In this document: positions 1-41,913 of the stretch, in pieces
Position numbering within the stretch: position 1 is the first letter of the stretch
Layout of the letters: every line of letters starts with the position of its first letter
Origin: Sphaerisporangium sp.
Lineage (GTDB): Bacteria > Actinomycetota > Actinomycetes > Streptosporangiales > Streptosporangiaceae
Direction of reading: 5' to 3'
DNA: 41,913 bases
NCBI GenBank assembly: GCA_025964675.1
Contig: JAOPYI010000272.1
Coordinates: forward strand, 1-41,913
Position numbers and translations under genes: made by a program
Notes under the pieces: model-generated
The model's database searches: none
What the model was told of the DNA's origin: nothing
The model's input: only the letters and a program-made list of their open reading frames with translations

Positions 1-359
1 AGCCCGCGCCGGGTCAGTGCCCGCAGCCGGGCCAGCAGAACCGTGTACGAGAACGGCTTGGGCAGGTAGTCATCCGCGCCGACGTCGAGCCCTTCAGCCA
101 GATCCAGGTCATCGTCCATCGCCGTCAACATCAAGATCGGCGTCCACAGACCCTGGGCTCGCAACCGGCTACAGACCTGGAAGCCGTCCAGCCCGGGCAG
201 CATGACGTCGAGGATGATCACATCGTGACCGGTTTCCCGGGCCTTCCACAGGCCGTCTTCACCGTTATCGGCGACATCCAAGACGTACCCCTCTGCCTCC
301 AGCCCCCATCTCAGGGACTCGGCCATGTCCGGCTCATCCTCGACCACCAGCACCCTCAT
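1..359 (-). CDS. OmpR-family response regulator, N-terminal receiver part (cut by window edge)
   Basis: Read from position 359 leftward, the product begins MRVLVVEDEPDMAES and has every landmark of a CheY-like receiver: the acidic pocket (EDE near residues 7-9), the phosphorylated aspartate in VIILDVMLPGLDG (about residue 52), the Thr switch in LMLTAMDD, and the conserved lysine in LPKPF (about residue 102). The window ends just after the receiver, so the DNA-binding winged helix is not seen. OmpR/PhoB type is inferred from the receiver style. The ATG overlaps the TGA of the MMPL gene upstream (ATGA at 356-359), so the two genes are almost certainly co-transcribed and translationally coupled. 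A sensor kinase gene may follow outside the window. Confidence 0.93.
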   Translation of the reverse strand, partial: MRVLVVEDEPDMAESLRWGLEAEGYVLDVADNGEDGLWKARETGHDVIILDVMLPGLDGFQVCSRLRAQGLWTPILMLTAMDDDLDLAEGLDVGADDYLPKPFSYTVLLARLRALTRRG

Positions 360-2527
360 GAATCAAGCATCCCCGCGTTCACCGGGATCCGGTCCCGCAT
401 GGGCGGCTCAGGCATGCCCGCCAGGGGCAGCCGCAACAGCCGAGCTGCCCAGTCGGGCATCCACCAGTTGGCCTCGCCGAACAGTGACACCAAGGCCGGC
501 AGCAGCAGCATCCGTACGACGACGGCGTCGAGCAGGACACCGGCGGCCATCCCCGAGGCGAGCTCACGGACCGTGATGTCGTTGGCGCTGGCCAGGGATG
601 CGAGCGAGAAGAACAGGATCAACGCCGCGCTGGTCACCAGCCGCCCGGTCCGTGAGACACCCTCCACGATGCCCTCATGGTTGGAACCGGTGCGGTCATA
701 GCCCTCCCGCACCCGGGCCAAGATGAACACCTCGTAGTCCATGGATATGCCGAACAGGAACCCGAACATCAGCATCGGCACGAAGGTGTCGACCGATCCG
801 GTGCCCGACACCCCCCACAGTGCCTGGGTACCGATTCCATGCTGCCACACCAGGACGACAACACCGTAGGTCGCTGCCACCGAGACCGCGTTGAGCAGCA
901 CCGCCTTGGCGGGAAGCAGGATCGACTTCAGCCCCCGGGCCAGTAGCAGGAACGTCACAAGTGCCACCAGGGCGAACATCAAGGGGAACGCACCGTAGGT
1001 GGCATTGATCTCATCGATCTGCTGCGCGGCGTGACCGCCGACCAGCACCCCGTGCGGCACCGTGCGTCGCACATCGCTCAGCGAAGTCCCCGCATCCGAG
1101 GTACCGATCTCTTGCTTGGGCAGCACGATCACCAGCCCGCTGCCTCCTTGCTGCCAGGACGCGCCGGTCGGGACCACAGCGCCGTGCACGCTGGAAAGAC
1201 CGCTCAACGACGTCGCGACCGCCTGCGCCTGCCCGGCAGAAGGCACCCATACCGGGATAGTGGTGAGAGCGCCGGTGGGGAACCCGTCGGCTTCCAAGGC
1301 GCGCAGCCCATCGGCGTAGGCCCCGGTACCGGCCAGCGCAGACCCGGTCGGTCGCGCGATGTTCATCGTCGCCGCGGCCCCGGTCAACCCGAACAGGATC
1401 GCCAAGCCGAACACAGCGGCGACGACCCGGTGGCGGATCACCTGGTGTGACCACCACGTCCAGAACCGGCTCACCTTCCCACTGGATTCGCGTCGCGGCC
1501 AGTCGAGCCGTGGACCCATCTTCGACAGCACCGCCGGCAGCAATGTCAACGCCACCAGCGTCGCCGTCGAGGGGATGAACAGTCCGGAGATGCCGATACC
1601 GCGCACGAGCGATACCGGAACCACGATCAGCGCGAACAGACCGAGAGACGCGGTGATACCGCTGAACATGACCGCGTGTCCGGCCCGCTGCATGGCGGCC
1701 TGCACCGCCTCGGCATTCGACTTGCCCGCGGCGCGTTCCTCGCGCCACCGGTTGACGATCAGCAGCGAGTAGTCGATCGACAAGCCCAGCCCGAGCAGCG
1801 CGACGATGTATTGCACCGCCGGATTGAACGGTGTTCCCGAAGGCACCACGAACGTCAGGGCATAGATGAACAGCTGCATCGTCAGCACCGAGATCAGCGC
1901 CATGATCAACGGCAGTAGTGCGAGGAACGACCCGAACACCCAGGCCAGCACGATCAACGCGCCCAGCGCGCCGATCAGCAGCTCCGTCACCACACTGGAG
2001 CTGCCGCTGGAGGCGTTACCGGACGCGAGCGCGTTCACGCCGGTGCTGTGCACCGTGGCGCCCGGCACGGCGGTTCTGGCCGCTGCCGACAGCTGATCCA
2101 GCACCGTCGCCGGTACGTCACGTCCGGCCGCGGGCGGGTAGACGAGCAGGATCGTGCTGTGGCCTCCGTTGCTGAGCAGCGCCTGGTTGCCGGTCGAGGC
2201 GTAGGAGATCTCCCGGAGCCCGGGCATCCCCTTCGCGATCTGTGCGTCGAGGCCGTGCAGCTTCGCAGCCACCCCTTTGGACTCGACCGTCGTGCCGTTC
2301 GGCAGGTCGATCACCACAACGCCCGTGTCCGAAGCGCTACCGCCGTACTGCTTGGCGATCTGCTCATTCGCGGTGTACGCGGCACTGTTCAGATGAATTC
2401 CGCTCTTCAGCCGACCCGACACCGACGGGGCCAGCAGCAACCCGACCACAGTGATCGCCACCCACAAGAGCCCCACCACCAACCGGTGCCGGATCACCCA
2501 TCTACTCAACGAGCCCAAAAGATCCAT
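356..2527 (-). CDS. MMPL/RND-family membrane transporter
   Basis: This 723-residue protein has the repeated MMPL layout. There is an N-terminal membrane segment (about 12-33), an extracytoplasmic domain (about 40-180) and a membrane bundle carrying GLGLSIDYSLLIVNRWREE. A second first-helix copy begins near residue 360, followed by a second soluble domain and a second bundle carrying GISMDYEVFILARVREGYD. The two D-Y motifs are the buried aspartate/tyrosine sites that MMPL exporters use for proton coupling. The family exports lipids, glycolipids or drugs; the substrate cannot be read here. The ATG at 2527 has no strong Shine-Dalgarno at normal spacing. The gene overlaps a response regulator gene downstream, suggesting an exporter and regulator pair that responds to envelope stress or a toxic compound. 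Confidence 0.93.
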   Translation of the reverse strand: MDLLGSLSRWVIRHRLVVGLLWVAITVVGLLLAPSVSGRLKSGIHLNSAAYTANEQIAKQYGGSASDTGVVVIDLPNGTTVESKGVAAKLHGLDAQIAKGMPGLREISYASTGNQALLSNGGHSTILLVYPPAAGRDVPATVLDQLSAAARTAVPGATVHSTGVNALASGNASSGSSSVVTELLIGALGALIVLAWVFGSFLALLPLIMALISVLTMQLFIYALTFVVPSGTPFNPAVQYIVALLGLGLSIDYSLLIVNRWREERAAGKSNAEAVQAAMQRAGHAVMFSGITASLGLFALIVVPVSLVRGIGISGLFIPSTATLVALTLLPAVLSKMGPRLDWPRRESSGKVSRFWTWWSHQVIRHRVVAAVFGLAILFGLTGAAATMNIARPTGSALAGTGAYADGLRALEADGFPTGALTTIPVWVPSAGQAQAVATSLSGLSSVHGAVVPTGASWQQGGSGLVIVLPKQEIGTSDAGTSLSDVRRTVPHGVLVGGHAAQQIDEINATYGAFPLMFALVALVTFLLLARGLKSILLPAKAVLLNAVSVAATYGVVVLVWQHGIGTQALWGVSGTGSVDTFVPMLMFGFLFGISMDYEVFILARVREGYDRTGSNHEGIVEGVSRTGRLVTSAALILFFSLASLASANDITVRELASGMAAGVLLDAVVVRMLLLPALVSLFGEANWWMPDWAARLLRLPLAGMPEPPMRDRIPVNAGMLDS

Positions 2528-2533
2528 CCTAAG

Positions 2534-2563
2534 TAGAGTCCCTCTGTGTCAGCCCGGACTCTA
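2534..2563. promoter_or_regulatory. Inverted repeat just upstream of the MMPL gene
   Basis: A perfect 8-bp inverted repeat, TAGAGTCC (2534-2541) and GGACTCTA (2556-2563), lies seven bases upstream of the MMPL start. A purine-rich stretch that could serve as ribosome binding site lies between and within the arms. It could be a repressor operator or an mRNA hairpin controlling translation. No partner regulator is identified. Confidence 0.4.
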
Positions 2564-2649
2564 AGAAGCACCGCCTTTCAGTTCGCTTACCTTCGGGCCG
2601 TCCGGCAGATCCCGACCGCCCAAAGTGAACCATTCCCGGTAATGCCGTA

Positions 2650-3021
2650 TCACGCAATGTGATGGCCAGGCGGGAGTGGGTCTTGCTCGACCTGGAGGGG
2701 GATGGGCTGGCCTTCCGTACTGCGGAAGCGGTCGATCCACCCGGCGGTGAGTGTCCGGAGCCGGTCGCCGTTGAGCTGGTATACCCGCTCGCGTCCACGC
2801 AGCATCGGCTTGACCAGGCCCGCCTCCTCCAGCACGCGCAGGTGCCGGCTAGTGGTCTGCCACGAGCAGGCGAAGCGTGCGGCAATCGCTCCGGACGTCA
2901 TGACGCCGCCGTTGACATGGAGCACCAGCAGGATGGCTCGCCTGGTCTGGTGACCGAGCGCGCCGAACACCCGGTCCAACTCCTGGAGCTCATCGACGCC
3001 CCGCATCGCGGGCGGGCTCAC
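2650..3021 (-). CDS. ArsR-family winged-helix repressor
   Basis: A protein of about 123 residues with one winged helix-turn-helix. The recognisable order is GALGHQTRRAILLVLHVNGG (first helices), GAIAARFACSWQTTSRHLRVLEEAGLV (helix-turn-helix) and the wing RGRERVYQLN. I chose the GTG at 3021 because it overlaps the TGA of the preceding ABM-domain gene (GTGA). A longer reading frame extends upstream only inside that gene and is not credible. No cysteine pair typical of metal-sensing ArsR is evident, so it may sense an organic ligand or be one of the SdpR-like members. It is probably autoregulatory, given the palindromes over the operon promoter. Confidence 0.9.
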   Translation of the reverse strand: MSPPAMRGVDELQELDRVFGALGHQTRRAILLVLHVNGGVMTSGAIAARFACSWQTTSRHLRVLEEAGLVKPMLRGRERVYQLNGDRLRTLTAGWIDRFRSTEGQPIPLQVEQDPLPPGHHIA

Positions 3022-3362
3022 GCGCTCGGCTCGACCGGCCGGTAGAACGGGAAACTCATGCCTGGGACGTTGTGGTGTTCGGTGCGCTCCTCGACCAGTG
3101 TCTTCATGTGCTCCCAGATCGGGATCACGTCCGGGTGTTCGTGTGCGGGGCGCATCCCCCCGGCCTCCCACGTCATGATCTCCACGTAGACCGGGGGCTC
3201 CTGAGTGCTGCGCAGCACCGACGGTCGATCGTCGGTGACGAATCCGAGCCGGTTGAGCGTCGGCCAGTGCCCTGCGAGCACGGTCAGGAATTCGTCCTCG
3301 TCCTCGGGGCGCACCTGGTAGGTCCAGATGCAGGTCTCGCGGGCTTCATTATTCTCAGTCAT
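3018..3362 (-). CDS. Small ABM-like (dimeric alpha/beta barrel) protein
   Basis: A 114-residue protein, first gene of a two-gene operon with the ArsR regulator. It has the outline of the ferredoxin-like antibiotic-biosynthesis-monooxygenase fold: a beta strand (TCIWTYQVRPE), a helix (DEDEFLTVLAGHWPTLNRLG), a strand with an aromatic/acidic core (PVYVEIMTWEAGG), and a histidine-rich helix (HEHPDVIPIWEHMKTLVEER). It ends in SFPFYRPVEPSA. Such proteins act as cofactor-free monooxygenases, heme degraders or ligand-binding partners; the activity cannot be told from sequence. The ATG sits exactly where transcription should begin, seven bases after a TAATAT element, so the mRNA is probably leaderless. 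Confidence 0.8.
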   Translation of the reverse strand: MTENNEARETCIWTYQVRPEDEDEFLTVLAGHWPTLNRLGFVTDDRPSVLRSTQEPPVYVEIMTWEAGGMRPAHEHPDVIPIWEHMKTLVEERTEHHNVPGMSFPFYRPVEPSA

Positions 3363-3398
3363 GCGGCTTATATTAAGCGGTATGGCTTAGTGAAGCAA
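3363..3398 (-). promoter_or_regulatory. Leaderless promoter with tandem palindromes for the ABM/ArsR operon
   Basis: On the minus strand, TTGCTT (3398-3393), a 17-base spacer and TAATAT (3375-3370) are followed by seven bases and then the ATG, the usual actinobacterial leaderless arrangement. The -10 box lies inside a palindrome, GCTTA-TAT-TAAGC (3366-3378). A second, imperfect copy, GCTTAGTGAAGC (3385-3396), covers the spacer and -35 region. Two similar palindromes over one promoter suggest autorepression by the ArsR protein. The -35 side lies next to the insertion sequence. Confidence 0.55.
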
Positions 3399-3441
3399 GC
3401 CGGTCCGGGCACGCAACGGAGTGTCCCGCCGTGCGGTAGGC

Positions 3442-4290
3442 TCACGCGCCCTGGCGTCCGGGAAGGGGGCGGCCGTGTTCGAGGTGGAGCAGGACCAGGG
3501 CGGCTTGGGCGATCGCGCCGATCCGCCACGGACACACACTGACCCGACGCAGGGCCTTGAACGTGGTTTTGATCAGGGAGTTCGCGCGTTCGGCGACGGC
3601 ATGGACGCCACGGACGATCAGGTTGTACTGCTTCTGGCCCTCGGAGAGGTCGACGCCTGAGACCTTCTTGACCGGCATCCGCAGCGCAGGCCCGGCCAGA
3701 CCCTCATAGCCCAAATCGGTCAGAGTCGGCATGCCCTCGTTGGCGGCCTGCTGAAGCGCTGGTATCAGGGCCGGGGCCTTCCTGGCGCAGGTCGTGTCGT
3801 GTTCCCGCCCCGGGCGGACGCCCGAGACCCAGATCGGCCAGCCGTCGCGGTCGGAGAGCACCTGGACGTTCCCGCCGTGATGCTTGTGCTTCCCCGACCA
3901 CCAAAGATCCGCGCCGTTCGGACCCTCGACCTGGCAGCGGTCGGTTCGCATCACCGTGCCGTCCAGGTTCAGATGCGTGCTGCCAGAGGCTTTCGCGGCG
4001 GCGATCGCCTCGGGCAGATCCGGGGCCCAGGCCGCAAGGGCATCTATGCCCTCATGCAGGTACCGATAGGCCGTCGAAACCCCGATGCCGTTGTCGACGG
4101 CGAGCTGGGCCAGGCGGGTACCGTCCAGGAACCACCGGATCACCAGCACCGCTTGCCGGTAGCCGCCCAACGCCCGGCGTCCACGGCGGGTACCCAGCTG
4201 GCGGCGGCGCAGCAGGAGCAGTCGGGCCAGGAAGTACACGGTGTCCTCACGGACGTCGAGTACAGCGGCGTATGTCACGATGGAGTCCAC
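3442..4290 (-). CDS. IS5-family (DDE) transposase
   Basis: About 282 residues. An N-terminal helix-turn-helix region (GYRQAVLVIRWFLDGTRLAQLA to GVSTAYRYLHEGIDAL) precedes an RNase-H-like DDE domain. Visible catalytic candidates are the Asp in HLNLDGTVMRTD, the Asp in PTLTDLGYEGL (the DxGY motif of this group) and the Glu in AVAERANSLIKT. This matches the short IS5-type transposases annotated as DDE superfamily endonucleases. I prefer the GTG at 4290 because AAGGGG precedes it at good spacing; a TTG at 4323 is possible. The frame is intact, so the element may be active. Clear terminal inverted repeats and a target duplication could not be fixed. Confidence 0.9.
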   Translation of the reverse strand: MDSIVTYAAVLDVREDTVYFLARLLLLRRRQLGTRRGRRALGGYRQAVLVIRWFLDGTRLAQLAVDNGIGVSTAYRYLHEGIDALAAWAPDLPEAIAAAKASGSTHLNLDGTVMRTDRCQVEGPNGADLWWSGKHKHHGGNVQVLSDRDGWPIWVSGVRPGREHDTTCARKAPALIPALQQAANEGMPTLTDLGYEGLAGPALRMPVKKVSGVDLSEGQKQYNLIVRGVHAVAERANSLIKTTFKALRRVSVCPWRIGAIAQAALVLLHLEHGRPLPGRQGA

Positions 4291-4348
4291 GTGAAGCCCC
4301 TTATGAAGTTGATCTCTAGACAAGACCTACTTCTACCAGGGGCTTCAC
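4291..4348 (-). promoter_or_regulatory. Hairpin sequestering the transposase ribosome binding site
   Basis: A perfect 11-bp inverted repeat (GTGAAGCCCCT at 4291-4301; AGGGGCTTCAC at 4338-4348) is separated by 36 bases. In a transcript reading through the element toward the transposase, the 3' arm contains the AAGGGG Shine-Dalgarno and ends immediately before the GTG start. A transcript started outside the element would therefore hide the start site. A transcript started between the arms would not. Confidence 0.55.
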
Positions 4349-4500
4349 GGCTGTCCAGAGTCGGGTCAGGGTTCTGCTCAACCGACCGGCGGCATGATGC
4401 CACAGCCCTGCGTCGCTACACGATGTCACCACCGCTTACCAGGAAAGCCTCAGTGACTGTCGGAGTCCAGATAGCGCCCGGTCACCTTTGACGGGGAGTT

Positions 4501-5493
4501 CTACCAGGTCCGCCGGCCTCGTTCCCGCGGCGGTCCGCCATCGGCGCCGAACGGCGGCATGTCTGTCAGCGACCACGTCACCCGGTGACGCAGGACCTGT
4601 CGGGGAGCGAGCCGGGTCAACGGCGACATGGTCTCGGCCTCGACCAGCCGTGCGGTGGGCCGCATGCCTTCCAGGCCGTCCAGGTCCCCGTCCGTCGGGT
4701 ACTGCATCCAGACGGCGATCTCGGATCCGGCGTCCGGATAGGTCGCCCCGGGCTTCACATCGAATCGCTGGGTCAGGGTCGCCCCACCCGGAGCGACCAC
4801 GGCCAGCCACCCGGCCGTGCCGCCGATGCCGATCTTGCCGACCACGTCGCGTACGGCCACCCGTCCCAGGCCTTCGGAGACCCGTTCCAGGGTCGGCACC
4901 CCATCGGGGGCGAACAGTGTCACCGGTGCCCGGTGACGGGCGGTGAGCCCGATCCATACCCCGGACCGGTCGTCGCCGTGCCCGTGGAAGGACTGCGTCT
5001 CGAACTGTGTCACAGACCATGCCGCCCACCTCACCGGACGATCCGTGACGTTCTCCAGCTCGCTTTCGATCACCAGCGTGGCCTCGTGGGCCGCCATCGT
5101 GATGGTGCGGGTGATGGCCAGCCCGGTGCGCGGGTCGCTTCCGCTGCGCACGCGCACGCGGAGATCCTCCTGCTCCACCACCGCGTAGGCACCGGCGTCG
5201 AGTACGGGATCGGGCGGTCCCGCCCACTCCTGGTCCGACGACCACCCCTGGGGAGCGGGCCACGTCTTGTCTCCGCCCCAGTTGGCCCAGCTTGCGAAGT
5301 CGACCGGGTCGGGGAGCGTGCGGGCGGCGGCGGTGAGCGTGAAGGACTCGTCCAGCAGCTCCGGGTTGCGCCACAGCCACTCCCGCCCACCCGCGCGGAA
5401 GGAGATCACCCGTCCTCCGCGGCGCGGAAGGACCACCGCCCTTCCCCAACCGCTGACGAGGTCGATCCGGGGCTCTGTCTCTGGATTCGCCAT
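4501..5493 (-). CDS. Mutarotase-like (DUF4380-type) beta-sandwich protein
   Basis: A 330-residue protein without signal peptide or membrane segments. The N-terminus (RIDLVSGWGRAVVLPRRGGRVISFRAGGREWLWRNPELL) resembles the opening strands of aldose-1-epimerase folds. Further segments include NWGGDKTWPAPQGW, FETQSFHG and IAVWMQYPTDGDL. The NWGGDKTWPAPQ stretch is typical of DUF4380 proteins, which share the galactose-mutarotase-like sandwich. A role in sugar anomer interconversion, or in binding the sugar handled by this locus, is inferred from fold and position. The start codon is one base from the stop of the upstream dehydrogenase gene, making this the last gene of the ABC-importer operon. 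The catalytic His/Glu pair of true GalM is not clearly recognisable. Confidence 0.75.
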   Translation of the reverse strand: MANPETEPRIDLVSGWGRAVVLPRRGGRVISFRAGGREWLWRNPELLDESFTLTAAARTLPDPVDFASWANWGGDKTWPAPQGWSSDQEWAGPPDPVLDAGAYAVVEQEDLRVRVRSGSDPRTGLAITRTITMAAHEATLVIESELENVTDRPVRWAAWSVTQFETQSFHGHGDDRSGVWIGLTARHRAPVTLFAPDGVPTLERVSEGLGRVAVRDVVGKIGIGGTAGWLAVVAPGGATLTQRFDVKPGATYPDAGSEIAVWMQYPTDGDLDGLEGMRPTARLVEAETMSPLTRLAPRQVLRHRVTWSLTDMPPFGADGGPPRERGRRTW

Positions 5494-5494
5494 T

Positions 5495-6562
5495 TCAGCT
5501 CTGCGGGGACGGGACCAGGCACACCTTGCCGGTCCGGCCGGAGTCGGCCAGGCGGTAGGCCTCGTCGGCTTTCTCCAACGGCAGGATGTCGGTCACCAAC
5601 CGCTGCGGGCTGGCGCCCCATCGCACCAGGTTGTGGGCGAGCTCCTCCATCGCGGGGAGGGAGGTGACCCACGAGGCGTACAACGTCAGCTGGCGGTGCA
5701 GCAGCAGGTCCGAGACCTCCGTCTCCAGCCGGCCCCCCTCTCCCACGAGCGAGACCCGCCCCCACTCCGCCGCACCCCGAATCGCGACGCCACGGCCCGC
5801 GGCCGAGCCCGAGCAGTCCATGGTCACCGTGCAGCCGCGTCCCGCCGTCGCTACGTCCAGCGCCTCGGCGACGTTCTCATCGGAGATCAGCACCTCGTCG
5901 AACAGGCCCAGGGTGCGCGCATGCGCGGCCCGCTCGGCCGAGCGCTCGACGCCGAGCACTCGCGACGCGCCCAGGCCGCGGGCGATCATGGCCGACGCCA
6001 GGCCGACCGGCCCGAGCCCCACCACCAGCAGGTCGTCGCGGCCGCCGACCCGGGTACGCAGAAGCCCCTCGTAGGCGGTACCGAAGCCGCACGCGATCAG
6101 GGCGCCGTCCACGAAGGTCAGCTCATCCGGCAGCGGTACGACCGTGCTCTCCTCGACGAGGATGAACTCGGCGTGCCCGCCGTCACGCTGCCAGCCGTAC
6201 GCGGAGCGGCGCTCCGGGTCGGAGCAGCTGATCATGTACCCGCGGCGGCAGTTCGAGCACAGCCCGCATCCGGCGATGTGGTACACGATGACGCGGTCGC
6301 CCACGCCGAAACGGCGGCATCCCGGACCGACCTCCACGACCTCGCCGCTGGGCTCGTGACCGGCGACGACGCCCTTGTAGGCAGACCCCTCCTGTCCCAC
6401 GTGGGTCTTGTGACCGCGGTAGATGTAGGACAGGTCGCTGCCGCAGATGCCGGAAGCGCCGACCCGGACGAGCATCTGCCCCGGACCTGGCGCCGGCACC
6501 TCGACGTCCCGGACGACGGCGGTGAAGTCCCCGGGCAGGAAGGCGCCCTTCATGGTGGTCAT
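5495..6562 (-). CDS. Zinc-dependent medium-chain alcohol dehydrogenase (sorbitol/threonine dehydrogenase type)
   Basis: 355 residues with the full MDR layout. Catalytic-zinc ligands are in SGICGSDLSY and VVAGHEPSGEVVEVG. The structural zinc lobe has four cysteines (CGLCSNCRRGYMISC). A Rossmann motif follows in LLVVGLGPVGLASAMIARGLGASRVLGVERS. The acidic or polar residue after the last strand hints at NAD(H) preference. It probably oxidises a sugar, polyol or sugar-acid hydroxyl for the neighbouring pathway; the exact substrate is not readable. Its ATG overlaps the stop of the permease gene upstream (ATGA at 6559-6562), and it follows the transport genes in one operon. Confidence 0.92.
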   Translation of the reverse strand: MTTMKGAFLPGDFTAVVRDVEVPAPGPGQMLVRVGASGICGSDLSYIYRGHKTHVGQEGSAYKGVVAGHEPSGEVVEVGPGCRRFGVGDRVIVYHIAGCGLCSNCRRGYMISCSDPERRSAYGWQRDGGHAEFILVEESTVVPLPDELTFVDGALIACGFGTAYEGLLRTRVGGRDDLLVVGLGPVGLASAMIARGLGASRVLGVERSAERAAHARTLGLFDEVLISDENVAEALDVATAGRGCTVTMDCSGSAAGRGVAIRGAAEWGRVSLVGEGGRLETEVSDLLLHRQLTLYASWVTSLPAMEELAHNLVRWGASPQRLVTDILPLEKADEAYRLADSGRTGKVCLVPSPQS

Positions 6563-7587
6563 GCGTTTCGAGCTCCGTTCCGCTTCACGAGCAGCACGTT
6601 GATGAGGACGGCGCCGACGATGATGACGCCGCGGACCACGTCCTGGAAGAAGGGGTTGACCCCGAGAAGCACGAGGCCGTTGCCGATGACGGTGATGAAG
6701 GCGACGCCCAGCGCGGTGCCGAGCAAAGACCCCTTGCCGCCCGCCAGGGACGTGCCGCCGATGACCACCGCGGCGATGACATCGAACTCCAGACCGACCG
6801 ACGCGCCGCCGTTGCCGGACCCGAGTCGCGCGGCCAGCAGGACTCCACTCACCGCGGCGAGGAAACCGGTCGTCGCGAACAGGATCACGCGGATCCGGAA
6901 CACGGAGATGCCGGACAGGCGAGCGGCCTCGGCGTTACCCCCGACGGCGAACACCGAGCGGCCGTAGGCCGTGCGGTTCGCCACGAAGATGAACAGGGCG
7001 AACAGGATCGCCATGATGATGGCGGGGGTGGGGATCCCAACGATGCTGCCGGCCAGGAGGTCCAGCAGCCGGTTGGACTCCAGCGGGACCGGCAGGCCGT
7101 CGGTCATGTACTGCGCCAGGCCGCGCAGGGCGCTCCACAGGCCGAGCGTCGCCACGAACGACGGGATGCCCCAGCGGGCGCGCAGGAACCCGGCGCCGGC
7201 GCCGAGCAGCAGCCCCACGGCAAGGCAGAGCACGAGCGCGAGAGCGAACGGGACATGCCACTCCCCCGCGGCCTTGGCCAGCAGGACCGAGGAGAACGCC
7301 ACCGCGGGGCCGATGCTGATGTCGATCTCGCCCGCCACGATGACCAGCGTCATCGCCCACGCCACGACGCCGATCGTCGCGGCGTCGCGCAGCATGGCCA
7401 GCTGGTTCGTCACCGACAGGAATCCAGGCGCCATGGCGGCGAGGACCACGAAGAGCACCACGATGGCCCCGATGAGGCCGATCTCGTTGAGTCTTTGTGT
7501 GTTGCGCCCAAGCCAGCCCTCAGCGCGGGTACCGTCTCTCGCCACGGCTGGACTGGTCGGCTCGGTCGTGCTCATCGTTTCTCTCAT
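6559..7587 (-). CDS. Sugar ABC transporter permease (RbsC/MglC type)
   Basis: 342 residues with about ten hydrophobic segments, beginning near IGLIGAIVVLFVVLAAMAPGF. It contains the signature of CUT2 permeases: MTLVIVAGEIDISIGPAVAFSS early on, and AVVIGGTSLAGGKGSLLGTALG later, which docks with the ATPase. CUT2 systems carry monosaccharides such as ribose, galactose, xylose or fucose. One gene is present, so the membrane part is probably a homodimer. It sits between the ATPase and dehydrogenase genes, overlapping both by four bases (ATGA at each junction), so expression is tightly coupled. Confidence 0.95.
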   Translation of the reverse strand: MRETMSTTEPTSPAVARDGTRAEGWLGRNTQRLNEIGLIGAIVVLFVVLAAMAPGFLSVTNQLAMLRDAATIGVVAWAMTLVIVAGEIDISIGPAVAFSSVLLAKAAGEWHVPFALALVLCLAVGLLLGAGAGFLRARWGIPSFVATLGLWSALRGLAQYMTDGLPVPLESNRLLDLLAGSIVGIPTPAIIMAILFALFIFVANRTAYGRSVFAVGGNAEAARLSGISVFRIRVILFATTGFLAAVSGVLLAARLGSGNGGASVGLEFDVIAAVVIGGTSLAGGKGSLLGTALGVAFITVIGNGLVLLGVNPFFQDVVRGVIIVGAVLINVLLVKRNGARNA

Positions 7588-9077
7588 TCCTCAGCAATCG
7601 CGATGGCCAGGACTCGCTCGAGTTCGATCTCGTCGCCGGTGAGCTCGGCCACAGCCCGTCCGCTACGCAGGACGACGATGCGATCGCAGACGTCGGTCAA
7701 CTCCTCGACCTCGCTGGAGACGAAGACGACCGCCCGTCCGTCGTCGGCCAACTGACGCATCTGGTCGTAGATCTGGCGTTTGGCCTCCACGTCGACGCCG
7801 CGCGTGGGCTCGTCGAGCAGCAGCACGGTGCTTCCGGCGTGCAGCCAGCGGGCGAGAACGGTTTTCTGCTGGTTGCCCCCGCTCAGATCGCCGATCGGCG
7901 TGCCAGGCCGTGACGTCTTGATGGCGAGGCGGTCGATGAGCGCCCGGGCCGCTTCGCCGATGGCCCTGCGATCCAGGACGCCGGACCGGCTCACCCGCCG
8001 CAGGTCGCTCATGACGATGTTCTCGTCGACGCCCATGAGGGGCACGATGCCGTCACGCCGCCGGTTTTCAGGGGTGATGCCCAGGCCGCGGCGCAGCATG
8101 GTGGCGAAGGCCCCCGGCCGGACCGCCTCACCGCGGAGCCGCACTTCACCGGCGCCGGGACGGTCCAGGCCCATCAGCACCCGCAGGGTCTCCGTACGAC
8201 CGGAGCCGAGCACTCCGGCGATACCGAGGATCTCGCCGGGACGGATGTCGATGTCCAGGCCGTCCAGCTTGTCGGTGCGCAGGCCGCGCGCCGACAGCAC
8301 CGGCGGGTCCGAGCTTGGGCGCCGGACGCGCGCGGTGACGGCCTCGGGCGCGGTGCCGAGCATCATCGTGACGATCTCGCTCGTGGAGGCGGCGCCGACG
8401 GGGAGCGTCTCCACGATCCTGCCGTCGCGGACCACCGTCGCCGTGTCCGCGACCTGCCGGATCTCGTCCATGCGGTGGCTGACATAGATCACCGCGACGC
8501 CCTGCTCCGCGACGCGGCGCACTACATTGATCACCTGCCGCACTTCGGCGGCCGCCAGGGAACTGGTGGGCTCGTCGAGGATGAGCAGTGAGGGGTTCTG
8601 CCAGACCGCGCGCGCGATCTCCACCAGCTGCTGGCCCGCGGCTCCGAGCGAGCCGACGGGCCTGTCGATGTCGACGTCGACACCGATGCGCGCCATCGCC
8701 GCCCGGGCGTCGACACGCATCCGCCGCCAGTCGAGAGCGCCGCGTGCACTCGGCCACACGCCCATGAACAGGTTCTCCGCGACGCTCATGTCGGGGACGA
8801 GGCTCAGCTCCTGGTAGACCGTCGCGACCCCCAGGCCGGCGACCTCGCGGGTGCCGAGGCCCTTCAGCGACGTTCCGTCCACGAGCGCGTCGCCGGAGTC
8901 CAGTTGCTCGGCGCCGGAGAGGATTCTGATCAGCGTGGACTTGCCGGCGCCGTTCTTGCCCAGCAGCGCGCGTACCTCACCGCGCCGCACCGAGAAGTCG
9001 ACGTCGTTGAGGGCTGTGACACCGGGATAGCGCTTGGTGCCGGAGCGCACCTCTGCCACGACATCGGAGTTCGACAT
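7584..9077 (-). CDS. Sugar ABC transporter ATP-binding protein with two ABC domains (RbsA/MglA type)
   Basis: 497 residues with two nucleotide-binding domains in tandem, as in RbsA and MglA. The first has Walker A GKNGAGKST, a signature-like LGAAGQQLVEIARA and Walker B LLILDEPTSSL. The second has a degenerate Walker A, GVLGSGRTETL, then LSGGNQQKTVLARWL and Walker B VLLLDEPTRGVDV. The degenerate second P-loop is normal for CUT2 ATPases, where one site is catalytically weak. The ATG at 9077 follows the binding-protein gene after a 76-base gap that contains a hairpin. The 3' end overlaps the permease gene. Confidence 0.95.
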   Translation of the reverse strand: MSNSDVVAEVRSGTKRYPGVTALNDVDFSVRRGEVRALLGKNGAGKSTLIRILSGAEQLDSGDALVDGTSLKGLGTREVAGLGVATVYQELSLVPDMSVAENLFMGVWPSARGALDWRRMRVDARAAMARIGVDVDIDRPVGSLGAAGQQLVEIARAVWQNPSLLILDEPTSSLAAAEVRQVINVVRRVAEQGVAVIYVSHRMDEIRQVADTATVVRDGRIVETLPVGAASTSEIVTMMLGTAPEAVTARVRRPSSDPPVLSARGLRTDKLDGLDIDIRPGEILGIAGVLGSGRTETLRVLMGLDRPGAGEVRLRGEAVRPGAFATMLRRGLGITPENRRRDGIVPLMGVDENIVMSDLRRVSRSGVLDRRAIGEAARALIDRLAIKTSRPGTPIGDLSGGNQQKTVLARWLHAGSTVLLLDEPTRGVDVEAKRQIYDQMRQLADDGRAVVFVSSEVEELTDVCDRIVVLRSGRAVAELTGDEIELERVLAIAIAEE

Positions 9078-9112
9078 TGGGGAGCCTTCCTGGGGTCCAT
9101 AGGTACAGGGGA

Positions 9113-9146
9113 GGGTGCCGCCCGTAGCGGGTCGGGGGCGACACCC
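9113..9146 (-). terminator. Intercistronic hairpin between binding protein and ATPase genes
   Basis: Eight bases after the binding-protein stop, an 11-pair stem with one G-U pair forms in the minus-strand RNA (arms 9146-9136 and 9123-9113, loop of 12). There is no U-tract. Such structures between binding-protein and membrane-component genes usually act as partial terminators or 3' stabilisers that raise binding-protein levels. That role is inferred. Confidence 0.45.
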
Positions 9147-9153
9147 CTGCTGT

Positions 9154-10155
9154 TTACGGAATCCCGTCGCTGTGCTCGGTCAGCCACTTCTCGTTCGTGG
9201 GCTTGTCATCGGCCGTATAGAGGATGGGATCCACGGGGATGACGAAGGAATCGTTCTTGGCGCCGCCCGACGCCTTGCGGGCCGCCTCGTAGGCCAGCTT
9301 GCCCACCGTCTGAGCGGGGACGTCGATCTCCGCCTTGAGGATGCTGCCGTCGACGAGGGCCTTGGCGATGTCCACGGTCATGTCGCTGCCGAAGACCACC
9401 GTCTTGCCGACGCGGTCACGCGTAGTGACGGCCTTGATGCCCGCGAGGGTCCCGCCACCCGCCACCGCGTAGAACGCGTCCAGGTTCGGGTTCGCGGTGA
9501 TGATGTTCTCCGCGACCGGGGTGGCCTTGTCGACGACGGCGCCCTCCTGGTCGGCCACGTAGTCGGCGCCGGGCACCGTCTCGCCAAGGCCGTCCTTGAA
9601 GCCGCGCTTGCGTTCCTTGCAGACCTCCACGAAGTCGCAGTTCAACACCGCGATCTTCGGATTGGCGATCTTCTGGGAGGTGAAGTACTTGCCCGCCTGC
9701 TCGCCGAGCTTCTTGCCGAAGACGTACGGGTCGGAAAGGACGTAGCCCCACACGTACTTCTTGGCGTCCGCGTCGTTGACGCAGGTGTTGTAGCAGATGA
9801 CCGGGATCCCGGCCTTGGAGGCGGCCGCGATCGCGGGTACGGACGCGGTGGCGGAGACGGCCGATGTGATCATCGCGTCCACCTTCGAGGCGACCAGGGT
9901 CGACATGAACGACGACTCCTTGGCCGCGTCACCCTGCGCGTTGTTTCCCAGCAGCTTGAGCTGGGAGTCCTTGGCGGCGGCGGTCTCGATGCCCTTCTTC
10001 ACACCGGCGTAGAACCCCTGCGAGTCAAGGTAGATCGCGCCGATGCGCAGTTGCCCTCCGGAGCCGGAACCGGCGGCCTGGCCGCACCCGGCGACTAAGG
10101 CAGCCGCGGCCAGGAAGGTGACGTACCGCGCCACCTTGAGTCGAACTGATGCCAC
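9154..10155 (-). CDS. Sugar ABC transporter substrate-binding lipoprotein (RbsB type)
   Basis: 333 residues when started at the GTG at 10155, preceded by AGGAGG six bases upstream; the frame is open further upstream but lacks a start with such a site. The N-terminus (basic residues, FLAAAALVAGC) is a lipoprotein signal with the lipid-modified cysteine near residue 24. The mature part is a periplasmic-binding-protein type I sugar binder: GAIYLDSQGFYAGVKKGIETAAAK, GIPVICYNTCVNDADA and GTLAGIKAVTTRDRVGKTVVFGSDM. It delivers a monosaccharide to the RbsA/RbsC-type proteins encoded next. The likely cargo is galactose or a related sugar, because the divergent operon encodes galactonate catabolism. 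Confidence 0.93.
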   Translation of the reverse strand: MASVRLKVARYVTFLAAAALVAGCGQAAGSGSGGQLRIGAIYLDSQGFYAGVKKGIETAAAKDSQLKLLGNNAQGDAAKESSFMSTLVASKVDAMITSAVSATASVPAIAAASKAGIPVICYNTCVNDADAKKYVWGYVLSDPYVFGKKLGEQAGKYFTSQKIANPKIAVLNCDFVEVCKERKRGFKDGLGETVPGADYVADQEGAVVDKATPVAENIITANPNLDAFYAVAGGGTLAGIKAVTTRDRVGKTVVFGSDMTVDIAKALVDGSILKAEIDVPAQTVGKLAYEAARKASGGAKNDSFVIPVDPILYTADDKPTNEKWLTEHSDGIP

Positions 10156-10221
10156 GAATGGCCTCCTGTGATCGTGTCTGCCGTCGCAGCGCCGTCGAGA
10201 TGAGCCCTGAGCCACGTCCAG

Positions 10222-10251
10222 ATGATGAGGTTCGCGAAACGCGACTGTCAA
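10222..10251 (-). promoter_or_regulatory. Promoter of the sugar ABC operon, with palindrome
   Basis: On the minus strand a perfect TTGACA (10251-10246) is followed, after 18 bases, by CATCAT (10227-10222). A perfect 8-bp palindrome, TTCGCGAA (10231-10238), lies in the spacer and is a candidate operator. Its -35 box is only four bases from the -35 box of the rightward promoter. Confidence 0.45.
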
Positions 10252-10255
10252 GAAA

Positions 10256-10284
10256 TTGTCATAAAAAAAGACTTATCGTAGAGT
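10256..10284 (+). promoter_or_regulatory. Leaderless promoter of the galactonate operon
   Basis: TTGTCA (10256-10261), a 17-base AT-rich spacer and TAGAGT (10279-10284). Transcription should begin about seven bases later, which is the GTG start codon of the SDR gene at 10291. There is no Shine-Dalgarno upstream of that GTG. This is a typical actinobacterial leaderless arrangement. The AT-rich spacer stands out sharply from the GC-rich surroundings. Confidence 0.6.
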
Positions 10285-10290
10285 TACGAC

Positions 10291-11058
10291 GTGAGCAACT
10301 CCCCTCAACAACCTTCGGGTGATGGATGCTGCGCGGTGGTGACCGGTGCCGCGTCCGGCATCGGCGCCGCCACCGCGCGGCGGCTGGGCGCGGCCGGCCT
10401 GCCCGTCCTGGTCTGCGACCTGTCTCCCGCGGGAAAGCAGATCGCCGCGGCTATCGTTCAGGCGGGCGGAGCGGCACAATTCGTGCGCATGGACGTGGGG
10501 GACGAGGATGCGTGGGCTGATCTCCGCCGGGTCGCGCACCGGGAGTACGGCCCCGTCCGGCACCTGGTCAGCAACGCCTACGTCGTGGACGTACGCCCCG
10601 CACACGACCTGGGCGTGGCGTCCTGGAACCGGCAGCTGGAGGTCAACCTGACGGCCTCCTACCTGGCACTTCGAACGCTACACGAGGATTTGAAGGCGAC
10701 GTCCGGGTCGGTCGTCCTCGTCTCTTCGGTCCACGCCCTCATCGGCCTGCCCGGTCACCCCGCCTACGCCGCCACCAAGGCGGCGCTGGTGGGCCTCGGC
10801 CGCCAGCTGGCCGTGGACTACGGACCTGAGGTGCGCGTCAACACCGTGCTGCCGGGGCCGGTCATGTCTCCCGCGTGGGACCGCGTGACGGAGGACGACC
10901 GGCGCCTGAGCATCGAGGCGACCATCGCCAAGAGGTTCGGCGACCCGAGCGAGGTCGCCGCGGCCATCGGTTTTCTCCTGTCCGACGACGCCTCCTTCAT
11001 CACCGCCACCACCCTTGTCGTCGACGGCGGCTGGAGCGCGACGAAGAACTCCTCCTGA
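10291..11058 (+). CDS. SDR-family NAD(P)-dependent dehydrogenase, likely sugar dehydrogenase
   Basis: 255 residues of a classical short-chain dehydrogenase. It has the nucleotide-binding TGAASGIG motif near residue 15, the catalytic serine in VVLVSSVHA, and Tyr159/Lys163 in YAATKAAL. The C-terminus (FLLSDDASFITATTLVVDGGWS) is standard. As first gene of an operon encoding galactonate dehydratase, aldolase and kinase, it most likely oxidises the sugar (galactose or a related aldose) to the aldonolactone, or a derived alcohol. The exact substrate is inference. No lactonase gene was recognised in the locus. The start is the leaderless GTG. Confidence 0.9.
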   Translation: MSNSPQQPSGDGCCAVVTGAASGIGAATARRLGAAGLPVLVCDLSPAGKQIAAAIVQAGGAAQFVRMDVGDEDAWADLRRVAHREYGPVRHLVSNAYVVDVRPAHDLGVASWNRQLEVNLTASYLALRTLHEDLKATSGSVVLVSSVHALIGLPGHPAYAATKAALVGLGRQLAVDYGPEVRVNTVLPGPVMSPAWDRVTEDDRRLSIEATIAKRFGDPSEVAAAIGFLLSDDASFITATTLVVDGGWSATKNSS

Positions 11059-11076
11059 AGGGGACTACCGCAAAGC

Positions 11077-11781
11077 ATGAGCACCTACAAGGGGCGTGGC
11101 ATCCATGGCCAGGTCGTCGAGATCATCGGCCGGCGCATCGTCACCGGGGAACTGCCCGAGAACGGCCGCATCGACCTGGTCGAGCTGGAATCCGAGCTGG
11201 AGGTGTCCCGCACCGTCGTGCGCGAGGCGCTGAAAGTGCTGGCCGGGAAGGGCTTGGTCGACTCCCGCCAGAAGAGGGGCACGGTGGTGCGCCCCCGCGG
11301 CGAGTGGAACCTGCTCGACCCCGACGTCATCAGTTGGGAGTTCCAGAACCGCGGCACGCAGATGCTCAAGCAGCTGGCCGAGGTCCGGGAGATGTTCGAG
11401 CCGGCCGCCGCCGCCCTGGCCGCCGCTCGCCGTACCGATGCCGACCTCGCCGAGCTCGAGGCGGCGCTCGAGGACATGGCACAGGCCGAGACCCCGGCCG
11501 AGGCGGCCTCCTCCGACCTGCGCTTCCACCGCGCCGTCCTTGCCGCGACGGGCAACGAGCTCCTTGCCCGCATGGAGGTGGTGGTGGAATCCGTTCTCGC
11601 GGAACGGGACCGCATCGTCCACGACCTCGTGACCAGCGACGACCCGGTACCCAGTCACCGCGCTCTGCTCGAGGCCATCCGATCCGGCGACGACCAGGCC
11701 GCCAGAAGCCGCGCGCTCACGCTGCTGGACAAGGCCATGTCCGACGTCGACCGCGCCACACGCCTTCAGGGAAACGCATGA
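11077..11781 (+). CDS. GntR-family transcriptional regulator (FadR/FCD subfamily)
   Basis: 234 residues. The N-terminal winged helix has GELPENGRIDLVELESELEVSRTVVREALKVLAGKGLV, the classic GntR recognition helix, with wing RQKRGTVVRPR. The C-terminal all-helical FCD ligand domain contains EVREMFEPAAAALAA, DLRFHRAVLAATGN and PSHRALLEAIRSGD. The D, H and H positions match the metal-binding set of FCD regulators. It resembles DgoR-type repressors of galactonate catabolism and probably responds to a sugar acid of this pathway. It is the second gene in the operon and overlaps dgoD by four bases (ATGA). Its targets are probably the divergent promoters near 10.25 kb. Confidence 0.92.
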   Translation: MSTYKGRGIHGQVVEIIGRRIVTGELPENGRIDLVELESELEVSRTVVREALKVLAGKGLVDSRQKRGTVVRPRGEWNLLDPDVISWEFQNRGTQMLKQLAEVREMFEPAAAALAAARRTDADLAELEAALEDMAQAETPAEAASSDLRFHRAVLAATGNELLARMEVVVESVLAERDRIVHDLVTSDDPVPSHRALLEAIRSGDDQAARSRALTLLDKAMSDVDRATRLQGNA

Positions 11782-12923
11782 AGATAACCCGCATCGAAAC
11801 GTTCCTGGCCCCGCCGAGATGGCTGTTCTGCCGCGTCGAGACGGACGAGGGACACGTCGGCTGGGGGGAACCGGTCGTGGAGGGCCGTGCCCACTCGGTA
11901 CGGGCGGCCGTCCACGAGCTCGCCGAGCTGCTCATCGGTGCCGACCCGCTGCGCATCGAGGACCACTGGCAGGTCATGACCAAGGGTGGCTTCTACCGCG
12001 GCGGGCCCGTTCTCGCCAGCGCCGTCGCCGGTCTGGACCAGGCCCTGTGGGACATAGCGGGAAAGGCGCGGGGCGTCCCCGTCCACGAGTTGCTCGGCGG
12101 TCCCGTGCGTGACCACGTGCGCGCGTACGCGTGGATCGGCGGCGACGAGCCGCACCAGATCCGTGAGCAGGCCCAGCGCCAGGCCGAGGCAGGGTTCTCG
12201 GCCGTCAAGATGAACGCAAGCGGACGCATGTCACCCCTCGCGGGTCCGGGCGAACTCGAGATGGTGATCGAGCGCGTCGCCGCGGCCCGCGAGGTGCTCG
12301 GCCCCGACCGCGACGTCGCCGTCGACTTCCACGGCCGCGTGTCCTACCCCAACGCCCGGCGGCTCCTTCCGCTGCTCGAGCCGCTCACGCCCATGTTCGT
12401 CGAAGAACCCGTCGTGCCCGAGTCCATGGCGCAGCTCCGCAGCCTCGTCGAGGCGTCCAGCGTCCCCATCGCCCTGGGGGAGCGCCTGTACTCCCGCTGG
12501 GACTTCATGCCCGCCCTGCAGGCCGGCATCGCCGTCGCCCAGCCGGACCTCTCCCACGCGGGCGGCATCTCCGAGGTCCGCCGCATCGCCGCCCAGGCGG
12601 AGGTGTTCGGCGCCCTGCTGGCACCCCACTGCCCGCTGGGGCCCATCGCCCTGGCCGCCAGCCTGCAGGTCGCGTTCGCCACCCCCAACTTCCTCATCCA
12701 GGAACAGAGCATCGGCATCCACTACAACGACGGCAACGAGTTGCTGGACTACCTCGTCGATCCTTCGGTCTTCGCCATCAGCGAGGGCCGGCTCGCCCGG
12801 CCCGTCGGCGCGGGCCTCGGCATCAGCGTCGACGAGGCCAGGGTGCGTGAAGCGGACCGTGAGGGCCACAACTGGCGCTCTCCCGTCTGGCGCTATCCCG
12901 ACCGCTCCTTCGCAGAATGGTGA
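11778..12923 (+). CDS. dgoD: D-galactonate dehydratase
   Basis: 381 residues, the same length as E. coli DgoD, and of the enolase superfamily (mandelate-racemase-like). It converts D-galactonate to 2-keto-3-deoxy-D-galactonate. The magnesium and catalytic landmarks are in register: Asp183 and His185 in VAVDFHGRVS, the Glu in MFVEEPVVPE, the Glu in ALGERLYSRWDF, the His in LLAPHCPLGPIALAAS, and the Glu in IQEQSIGIHY. The segments QPDLSHAGGI and LAPHCPLGPIALAA are near-diagnostic for DgoD as I remember it. The start overlaps the GntR gene stop, and the end overlaps the aldolase gene. Among the genes here this is the clearest guide to the pathway. Confidence 0.95.
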   Translation: MKITRIETFLAPPRWLFCRVETDEGHVGWGEPVVEGRAHSVRAAVHELAELLIGADPLRIEDHWQVMTKGGFYRGGPVLASAVAGLDQALWDIAGKARGVPVHELLGGPVRDHVRAYAWIGGDEPHQIREQAQRQAEAGFSAVKMNASGRMSPLAGPGELEMVIERVAAAREVLGPDRDVAVDFHGRVSYPNARRLLPLLEPLTPMFVEEPVVPESMAQLRSLVEASSVPIALGERLYSRWDFMPALQAGIAVAQPDLSHAGGISEVRRIAAQAEVFGALLAPHCPLGPIALAASLQVAFATPNFLIQEQSIGIHYNDGNELLDYLVDPSVFAISEGRLARPVGAGLGISVDEARVREADREGHNWRSPVWRYPDRSFAEW

Positions 12924-13570
12924 TCCACGTGACCTCCAGTCCGGCAACAACCCTGCTCGATCACCTCACCTCCCGGCGGCTCCTGGCCATCGTCAGGGGA
13001 AACGATCCGGTGGCGGCGCTGCGCAGCGTCGAGGTGCTCGCCGAAGAGGGCGTCACCCTGATGGAGGTCTCGCTCAGCGGTGCCGACGCCTTGACCGTCA
13101 TCCGGCAGGCGGCCGCCTCGCTGGGGACGGGCGTCCACCTGGGAGCCGGGACCGTGCTGACCGCCCAGGACGCCGCCGCCGCCCGTGACGCCGGTGCGAC
13201 ATTCGCCGTCACACCCGGCCTGGGCGAGGGGGTGAGCGAGGCGATCCGCCTCGGCCTGCCCGTGCTCGCCGGCGCGCTCACTCCCACCGAGGTCGTCGCC
13301 GCGGTCGCGCAGGGCGTAGACGGCGTCAAGCTCTTCCCCGCCTCCTTCGGAGGTGCCCCGTACCTGCGCGCGCTGCGCGACCCGTTCCCGGCCGTGCCCT
13401 TCGTGCCCGTCGGCGGCGTCGGCCTCGACAGCGTCGCCGCGTACCTGGACGCCGGCGCCGTGGCCGTCGGCGTCGGCTCGCCCCTGCTCGGCGACGCCCC
13501 GAACGGCGGCGACCTCGGCCAGCTGCGCCGTCGTGTCAGGACGATCCTGGACATGCTGGGCGCGTGGTGA
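12917..13570 (+). CDS. dgoA: 2-keto-3-deoxy-6-phosphogalactonate (KDPGal/KDPG) aldolase
   Basis: 217 residues of a class I TIM-barrel aldolase. Expected features are present: an opening RRLLAIVRGNDP with the substrate-binding arginine, Glu50 in LMEVSLSG, GAGTVLTAQDA, ATFAVTPGL and the Schiff-base lysine (about Lys138) in DGVKLFPASFGG. The reaction cleaves 2-keto-3-deoxy-6-phosphogalactonate to pyruvate and glyceraldehyde-3-phosphate. KDPG specificity cannot be excluded from sequence alone; the DgoD partner argues for the galacto form. The start could be the ATG at 12917 or the GTG at 12920 (which overlaps the dgoD stop); both give nearly the same protein. Confidence 0.92.
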   Translation: MVIHVTSSPATTLLDHLTSRRLLAIVRGNDPVAALRSVEVLAEEGVTLMEVSLSGADALTVIRQAAASLGTGVHLGAGTVLTAQDAAAARDAGATFAVTPGLGEGVSEAIRLGLPVLAGALTPTEVVAAVAQGVDGVKLFPASFGGAPYLRALRDPFPAVPFVPVGGVGLDSVAAYLDAGAVAVGVGSPLLGDAPNGGDLGQLRRRVRTILDMLGAW

Positions 13571-14511
13571 GAGCCGACATCCTCACCATCGGTGAGGCGA
13601 TGGTCGTGATCCGCACCCCCGGCCAGCTCCGCCTAGGCGGAGCCGCGCGCGTCTCCGTGGCCGGAGCGGAGGCCAACGTCGCCATCGCCCTGTCGCGCCT
13701 CGGCCACGTGGCTCGCTGGGCGAGCGCGGTCGGAAACGACGAGGCGGGTGAGCTGGTGCTGCGCACCCTGCGCGCCGAGGGCGTGCTGACCGACCACGTC
13801 GTCCGGCGCGAGGGCGCACCCACCGGCGTCATGCTGCGCGACGTGGCCCCCGGAGGTGTCGCGCGCGTGCACTACTACCGCCAGGGCTCGGCCGCCTCGA
13901 CCCTGTCGTGGGATGACGTCAAGCCCGCGGCCGAGCGCGGATACTCGGGCCTGCACCTGACCGGCATCACGGGCGCGCTCGGCCGCGGGCCGCTCGAGGC
14001 GATCGCCACGGCCGCCGGCCACGCCCGCCGGTCGGGCGCCTGGGTCAGCCTCGACGTCAACCACCGCTCCCTGCTGTGGACCCGCGACGTGGCCGCGCGG
14101 GCACTGCGCCCGCTGCTGCGGTACGTCACCGTGCTCATCGCCTCGGAGGACGAGCTGGCCGTCGTGGCCGATGGCGAGTGCGAGCGCGACCGCGTCGAGG
14201 CCCTCCTGCGCGCCGGCGTCGAAGAGGTCGTGGTCAAGCGTGGCGCGGCCGGCGCGAGCTATCACGACGCGCGAACCACCTTCGACGTTCCCGCTCTCGC
14301 GGTGCCCGTGGTCGACGTCATCGGCGCGGGCGACGCCTTCACCGCCGGGTACCTGTCCGGGCGGCTCGACGGGCTCGACCCTCGCGGCCTGCTCGAACGG
14401 GCCAACACCCTGGGCGCTAGCGCCGTGGCCTGCGAGGGGGACTGGGAAGGGCTGCCCACCCGTGCGGAACTGGCCCACCTCGCCCTACCTGGTGGAGAGG
14501 CGCTGCGCTGA
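13564..14511 (+). CDS. 2-keto-3-deoxy-galactonate/gluconate kinase (PfkB family)
   Basis: 315 residues. The PfkB/ribokinase features are the N-terminal DILTIGEAMVVIRTPG, the sugar-binding region SVAGAEANVAIALSRLGH, and the C-terminal signature VDVIGAGDAFTAGYLSG with the catalytic aspartate in GAGDAF. It phosphorylates 2-keto-3-deoxy-galactonate so that the aldolase can cleave it, completing the DgoD-kinase-aldolase route. KdgK-type (gluco) and DgoK-type activity cannot be separated by eye; DgoK of E. coli belongs to another family, so KdgK-like is the safer family name. The start is GTG at 13564 or 13567, overlapping the aldolase stop. This is the last gene of the operon. Confidence 0.9.
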   Translation: MVRADILTIGEAMVVIRTPGQLRLGGAARVSVAGAEANVAIALSRLGHVARWASAVGNDEAGELVLRTLRAEGVLTDHVVRREGAPTGVMLRDVAPGGVARVHYYRQGSAASTLSWDDVKPAAERGYSGLHLTGITGALGRGPLEAIATAAGHARRSGAWVSLDVNHRSLLWTRDVAARALRPLLRYVTVLIASEDELAVVADGECERDRVEALLRAGVEEVVVKRGAAGASYHDARTTFDVPALAVPVVDVIGAGDAFTAGYLSGRLDGLDPRGLLERANTLGASAVACEGDWEGLPTRAELAHLALPGGEALR

Positions 14512-14539
14512 CGCGAGCCGCCATGCGCGTCGAAGGCCG

Positions 14540-14561
14540 GTCCAGGTGGCGGCGCCTGGAC
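14540..14561 (+). terminator. Hairpin after the galactonate operon
   Basis: GTCCAGG (14540-14546) and CCTGGAC (14555-14561) form a seven-pair stem with an eight-base loop, 29 bases after the kinase stop. There is no T-run, as is common in actinobacteria. A role as terminator is inferred from position. Confidence 0.4.
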
Positions 14562-14635
14562 GTGGCACGGCAAGCGCTCCTGGTAGTGGCCCACCTGGCG
14601 CAGATCAGAGGTCAAGGGACAAGCTGACGGCCCGA

Positions 14636-14676
14636 TCAGGGAACTCAGCCGTTCAGGGAACTCAGAGGGACCTCAG
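14636..14676. repeat. Short tandem repeat in the gap before the DMT gene
   Basis: TCAGGGAACTCAG occurs at 14636-14648 and again at 14653-14665, a 17-base period. A degraded third unit (GAGGGACCTCAG) ends at 14676. It lies in the otherwise featureless 297-base gap 14512-14808. It may be a set of regulator half-sites or a simple duplication. Confidence 0.4.
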
Positions 14677-14808
14677 AGTTATCCCCTATGGCTTCCGGCC
14701 CTCGCGGTGCAGCAGGGTCGTCATTAGTCCCGCGTTCGCCCCCCGGATGCCCATATGAGGCGTTTCGCTCATGACGCCATGTCTTCATTTCAGATGAGAG
14801 GAGTGTGC

Positions 14809-15666
14809 ATGAGCGTGCTGGCAGTTGGTGTGGCGCTGCTGGGTTCGCTGTTTTTCGCGCTGGGAGCGGCGTTCCAGCAACATCAGGCCAGCCGTTCGGC
14901 CGAGCCGACCCTGCGTTTGCTCCTTCGCAGGCCGCTCTGGCTGCTCGGCGGGGCGTCCATCGCCGTCGGGGGCACCCTGCACATCTTCGCGCTCAGCATC
15001 GGCCCGCTGACCGTGGTACAGCCGATGGGCGTGGCCAGCCTGCTGTTCGCCCTGCCGATCGCCGCCGCACTACACGGCCGCACCCCCGCGCGCGCGGAAC
15101 TCGCCGCCGCCGCCGTGGTCTGCATCGGGCTGATCGGGCTCGTCCTGCTGGTCCCCCCATCCACCCAGACCCCGACCCTGAGCAACTCCGCCGCGGCCAC
15201 CATGCTCGGCGGGACCGCGCTGGCCGCCCTGATCTGCTCCGGCATCGCCCGCCGCTCAGCCGGCGCCACCCGCACCGCACTCCTCGCGGTCGCCGCGGGA
15301 GTCATGTACGGCGCCACCGCCACCATCACCCGTGTCCTGGTCGAAGGAACCGGCTGGAACCTGTGGCTCCTCGCCGTCCTCCCCCTCCCCGCCGTCACGG
15401 CGTTGATCCTGCTCCAGCGCGCCTACGCCACCCCTACCCGCCGGGCCGCGCCGCCAGATCGCCATCCCCGCGGGGAAGCCGGAACCGGCCACTTCGCCGT
15501 AGCGTTCGCCACCCTGCAGGTCACGGACCCGCTCACCGCCGTCACCTGCGGCGCCCTGCTCCTAGGCGAACCGCTACCCACCAACACCACGGCCGCCGTC
15601 GCCGCCGCCCTGCTAGCCGGAGCTGGAACCGTCGCACTCGCCCGGACCACCCCGCTGAGCCGATGA
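14809..15666 (+). CDS. DMT-superfamily (EamA/NIPA-like) membrane protein
   Basis: 285 residues when started at the ATG at 14809, which has GAGAGGAG at ideal spacing. About nine to ten hydrophobic segments are arranged as two halves, starting MSVLAVGVALLGSLFFALGAAFQQHQA. The phrases LSIGPLTVVQPMGVASLLFALP and FATLQVTDPLTAVTCGALLLGEPLP repeat the pattern of small-metabolite/Mg transporters of the drug/metabolite superfamily. The FQQHQA opening is common in actinobacterial NIPA-like DMT proteins. The substrate is unknown. A glycosyltransferase gene follows after 25 bases, probably in the same operon. Confidence 0.85.
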   Translation: MSVLAVGVALLGSLFFALGAAFQQHQASRSAEPTLRLLLRRPLWLLGGASIAVGGTLHIFALSIGPLTVVQPMGVASLLFALPIAAALHGRTPARAELAAAAVVCIGLIGLVLLVPPSTQTPTLSNSAAATMLGGTALAALICSGIARRSAGATRTALLAVAAGVMYGATATITRVLVEGTGWNLWLLAVLPLPAVTALILLQRAYATPTRRAAPPDRHPRGEAGTGHFAVAFATLQVTDPLTAVTCGALLLGEPLPTNTTAAVAAALLAGAGTVALARTTPLSR

Positions 15667-15691
15667 GCGCCCCACCCACGATCGGAACCCG

Positions 15692-16939
15692 ATGAACGCC
15701 ATCCCCCTCAACGAGCCCCCCACCCCCACCACCGGCGGGCCAAGACCCCTCACCCTCGCCAAAAACCCCGCCACCAACCGGCACCACACCGTCCTCATCG
15801 CCACCGACACCTACCCCCCCGACGTCAACGGCGCCGCCTACTTCACCCACCGCCTCGCAACCGGCCTAGCCGCCCGAGGCACCCAGGTCCACGTCGTCTG
15901 CGCCTCCGACCACGGCCCCCCACGCACCGAAACCAGCAACGGAGTCACGGTCCACCGGCTGCGCTCCGCACCACTCCTGGTCCACCCCACCATGCGGGTC
16001 ACCATCCCCACCCGGCTCGGCCGCACCCTGTCACGGCTGATCGAGCACGTGGGCCCGCAGGTCGTACACGTCCAAGGACACTTCGTGGTAGGCCGTGCCG
16101 CGGTCGGGGCCGCCGGGCGGGCAGGCCTGCCCGTGGTCGCCACCAACCACTTCATGCCCGACAACCTGTTCCAGTTCGCCCACATCCCCGCCTGGCTCCG
16201 CCACCGCGTGGGACACCTCGCCTGGCAGGACTTCAGCCGGGTGTACGCCCGCGCCGACCACATCACCGCCCCCACCCCCATCGCCGCCGGGCTGCTCTCC
16301 GACAAAGGGTTCACCCGCCACGTAGAAGCCGTCTCCTGCGGCATCGACCTGCACCGGTTCCAACCACAACCGCAGCAATGGGCACGGCAACGATTCCAGC
16401 TCCCCGACCGCCCCACCATCCTGTTCGTCGGCCGCCTCGACGAAGAAAAACGGCTCGACGAGCTCATAAAAGCCCTCCGCCACATGCCGCGCCACCTCGA
16501 CGCCCAAGCAGTCCTCGTCGGCACCGGCGGAAAACAACCAGCCCTGGAACGCCTCGCAGCGCGGATCGGGGTCAGCGGCCGCGTGCACTTCCTCGGCTTC
16601 GTCCCCGACGCCGACCTGCCGCAGGTCTACTCCACCGCCGACGTGTTCGCCATGCCCGGCACCGCCGAACTACAAAGCATCGCCACCCTCGAAGCCATGG
16701 CCAGCGGCCTCCCCATCGTCGCAGCCAACGCCATGGCCCTGCCACACCTGGTCGCCGACAACGGCTACCTCTACCAACCAGGCGACGTACCACAGCTGGC
16801 ACGGCACCTGACCACCATCCTCACCTCCACCGAACTCCGCACCTCAATGGCCAACGCCAGCCTCATCCGCGCCGCCACCCACGACCACCAACACTCCCTC
16901 ACCCGCTTCGAGGAAATCTACGCCGAGCTCGCCACGTGA
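15692..16939 (+). CDS. GT4-family glycosyltransferase
   Basis: 415 residues with two Rossmann-like domains of a GT-B enzyme. The N-terminal half has the acceptor-side motif TDTYPPDVNGAAYFTHRLATGLAARG and VHVQGHFVVGRAAVG. The C-terminal half starts at PTILFVGRLDEEKRLDELIKAL and carries HFLGFVPDADLPQVYSTADVFAMPG followed by the EX7E motif in ELQSIATLE, which binds the nucleotide sugar. This arrangement matches mannosyl- or glucosyltransferases acting on membrane lipids (PimB-, MgtA- and diacylglycerol-glucosyltransferase-like); the donor and acceptor are not determinable here. Its sense strand is unusually C-rich and G-poor, with many CCC and ACC codons. Confidence 0.9.
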   Translation: MNAIPLNEPPTPTTGGPRPLTLAKNPATNRHHTVLIATDTYPPDVNGAAYFTHRLATGLAARGTQVHVVCASDHGPPRTETSNGVTVHRLRSAPLLVHPTMRVTIPTRLGRTLSRLIEHVGPQVVHVQGHFVVGRAAVGAAGRAGLPVVATNHFMPDNLFQFAHIPAWLRHRVGHLAWQDFSRVYARADHITAPTPIAAGLLSDKGFTRHVEAVSCGIDLHRFQPQPQQWARQRFQLPDRPTILFVGRLDEEKRLDELIKALRHMPRHLDAQAVLVGTGGKQPALERLAARIGVSGRVHFLGFVPDADLPQVYSTADVFAMPGTAELQSIATLEAMASGLPIVAANAMALPHLVADNGYLYQPGDVPQLARHLTTILTSTELRTSMANASLIRAATHDHQHSLTRFEEIYAELAT

Positions 16940-16985
16940 CCCGACGAGCCGTCCGGCGCATGGCGCATGGCGTGGGGGATGCCGC

Positions 16986-17696
16986 GTGAAGAGGCTCGCG
17001 GTCGCGGGACCGACCCTGACCCTGGTGGTGATGGCCTTCCTGCACGTGGCCTTCGCCGGGGCGGTGAGCCCGACGCACGGCCTCATCAGCGACTACGCGT
17101 GGCTCGCCGGGGCCGGACCGCTGTTCACGCTGGGCGTGCTTTCCCTCGCGGCCGGCTCGATCGCCGTCGCGTACGGCCTCGCCCAGGTGGAGCGGTCGCG
17201 TAGCGCGGCAGCCCGCGCCCTGCTCATGGCAGCCTCGGCGGCCCTGGTGCTGACCGCGCTCTTCCCCACCGACCGCACGCCCGGCATGAGTTCCCTGGGC
17301 GGCGACATCCACCGGTGGTCGGTGGCGGTCGTCTTCACCGGCCTGCCCGGCGCGGGATGGATCTTGGCCCGCCGGACCCGAGACCTCGCCGGCTGGAGGC
17401 GGGCCACACGACGGATTCAGCTGATCAGCACGGTATCGGTGCTCACCCTGATCGCCTACCTGCTGAGCCACCCCAGCTCCCCCGTCGCCCAACTGGTCGG
17501 CGGCCCCGGCTTCTACGGTCTGCTCGAACGCCTGCTTGTGCTCGTCGAGACCGTTCTCGTCCTGGCGATGGCCGTACCGGCCCGGCTGGCATGGTCGCCA
17601 CGCCCGCCCATTGCAGGCGTGGCGGGCACTACGCGCGTGGCGGGCGCCGACCGGCGCCCGCCACCCGGTGCTTCAGCGCCGCCAGAGCACGGCTGA
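16986..17696 (+). CDS. DUF998 integral membrane protein
   Basis: 236 residues with six predicted membrane segments, roughly 5-25, 40-65, 78-98, 112-132, 150-168 and 185-205. Segments such as GLISDYAWLAGAGPLFTLG, LFPTDRTPGMSSLGGDIHRWSVAVVF and FYGLLERLLVLVETVLVLAMA are characteristic of DUF998, a family of unknown function. The start is GTG at 16986 with a G-rich stretch upstream. The last 24 bases overlap the end of the convergent secreted-protein gene, and the 3' coding region contains a strong hairpin. Confidence 0.85.
   Translation: MKRLAVAGPTLTLVVMAFLHVAFAGAVSPTHGLISDYAWLAGAGPLFTLGVLSLAAGSIAVAYGLAQVERSRSAAARALLMAASAALVLTALFPTDRTPGMSSLGGDIHRWSVAVVFTGLPGAGWILARRTRDLAGWRRATRRIQLISTVSVLTLIAYLLSHPSSPVAQLVGGPGFYGLLERLLVLVETVLVLAMAVPARLAWSPRPPIAGVAGTTRVAGADRRPPPGASAPPEHG
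17637..17664. terminator. Bidirectional hairpin at convergent gene ends
   Basis: A perfect 12-bp stem (GTGGCGGGCGCC at 17637-17648; complement at 17653-17664) closes a four-base loop. It lies eight bases beyond the stop of the leftward secreted-protein gene and inside the last codons of the rightward DUF998 gene. A second, overlapping nine-pair stem (17596-17604 with 17616-17624) shares the repeated GCGTGGCGGGC element, so alternative folds are possible. Confidence 0.6.
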
Positions 17697-19082
17697 GGTG
17701 GTGTTGCGGTCGAGGAGGACATCGCCGTTCCAGGTCAGGAACGACTGCTGGGGCAGGTAATCGTTGCCGAGGAAGAAGCCACGCTTGATCGCGGTGACGT
17801 GCACGGCGGCGCCGGTGTCGGTGCCCACCACAACGCGGTGGACGCTGACCTCGGCGATGTCGTTGACCGTTATGCCGGCCGGCAGTTCGACCGTGGTGGC
17901 CGCCGGGTCGTCGCGCCCGATGGACCAGGTCGGATCCACGTGGTGTGACAGATAGATGGTGTCGCCCGTGACGAGGCGTACGCCCAGCGAGACCCCGACC
18001 CAGGACGCCCCCGCGTTAGCCGGCTGCGTGGTCTTCTTGACCACCGCGTACAGGTAGTTGCGCTGGTCGCTCACGTCCGGTGTGAGCGGCGTCCCCGCCG
18101 AAGCAGCCTCGATCTTGCCCTCGCGGAGCATTTCCTTGGCCATGATCTGGTACGTCCAGGGGTTGGTGTCCATGAGGTACTCACGAGCCTGGTCGGCCGG
18201 CAGGGTCTGCAGGCTCGACAGGAAGAACCGCATGGGGTCGTCCACCTGGTCGCACATGTTGTTGTTCGACGTACAGGTCTCCAGCAGGGCGTGGTCGCCC
18301 TCGTACTTGCCGGAGAAGTGCAGCGTCTGGTGGTTGGCGGCCTGGTAGGTGTCGCTGCCCGCGACCCGGTTGCCGTGCTCGTCCACTTCGACGGCGTAGA
18401 TCCACTCGATGTCGGTCGTGCGACCCCAACGGGCCATCAGCGCCGGCGTGTTCGTCCCACCGTCCTCGTTGCTCCACACCACCGAGTAGGTGAGCCTCGT
18501 GTGGCCCGCAGTGGCGGCCGGCGCCGTCTCATGCCAAGCGATGAGCGGAGTGTCGGTGGTCGCGTTCTGGTACGGGCTCCCGAGGGCAGCGATGTTGCGC
18601 CCATAGACGACGGGCGCGTACCTCAGCACCAGGTACTCGGGACTTCCCGGCGCGTACGTCGAGACCCGCAGCGTGTCCAGCAGGACTGATTTGCTCGTCG
18701 CCGCGGAGCGTTCGCCGGCGAAATGCAGCCGCAGCTGATGCACCCCGGCGGTGAGACGCCCCAGCGCAAGCTGCCGGTGAAGGGGCTGCCCGCCTGAGAC
18801 GACAAGGTCGGTGGCATATCGGTTGTCGACCGAGACGGACACGACCGCCGACTCGGCACCCGCCACCGCCCAGTCCGTGCCTGGGGCGGCCGTGTTCAGA
18901 TCGATGAGCGCCTCGCCGGACCTCGGCACGACGACCGGCACCCGCACGTCCGGGTGGTCACGGCGGACCGCGAACGCGTGCGTGGTGTCGCCCGGGTTCG
19001 CGTGTGCCGTGGCCGGCGCGGCCAAGCCGGCCACGGCTAGGACGGCTGCGGCCGACGCGGTTAGCAGTTGGACAACTCGCAT
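17673..19082 (-). CDS. Secreted protein of unknown family
   Basis: 469 residues when started at the ATG at 19082, which follows GGAGGA at good spacing. The N-terminus (MRVVQLLTASAAAVLAVAGLAAPATAHA) is a Sec-type signal peptide with a cleavable AxA. The mature protein begins with a region of about 130 residues that looks like a jelly-roll sandwich (VDNRYATDLVVSGG, GVHQLRLHFAGE). A second domain follows (VLRYAPVVYGRNIAALGSPY, LIAWHE, SVVWSNEDGGT, RWGRTTDIEWIYAVEVDE, HFSGKYEGDHALLETC). Two cysteines close together (ETCTSNNNMC) could form a disulfide. I do not recognise the family. The WSNEDGG and histidine/aspartate-rich stretches suggest a binding or hydrolytic domain, but no known catalytic motif is clear. 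Confidence 0.85.
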   Translation of the reverse strand: MRVVQLLTASAAAVLAVAGLAAPATAHANPGDTTHAFAVRRDHPDVRVPVVVPRSGEALIDLNTAAPGTDWAVAGAESAVVSVSVDNRYATDLVVSGGQPLHRQLALGRLTAGVHQLRLHFAGERSAATSKSVLLDTLRVSTYAPGSPEYLVLRYAPVVYGRNIAALGSPYQNATTDTPLIAWHETAPAATAGHTRLTYSVVWSNEDGGTNTPALMARWGRTTDIEWIYAVEVDEHGNRVAGSDTYQAANHQTLHFSGKYEGDHALLETCTSNNNMCDQVDDPMRFFLSSLQTLPADQAREYLMDTNPWTYQIMAKEMLREGKIEAASAGTPLTPDVSDQRNYLYAVVKKTTQPANAGASWVGVSLGVRLVTGDTIYLSHHVDPTWSIGRDDPAATTVELPAGITVNDIAEVSVHRVVVGTDTGAAVHVTAIKRGFFLGNDYLPQQSFLTWNGDVLLDRNTTSAVLWRR

Positions 19083-19412
19083 CAGGTTTTCCTCCACTTG
19101 AGGGACGGCGCCGCAGGCAAGCGGAGTAGACCAAATCAGCTGTGCGACGCGGTGCCCGCGAACAAAACGGATCAGCTTCCAGGTCTAGTGATCGAAACTG
19201 ACCGTCCGGCCAATGCCGGGGAAGCAGCCGTTGAAGAGCGAAACAAGCTCGTCCGGTCGGTCGCCAGGGCGGAGCACAGCTGGTGCCGTTATCACCGGTC
19301 GGGCAACCGCGGCCCCGCCACCACGCGCGTCCGGCTTCCGGTCACCGATTAGCCCCTTCGAGCTCACCATCTCCTGCAGAACGATGAGGACCAGGGCTGA
19401 TGCCCTCGCGCG
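19083..19412. other. Intergenic region with no recognisable gene
   Basis: 330 bases between the secreted-protein start and the MFS stop, both leftward genes. Beyond the GGAGGA ribosome binding site at its left edge, no convincing promoter, hairpin or small gene was seen. It must contain the promoter of the secreted-protein gene. Confidence 0.6.
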
Positions 19413-20657
19413 TCAGCCAGGTCGCCGTTCGTGTCGGGCCAGCCGGCTGAGGATCCAGAGCACGGGAAGGAACAGCACCGCAGCGTTGATCATCATCAAC
19501 GGCCAGCCGGTGAGGTCGACCGCGAACCCGAGGATGGCCGGTCCCGCAGCGCCACCGGCGGCATAGGCGATGGCGTACAGCCCGGTGTAGAGGCCGGTGA
19601 CCGAGGTAGTGCCTGCCGCGTTCCACAGCGCGACGATCGCGTTGACGGAGAACGCCGCGAATCCCATCGCCGAGATCGCGAGACCGACCACGGTCATCGG
19701 GACGGTGTGCAGGAGGCCGCCAAAGACCAGCCCACCGAGGAACACCAGCGCGCCGAACCAGATCATCCGCAGCTGGCCGACCCGCTGCGAGAACAGCGCG
19801 ATCGGCGCCGCCACCACGAAGAACGCGAACGCGCCCGCGATCCCGAGGCCACCGGCCGTGCCACGCGAGATGTCCAGCACCTCGATCGCGTACGGGGTGA
19901 ACAGCGACCGTAGCCCCTGCCACGTCGCGTTGTAGCCGAAGACGCCGACCAGGATCAGGAGCCGTGTCCGGTCGGGGTTCTGGACGATCTCCCGCAGGAC
20001 GTGCCGCATCTTCGGGACCTGCCCGGCGCCCTCACCGTCCAGGACACCGGCCACCGTCGGTTGCTGGCGGCGCAGGCCGGCGGCCGCGATCCAGAGGCCG
20101 GCGATGAGCAGGATGGCCGGGACGACGAACGCGAACTGTATGTGATCATCGACGAGCGTGAGGCTGATGAGCGCGGCGACTACCACGGTGAGCGCCACCG
20201 CGAGTTTCACGAAACCGTTCGCGGTGCTTCGCTGGGCCGGCCGGACGAAGTCGGCGAGCTGCGACTCGACGACCGGCCGGAACGAGTTGGCGATGAACGC
20301 GAAGCTGACGATGAGAGCGATGAGGACGGGAAGGCTGGACGCCCGCGGCAGGAAGACGAAGGGGACGGCGGCGAGGGGACCGCCGACGACGATGAAGATC
20401 AGGCGGTTACCGCGCCTCGCGCGATAGCGGTCGGACCGGTACCCCATCCAGGGCTGCACGAAGACCCCGAGCACGTTGTCGATGCCCATGACCAGGCCAA
20501 TGAGACCGGCGCTCGACACGTACCGGCGCAGCTCGGCCGGCACCTGGGCGTCGTAGAAGTTCCAGATCAGCTCGTGCCCGAACACCGCGGTAGCGATGAG
20601 GAAAACGACGCGCTTGCGGATCCGGGGCTGCACGTCGCTTGAAACGTTGTCGCGCAC
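19413..20657 (-). CDS. MFS transporter (SLC45/GPH-like)
   Basis: 414 residues with about twelve hydrophobic segments. MFS features are VMGIDNVLGVFVQPWMGYRSDRYRARRGNR (the loop 2-3 motif with D-R and basic residues), the central loop around residues 195-235, and a second-half bundle ending LTGWPLMMINAAVLFLPVLWILSRL. The WxGxxSD-type motif resembles sugar/proton symporters of the SLC45 or GPH groups. The GTG start at 20657 has AGGAGG upstream. It is divergent from the IclR-led operon. It is therefore a candidate importer for that operon's substrate, although the family also includes sugar carriers. Confidence 0.9.
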   Translation of the reverse strand: MRDNVSSDVQPRIRKRVVFLIATAVFGHELIWNFYDAQVPAELRRYVSSAGLIGLVMGIDNVLGVFVQPWMGYRSDRYRARRGNRLIFIVVGGPLAAVPFVFLPRASSLPVLIALIVSFAFIANSFRPVVESQLADFVRPAQRSTANGFVKLAVALTVVVAALISLTLVDDHIQFAFVVPAILLIAGLWIAAAGLRRQQPTVAGVLDGEGAGQVPKMRHVLREIVQNPDRTRLLILVGVFGYNATWQGLRSLFTPYAIEVLDISRGTAGGLGIAGAFAFFVVAAPIALFSQRVGQLRMIWFGALVFLGGLVFGGLLHTVPMTVVGLAISAMGFAAFSVNAIVALWNAAGTTSVTGLYTGLYAIAYAAGGAAGPAILGFAVDLTGWPLMMINAAVLFLPVLWILSRLARHERRPG

Positions 20658-20718
20658 GGTGGCCCTCCTTCCATCCGAGCTGGTTTCGGACTATGACTTC
20701 TAGCCGTCACGCAGCGAG

Positions 20719-20748
20719 ACTGTGGCAGGGCTCACATTGCGGTGTCAA
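20719..20748 (-). promoter_or_regulatory. Possible promoter of the MFS gene
   Basis: On the minus strand a perfect TTGACA (20748-20743) is followed, after 18 bases, by CACAGT (20724-20719), a poor -10 match. It lies about 60 bases upstream of the GTG start at 20657. The good -35 box is the main support. Confidence 0.3.
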
Positions 20749-20788
20749 GAGTGTGCAAGCGCTGACAAAGCACGGCGCGAACGGCTGG

Positions 20789-20817
20789 TTGACGAGCGGG
20801 CGACGGCATCGTAGTTT
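20789..20817 (+). promoter_or_regulatory. Promoter of the IclR operon
   Basis: TTGACG (20789-20794), a 17-base spacer and TAGTTT (20812-20817), which fits TANNNT. Transcription would begin near 20824, leaving a leader of about 38 bases that includes the GGGAGGA ribosome binding site before the GTG at 20862. Confidence 0.5.
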
Positions 20818-20836
20818 CAAATACTGCAAAATAAAC
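20814..20836. promoter_or_regulatory. Candidate IclR operator over the -10/+1 region
   Basis: A 23-bp AT-rich imperfect inverted repeat bounded by GTTT and AAAC covers the -10 box and the predicted transcription start. AT-rich imperfect palindromes at the autogenous promoter are typical IclR-family targets. The arms match at only about five of nine positions, so this is tentative. Confidence 0.35.
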
Positions 20837-20861
20837 ATCGAAAAATGGGAGGAGTGGTCTG

Positions 20862-21653
20862 GTGAGCCAGCTCACTGAGGGCGGAGCCACCGCACGCCGT
20901 GCCCTCCGTCTTCTCGAGGCGCTCGCCGCGTCCGGGCCGTACCCCTCGCTCGACCAGCTCGCCGCGTCGACCGGCCTGAGCAAGAGCACCGCGTACCGGC
21001 TCCTACGGGTCCTGCAGGACGAGCACTACGTCGAGCGCGCCGAGTCGGGCGGATACCGGCTGGGCAGCCGGATGGTCGGGCTCGCCGCCGCCGCGCTCCC
21101 GGAGCTGGACCTGTACGCCGCGGCCCGGCCTATCCTCAGGCGGCTGGCACAGCGCTCGCAGGAGACGGTGACGCTGCACCGGCGCGCCGGTGACCTCGCG
21201 ATCTTGGTCCTCGCGGCGGAGAGCGAGGAGTTCTCGCTCCGACGCGTGGCACAGATCGGTGAGGCGACCCCGCTCATACGCGGTGCCGCCGGCACGGCGA
21301 TCCTCGCGCAGACCGACGAATCCGACCGTCACGCGATCATCCAGCGCAACGTCGCGCCGTCCGAACGCGCCGCGCTGGAGACTCGCCTGGCCGACGTCCG
21401 CCACCGCGGCTTCGCCGTCTCCACCGGCGCCAACCACCCCGGCGTCCACGGCGTGGCCATCGCCGTACCGTCAACCGCCGCAAGCGCCCGGGCGACCTCC
21501 ATCGCGATCTCAGGACCCGGGTTCCGCTGGACGGAGGAGCGCATGGAGCAGTTCGCGCCCCAGCTCCGGGAGGTCGTGGCCGAGCTCTCCATACTGTTCG
21601 AGCAGGAGCCTGGCCGCGTCCACTTGCGAGCCGATCACGAAACGACGTCATGA
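20862..21653 (+). CDS. IclR-family transcriptional regulator
   Basis: 263 residues. The N-terminal winged helix has ARRALRLLEALAASG, SLDQLAASTGLSKSTAYRLLRVLQ (recognition helix) and YVERAESGGYRLGSRM (wing). The C-terminal ligand domain contains ARPILRRLAQRSQETVTLHRRAGD, IRGAAGTAILAQTDE and GFAVSTGANHPGVHGVAIAVP. IclR proteins usually sense a small carboxylic acid from the pathway they control. The GTG start has GGGAGGA upstream. The stop overlaps the PrpD-like gene (ATGA at 21650-21653), so the regulator and enzymes form one operon. Confidence 0.93.
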   Translation: MSQLTEGGATARRALRLLEALAASGPYPSLDQLAASTGLSKSTAYRLLRVLQDEHYVERAESGGYRLGSRMVGLAAAALPELDLYAAARPILRRLAQRSQETVTLHRRAGDLAILVLAAESEEFSLRRVAQIGEATPLIRGAAGTAILAQTDESDRHAIIQRNVAPSERAALETRLADVRHRGFAVSTGANHPGVHGVAIAVPSTAASARATSIAISGPGFRWTEERMEQFAPQLREVVAELSILFEQEPGRVHLRADHETTS

Positions 21654-23089
21654 GCACCGACATGGCGGCGAACGTCGAGGTCACCGGGCCGCTGACCGCC
21701 TGGGTGCACGGTCTGGCCCTCGCGGACGTGCCCGCTGCGGTCCTCGAACGCGCCAAGCACCTTCTGCTCGACGGTGTCGGCTGCGCGCTGATCGGTGCGC
21801 AGCTGCCGTGGTCGCGCGTGGCGACGGACGCGGTGACCGCCTTGGAGGGGACCGGCGACGCCGTGATCATCGGCACCGGACGGACCACGAGCCCCTCGGC
21901 CGCGGCGGTGCTCAACGGAACCTTCGTGCAGGGCTTCGAACTCGACGACTTCCACCCGTTCGCCCCGCTGCACAGCAACTCCCTCATCCTCCCGTCGGTG
22001 CTGTCCACCGCCCAGACGCTTCCCGGAGTCAGCGGCGCGCAGGCCCTGCTGGCCGCGATCGTCGGGTTCGAGGTCGGTCCCCGCGTCGGCCTGGCGCTGC
22101 ACGGGGCGCAGATGCTCTCACGCGGATGGCACTCAGGCGCGGTGTTCGGGACCCACACCAGCGCGATGGCAGCCGGCAAGCTGCGCGACCTCGACCCCGC
22201 CCGTCTCGAGGACGCGCTGGGACTGGCGGGCACGCAGTCGGGGGGGCTGATGGCCGCGCAGTACGAAGCGATGTCCAAGCGAATGCACCACGGGTTCGCC
22301 GCACGCGCCGGTTTCTACGCCGCAGGGCTCGCCGCCGCCGGGTACACGGGGATCAAGCGGGTCTTCGAGCGCGAGTACGGGGGATTTCTCGCCGTGTTCG
22401 GAGAAGGGCACGACCCGCAGCCGCAGCAGATCACCGCCGAGCTCGGCACGAGGTGGGAAACCTCGATGATCATGGTGAAGTCCTATGCCGCGATGGGCGG
22501 CGTGCACGGGGCGATCGACGCCGCGCGGGTCCTGCGTGACGACGGGCTCGACCCGAAGGCGATCACGCGCATCGACCTCACCGTGGGGCATGCGGTCTAC
22601 CACCACGGGTGGTGGCGGCCCGAGCGGCCACTCACGGCGATCGGCGCGCAGATGAACATCGGGTACGCGACCGCGGTGGCGTTGCTCGACGGCAACGTCC
22701 TGCCGGAGCAGTTCACGCCCGAGCGCATCGACGCCGACGACGTCTGGGGGCTGCTCGAACGCACCCACGTCCATCTCGACGAGAAGCTCACGGATGCTCC
22801 GATGACCCGGCGGTTCCGGACCGTGCTGCGCGTGACCCTCGACGACGGGTCGGCCCACGAGAAGACGGTCGACACGCCCCACGGCAGTCCCTTCGACCCG
22901 GTGACCAATGGCGAGGTCATCGCCAAGTTCCGGGCACTCATGGAACGCGTCATCGACGAGCCCCGCGCCCGCGCGATCGAACGCGCCGTTCTCGCCCTGG
23001 AGGATCTGGACCACCTCGACGACCTCGTGGACCTGCTTGCGTCCCCCGTCGCCGGCGCGCTCGACTCGAACGGAAGGACCGGCCCTTGA
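21650..23089 (+). CDS. MmgE/PrpD-family protein
   Basis: 479 residues, the family's usual size. It opens with an all-helical part (LTAWVHGLALADVPAAVLERAKHLLLDGVGCALIG) and contains family stretches AAVLNGTFVQGFELDDFHPFAPLHSNSLILPSVLS, GWHSGAVFGTHTSAMAAGKL and KSYAAMGGVHGAIDAARVL. It ends in the PrpD lid domain (RFRTVLRVTLDDGSAHEKTVDTPHGSPFDPVTNGEVIAKFRALM). Family members dehydrate 2-methylcitrate (PrpD), decarboxylate cis-aconitate or epimerise iminodisuccinate. A dehydration role is inferred from the lyase and hydro-lyase genes that follow. The next gene starts inside its stop codon. Confidence 0.92.
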   Translation: MSTDMAANVEVTGPLTAWVHGLALADVPAAVLERAKHLLLDGVGCALIGAQLPWSRVATDAVTALEGTGDAVIIGTGRTTSPSAAAVLNGTFVQGFELDDFHPFAPLHSNSLILPSVLSTAQTLPGVSGAQALLAAIVGFEVGPRVGLALHGAQMLSRGWHSGAVFGTHTSAMAAGKLRDLDPARLEDALGLAGTQSGGLMAAQYEAMSKRMHHGFAARAGFYAAGLAAAGYTGIKRVFEREYGGFLAVFGEGHDPQPQQITAELGTRWETSMIMVKSYAAMGGVHGAIDAARVLRDDGLDPKAITRIDLTVGHAVYHHGWWRPERPLTAIGAQMNIGYATAVALLDGNVLPEQFTPERIDADDVWGLLERTHVHLDEKLTDAPMTRRFRTVLRVTLDDGSAHEKTVDTPHGSPFDPVTNGEVIAKFRALMERVIDEPRARAIERAVLALEDLDHLDDLVDLLASPVAGALDSNGRTGP

Positions 23090-23988
23090 GCACCACCACC
23101 GCGCGGACTCGTCTGCGCACCATGATCGATGCCCGCGACCTCGTCGTCGCCCCCGGCGTCTTCGACGGCATCTCGGCCTCGATCGCGGCCCGCACCAAGC
23201 AGCACGCTGCCTACCTCACCGGCGCCGGCGTCGCCGCGTCCGGGTTCGGGCTCCCGGACGTCGGGCTCGTCACGCAGACCGAGATGGTGGAACGGGCCCG
23301 GATGATCGTGCGCGCGTGCGGCGACCTGCCCGTCATCGCCGACGCCGACACCGGCTACGGAGCGCCGATGAACGTCGTGCGCACCGTCCGCGAGTACGAG
23401 GCCGCGGGCGTCGCCGCCATCCAGCTGGAGGACCAGGCCTTCCCCAAGCGCTGCGGGCACCTGCCCGACAAGGAACTGGTGAGCGCCGACGACTTCCTCC
23501 TCACGCTGACCGCCGCGCTGGACGCCCGACAAGACCCCGACCTGCTCGTCATCGCGCGCACCGACGCGCGCGCCGTCCTCGGCCTCGACGAGGCGATCCA
23601 GCGCGCCAACCTGTACGCCGCGGCCGGCGCCGACGTCATCTTCGTCGAAGCGCCCGAAGGTGCCGACGAGATCGAACGGATCGCCCGCGAGGTCGAGGCG
23701 CCGAAGCTCGTCAACCTGGTCCTCGGCGGCCTGACGCCCCTGCAGTCCGCCGACCGGCTTCGCGAGCTCGGCTACGCGATCGCCATCCACCCGGCCAACG
23801 CCCTCGCCCACGCCGCGCTCGGCATGCTGAACGCGCTGTGCGAGCTGTCGGGCGAGAACGTCGCCGATCACCTCCCGACGAAGCCGTCGGAGTTCTTCGA
23901 CCTCGTCGGGATGCGCGAGTGGGCCGCCATCGGCGAGCGCTACCGGATCCCTCGCACGAGTGTCCCCTCCGGCGAGGAAGGAGCCTGA
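23086..23988 (+). CDS. Isocitrate lyase/PEP mutase-family carbon-carbon lyase
   Basis: 300 residues from a TTG at 23086 that overlaps the previous stop (TTGA) and has GGAAGGA nine bases upstream. The TIM-barrel family motifs are all there: LVVAPGVFDGISASIAA, YLTGAGVAASGFGLPD, PVIADADTGYG (metal-binding aspartates), AAIQLEDQAFPKRCGH (the KRCGH catalytic loop with the essential cysteine), LVIARTDAR and DVIFVEAPE. The cysteine loop is the mark of C-C lyases such as 2-methylisocitrate lyase and 2,3-dimethylmalate lyase rather than PEP mutase. The expected products are pyruvate plus a mono- or dicarboxylate. The true substrate depends on the neighbouring hydro-lyase genes. Confidence 0.93.
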   Translation: MSTTTARTRLRTMIDARDLVVAPGVFDGISASIAARTKQHAAYLTGAGVAASGFGLPDVGLVTQTEMVERARMIVRACGDLPVIADADTGYGAPMNVVRTVREYEAAGVAAIQLEDQAFPKRCGHLPDKELVSADDFLLTLTAALDARQDPDLLVIARTDARAVLGLDEAIQRANLYAAAGADVIFVEAPEGADEIERIAREVEAPKLVNLVLGGLTPLQSADRLRELGYAIAIHPANALAHAALGMLNALCELSGENVADHLPTKPSEFFDLVGMREWAAIGERYRIPRTSVPSGEEGA

Positions 23989-23991
23989 CCG

Positions 23992-25236
23992 ATGGGCATG
24001 ACCATGATCGAGAAGCTGCTGGCACGCAAGGCAGCTCTTCCACTTGTCCAGGCCGGGGACACGGTCGTCGTCGACGTCGACATGTGCGTCCTCATCGACC
24101 TACAGTTCGCCACCACCTGGGTGCAGCCGCTGAAGATCGCCGACCCCGATCGCGTGACGGTCGTGATGGACCACGCCGTCCCGGCGCCCTCGCTGAAGGA
24201 CGCCACCGGAGGGACGCACGCGCGGGCGTTCGTGAAGGCGTTCGGGATCGAGCGGTTCTACGACGTCGGCCGGCACGGCATCTGCCACGAGGTGATCGCC
24301 GAGAACGGGCTGGCGCGGCCGGGCGAGGTCCTGGCGTGCACCGACTCGCACACCTGCGCGGCCGGCGCGTACAACACGGCCGCGCGCGGACTCGGACCGG
24401 TGGAGATGTACGCCATCCTGTGCACGGGATCGACCTGGTTTCAGGTCGCCCCGACCGTGCGCTACGAGCTCACGGGCCGGCTCCCGGAACACGTCAGCGG
24501 GAAGGACGTCTTCCTCCATATCGCGGCGACGTGGGGTGACGCGACCAACCAGAACCTCGAGTACGGCGGGCCCGGGCTGGCCTCCGTCCCGATGAACGAC
24601 CGTCGCACGATCGCGACGCAGGGTGCCGAGGTCTCCGCCGACTTCAGCACGTTCGGCGTCGACGACGTCCTGCGCTCCTTCCTCGCCGAGCGCGGGGTCA
24701 CCGGCTTCGAGGCCGCCGATGCCGACGACGACGCCACCTACCTCGACGTGCGGGCCGTCGACCTCGACGATCTCGAGCCGTACGTCGCCCGGCCGGGCAC
24801 CGTGAGCAAGAACGGCGTTCCCGTGTCGCAGATCGAGCGTCGCCGCCTGGACCAGGCGTTCATCGGGTCGTGCGCCAACGGCCAGCTCGAGGACCTGCGC
24901 ATCGCGGCCGAGATCCTCGACGGCCGCCAGGTCGCGCCCGGAGTCCGGCTGCTCGTGACCCCGGCCTCCCAGCAGGTCTACCGTGAGGCGATGAGGGCCG
25001 GCTACCTGCAGAGCCTCGCCGACGCCGGAGCGGTGGTCACGAACTCCACCTGTGGTGCGTGCTTCGGCTATCACATGGGGGTGCTCGGCCCGGGTGAGGT
25101 CTGCCTGACCTCGAGCACACGCAACTTCACCGGACGCATGGGAAGCACCGAGGCGGAGATCTTCATGGCCTCACCGGCGACCGTGGCCGCGTCCGCCGTC
25201 GCCGGTTACATCACCGACCCCAGGAGCCTCACATGA
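23992..25236 (+). CDS. LeuC/HacA/DmdA-like hydro-lyase large subunit (4Fe-4S)
   Basis: 414 residues, the short form typical of HacA-type and dimethylmaleate-hydratase-type large subunits; bacterial LeuC of leucine synthesis is nearer 470. Cluster-binding cysteines are visible in [13 protein letters not shown] and in [13 protein letters not shown] (CxxC). Substrate-loop elements are [44 protein letters not shown] and [14 protein letters not shown]. Aconitase-superfamily enzymes of this size add or remove water on alkyl-malate or homoaconitate-type acids. The ATG follows the lyase stop after three bases, and the stop overlaps the small-subunit start (ATGA). Confidence 0.92.
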
Positions 25237-25799
25237 GCCCAGCCGTCGAACCGATCACCGGACGCGCCTGGGTGTTCGGCGACTCGCTGAACACCGACGC
25301 GATGTACCCGGCGCATGCGATGAAGCTGGACCTGGCCGAGGCCGCCAAGCACGTCTTCTACCAGGTCCGTCCCGGTTGGACCGATCTCGTGCAGCCTGGG
25401 GACATCGTCGTGGCGGGCAAGAACTTCGGTGTCGGATCCTCCCGTCCGGTCGCCAACTTGTTTCAGCACCTCGGCGTCGCGGCCCTCATCGCGGAGGAGT
25501 TCAACTCGCTGTTCCTGCGCAACGCCATCAACGCGGGGCTGCCGGCGCTCACGGTCCCGGGCGCGACCACGTTCTTCTCCGACGGCGACACCGCCACCCT
25601 CGACGTGACCACAGGCCGCTACGCCAACGAGAGCACCGGAGTCGAGGAACGAACAGCACCGCTGCCCGACCTCGTGCTCGACATCATCGGCAACGGAGGT
25701 GTCCTTCCGATGCTCGCCCGCGCCGGCTACCTTCCCGAAGCCGTCGCAGGGCTCCTGCTGAACGGCGCCGTCACCATCAGCGCCACCAGCGCGGCCTGA
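25233..25799 (+). CDS. LeuD/HacB/DmdB-like hydro-lyase small subunit
   Basis: 188 residues of the swivelling aconitase domain 4. It contains [21 protein letters not shown] (opening strand with the substrate-facing NTD), [44 protein letters not shown] and a C-terminal hydrophobic region. The GVGSSRP motif is the substrate-binding serine/arginine loop, which in LeuD reads GSSRE. The P in place of E deserves attention as a sign of different substrate recognition. It pairs with the LeuC-like subunit, whose stop it overlaps. It closes the IclR-PrpD-lyase-hydrolyase operon; a decayed MFS fragment begins directly after. Confidence 0.9.
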
Positions 25800-25800
25800 A

Positions 25801-26142
25801 GACAGACCCTCCTCGCTGCTGGTCAGCGTGTCCGTCGCGCTGCCGCTGCTCTCTCCGACCTGGACGGTCCAGCTGGCCGGCGCGGTCATCGGCGGTCTCG
25901 GCTTCGGCGCCTACCTCTCGGTCGACCAGGCGCTGGTCACGCTCGTTCTGCCCGCGGCCAAGGACAGCGGGCGCGACCTCGGTGTCTTCCACATCGCGTT
26001 GAACGCCCCGCAGGTCGTCGCACCGTTGGCCGGCTCGCTGGTCGTCGCCCACCTTGGCGGCTACCCCGCCCTGTTCGTCGCCGGCGGCTTGCTCTCGCTC
26101 ATCGGAGCGCTCATGATCATGCCGGTGAGAAGCGTCCGGTAG
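25801..26142 (+). pseudogene. C-terminal fragment of an MFS transporter
   Basis: Beginning two bases after the LeuD-like stop, about 113 codons encode the last third of an MFS transporter: VSVALPLLSPTWTVQLAGAV, GLGFGAYLSVDQALVTLVLP, DLGVFHIALNAPQVVAPLAGSLVV and LFVAGGLLSLIGALMIMPVRS. These are three or four membrane helices of the C-terminal bundle. There is no start codon with a ribosome binding site, and the N-terminal two thirds are missing. It is therefore a truncated gene. The GPH-like phrasing suggests a sugar or organic-acid carrier once stood here, perhaps the original transporter of this operon. Confidence 0.8.
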
Positions 26143-26149
26143 CGGCGTC

Positions 26150-26725
26150 CTACTCGTTCTCCGGCTTCCACTTGATCCCGCAGCCGAGACTGGGGTTCTG
26201 CGGCTCGGGAACCGGTGTGCCCGCGAGGACGGCGTCGATCGCGGTGCGCAGCGATGCCCCGGTCACCGGGACCTGGTTGGACGGGCGGGCGTCGTCGAAC
26301 TCCCCGCGGTAGGCGAGGCGGCGGTCGGCGTCGTAGAGAAAGAAGTCCGGCGTGCAGGCCGCCTTGTACGCCTTCGCGACCTCCTGGGACTCGTCCACGA
26401 GGTACGGGAAGTCGAACGCCGCTCGCTCGGCCTGCTGGGTGAGGTGCGCCGCGTCGTCCTCGGGATACCGCACGACGTCGTTGCTGCAGATCGCGATGGT
26501 GGTGAGCCGTCCTCGGTAGTCGGCGGCCAGCGCGCCGATGCCCTCCTCGATGCGGCGCACGTACGGGCAGTGGTTGGACAGGAAGACGATCAGCGTCGCC
26601 GGGGTGGGCTCGAGGCCGGACAACGACACGCGCCGGCCGCCGATGGAGGGCAGATCGAAGCCGGGGGCAGGCGTGCCGAGCGGCACCATCAACGAAGTCA
26701 GAGCCATGCCGCCATTGTCCGTCAT
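26150..26725 (-). CDS. Thioredoxin-fold peroxiredoxin-like protein
   Basis: 191 residues, cytoplasmic. The AhpC/TSA-type fold is visible: LGTPAPGFDLPSIGGRRVSLSGL, then VFLSNHCPYVRRIEEGIGALAADY with a single active cysteine (NHCPYV instead of CxxC), AICSNDVVRYPEDD, FPYLVDESQEVAKAYKAACTPDFFLYDADRRLAYRGEFDD, and the family ending NPSLGCGIKWKP. Such one-cysteine thioredoxin-family proteins are widespread; their substrates are unknown. The start could be the ATG at 26725 or the internal ATG at 26707, since neither has a strong ribosome binding site. A perfect palindrome lies just upstream. Confidence 0.9.
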   Translation of the reverse strand: MTDNGGMALTSLMVPLGTPAPGFDLPSIGGRRVSLSGLEPTPATLIVFLSNHCPYVRRIEEGIGALAADYRGRLTTIAICSNDVVRYPEDDAAHLTQQAERAAFDFPYLVDESQEVAKAYKAACTPDFFLYDADRRLAYRGEFDDARPSNQVPVTGASLRTAIDAVLAGTPVPEPQNPSLGCGIKWKPENE

Positions 26726-26738
26726 CTCGTCGTGTCGA

Positions 26739-26758
26739 GGTACGCCGTGTGGCGTACC
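26739..26758. promoter_or_regulatory. Perfect palindrome upstream of the thioredoxin-fold gene
   Basis: GGTACGCC (26739-26746) and GGCGTACC (26751-26758) form a perfect eight-base inverted repeat with a four-base centre, fourteen bases upstream of the start. It may be an operator; as RNA it would be a leader hairpin. A possible minus-strand -10 element, TACCAT, lies at 26789-26784. Confidence 0.45.
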
Positions 26759-26814
26759 CGCGTGTCGCCGCCCGGGTGGACCGATGGTATTTCATGCAAA
26801 AAAGGTAGGAAATG

Positions 26815-26844
26815 TTGACTACGCCACCGTACCGCGCGTAACGT
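26815..26844 (+). promoter_or_regulatory. Leaderless promoter of the sulfonate-transport leader
   Basis: TTGACT (26815-26820), an 18-base spacer and TAACGT (26839-26844, fitting TANNNT). Seven bases later comes the ATG of the leader peptide at 26852, which would be the first transcribed base. Confidence 0.6.
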
Positions 26845-26851
26845 CGAAATC

Positions 26852-26938
26852 ATGATCCTCCAGGGGATGTGCTTGACCCGGCGCGCCCACATCGACTTCT
26901 GCCGCGTCGTCAGCGCCCAGTGTCCGGGCCTTTCGTAG
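26852..26938 (+). CDS. Cysteine-containing leader peptide (28 residues)
   Basis: A 28-codon open frame whose product contains LTRRAHIDFCRVVSAQC followed by PGLS. The basic LTRR-HID core with cysteines near the end matches the short "putative leader peptides" that precede sulfur-assimilation and sulfonate-transport genes in many actinobacteria. In mycobacteria, cysteine-rich leaderless peptides of this sort attenuate expression when cysteine is plentiful. Here there are three cysteine codons (positions 7, 17 and 24). The ATG is the predicted first transcribed base, so the mRNA is leaderless. The ABC-transporter gene starts 85 bases after the stop, leaving room for an attenuator structure. The role is inferred from the sequence pattern and position. 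Confidence 0.7.
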   Translation: MILQGMCLTRRAHIDFCRVVSAQCPGLS

Positions 26939-27023
26939 GAACTCATCACCAGGTGTTTCCACGCCGTGCAACCCCCCGAGCGGCTGCGCGGGCACATGCA
27001 TATCGCCATCGAAGGGTTTCCGC

Positions 27024-28097
27024 ATGTCCGCTCTCCCCCTTCGCCATGCCCCGCGAAGGCATGCACACGTCCTTCTCTCCCTGCTCATCGGGCTGGCGTC
27101 GCTGACCGCGTGCGGCGGCGGTGCCCCATCCGGATCGGTTCCGGCTCTCGCGCCTGACGCGCCGTTGCCGGCCAAAGTGCCGAAGGGCACCAGACTCCGA
27201 GTCGGCGATCCCACCACCAAGGTGGCACTCGAGCTGTCCGGAGAAATCAGCGCGTTCTCCTTCGATGTCGAGTGGGCCAACATCAGCGGTGGCCCGCAGA
27301 CCAGCGAGGCGTTCCGCGCCGACGCTCTCGACGTCGGGGCGGTCGCGGAGATCCCCGCGATCCACGCCACCTGGACGAACCTGCCCGTGAAGATCGTGGC
27401 CTCCAAGTTCCGCAAGGACCCGATCCACCACCCGACCTACGAACTGGGCATCGCCCCGAGGGTCGCGGTGAAGACGCTCGCCGACCTGCGGGGCAAGAAG
27501 ATCGCCTACAGTCCCGGCCAGGCGCAGGGCGCGCTCGTACTCCGGGTACTGAAGAAGGCCGGGCTCACCAAACAGGATGTGACGCTGGTCGAGCTTCCGA
27601 GCACCGGCGACGTCTACGTCAACGCGCTCGCGAGTCACCAGGTCGACGTCGCCCCGCTCGGCGGAGTCAATATCAGGCGGTACCCGGCCAAGTACGGCAA
27701 GGACGGCGCCACCACGATCCCGCACGGTATCCGCGACGACCCCAGCCATCTCTACGTCCGGACCTCCACGCTCAAGGACCCGGCCAAGGCGGCGGCCATC
27801 CGTGAGTACGTACAGGCCTGGGCACGCGCCTCCGTCTGGGTCTACCGGCACCCCAAGGAGTGGATCGAGGGTTACTACGTCAAGAGCCAGGGCCTCACCC
27901 TCGAAGACGGCCGGTACCTCGTCGATCTGGCCGGGGAGCCGGACATCCCGGATAAATGGACCGACGCGATCGCCCGCCATCAGGAGACCATCGATCTGCT
28001 GGCCGCCGAGACCGGCAACAAGGTGTTGAACGCCAAAGATCTCTATGACCTTCGCTACGAGTCCGTGGCCGCCACGGCCCTGAAGACGGGTGCCTAG
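27024..28097 (+). CDS. Sulfonate/nitrate-type ABC substrate-binding lipoprotein (SsuA-like)
   Basis: 357 residues. The N-terminus has arginine/histidine residues, then VLLSLLIGLASLTAC with lipidation at Cys30. The mature part is a NMT1/SsuA-type binding protein: RLRVGDPTTKVALELSGE, DALDVGAVAEIPAIHATWTNLPVKIVAS, VKTLADLRGKKIAYSPGQAQGALVLRVLKKAGLT and VYVNALASHQVDVAPLGG. This family binds aliphatic sulfonates, taurine, nitrate or thiamine precursors. The cysteine leader peptide upstream argues for a sulfur source. The ATG has GAAGGG upstream. Confidence 0.9.
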   Translation: MSALPLRHAPRRHAHVLLSLLIGLASLTACGGGAPSGSVPALAPDAPLPAKVPKGTRLRVGDPTTKVALELSGEISAFSFDVEWANISGGPQTSEAFRADALDVGAVAEIPAIHATWTNLPVKIVASKFRKDPIHHPTYELGIAPRVAVKTLADLRGKKIAYSPGQAQGALVLRVLKKAGLTKQDVTLVELPSTGDVYVNALASHQVDVAPLGGVNIRRYPAKYGKDGATTIPHGIRDDPSHLYVRTSTLKDPAKAAAIREYVQAWARASVWVYRHPKEWIEGYYVKSQGLTLEDGRYLVDLAGEPDIPDKWTDAIARHQETIDLLAAETGNKVLNAKDLYDLRYESVAATALKTGA

Positions 28098-28099
28098 CG

Positions 28100-29020
28100 A
28101 TGGAGGCGCGGCTCACCACACCGCGGAAGCCGGCGCGACACGCCACCGTTGACGCGGCCTCGCATCCGACTCCGGCCGCGACCGCCGAGGCGACCCTCGA
28201 CGCGCCGGCGGAGCGGACACGCCGACGTCCGTCCCGCCGTGCCCCACGCCGGCTCGGACCCGGTAAGCGCATACGGTTCGGAACCCTGCTCGGCCCGCTG
28301 CTCCTTCTCACCGCGTGGACGGCCGGCTCAGCGACGGGTCTGCTCGACACCAGGGCAATGTCAGCACCGTGGACCGTCGTCACCACCACCGCCGGCCTGA
28401 TCGAGAGCGGCCGACTGCAGGACAACCTGCTCACCTCCCTCGGAAGGGTGGGTCTCGGCCTCGTTTTCGGCGTGGCACTCGGCACCGTCCTCGCCCTGGT
28501 CTCCGGCCTGAGCCGCTGGGGGGAGGCGGTCATCGACGGGCCGGTGCAGATCAAACGCGCGATCCCGGCGCTGGCGCTGATGCCGCTCCTGATCCTGTGG
28601 CTCGGCATCGGCGAGGTCATGAAGGTGACCACGATCACGCTCGGCGTCCTGGTCCCGGTCTACGTCCACCTTCACAACGGGCTGCGCGGCATCGACAGCA
28701 GGTACATCGAACTCGCCGAGACACTCCGCCTCGGCCACGCCGCCTTCATACGCCGGGTCGTACTCCCGGGGGCGCTGCCGGGGTTCCTGCTGGGGATGCG
28801 CTTCGCGGTCACCGCCGCGTGGCTGTTCCTCGTGGTGGTCGAGCAGATCAACTCCACCAGCGGCATCGGCTACATGATGGATCTCGCGCGCACGTACGGA
28901 CAGACCGACATCATCATCGTCGGTCTGGTCCTCTACGGCCTGCTCGGCCTGCTCTCCGACGGCGCGGTGCGCCTCATCCAGAGGAGGGCGTTGTCATGGC
29001 AACGGACGCTGGGGGGTTGA
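28100..29020 (+). CDS. Sulfonate-type ABC transporter permease (SsuC-like)
   Basis: 306 residues. A basic, alanine/arginine-rich cytoplasmic head of about 60 residues is followed by six membrane segments from FGTLLGPLLLLTAWTAGSATG onward. The EAA coupling loop is recognisable in IELAETLRLGHAAFIRRVVLPGALP. SsuC/TauC/NrtB family features are LLTSLGRVGLGLVFGVALGTVLALVSGLS, IPALALMPLLILWLGIGE and MRFAVTAAWLFLVVVEQINSTSGIGYMMDLA. The start follows the binding-protein stop by two bases; the end overlaps the ATPase gene by 25 bases. Confidence 0.92.
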   Translation: MEARLTTPRKPARHATVDAASHPTPAATAEATLDAPAERTRRRPSRRAPRRLGPGKRIRFGTLLGPLLLLTAWTAGSATGLLDTRAMSAPWTVVTTTAGLIESGRLQDNLLTSLGRVGLGLVFGVALGTVLALVSGLSRWGEAVIDGPVQIKRAIPALALMPLLILWLGIGEVMKVTTITLGVLVPVYVHLHNGLRGIDSRYIELAETLRLGHAAFIRRVVLPGALPGFLLGMRFAVTAAWLFLVVVEQINSTSGIGYMMDLARTYGQTDIIIVGLVLYGLLGLLSDGAVRLIQRRALSWQRTLGG

Positions 29021-30006
29021 CCGTCACGGCCCCCGCGGTGCGGATCGCCGGCCTGACGCGGGCGTATGGCGACCGTATCGTCCTGGACCATCTGGACCTG
29101 GAGATCGGCGCCGGCGAGTTCGTCGCGCTGCTCGGGCAGAGCGGATCGGGAAAGAGCACGCTGCTGCGCGCGCTCGCCGGTCTCGACCACGACGTGGCCG
29201 GTGATGGACTCATCGACATCCCCGACGAGGTTTCCGTCATCTTCCAGGACTCACGCCTTCTGCCCTGGCAACGGGTCCTCGACAACGTCGTCCTCGGACT
29301 CCCGGGCCCCGACCTGACAGCCCGAGGACGGACGGCACTCGCCGAGGTGGGACTCGCAGGCCGCGAACAGGCATGGCCGAACCAGCTGTCCGGCGGCGAG
29401 CAGCAGCGGGTCGCGCTGGCGCGATCCCTCGTACGGGAACCGAAACTCCTTCTCGCCGACGAGCCCTTCGGCGCCCTGGACGCGCTGACCCGTATCCGCA
29501 TGCACGCCCTGCTGCGCCGGCTGTGTGACCGGCACCAGCCGGCGGTCCTGCTCGTGACCCACGATGTCGACGAGGCCATCGTGCTCGCCGATCGAGTGCT
29601 CGTGATCGACCAGGGGCGGATCGCGGCCAAGCGCGTCATCGATGCCGGCACATCTCGAATCTCCACCAACGCTCGGTTCGCTGAGATCCGCGCACACCTG
29701 TTGCACGCCCTCGGCGTGACCGGAGAAGGGAGCCCCAGTGAAGACGAGACCACTCGACACTCCACGGCAGCTGAACCTGAATCTGTTCATCTATCCCGGT
29801 GGCCACCACGAGGCGGCCTGGCGGTACCGGCAGTACACCCGCGACAGAGCCGATCTCGTCACAGGCTCGGCCTGAGTCCGCCGCGGCCGTCCCGGCCTCC
29901 GTACCGGCCCGGCGCGTGCCGGGACCTTCCGACTCCCCGTATCGCCTGTTCCGTATTCCGCCTGTTCCTGCACCCCTGTCCCTGGAAGGACGTCCAGCTT
30001 TGTTAA
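28996..30006 (+). CDS. Sulfonate-type ABC transporter ATPase (SsuB-like) with a foreign C-terminal tail
   Basis: The ATG at 28996, with GAGGAGG upstream, opens a 336-residue frame. The first 245 residues are a normal SsuB-type ATPase: Walker A GQSGSGKST (47-55), Q-loop IFQDSRLLPW, signature LSGGEQQRVALARSL, Walker B LLLADEPFGALDAL and H-loop LLVTHDVDEA. Relatives are 240-270 residues. Here the frame runs on about 90 more residues, rich in Arg/Pro/Ser, through a truncated monooxygenase gene and on to a TAA at 30004-30006. The tail looks like out-of-frame DNA rather than a domain. The gene therefore appears to have lost its native stop when the downstream DNA was replaced. Confidence 0.85.
   Translation: MATDAGGLTVTAPAVRIAGLTRAYGDRIVLDHLDLEIGAGEFVALLGQSGSGKSTLLRALAGLDHDVAGDGLIDIPDEVSVIFQDSRLLPWQRVLDNVVLGLPGPDLTARGRTALAEVGLAGREQAWPNQLSGGEQQRVALARSLVREPKLLLADEPFGALDALTRIRMHALLRRLCDRHQPAVLLVTHDVDEAIVLADRVLVIDQGRIAAKRVIDAGTSRISTNARFAEIRAHLLHALGVTGEGSPSEDETTRHSTAAEPESVHLSRWPPRGGLAVPAVHPRQSRSRHRLGLSPPRPSRPPYRPGACRDLPTPRIACSVFRLFLHPCPWKDVQLC
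29738..29875 (+). pseudogene. N-terminal fragment of an FMN-dependent (NtaA/SnaA/DszA-type) monooxygenase
   Basis: A GTG at 29738 with GGAGAAGGGA upstream opens a 45-codon frame encoding LNLNLFIYPGGHHEAAW, the highly conserved N-terminus of bacterial-luciferase-like monooxygenases of the NtaA/SnaA/DszA/SoxA group. After about 40 residues the similarity stops and the frame ends at TGA 29873-29875; intact relatives are around 430-460 residues. In intact operons such enzymes release sulfite from sulfonates or open sulfur heterocycles, fitting the transporter genes upstream. Here the rest of the gene is gone. Confidence 0.75.
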
Positions 30007-31300
30007 AGTCGCGTTCCCCCCGCGCACGTGCCGTACGACCTGGTCGGCTCAGCTCCGCGATCACGGCGGCCGGCGTCGTGCTCGCCACCACCACGACCAT
30101 AGGCGTCACACCAGCCCTCGCGTCGGCGCGGCCCACGTCCGCCGGGCACGCCGAGGTCGACGTGGCGGTGGAATGGTACGACGCCACCGCCGACACCATT
30201 GCCGCCGCGGGGTCTTCCGCACAGGTCACCAACAGCCGCACGTGGGCGATCAGCTGGCTGTCCGCCGCCCGGGCCCTGCGATCCGGTCCCAGCCGGCGCG
30301 CGTTCCAGGACGCCGCGCTCGCCTCCGCGGTGCACTCCTCACTCGTCGGCCTGATCCCGGTCCGCACCGCCGAGTTGGACGCGGCATTCGCGACGACGCT
30401 GACACGCATCCCCGATGGCCCGTCCAAGGATCGTGGCGTGGCGGCCGGAGCCGACGAGGCGACGTCACTGCTCGCCGAGCGGGCCGGTGACGGTCTCGAC
30501 CCGGCGTCGGTGAGCCCGCCGTTCCCGACCCCACGACCCGCACCGGGGATCTGGCAACCCACGCCGCCCAATTACGGGCCGGCCGGGCAGGCGGGTACGA
30601 GGTTCGCCAGGCCCTTCCTCCTGAACCGCGCCGACCAGTTCCGGCCCGGGCCACCCCCCGCGCTCGGCTCTCCGGAATACCGGGCCGACCTTGAGGAAGT
30701 ACGTGATTACGGCGTGGCGGACAGCACCAAACGCGCGCAGACCCAGACGGACACCGCACAGTTCTGGCTGGGGTCTTCACTCACCATCTACACCGGCGCG
30801 TTGCGTGCCGCCCTCACCCAGTCCCAATCTTCGACGTCCAGCCAGGCCGAGCTGGTCGCGCTCTTCCATGTGGCGCTGGTGGACACCCAGATCGCCACCT
30901 CGGATACCAAGTACACCTATCTGCGGTGGCGCCCGGTCACCGCGATCCGAGCCGCCGACACCGGCGAGCCCGCCATCTCCCCGGACTCGAACTGGACGCC
31001 GTTGCACACGACACCATCGCACCCCGACTACCCGAGCGGCCACAACACCTACTCCGGCGCCGCCGAGCAGGTCCTGACCTCGCTGATCGGCTCCCGGTCC
31101 CGCGAACCGTTCACGCTCCGAGCCCGACCGCGCCGGGAATCACCCGCAACTACACCACCTGGAGAGACCTGACCGAGGAGAACATCGACGCCCGGGTCTG
31201 GTCGGGCATCCACACCCGCTCCGCCGACAAGGCCGGGGTGACACTGGGCCGCCAGGTGGCCGCCTACGACCTCCGCCACGCGGCGCGATTGTTCTCGTAG
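30000..31300 (+). pseudogene. Secreted vanadium-dependent haloperoxidase (PAP2-like), frameshifted
   Basis: A TTG at 30000 with GGAAGGA nine bases upstream opens a protein with a signal peptide (ITAAGVVLATTTTIGVTPALA). The PAP2/vanadium-haloperoxidase motifs follow: KYTYLRWRPVTAIR (Lys/Arg of the vanadate pocket) and SHPDYPSGHNTYSGAAE. The third motif, VWSGIHTRSADKAGVTLGRQVAAYD with its His, is in another frame. The shift falls at 31118-31121. Adding one A there would restore the expected FTLTSPTAPGITRNYTTW. As read, translation runs on to a stop at 31170-31172 and lacks the catalytic histidine. This is a real single-base deletion or a sequencing error. Total restored length is about 433 residues. 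Confidence 0.85.
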
Positions 31301-31311
31301 GGCCAGCCGAT

Positions 31312-31334
31312 GCCGGCGCGCCCTGCGCGCCGGC
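31312..31334 (+). terminator. GC-rich hairpin after the haloperoxidase gene
   Basis: A ten-pair perfect stem (GCCGGCGCGC at 31312-31321, complement at 31325-31334) with a three-base loop, twelve bases after the stop. No T-run. A terminator is the likely reading. Confidence 0.55.
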
Positions 31335-31357
31335 TCGCGCGGTGACGGCTACGACAA

Positions 31358-31383
31358 TGCCCTGGCCGGAGCAGGCCAGGGCA
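31358..31383 (+). terminator. Second perfect hairpin downstream
   Basis: TGCCCTGGCC (31358-31367) and GGCCAGGGCA (31374-31383) form a ten-pair stem with a six-base loop, 24 bases after the first hairpin. Together they form a tandem terminator insulating the LuxR gene. Confidence 0.55.
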
Positions 31384-31419
31384 CCTCAAGACTCCTGAAC
31401 CGTCGCGTTTTCCACCTCA

Positions 31420-31449
31420 TTGACCAAGGCCAGCAGTGTAGGGTATAGC
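31420..31449 (+). promoter_or_regulatory. Promoter of the LuxR-type regulator gene
   Basis: TTGACC (31420-31425), an 18-base spacer and TATAGC (31444-31449). The predicted start, near 31456, lies inside the inverted repeat that follows, with about 83 bases of leader to the ATG at 31539. Confidence 0.45.
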
Positions 31450-31474
31450 CGCTCACTTGGAGCGGCAAGCCCTA
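31439..31474. promoter_or_regulatory. Inverted repeat over the LuxR-gene promoter start
   Basis: GCCGCTC (31448-31454) and GAGCGGC (31460-31466) form a perfect seven-base repeat with a five-base centre. Outer arms TAGGG (31439-31443) and CCCTA (31470-31474) extend the symmetry. It overlaps the -10 box and start point, the place expected for an operator or a 5'-UTR hairpin. Confidence 0.45.
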
Positions 31475-31538
31475 TATGCGGCATTTGCCGTGCCTCAGGT
31501 CTGTACGGGGATTCCCCTCAGGTGCGAGGGTGTCGAGC

Positions 31539-34499
31539 ATGCGCGCAATGGTCGTCAGCCCGGTGTTCGTGGGGCGGCAGGAAGAACTCGTCAGCCTGGC
31601 CGGCGAAGTGGCCCGGGCGGAGACGGGGGTATCCGGCTTCGTACTGGTCGGCGGCGAGGCGGGGGTGGGCAAGACGCGCCTGGTCGAGGAGGCCGCGCGT
31701 GTGGCCGAGGCGGCAGGGGTACGGGTCCTCACCGGCCGCTGCGTGGAACTGGGCCCGGAAGGGCTGCCGCTCGCGCCGCTGGCGGAGGCGCTGCGCGCCC
31801 TCAAGCGATCGGCCTCGCCGGAGCAGTTGGACGCGTGGCTGGGTCCCGCTCGCGGCCCGCTCTCCCACCTGCTACCGAGCCTGGAGCCAGTGGCCGGGTC
31901 CGGCGCCGGCCAGGCCACGCAGATTCCCGAGCTGGTACTCGGAATGATCGAAAGGCTCAGCGCGGACCGGCCACTGGTACTGATCCTGGAGGACCTGCAG
32001 TGGGCCGACCATTCCACCCTTGGGCTGCTCGCCTACCTCGCCAGGACGCTGCGTGACGCGCCCGTGCTGGTGGTCGGGACGTACCGGTCGGACGAGATCC
32101 ACCGCAGGCACCCGCTCAGGCCGCTGCTGAGCGGGTGGGAGCGAATGCGCGATGTGCCTCGCCTCGAACTGTCCAGGTTCGAGCGGGACGAGGTGGCCCT
32201 CCAGGTGGCGGCCATCCTCGGCCGGCCCGCCGACACCGGTACGGTCGACCTGGTCCTGGATCGTTCCGAGGGCAACGCCTTCCTGGTGGAGGAGATGGTC
32301 GGAGTCGTACGCGAGGGGGGCGACGCCGCGGGCCTTTCCCCCACGCTGCGCGACCTGCTACTGGTACGCGTCGAGGCCCGGTCGGCAGCGGCCCAGCGAC
32401 TACTGCGGGGAGCATCCGTAGCTGGGCGGGAGGTGCCGGAACGGCTGCTCGCGGCGGTCGTCGGCATGGAGTCGTCCGCGCTATTCGAGGGTCTGCGCGA
32501 GCTGGTCGAGAATCACCTGCTGCTCGTCGACGAGGTCGGGCAGGGATACGCGTTCCGGCACGCGCTCGCACGCGACGCGGTCTACCACGACATGTTGCCG
32601 GGTGAGCGGGCCGGGTGGCACGTCGCGTACGCGCGGGAGCTGTCGGGCAACCCGCAGCTCGCCGCCGAGCAGTCGGGCGTACCGGCGGCGCTGGCCCATC
32701 ACTGGTTCGCGGCGCTCGACCTCCCTGCGGCGCTGCCGGCGCTGCTCGCCGCCGCGGACGCGTCCTCCGCGTACGCGCCGGCGGAGGAACTCAGGCATCT
32801 GGAGCGGGCGCTGGAGATCTGGCCGCGGGTCCCGGACGCCGCCGCCCTGACCGGCACCGACCTGGTCGGGGTGCTGTCGTCGGCGGCCGACGCGGCTTGG
32901 CGGGCCGGGTCGATGGACCGGGCGGGCTCCCTGCTGGACCAGGCTTTCGCGGAGCTAGGGGAGATCGGCTCGGCCTCCCGGCGGGCGCTGCTCATGGAGC
33001 GCCGCGCGCGCACCCTGCGTGACCTCGGACAACACGAGGAGTGCATGGCCGTCCTGCGGTCGGCACTCGCCCTGTTGCCCACTGAGCCCCTCGAGTACGC
33101 CCATGCGGTGCTGCTGACGTCCCTTGCCCGCACACACATGCGCAGCGGGCAGGTGAACGGTTGGCAGCCCACCGCCGACCGGGCCGTGGCCGTCGCCGCC
33201 GCGGTCGGCGCGCACGCCGAGCACGCCGACGCCCTCGTCACGCTGGGCAGCGCGCAGGCCTCCCGCGGCGACGCCGAGGACGGCATGCGGACGATGTTCG
33301 AGGGCCTGCGGTTGGCCGAGCAGATCGGAGCCGTGCAGACAACGATGCGCGCGTGGATCAACTCCAGCGACCTGCTGGAGATGCTCGGCCGCCACCAGGA
33401 GGCGATCGACAGCGCGGCCGCGGGGCTGGAGTTGGCCCGGCGCACCGGCAGCAGCCGCACCTACGGCGCCTACCTCGCCGGGAACATGGTCGAGCCGATG
33501 CTGCGGCTCGGCCGCTGGCCGGAGGCGGAGCGGGCCGCCGCCCAGGCGATGCGCGGAGAACCGGAAGGGGTCTTCGCCGCGACCCTGCTCGACCACGTCG
33601 CCCAGATCGCCGTGCTGACAGGGAGGCGCGAGGAGGCCACTTCGATCGCGCAGCAGGCCCGCGACTTGGTGATCGACTCGAGTGACCCCCAGTTCCTGCA
33701 GCCTCTCGCCTTCACCCTGGCCGAAGCCCGCAGGCTAGCGGGCGACCTGGACGGGGCCATCGAGACGATCATGGAGGCGCTCACCCAGGACTCCACCCTC
33801 TGGCTGGCCCGCTATTCGTGGCCGCTGGTCTGGCTGGGCACCCGGATCGCGATGGACCGGGCCATCCTGGCGCGCGACCGGCGTGCGGTCGACCCGTCCC
33901 CGGACGTCGTCGAGTGGCTGGCCACGATCGCCGGCACGCTGCCCACGGTGACCCCCGCCACCCGCGGGTACGCCCTGGCCACCGCGGCCGAGCGCACCCG
34001 GCCCTTCGCGGCCGACCAGGAGGCCGACCACGGGTGGCACGCCGCGGTCACTGCCTGGCAGTCCACGGAAGAGCCGTATCTTCTGGCCTACTGCCTGTTC
34101 CGGCTGGCGGAGGACCGGTGCGCCGTGGGTGATCGCCGTGCTGCCACGGAGGCGGCTGCCGAGGCGGCCAGGCTGGCCGCGGACCTGGGTGCCGAGCCGC
34201 TGTCCGGCGAGATCGACGCCCTGGCTCGACGGGCGCGGCTGGTGCTTACCCGCGGCGTATACGAGGAGCCGCCCGCTTCCCCCCGGGATCCGCTGGCGCA
34301 TTTCAGCCTTACCGAGCGCGAGCGCGAGGTGCTCGGCCTGCTGGCCGCGGGACGCTCCAACCCCCAGATCGCCACGGCGCTGTTCATCAGCCCGAAGACG
34401 GCGAGCGTGCACGTGTCCAACATCCTCGCCAAGCTGCGTGTAACCGGGCGGGTGGAGGCGGCTGCCCTGGTCCATCGGCTTTCAGGGGGCCAGATCTAA
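31539..34499 (+). CDS. Large ATPase regulator with C-terminal LuxR helix-turn-helix (LAL/MalT-like)
   Basis: 986 residues from the ATG at 31539, which has GAGGG eight bases upstream (longer starts lack this). The N-terminal AAA/STAND ATPase begins FVGRQEELVSLAGEV, with Walker A GGEAGVGKT (about 38-46) and Walker B PLVLILEDLQWAD. The middle, about 400-880, is helical and repetitive (ALPALLAAADASSAYAPAEEL, ALVTLGSAQASRGDAEDGM), like TPR arrays. The C-terminus carries HFSLTEREREVLGLLAAGRSNPQIATALFISPKTASVHVSNILAKL, the LuxR DNA-binding domain. LAL-type regulators control sugar use or secondary metabolism. No cognate cluster is evident beside it. Confidence 0.93.
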   Translation: MRAMVVSPVFVGRQEELVSLAGEVARAETGVSGFVLVGGEAGVGKTRLVEEAARVAEAAGVRVLTGRCVELGPEGLPLAPLAEALRALKRSASPEQLDAWLGPARGPLSHLLPSLEPVAGSGAGQATQIPELVLGMIERLSADRPLVLILEDLQWADHSTLGLLAYLARTLRDAPVLVVGTYRSDEIHRRHPLRPLLSGWERMRDVPRLELSRFERDEVALQVAAILGRPADTGTVDLVLDRSEGNAFLVEEMVGVVREGGDAAGLSPTLRDLLLVRVEARSAAAQRLLRGASVAGREVPERLLAAVVGMESSALFEGLRELVENHLLLVDEVGQGYAFRHALARDAVYHDMLPGERAGWHVAYARELSGNPQLAAEQSGVPAALAHHWFAALDLPAALPALLAAADASSAYAPAEELRHLERALEIWPRVPDAAALTGTDLVGVLSSAADAAWRAGSMDRAGSLLDQAFAELGEIGSASRRALLMERRARTLRDLGQHEECMAVLRSALALLPTEPLEYAHAVLLTSLARTHMRSGQVNGWQPTADRAVAVAAAVGAHAEHADALVTLGSAQASRGDAEDGMRTMFEGLRLAEQIGAVQTTMRAWINSSDLLEMLGRHQEAIDSAAAGLELARRTGSSRTYGAYLAGNMVEPMLRLGRWPEAERAAAQAMRGEPEGVFAATLLDHVAQIAVLTGRREEATSIAQQARDLVIDSSDPQFLQPLAFTLAEARRLAGDLDGAIETIMEALTQDSTLWLARYSWPLVWLGTRIAMDRAILARDRRAVDPSPDVVEWLATIAGTLPTVTPATRGYALATAAERTRPFAADQEADHGWHAAVTAWQSTEEPYLLAYCLFRLAEDRCAVGDRRAATEAAAEAARLAADLGAEPLSGEIDALARRARLVLTRGVYEEPPASPRDPLAHFSLTEREREVLGLLAAGRSNPQIATALFISPKTASVHVSNILAKLRVTGRVEAAALVHRLSGGQI

Positions 34500-34517
34500 A
34501 ATCAGGGAGGCCGGTAC

Positions 34518-34543
34518 GGGCCCGCTCACGTGGACGCGGGCCC
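34518..34543. terminator. Hairpin between convergent genes
   Basis: GGGCCCGC (34518-34525) and GCGGGCCC (34536-34543) form a perfect eight-pair stem with a ten-base loop, 18 bases after the LuxR-type gene stop and 49 bases beyond the stop of the convergent metallophosphoesterase-like gene. Probably a shared terminator. Confidence 0.55.
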
Positions 34544-34592
34544 ATCATCGTCGGAGCGGCGTTGAGCGGCTGTGAGCGCCGCCCGTCGCGGA

Positions 34593-35657
34593 TTACCGGC
34601 TGTTGACGTTGGCCGCGACGATCCTGGGGCTGAACTCGAACAGGTTCGGGTCGCGCGGGTCGATGGTGGCGGCCACCCAGTGGGTGTTGCCGTCGCCGAA
34701 CGTCTCAACCCGGGTGAACTTCTCCACGACCTGGCCGTTGTCGTACTTCAGCGGCTTGTCGAGCTTGAAGTAGTGGCTGTCACCGTGGACGAGCGCCGAC
34801 TGGCCGGGGAACGCGAGGACCTGCTTGCGCAGCTCCGGGGCGATCTCGTTGTAGCCGTCGTACTGCGCGGGCTGCAGCTTCTGCTCGTTGTTGAAGTTCG
34901 GGTCGGCCTGCCAGTCCACGAGCACGCCCTTGAGCCCGAGCCGCTTGGCCTCGGCGTAGGACGCCGACAGCCAGTGGATGTTGGCCCTCTCTCGCTCCTG
35001 GTGCTCAGCCGTCATACGCGCGATCTCGCTGGCCGGCCGGTTCTCGCCGTCGACGCCCGCGTGGGGCAGGTTGTCGTTGGACCCTTGGACGTTGAGGGCG
35101 ATGAACATCACCGGGCCCGAGACCCAGCGGGTGTTCTCCCGGTACTTCTCGTAGCCGGCCTCCGAGCTCTCCCGCTGCACGGTCATCGTGTGACGCCCGA
35201 GGCTCTGGTCGGTGGGGTAGAAGACCTTACGCTCGTGGTCGAGCCGCTCCAGCGCGTCGAAACCGCCGGTGGCCGGGCCGTACCGACCCCAGCAGTCGGT
35301 CCAGTCGTTGTCGCCCGGTACCACGACGACGGGGCTGTTGAAGCTGTTGAACCAGTCGCGCGACTGGGTGTACAGCGTGTCCGCGCAGGTGCCGTCGCCA
35401 CCCGCCTTGAGGTCACCGTCGAAGATCGAGAACGCGACGTCGGCCTTGTTCATGTCCGTGATCAGGCGTGGGTACTCGACCCGCCCGGCGGCGCCGTAGG
35501 GCATGTCACCGAAAAGCCCGATCGTGTAGGCCCGGCCCTTGGCGTGGCCGTCGTCGAGCTTGCCACGGGCGGCAGTCGCGCTGCTCGCGCCCATGGTCAG
35601 GGTCACGATGGCAGCGGTCGCAGCCGCCGCGACGGCACCTCGCCAGATGCTATGCAT
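34593..35657 (-). CDS. Secreted metallophosphoesterase-like protein
   Basis: 354 residues from the ATG at 35657, preceded by GGAG at good spacing. A signal peptide (VAAAATAAIVTLTMGASSATAA) leads into a calcineurin-like phosphoesterase layout: IGLFGDMPYG (in place of GDxH), AFSIFDGDLKAGGDGTC (GDxx), VVVVPGDNDWTDCWG (GDN/H), VSGPVMFIALNVQGSND and SALVHGDSHYF (GDSHYF, in place of GHxH). The metal-ligand pattern is therefore recognisable but divergent, with GDS-H in place of GH-H. It probably acts outside the cell on phosphate esters. An AT-rich upstream region carries a palindrome. Confidence 0.82.
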   Translation of the reverse strand: MHSIWRGAVAAAATAAIVTLTMGASSATAARGKLDDGHAKGRAYTIGLFGDMPYGAAGRVEYPRLITDMNKADVAFSIFDGDLKAGGDGTCADTLYTQSRDWFNSFNSPVVVVPGDNDWTDCWGRYGPATGGFDALERLDHERKVFYPTDQSLGRHTMTVQRESSEAGYEKYRENTRWVSGPVMFIALNVQGSNDNLPHAGVDGENRPASEIARMTAEHQERERANIHWLSASYAEAKRLGLKGVLVDWQADPNFNNEQKLQPAQYDGYNEIAPELRKQVLAFPGQSALVHGDSHYFKLDKPLKYDNGQVVEKFTRVETFGDGNTHWVAATIDPRDPNLFEFSPRIVAANVNSR

Positions 35658-35750
35658 GTCAGAAGCTCCATTATGCGGGGGAAAGATCGACCGCAGAGTA
35701 TCTGGGCGCGACTGCACAGTTCTGGCCTTAGAGATTGCATCAAAGTGGCA

Positions 35751-35765
35751 GTTAATGAAATAAAC
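35751..35765. promoter_or_regulatory. Palindrome upstream of the metallophosphoesterase-like gene
   Basis: GTTAATGAAATAAAC has the symmetry GTTNAT-N3-ATNAAC in an AT-rich stretch about 95 bases upstream of the ATG at 35657. It is a candidate operator or activator site. It does not obviously fit the GTTCACC repeats of PHO boxes. Confidence 0.35.
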
Positions 35766-35838
35766 GGGACATATATCGACAGTCATGAAAAGCCGTCGAC
35801 TGGAACACGTAAGTGTTCAATTTTCAGACAATCGGCCG

Positions 35839-35895
35839 TCAATATGTGACGCTGTGTGAGCGACGGCGGGGATTGCGCGGTGCCGCGTCGGCCAT
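35839..35895 (-). CDS. Possible 18-residue basic peptide with a near-perfect ribosome binding site
   Basis: On the minus strand, AGGAGGTGATC, fully complementary to the 16S anti-Shine-Dalgarno as I know it, is followed at proper spacing by an ATG at 35895 and 18 codons (MADAAPRNPRRRSHSVTY, stop TGA). The product is basic and has no family I know. The frame continues upstream to 36102 without a better start. The site could be real, or it could be the remnant of a lost gene's start. No promoter was identified. Confidence 0.35.
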   Translation of the reverse strand: MADAAPRNPRRRSHSVTY

Positions 35896-36074
35896 CTGAT
35901 CACCTCCTGGGACGGCCGAGGGCTCCCATGCCGCGGGCGGAGCCGTCTCCGGGAAGGACCGGCTCGGTCGGCGGTCAGCGCGTCGCTTCGAGGGGTAAAC
36001 GGAGTATCCGGCGTGGCCCCGGTTCGGCAAAGACGTGGTCTGGACGGACAGTGTGAAGCAGAGGGAGATGTCTC

Positions 36075-36098
36075 GTTCCAGGTGGTCGATGCGGGTAA
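36075..36098 (+). promoter_or_regulatory. Sigma-B/F-like promoter upstream of the SpoIIE phosphatase
   Basis: GTTCCA (36075-36080), 12 bases, then GGGTAA (36093-36098) resembles the GTTT...GGGTAT pattern of general-stress sigma factors, apart from the -35 box. It lies 64 bases upstream of the ATG at 36162. A stress sigma controlling a SpoIIE-type phosphatase would be a natural circuit. Confidence 0.35.
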
Positions 36099-36132
36099 GC
36101 ATTGTGTTGGGGGCACGATCGGTGGAGGCGGG

Positions 36133-36162
36133 ATGACAGTCACGCGGATAGAACGACCGTGA
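36133..36162 (+). CDS. Nine-codon frame overlapping the SpoIIE start (possible displaced N-terminus)
   Basis: GGAGG six bases upstream and an ATG at 36133 open the frame MTVTRIERP, then TGA at 36160-36162, whose last base is the A of the SpoIIE-type ATG (TGATG). The peptide looks like the normal opening of these phosphatases. One added G (CCGTG to CCGGTG) would fuse it in frame. So this is either a coupled upstream frame or a frameshift scar. Confidence 0.45.
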   Translation: MTVTRIERP

Positions 36163-37379
36163 TGGATGCTGCGCACGGTGCCGAACGGATGCTGATCGGG
36201 CTGCTTGACGCCGGCCACCACGTGGCGCTGGAGCAGGTCCCTGATCTCGTTGACGAGCATGCTTTGTACGCGGGGCTGGACGAGGTGCTGATCTATCTCG
36301 TCGATCTGCAGCAGAGCGTGCTCCGCCTGCTGATAGGGCAGGCGGAGCACGGCGGCGAGATCAGCGAGCTGCGGGTCGACACGACGCTGGCCGGGCGGGC
36401 CTTTCAGGAGGTACGCATCCTGTGCCAGCCCGGCGGTGACAGCGACCCAGACCGGTGGTGGGTGCCACTGCTGGACGGCACCGAACGCTTGGGGGTGCTG
36501 GGCATCAGCGCTACAGCCGCGGATGAACAAACCGAAGCACACATGCGGCATCTGGCCTCGCTCATCGCGCTGATCGTGGTCAGCAAACGGGTCTTCAGTG
36601 ACTCCTACGCCCGGTTGGTACGCAGCCGGCCGATGAATGTGGCCGCGGAGATGCAGTGGAACCTGATGCCGCCACTGACCTTTGCCAACCAAGATGTGGT
36701 GATAGCCGCTGTTCTGGAGCCCGCCTATGAGGTGGGCGGGGACGCTTTCGACTACGCCATCGACGGCCAGACCGTGTGCTTGGCACTTTTCGACGCGATG
36801 GGGCACGATGTCGCCGCGGGCCTGACCGCCAACCTGGCGGTGGCCGCCTGCCGTAACAGCCGCCGCCAAGGCGTCGACGACCTGAGCGGGGTCAGCGAGG
36901 CGATCGAGAGTGTCCTGATCGATGAGTTCGGCCGGGGCACCCGCTTCGTCACCGGCGTACTGGCCCAGCTGAATATGTCCACCGGCATGTTCAGCTGGGT
37001 CAACCGCGGCCACCATCCCCCCGTTGTCATCCGTGGTGGCCGCTGGGTCACCGTGTTGCAGTGCCCACCCGCCCATCCGATGGGGCTGGACCTGGGTCTG
37101 CCTGTGACGCTATGCCAGGAGCAACTCGAGCCCGGTGACCGCGTGCTGCTCTACAGCGATGGCATCACCGAAGCCAGGAACCGCCATGGCCAGGAGTTCG
37201 GCATCGACCGGTTCACCGACTTCATCATCCGGGCCACCGCTGACGCTCTTCCGGTGCCCGAAACGCTCCGCCGCCTGACACGCAACGTGCTGAACTACCA
37301 CGACGGCCGGCTTCAGGACGACGCCACCGTCCTGCTCACCGAATGGCACGGCACCGGCTACAGTCCGCTGAGCCTGTGA
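36162..37379 (+). CDS. PP2C/SpoIIE-type serine/threonine phosphatase
   Basis: 405 residues from the ATG at 36162. Residues 1-150 are a sensor-like region (LLIGQAEHGGEISELRVDTTLAGRAF; DGTERLGVLGIS) resembling GAF. The catalytic PPM/SpoIIE domain spans about 165-395: PAYEVGGDAFDYAI, LALFDAMGHDVAAGL, FVTGVLAQLNMSTGMFSWVNRGHHPPVVI, VLLYSDGITEARN and QDDATVLL, with the metal-binding aspartates in GGD, FDAMGH, YSDG and DDAT. Such enzymes dephosphorylate anti-anti-sigma factors in partner-switching pathways. No Shine-Dalgarno precedes this ATG. The strong site belongs to the short frame before it, so expression probably depends on reinitiation. Confidence 0.92.
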   Translation: MDAAHGAERMLIGLLDAGHHVALEQVPDLVDEHALYAGLDEVLIYLVDLQQSVLRLLIGQAEHGGEISELRVDTTLAGRAFQEVRILCQPGGDSDPDRWWVPLLDGTERLGVLGISATAADEQTEAHMRHLASLIALIVVSKRVFSDSYARLVRSRPMNVAAEMQWNLMPPLTFANQDVVIAAVLEPAYEVGGDAFDYAIDGQTVCLALFDAMGHDVAAGLTANLAVAACRNSRRQGVDDLSGVSEAIESVLIDEFGRGTRFVTGVLAQLNMSTGMFSWVNRGHHPPVVIRGGRWVTVLQCPPAHPMGLDLGLPVTLCQEQLEPGDRVLLYSDGITEARNRHGQEFGIDRFTDFIIRATADALPVPETLRRLTRNVLNYHDGRLQDDATVLLTEWHGTGYSPLSL

Positions 37380-37435
37380 CACACACCTGCCGACGAGCTT
37401 CCCTCAGAGGGAGCGAACGATCTCCTCGAGTGCCA

Positions 37436-37744
37436 TCAGCGTTTACCGGGCCGAGTGGCGGCGTCGGGGATGTGGATGATGCCGCCGTGCTCGTCGTGGG
37501 CATCGGCATCGGCATCGTCCAGCCAAATGCCTCCATCGGCTAGATAACGGAAGCGGATACTGGTGCCCTGTGGTACCTGAGCGATGGCGGTGTGCAGGCC
37601 ATCGCCGTTGAGCGGCATCGGGTGGGCGTGGGGGTCCCAGCCGTTGAAGTCACCCACCACCGAGACGGGCGCCGCGACTCCGGCCGGCAGCGTGAAGACG
37701 AGGTCGACCATCCCGTCTTCGCCTGGATTCTCACGTGTGATCAT
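37436..37744 (-). CDS. Isoamylase N-terminal/CBM48-like small protein
   Basis: 102 residues from the ATG at 37744, with GGGAGG upstream. It is a stand-alone early-set immunoglobulin-like domain: VDLVFTLPAGVAAPVSVVGDFNGWDPHAHPM followed by HTAIAQVPQGTSIRFRYLADGGIWLDDADADAHD. The SVVGDFNGWDP motif is diagnostic of CBM48/isoamylase N-terminal modules, which bind alpha-glucans such as glycogen in branching enzymes and AMPK beta. Alone it may tether to glycogen or be a regulatory adaptor. It lies between stress-type genes, as these domains often do in actinobacteria. Longer starts upstream are not supported. Confidence 0.85.
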   Translation of the reverse strand: MITRENPGEDGMVDLVFTLPAGVAAPVSVVGDFNGWDPHAHPMPLNGDGLHTAIAQVPQGTSIRFRYLADGGIWLDDADADAHDEHGGIIHIPDAATRPGKR

Positions 37745-37934
37745 TCGAACCTCCCAATATGAGCACGGCCGCGGCGGGATACGGCGATGCTCTGCTAGAA
37801 CGGCCCAGTCTGGATCGTGTCCGTCCTCAGACTGTGTAGGCTCACTACCTCGCCGTCCCAGGCGCCACACCATGTGCTGGAGCATCTTTGTCGGGTCGTT
37901 TCCCGCTCATGTCCACCCCGGGTCTGACCCGCGA

Positions 37935-38053
37935 TCACCTTGCCTGCGACACGACCACGCGGAAGCCCAACGAGCCGAGACGTGGTGGCGAGATCGAGCC
38001 CGTGGTGGCTCACGCCTTGGTCGGCGGGCGTGAGCCATACGCGGCCGGCGACC
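37935..38053 (-). pseudogene. Possible decayed C-terminus of a SUMF1/formylglycine-generating-like gene
   Basis: Directly after the hemerythrin stop, the minus strand encodes WLTPADQGVSHHGLDLATTSRL and, after a one-base shift, LGFRVVVSQAR with a stop at 37935-37937. The W...A...S...D-AT-SRLGFRVV pattern resembles the last 35 residues of SUMF1-type proteins. No start or upstream domain is present. The 312-base gap 37745-38056 shows nothing else. Confidence 0.3.
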
Positions 38054-38056
38054 CGA

Positions 38057-38647
38057 TCACTCGTCTTGCTTCTTGCCCATCGCCTGGCGGATGAGGTCAC
38101 GAGCCCTGTCCATGATGGCGGCCGGAGTGCCGACCACGATGTTCTCGGTCGCCGTCTCCACTCCGGGATGCGGGTGCGTTGGAGCGATGGCTTCGGCGGC
38201 CTTGACGCCGAGCGCCATGGCGCGCCGCTCGGCCTCGGTCGTCTCCTTGACCAGCTGGGCGAACTCGTAGCGCTCTTCCGCCTCGGCATGCTCGGTCACG
38301 GCACGGCGTAGTTTCTTCAGATCAGATGGAAAAGACGGGTCTTCGGTACCCCGCTCCTCCATGAGTGTGAGCAGCTGCTTGGCCTCGTTCTCCTCGCGCA
38401 GCCGGTCATCGACGATGGCCTCTCCCCCGTCGAGCTTGCGCCGGGCGTAGGGATGGACGATCTCCTCCTCGGCTGTCTCGTGCACGGCCAGCAGCCGCAC
38501 GAGCCGTTCGAAGGACTCCGCTCGTGCCCCGCCCGTCGCCTGTTCCACCTCGGCGAACAGGTCTCGGATCATGACGTGCTGACGCAGCAGCAGCCCGACT
38601 ACATCGTTTTCGTCGAGGAGCTCCGGCATTGTTTTGCTGTCTGCCAT
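38057..38647 (-). CDS. Hemerythrin HHE-domain protein
   Basis: 196 residues from the ATG at 38647, with AGGAGG seven bases upstream (longer frames lack this). The four-helix hemerythrin-like core shows iron-ligand candidates in LLRQHVMIRDLFAEVE, LVRLLAVHETAEEEIVHPY and AVTEHAEAEERYEF, the usual H, HxxxE and H positions. The C-terminal 50 residues are mostly polar (IAPTHPHPGVETATENIVVGTPAAIMDRARDLIRQAMGKK). HHE proteins bind a di-iron centre and respond to oxygen, nitric oxide or peroxide. It is monocistronic, with a sigma-B-like promoter candidate. Confidence 0.9.
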   Translation of the reverse strand: MADSKTMPELLDENDVVGLLLRQHVMIRDLFAEVEQATGGARAESFERLVRLLAVHETAEEEIVHPYARRKLDGGEAIVDDRLREENEAKQLLTLMEERGTEDPSFPSDLKKLRRAVTEHAEAEERYEFAQLVKETTEAERRAMALGVKAAEAIAPTHPHPGVETATENIVVGTPAAIMDRARDLIRQAMGKKQDE

Positions 38648-38679
38648 GGCATTACCTCCTAATGGAGGCCACTCCCCGG

Positions 38680-38701
38680 ATAACCGTCGAAGGGAACCAA
38701 C
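38680..38701 (-). promoter_or_regulatory. Sigma-B-like promoter of the hemerythrin gene
   Basis: On the minus strand, GTTG (38701-38698), 12 bases and GGTTAT (38685-38680) resemble a stress-sigma promoter (GTTT...GGGTAT). It is 33 bases upstream of the ATG and just before the AGGAGG site. One of several similar elements in this cluster. Confidence 0.3.
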
Positions 38702-38850
38702 GGAAGCTTCTCTACCAGGCAAGAACTTCACCATGGCGCGGATGGCGTGCGCGACAACGCGCCGCCGGCAGTGCCGTACGGCCCTGACCTCGGGAAGCCG
38801 CAGCACTCAAGGAAACGGATTTTGACCGTCCCTTACCTGTGCGGCCACCC

Positions 38851-38872
38851 GTTGGAGCGACAACCTGGGTAG
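38851..38872 (+). promoter_or_regulatory. Sigma-B-like promoter of the small hypothetical gene
   Basis: GTTG (38851-38854), 12 bases and GGGTAG (38867-38872), about 35 bases upstream of the GTG at 38907. The spacing is the same as in the hemerythrin element. Confidence 0.3.
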
Positions 38873-38906
38873 GACCTGGAGCGCATCGAGATCGAGCGGA
38901 TCGCCT

Positions 38907-39350
38907 GTGACCATTCAGGACCGGCTTACCTACCATCCCTCTGCCGAGCGGCGGGCCGGGGGCCGGTGGTACCCGCCTCCACCGGAGGAGACCGAAGAGT
39001 ACAGCTGGGTGTGGCCGCTGCCCCAGGGTGATCTGCTCAGGGCGCGCTGCGAGGTCGATCGCCGGTGCCACATAGCCTTCTTCGCGATCATGCACCTGTG
39101 CAGGTGGCACGGCCGTATCGTCCAGGTGGCCCGCGCCGACACCTGCCACGAGATCGTTCACATTCACCAGCTAGCGGTGACCGGCCGGGAGATCGGCAAC
39201 ACCCCCATCCGCGTCATCCAGGCTCAGCAGGATGTCGAAGACGGCTACGACATCGTGCTGGATCTGATGGAGCGGAGATGGGCAGAACACAAGAGGACGT
39301 GGGAGCTCGCCCTGATGATGTCGACGCAGGGCGCCGGGAGCGAGCCGTAG
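38907..39350 (+). CDS. Small hypothetical protein
   Basis: 147 residues from a GTG at 38907; no strong ribosome binding site is visible. The sequence (ERRAGGRWYPPPPEETEEYSWVWPLP, CHIAFFAIMHLCRWHGRIVQVARADTCHEIVHIHQL, QQDVEDGYDIVLDLMERRWAEHKRTWELALMM) has three cysteines, several histidines and a hydrophobic centre. The HGRIVQVARADTCHEIVHIHQ stretch resembles small actinobacterial proteins of unknown function often found near stress genes. I cannot assign a fold or activity. Confidence 0.7.
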   Translation: MTIQDRLTYHPSAERRAGGRWYPPPPEETEEYSWVWPLPQGDLLRARCEVDRRCHIAFFAIMHLCRWHGRIVQVARADTCHEIVHIHQLAVTGREIGNTPIRVIQAQQDVEDGYDIVLDLMERRWAEHKRTWELALMMSTQGAGSEP

Positions 39351-39376
39351 ATCAGACACCGGTCTTGCGTGAACAG

Positions 39377-41266
39377 CTACCCCGTCAGGGCGGCACGGGC
39401 CCGGGCCGCCCGTACGGCGGCCGAAAGGGTCGTGATGTCATACGCGCCGTGGTGCCGCCGGCCGTTGACGAAGAACGTCGGCGTGCCTGACACGCCGCTC
39501 AGGTCGGCGGAGTCGATGTCCTCCGCGATCCGGGGGACGCCGACGTGGCTCTCGAGGTCGCGGCGGAAGCGGCCGGCGTCCACGCCGATCCGCTCGGCGT
39601 AGTCGAGGAGGTCAGGGAGGAGGATCTCGCCCTGGTGGGCGAGCAGCAGGTCGTGCATGTCCCAGAACGCCCCCTGCTCGGCCGCCGCCTCGGCCGCCTC
39701 CGCGGCGAGCTGGGCGGAGGGATGCACGTCGTGCAGCGGCAGGTGCCGCCAGACGTAGCGGACGTCGCCGAAGTCGGCCAGGAGCTCCCGCACGACCGGC
39801 TCGGCCTGGCCGCAGTAGGGACACTCGAAGTCGCCGTACTCCACCAGGGTCACCGGCGCGGCCTCGGGGCCCCGCAGGTGGTCCCGGTCCGGATCCACGG
39901 GTGCGGCGAGGTCGACGATGCTCTCCGACGTACCGAGCAACGCGCGCACCCGGAGCCTCGGCGGCAGCATGGCGGTCACGCGGGAGACGCTCCAGGTCAG
40001 GACCGACGCGCACAGCGCCGCGGCGAGAATGCCGAACTTCGCCTCCTCCAGTTGCCGCCCTGTGAAGGCGAGCGTGGCGATCAGCAAGGAGACGGTGAAG
40101 CCGATGCCGGCGATCGTGCCTCCGCCCGCGACCGCGGCCCAGCCGACCGGCGGGCGTACCCTCCCTCGGCTCAGCCACGAGACCAGCCACGTCGATCCAA
40201 TGATGCCGATCGGCTTCCCCGCGACGTAGGCGAGCAGGATTCCCAGCGTGATCGGCGAGGTGAGCGCCCGCGCCAGGAAGTCACCGCTGATCGGGATGCC
40301 CGCGTTCGACAGCGCGAACAGCGGCACGATCACGTAGCTCGTCCACGGGTGGTAGAGCTGCTGGAGCCGGTGGTTCGGCGAGACGGCCTTGGCGAGGCCC
40401 ACGCTGGCCGACCGGGCGAGCTCGGGTGTCGGCTGCTCGCGGAAGAGCCGGAAGAGGTCCGTCGCGCGCTGCAGGTCGCCGCGCGCCGCCGGCGAGGCGT
40501 AGGTCAGCAGTCCCATGGCCAGGCCGATGACGACCGGTTCGACGCCGGACTTGAACAGCGCGACCCACGCCGCCGCCGCGAAACCCGCGTAGACGAGCCC
40601 ATGCCGTACGCCGCTGGACTTGACCAGCAGCATCACCGCGAAGATCACTACGGCGGCCAGGAGCGCGGGCGGCCTGACGTGCCGGCTGTAGAAGACCGCG
40701 ATCACGCAGAGGGCCACGAGGTCGTCGACGACGGTGACGGTCAGGATGTAGGTGCGCGCGCGAGCCGGGAGACGAGCGGCGACCAAGGCGAGCATCCCCA
40801 TCGCGAACGCCGTGTCCGTCGACATCGCGGCGCCCCACCCGTGCGCGGAGGGCAACCCCCCGTTGATCAGCAGGTATATCGCTACGGGGACGATCATCCC
40901 GCCGATGCCGGCCACGACCGGCAGCAGGAGACGCCGCCGGTCGCGCAGCTCCCCCATGTCGAACTCGCGCCGCGCCTCAAGCCCCACGACGAAGAAGAAG
41001 AACGTCATCAGCCCGGTGTTGACCCAGTGCCGCAGGTCCTGGGCGACTCCGGAGTCGCTTAAGTGAATCGACAGCCGTGTCCCCCAGACGGACTCGTACG
41101 ACGGCAGATCGACGTTGGCCCAGACCAGCGCGGCCAGCGTGGCGGCCAGAAGGATCGCGGCACTGCCGGTCTCGGTGCGCAGGAACTCGCGCAGCGGCGT
41201 CTCCAAGCGCCGCGCCCAAGCGGTGCTTCCGAAGAACGATGTGGGCCCTTCCTGGGGTTCGGTCAC
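39377..41266 (-). CDS. nhaA: Na+/H+ antiporter NhaA fused to a DsbA/thioredoxin-like domain
   Basis: 629 residues. Residues about 25-425 form NhaA, with twelve hydrophobic segments. Landmarks are [39 protein letters not shown] and [21 protein letters not shown], where the paired aspartates VDDL carry out ion exchange. Residues about 450-625 are a thioredoxin-fold domain of the DsbA type: [24 protein letters not shown] (CPYC active site) and [20 protein letters not shown] (cis-proline loop). The fusion is known in actinobacteria. The fused domain may act in oxidative folding or redox control of transport. GTG start at 41266; a divergent UBP zinc finger gene follows on the other side. Confidence 0.95.
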
Positions 41267-41567
41267 TCCTCATCTGACACCCTCCGGCGACGGGGCATTC
41301 CCGAGCTGGGGATTCGCCGGTTCAGGTCACGGTTTTCGGGGCGCGGTCTCTCGCGGTCGCGTCGGACGAGACGGAGCGGATGATGTCGCCCACCTCCGCG
41401 TCGTGCCGAGGCGTCGCTTCGGACTTCGCGAAGGCACTTCACGGCGTGGCGATCGGAGCCGCTGATGAGGCTTGCTGCGATCGGTCCTTTCCCCGGACTC
41501 GTCCATCGCGTCAACTGAGAGTGGTCAGCCGGCGCACCTTGCGTCGCTGTCACCGTGGGGGGGCGTG
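41267..41567. other. Intergenic region between nhaA and the UBP zinc finger gene
   Basis: 301 bases between two divergent genes. It should contain two promoters, but I see no convincing -35/-10 pair. No small gene is supported; the reading frames present have poor starts. Confidence 0.5.
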
Positions 41568-41882
41568 ATGATCCAGGGCCTCAGTGATATGGATGTGACC
41601 GCACACGGCAGTGGCCTGAACGGACAGGCGCCGCGCTGTAGTCACTTCACCATGCTCCCCGGCGCGGAGCCCAGCGCGCCGGAATGCACACAATGTCTGG
41701 CCCTCGGTCTCGGGTGGACCAGGCTCCTGGTGTGCGAGACGTGCGGCTGGGTGGCCTGCTGCAACGATTCGCCGGGAGGTCACGCCCGTGAGCACTACGA
41801 GGAGAGCGATCACCCGGTGGCCGCCGCGCTCGACGCGGACCCGCCGTGGCGGTGGTGTTACGTCCACGAGCGCGGGGTTTGA
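41568..41882 (+). CDS. UBP-type zinc finger protein
   Basis: 104 residues from the ATG at 41568, preceded by a run of seven G's. The zinc-finger pattern is CSHFTMLPG, PECTQCLALGLGWTRLLVCETCGWVACCNDSPGGHAREHYEESDHPVA, then WRWCYVHE. Cysteines and histidines fit the ZnF-UBP fold, which in eukaryotic deubiquitinases binds ubiquitin's C-terminus. Bacterial stand-alone copies are common in actinobacteria, often near Na+/H+ antiporters; their role is unknown. A later ATG at 41589 is possible. Confidence 0.85.
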   Translation: MIQGLSDMDVTAHGSGLNGQAPRCSHFTMLPGAEPSAPECTQCLALGLGWTRLLVCETCGWVACCNDSPGGHAREHYEESDHPVAAALDADPPWRWCYVHERGV

Positions 41883-41913
41883 GCGGGTCTTGATGCACGT
41901 CCACGGACGCGTG

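Follow-up and report, generated by a model that had tools for sequence, protein, structure and literature searches.

A conserved MmgE/PrpD, lyase and aconitase-family hydro-lyase gene set in Sphaerisporangium: a candidate cassette for the catabolism of branched acids

The DNA analyzed here, called the window, is the forward strand of contig JAOPYI010000272.1 from Sphaerisporangium sp. (assembly GCA_025964675.1, positions 1–41,913; 41,913 nucleotides). At 20862–25799 it carries five coupled genes, which encode an IclR-family regulator, an MmgE/PrpD enzyme, a lyase and a two-subunit aconitase-family hydro-lyase; an MFS gene is divergent to them (Table 1). An earlier reading of the sequence without database searches (the sequence-only reading) had described these genes as tightly fused, and the coordinates agree: the IclR/PrpD and the large/small-subunit junctions are ATGA overlaps, the PrpD/lyase junction is a TTGA overlap, and lyase and large subunit are separated by a gap of 3 bases (23989–23991). 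The gene families that it named were borne out by Pfam and NCBIfam, the KRCGH loop is found in the lyase, and the MFS carrier is divergent as described. In the profile search the IclR gene reached no NCBIfam equivalog cut-off.

Table 1. Genes and extent of the cassette, with the evidence for each assignment
Feature	Coordinates	Strand	Evidence
MFS transporter, divergent; probable substrate importer (predicted)	19413–20657	-	MFS_1 101.5 bits, MFS_2 44.8
IclR-family regulator, GTG start; probable local control (predicted)	20862–21653	+	IclR_C and HTH_IclR over cut-off
MmgE/PrpD enzyme, ATG start, CAD/iminodisuccinate-epimerase branch; proposed first enzyme	21650–23089	+	Pfam/NCBIfam, tree, fold, conserved residues
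Isocitrate-lyase/PEP-mutase superfamily C-C lyase, TTG start; pocket apparently dimethylmalate-lyase-like	23086–23988	+	Families, aligned residues
Aconitase-family large subunit, short HacA/DmdA type, ATG start	23992–25236	+	NCBIfam, tree; GSC and CGAC cysteine motifs retained
LeuD/DmdB-family small subunit, ATG start	25233–25799	+	Specificity loop altered (MYPA-HAMKL), GSSRP
Conserved, probably mobile cassette extent	19434–25768		Single blastn block to Acrocarpospora macrocephala L027

The gene set is conserved. A search with PrpD alone, which cannot show how often the lyase/hydratase pair occurs without PrpD, found 79 loci, and in 71 of them lyase and hydratase lie within 10 kb of PrpD (L067 with a lyase fragment only); in the remaining eight the contig breaks off no more than 2.4 kb from PrpD. 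Of the 71 loci, 70 have a lyase match above 200 bits, and in 56 both partners are found within 5 kb. As a rough background, kept with looser bookkeeping than the 79 loci, such a lyase lies within 10 kb of 3 out of 25 other MmgE/PrpD genes, and 71/79 versus 3/25 is more than a chance association would give. The sequence-only reading, which would have fallen had the genes not recurred together, therefore stands on this point. There are exceptions: the 17 kb of L120, whose PrpD has 62% identity, contain neither lyase nor hydratase; the same holds for two loci with more distant PrpD, L018 (39%) and L117 (46%, on a 9-kb contig); and the plasmid loci L020–L024 have lyase and hydratase and no PrpD match. 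The set extends beyond actinobacteria: it is found in beta- and alphaproteobacteria as well, where the hydratase is LeuCD-derived and differs from the DmdAB-like one of the window. Among the accompanying genes are those for tripartite tricarboxylate binding proteins (matches in 22/79 loci), PrpF-type isomerases (17/79 loci, none in the window) and a recurring AMP-forming ligase; at some loci PrpF or an MBL-fold hydrolase is present.

Comparison of the window with 21 kb of A. macrocephala DNA (blastn, E 1e-10) gave one block (6335 columns, 89.4%), which includes nearly the whole length of the MFS gene, and no other match. Because the window and this DNA have only this block in common and the occurrence is patchy, the cassette is considered probably mobile; apparently it is self-contained and horizontally transferable.

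The PrpD of the window misses the equivalog cut-offs for 2-methylcitrate dehydratase (35.4 vs. 950 for NF042438, the actinobacterial PrpD; 20.5 vs. 575 for PRK09425). In a fold search its best match is human cis-aconitate decarboxylase (CAD; TM 0.83, query; E 7.8e-26), and the order of folds is cis-aconitate decarboxylases together with Bacillus IRG1, then iminodisuccinate epimerase, then methylcitrate dehydratases. In the tree the PrpD of the cassettes are separated as a clade from the single methylcitrate dehydratase reference, E. coli PrpD. Residues E97, D99, D100, H108, H161, K210, K277, and H319 are identical in 35 of the 35 rows of alignment A4, and H108, H161, and K210 align with H103, H159, and K207 of CAD, which together with D93, T97, and H277 we take to be the active-site set of that enzyme. 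This set is only in part conserved: D93 is replaced by E, T97 aligns to a gap, and the H277 position is retained in the window and is L in the two Burkholderiaceae rows of alignment A1. Since D93 and T97 are not conserved, it is not proven that PrpD is a decarboxylase, in spite of the CAD-nearest fold. Nor is dehydration established as the first step, since PrpD is nearer to CAD and iminodisuccinate epimerase than to 2-methylcitrate dehydratase; of the dehydrate-rehydrate-cleave logic suggested in the sequence-only reading, what holds is the formal likeness.

The lyase retains the metal, base, and acid residues in the alignment with PrpB and misses the PrpB cut-off (261.6 vs. 354.4 bits). T212 and R241 of PrpB, presumably the specificity residues of methylisocitrate lyase, are V and A in the window. 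Of the 74 lyase-family sequences compared across the loci, 72 have V at the T212 position and 70 have G at the F214 position; R is found at position 241 in one (L086) and K in 14. The K could likewise hold a carboxylate. The pocket is thus unlike that of methylisocitrate lyase; by comparison with one solved enzyme, the fungal 2,3-dimethylmalate lyase 3fa3, in which position 212 is likewise V and position 241 is not R, it appears to be of the dimethylmalate-lyase type. No discussion of T212 and R241 was found in the excerpts used of PMC11982470 and PMC7609661. The lyase tree, with one PrpB reference, placed no reference lyase as nearest, so that of the family trees that for PrpD sets the cassette apart and that for the lyase does not settle the matter.

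The small subunit of the hydratase passes the NCBIfam "LeuD/DmdB family" cut-off, and the large subunit misses the LeuC equivalog cut-offs (166.7 vs. 560.25 for TIGR00170; 373.7 vs. 610.65 for TIGR02083). In the tree there are two lineages, a DmdA-type set of 20 rows (support 97) and a LeuC-derived set of 35 rows (support 95), the latter apart from E. coli LeuC and from the LeuC of the window genome, which is encoded on contig C130. In selected rows the small-subunit loops are altered in both lineages. The cassette hydratase thus shares with isopropylmalate isomerase (LeuCD) the family and the Fe-S cysteine motifs and differs from it in its separate clade and altered specificity loop. On the missed LeuC cut-offs, the separate clades and the changed loops, a remnant of a leucine operon is rejected. 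The automatic annotation of one relative labels the hydratase leuC/leuD.

In clostridial nicotinate fermentation a dimethylmaleate hydratase (DmdAB) is combined with a 2,3-dimethylmalate lyase (Dml). The sequence-only reading had likened the last three genes to this pair, and the likeness persists: the lyase adjoins a short two-subunit hydratase (HacA/DmdA-type large, DmdB-type small subunit over its family cut-off) and has a 3fa3-like pocket. The comparison was made through family models and the 3fa3 pocket. Upstream of the pair the clostridial pathway has a mutase and a methylitaconate isomerase, and on the latter bear the PrpF-type matches seen at other loci and absent from the window. The cassette differs in that an MmgE/PrpD enzyme is the usual partner, in that the hydratase can be replaced by a LeuCD-derived one, and in that no further enzymes of the clostridial pathway were recognized in it.

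We therefore arrive, with a probability of about 0.5, at a cassette for the import and breakdown of a branched, alkyl-substituted acid (di- or tricarboxylic), ending in pyruvate and a smaller acid. The MFS carrier would import the acid, and the MmgE/PrpD enzyme would turn it, through a decarboxylation, an elimination, or a proton shift, into a dicarboxylate with a cis double bond (citraconate/dimethylmaleate type). The 4Fe-4S hydro-lyase would hydrate it to a 2- and/or 3-alkylmalate, which the Mg-dependent lyase would cleave between C2 and C3 in a retro-aldol reaction. The products would be pyruvate, or a different 2-oxo acid, together with a monocarboxylate, for instance acetate, propionate, or a longer one; expression would be under the control of IclR. 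The gene observation of the sequence-only reading is thus confirmed and its interpretation, an apparently uncharacterized conserved catabolic cassette, partly supported: cleavage of an alkylmalate to pyruvate is the best reading for the lyase, and methylisocitrate-type lyase substrates are disfavored because T212 and R241 are lost. An itaconate-type product would need a tautomerase, which the window cassette does not contain.

With the methylcitrate cycle (PrpBCD) the cassette shares the superfamilies and the formal logic. In a variant of it PrpD would dehydrate a 2-alkylcitrate, the hydratase would form the 2-alkylisocitrate, and the lyase would release succinate and a 2-oxo acid, the synthase being encoded elsewhere. 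The cassette contains no synthase, as had been claimed; the remainder of the genome encodes two citrate synthases, AcnA, and an isocitrate lyase, and one of these citrate synthases passes the cut-off of the 2-methylcitrate synthase/citrate synthase II subfamily (465 vs. 421.3 bits). None of the three MmgE/PrpD genes of the genome reaches the PrpD equivalog cut-off (the two further ones match no NCBIfam model at E 0.001), so that this role could fall to the window gene. In L086 PrpD is immediately preceded by a citrate-synthase-like gene and the lyase is the one with R241, and in a Variovorax methylcitrate cluster the lyase is named dml, according to the excerpts used of PMC9804861, which do not describe the PrpD/lyase/hydratase set. 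However, an E. coli PrpC query has a match in L086 only (1/79 loci), the carrier genes present in many clusters point to uptake of the acid from outside, and the missed cut-offs and lost T212/R241 speak against this variant and against a plain methylcitrate operon. Because the PrpD fold is nearest to CAD and the lyase is without T212 and R241, the cassette is not regarded as a methylcitrate operon; in keeping with the sequence-only reading it is distinct in its cut-offs and its PrpD branch, and the variant is improbable.

It is rather unlikely that the cassette is a CoA-free route in which PrpD decarboxylates aconitate to itaconate, isomerization gives citraconate, and hydration to citramalate precedes the split into pyruvate and acetate. 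The CAD-like fold, the invariant H108, H161, and K210, and the PrpF-type isomerases at other loci fit this route, but D93 and T97 are not conserved, the window has no isomerase, and an organism with AcnA needs no dedicated sink for plain aconitate. Quite unlikely is also a PrpD acting as epimerase, as proposed for Pseudomonas PA0881, which would make alkylmalates or alkylsuccinates of the wrong configuration available to hydratase and lyase. After CAD and Bacillus IRG1 its fold is closest to iminodisuccinate epimerase, growth experiments are reported for a methylsuccinate isomerase of the MmgE/PrpD family (excerpts of PMC9875883), and the pairs without PrpD in L020–L024 are what an auxiliary enzyme would allow; however, PrpD of at least 54% identity are nearly always found with the pair where the contig permits a view, and an optional epimerase needs less. 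The Pseudomonas PA0878–PA0886 operon for itaconate and methylsuccinate likewise has an MmgE/PrpD gene among those for branched dicarboxylate catabolism, but its route is CoA-based (Ict, Ich, Ccl), whereas hydratase and lyase of the cassette are from CoA-independent families (same excerpts of PMC9875883). Chance neighbors or a leucine-pathway remnant, for which the leuC/leuD annotation might speak, are very improbable in view of the conserved co-occurrence, the separate hydratase lineages with changed loops, the block shared with Acrocarpospora, and the LeuC on C130.

No description of the PrpD/lyase/hydratase set was found in titles or abstract openings of the open-licence literature searched; it may still have been published. 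A gene set that is constant across actinobacteria and beta-/alphaproteobacteria and shows signs of horizontal transfer marks a nutrient for which no breakdown route was found assigned in the literature searched; two hydratase lineages apparently do one job, and the three small enzymes can be assayed directly on a few candidate acids.

The most novel lead is a PEBP subfamily that recurs beside the set, in analogy to fungal maleidride clusters. According to the excerpts used of PMC8851701 and PMC7338620, most of these clusters combine a PrpD-family enzyme with a PEBP, which is not strictly required, and the hexylaconitate decarboxylase HadA is aconitate-decarboxylase-like. The fungal clusters are biosynthetic, with a synthase and PKS/FAS, whereas the cassette is proposed to be catabolic, and their dehydratases are described as closely related to methylcitrate dehydratases (same excerpts), which does not apply to the window PrpD. 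It is conceivable, if unlikely, that the module breaks down fungal-type acids derived from alkylcitrate (alkylaconitates, alkylitaconates, dialkylmaleic acids, anhydrides), the window copy, which is without PEBP, being a minimal one. The CAD-like PrpD and PEBP (elsewhere PrpF or the MBL-fold hydrolase) would deal with alkylated maleates or anhydrides, the hydratase would form an alkyl-methylmalate, the lyase would yield pyruvate and a fatty acid, and the AMP-forming ligase would activate the latter. If true, the module would be a catabolic counterpart, in mirror image, of the fungal alkylcitrate/maleidride clusters, and PEBP would acquire a metabolic role, which is testable. Weaker PEBP homologs on the plasmids L129–L132 do not adjoin the module. 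PEBP and PrpF are not claimed to be strict alternatives, the cases outside the mycobacteria being few and L089 and L094 having both.

The cassette is a real, conserved and assayable set of genes with a putative substrate. The reading frames that the sequence-only reading had placed at 20862-25799 were borne out, with the same coordinates and the same couplings (ATGA or TTGA overlaps and a single 3-base gap), and Pfam and NCBIfam assign the genes to concordant families. All four enzyme subunits fall short of the NCBIfam equivalog cut-offs: the lyase scores 261.6 vs. 354.4 bits for PrpB, the MmgE/PrpD protein (PrpD) 35.4 vs. 950 bits for actinobacterial PrpD, and the large subunit 166.7 vs. 560.25 bits for LeuC and 331.1 vs. 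550 bits for methanogen HacA. Passed are the subfamily cut-offs of the short HacA family (407.3 vs. 385.7 bits) and of the LeuD/DmdB family (132.9 vs. 108.95 bits).

Features of the window and of loci of relatives (L-numbers)
Feature	Sequence	Position	Strand	Remark
MFS gene	window	19413-20657		divergent from cassette genes
IclR	window	20862-21653	+	
MmgE/PrpD	window	21650-23089	+	
Lyase	window	23086-23988	+	TTG start
Aconitase-family large subunit	window	23992-25236	+	
Aconitase-family small subunit	window	25233-25799	+	
104-aa ORF	window	25828-26142	+	directly 3' of small subunit; resembles MFS carrier end
ORFs like nitrate/sulfonate-type ABC transporter	window	27024-30006	+	by eye; lipoprotein (substrate-binding), permease, ATPase
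Lyase fragment	L067	7492-7833	+	just ahead of LeuC-type hydratase gene
Lyase/hydratase pair with LeuB-like dehydrogenase	L021, Arthrobacter plasmid	9101-16389		ABC transporter also
Cluster with TonB receptor, PrpF, CoA-transferase III, acyl-CoA dehydrogenase, citrate-type carrier	L086, Sphingomonas	844-17990		
MBL-fold hydrolase	L055, L059, L060, L062, L063, L070, L100; also L115, L116			weak in L116
PEBP (YbhB/YbcL-like) subfamily near module	23 loci among L028-L057; L059, L065, L073, L074, L076, L083, L088, L089, L094, L102, L105; L017, L118-L120			

A profile from three PrpD sequences (A3), scanned over genome contigs, gave 111 relatives, the best 80 of which were taken and led to 79 loci (54-92% identity); partners were scored with phmmer at E 1e-8 up to 10 kb either side of PrpD. 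Lyase and hydratase large subunit are both found near PrpD in 71 of these 79 loci, which are non-independent (29 come from mycobacteria, and several nearly duplicate one another). In 56 of the 71 both partners sit no more than 5 kb from PrpD, in 69 their best matches share its strand, and in 70 the lyase match is above 200 bits; that of L067 is a 46-bit fragment, perhaps of a broken or frame-shifted lyase gene. The other eight loci (L044, L048, L051, L071, L077, L078, L084, L085) have a contig end less than 2.4 kb from PrpD on at least one side, and one partner is nonetheless present in three of them (the lyase in L044 and L051, the hydratase in L085). For a background, the 28 MmgE/PrpD matches from 31 genomes in the window's family were set by eye against the PEP-mutase-family matches, both at E 1e-15; minus the window's gene and two on contig G406:C65 that are part of such a set, 25 genes are left. 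A lyase lies within 10 kb of 3 of the 25 (G421:C54, G397:C82 and, at about 9.9 kb, G418:C1), a rough figure that counts the lyase alone, is scored differently from the 71 of 79 and ignores contig ends.

The best indication that the three steps are linked is that two hydratase lineages stand beside the same PrpD and lyase. The large subunit is DmdA-type in 38 of the 79 loci, long LeuC-type in 34 and missing in 7. In a tree made by a quick method (67 rows, mycobacteria thinned) the DmdA-type sequences of actinobacteria group together in 20 rows (support 97), among them L020, a locus without PrpD; 35 LeuC-type sequences form one set (support 95), separate from eight further LeuC-type rows that include LeuC of E. 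coli and of the window's genome. Among selected small subunits of both lineages the specificity loop is unlike that of the solved isopropylmalate and homoaconitate enzymes: the window type has MYPA-HAMKL or -FAMKL with GSSRP, and most of the long type have IIRIERLT or IIRIDRLT.

The window's PrpD shares 20% identity with its E. coli counterpart (MAFFT alignment). Its phmmer matches among solved structures are Bacillus IRG1, cis-aconitate decarboxylases (CAD) and iminodisuccinate epimerase; methylcitrate dehydratases do not appear at E 0.001. The fold matches of its AlphaFold2 model (pLDDT 91.5) rank in the same order: human CAD (E 7.8e-26), Bacillus IRG1 (3.5e-24), iminodisuccinate epimerase (4.9e-22) and, further down, methylcitrate dehydratases (4.8e-18 and weaker). 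In a quick tree of 72 rows with long branches, a 63-row PrpD set that includes L018 and L117 (support 98) leaves outside E. coli PrpD, Bacillus IRG1 and two paralogues from the window's genome. All 35 aligned rows share H108, H161, K210 and E97; the position of the CAD aspartate is E in this family, and CAD T97 has no aligned partner. Judged by phmmer, tree, fold ranking and residue pattern together, the PrpD family is CAD/epimerase-like, a class label that implies no particular reaction. A second, different MmgE/PrpD accompanies the first in L069, L101 and L116, perhaps as a two-step pair or heteromer, and takes its place in L019.

The window's lyase retains the metal-binding and catalytic residues of its superfamily. 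For 74 lyase-family sequences of at least 230 aa from the 79 loci (L027-L105), a few being second lyases of a locus, positions were compared with E. coli PrpB. V replaces T212 in 72 and G replaces F214 in 70; at R241 the residues are G (21), M (14), K (14), A (10), R (one, in L086) and others (14). T212 and R241, the residues that hold the distal carboxylate of methylisocitrate in PrpB structures, are also missing from two solved proteins, 2,3-dimethylmalate lyase (3fa3) and petal death protein (1zlp). The K in 14 of the 74 calls for caution, since it could also hold a carboxylate. With its open branches and long branches to the references, the lyase tree does not single out any reference lyase as the nearest.

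Because lyase and hydratase occur without PrpD on plasmids, the pair is a common sink that is fed through different entry enzymes: L020-L024 carry both but have no match to window-type PrpD in 16-18 kb. For example, the order on the Rhodococcus plasmid (L020) is IclR-lyase-DmdA-DmdB, and PrpF is beside the pair on a Variovorax plasmid (L024), which also carries tripartite transporter proteins. Conversely, in L120 (PrpD 62% identity) a PEBP gene adjoins PrpD with no lyase or hydratase within 17 kb, and the more distant L018 (39%, 17 kb) and L117 (46%, 9-kb contig) have neither.

Further partners matched in the 79 loci (phmmer, E 1e-8) are PEBP in 34, a tripartite tricarboxylate binding protein in 22, PrpF in 17, an AMP-forming ligase in 16 and an MBL-fold protein in 7. 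The last, possibly a hydrolase of lactones or anhydrides, is directly 3' of the small subunit in all seven; its loci are from Streptosporangiaceae, Streptomycetaceae and Pseudonocardiaceae. PEBP is directly 3' of the small subunit in 23 of the 29 mycobacterial loci (the other six end less than 2.7 kb past PrpD), and occurs in one Streptacidiphilus and ten proteobacterial loci, in some several kb off. Eight aligned PEBPs have a conserved N-terminal stretch ahead of the domain in common. When the Paraburkholderia PEBP was run by tblastn against 72,556 plasmids (234 records), two Caballeronia plasmids ranked top; the module adjoins PEBP in L017 and, judged by positions, on the second Caballeronia plasmid, and none of four weaker matches inspected lies beside a module. 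PEBP is missing from the window's own cassette; two PEBP genes elsewhere in the genome sit on other contigs and are weak matches (63 and 58 bits). L086 encodes two proteins that resemble citrate synthases and carry an N-terminal HTH domain; both score below all listed citrate synthase cut-offs.

A paper on fungal maleidride clusters counts alkylcitrate dehydratase and PEBP among the core genes, places the dehydratases close to methylcitrate dehydratases, and describes PEBP as not strictly required and absent from three clusters (PMC8851701); in Aspergillus niger, hexylaconitate is described as being converted to hexylitaconate by an aconitate-decarboxylase-like enzyme (PMC7338620). This parallel is the basis for reading the cassette as a possible route for breaking down alkylcitrate-derived acids, the fungal-bacterial PEBP link being an analogy and not a claim of kinship. 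In the most economical scheme, the MFS carrier would import the acid, which would be converted to a cis-alkene dicarboxylate and hydrated, and retro-aldol cleavage would yield pyruvate and a monocarboxylate. The dimethylmaleate hydratase/dimethylmalate lyase pair is alike in working, to which the cassette adds a new first enzyme; membership of that pathway is not claimed.

The cassette is probably mobile. At E 1e-60, and counting the window's genome each time, PrpD is matched in 4 genomes out of 396 from the phylum (four candidates scored per genome) and in 4 out of 100 from the family; one of the latter (G477) is only 46% identical, and two other genomes drawn from the genus lack a match. With Acrocarpospora macrocephala (L027) the window shares a single blastn block, 19434-25768 (89.4%, 6335 columns), and no second one at E 1e-10 across 21 kb of that locus. 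G+C is 69.5% in the cassette vs. 69.0% in the window. The 104-aa ORF 3' of the small subunit, which is without blastn counterpart in L027, weakly matches a multidrug-resistance superfamily model (23 bits) and may be what is left of a second transporter.
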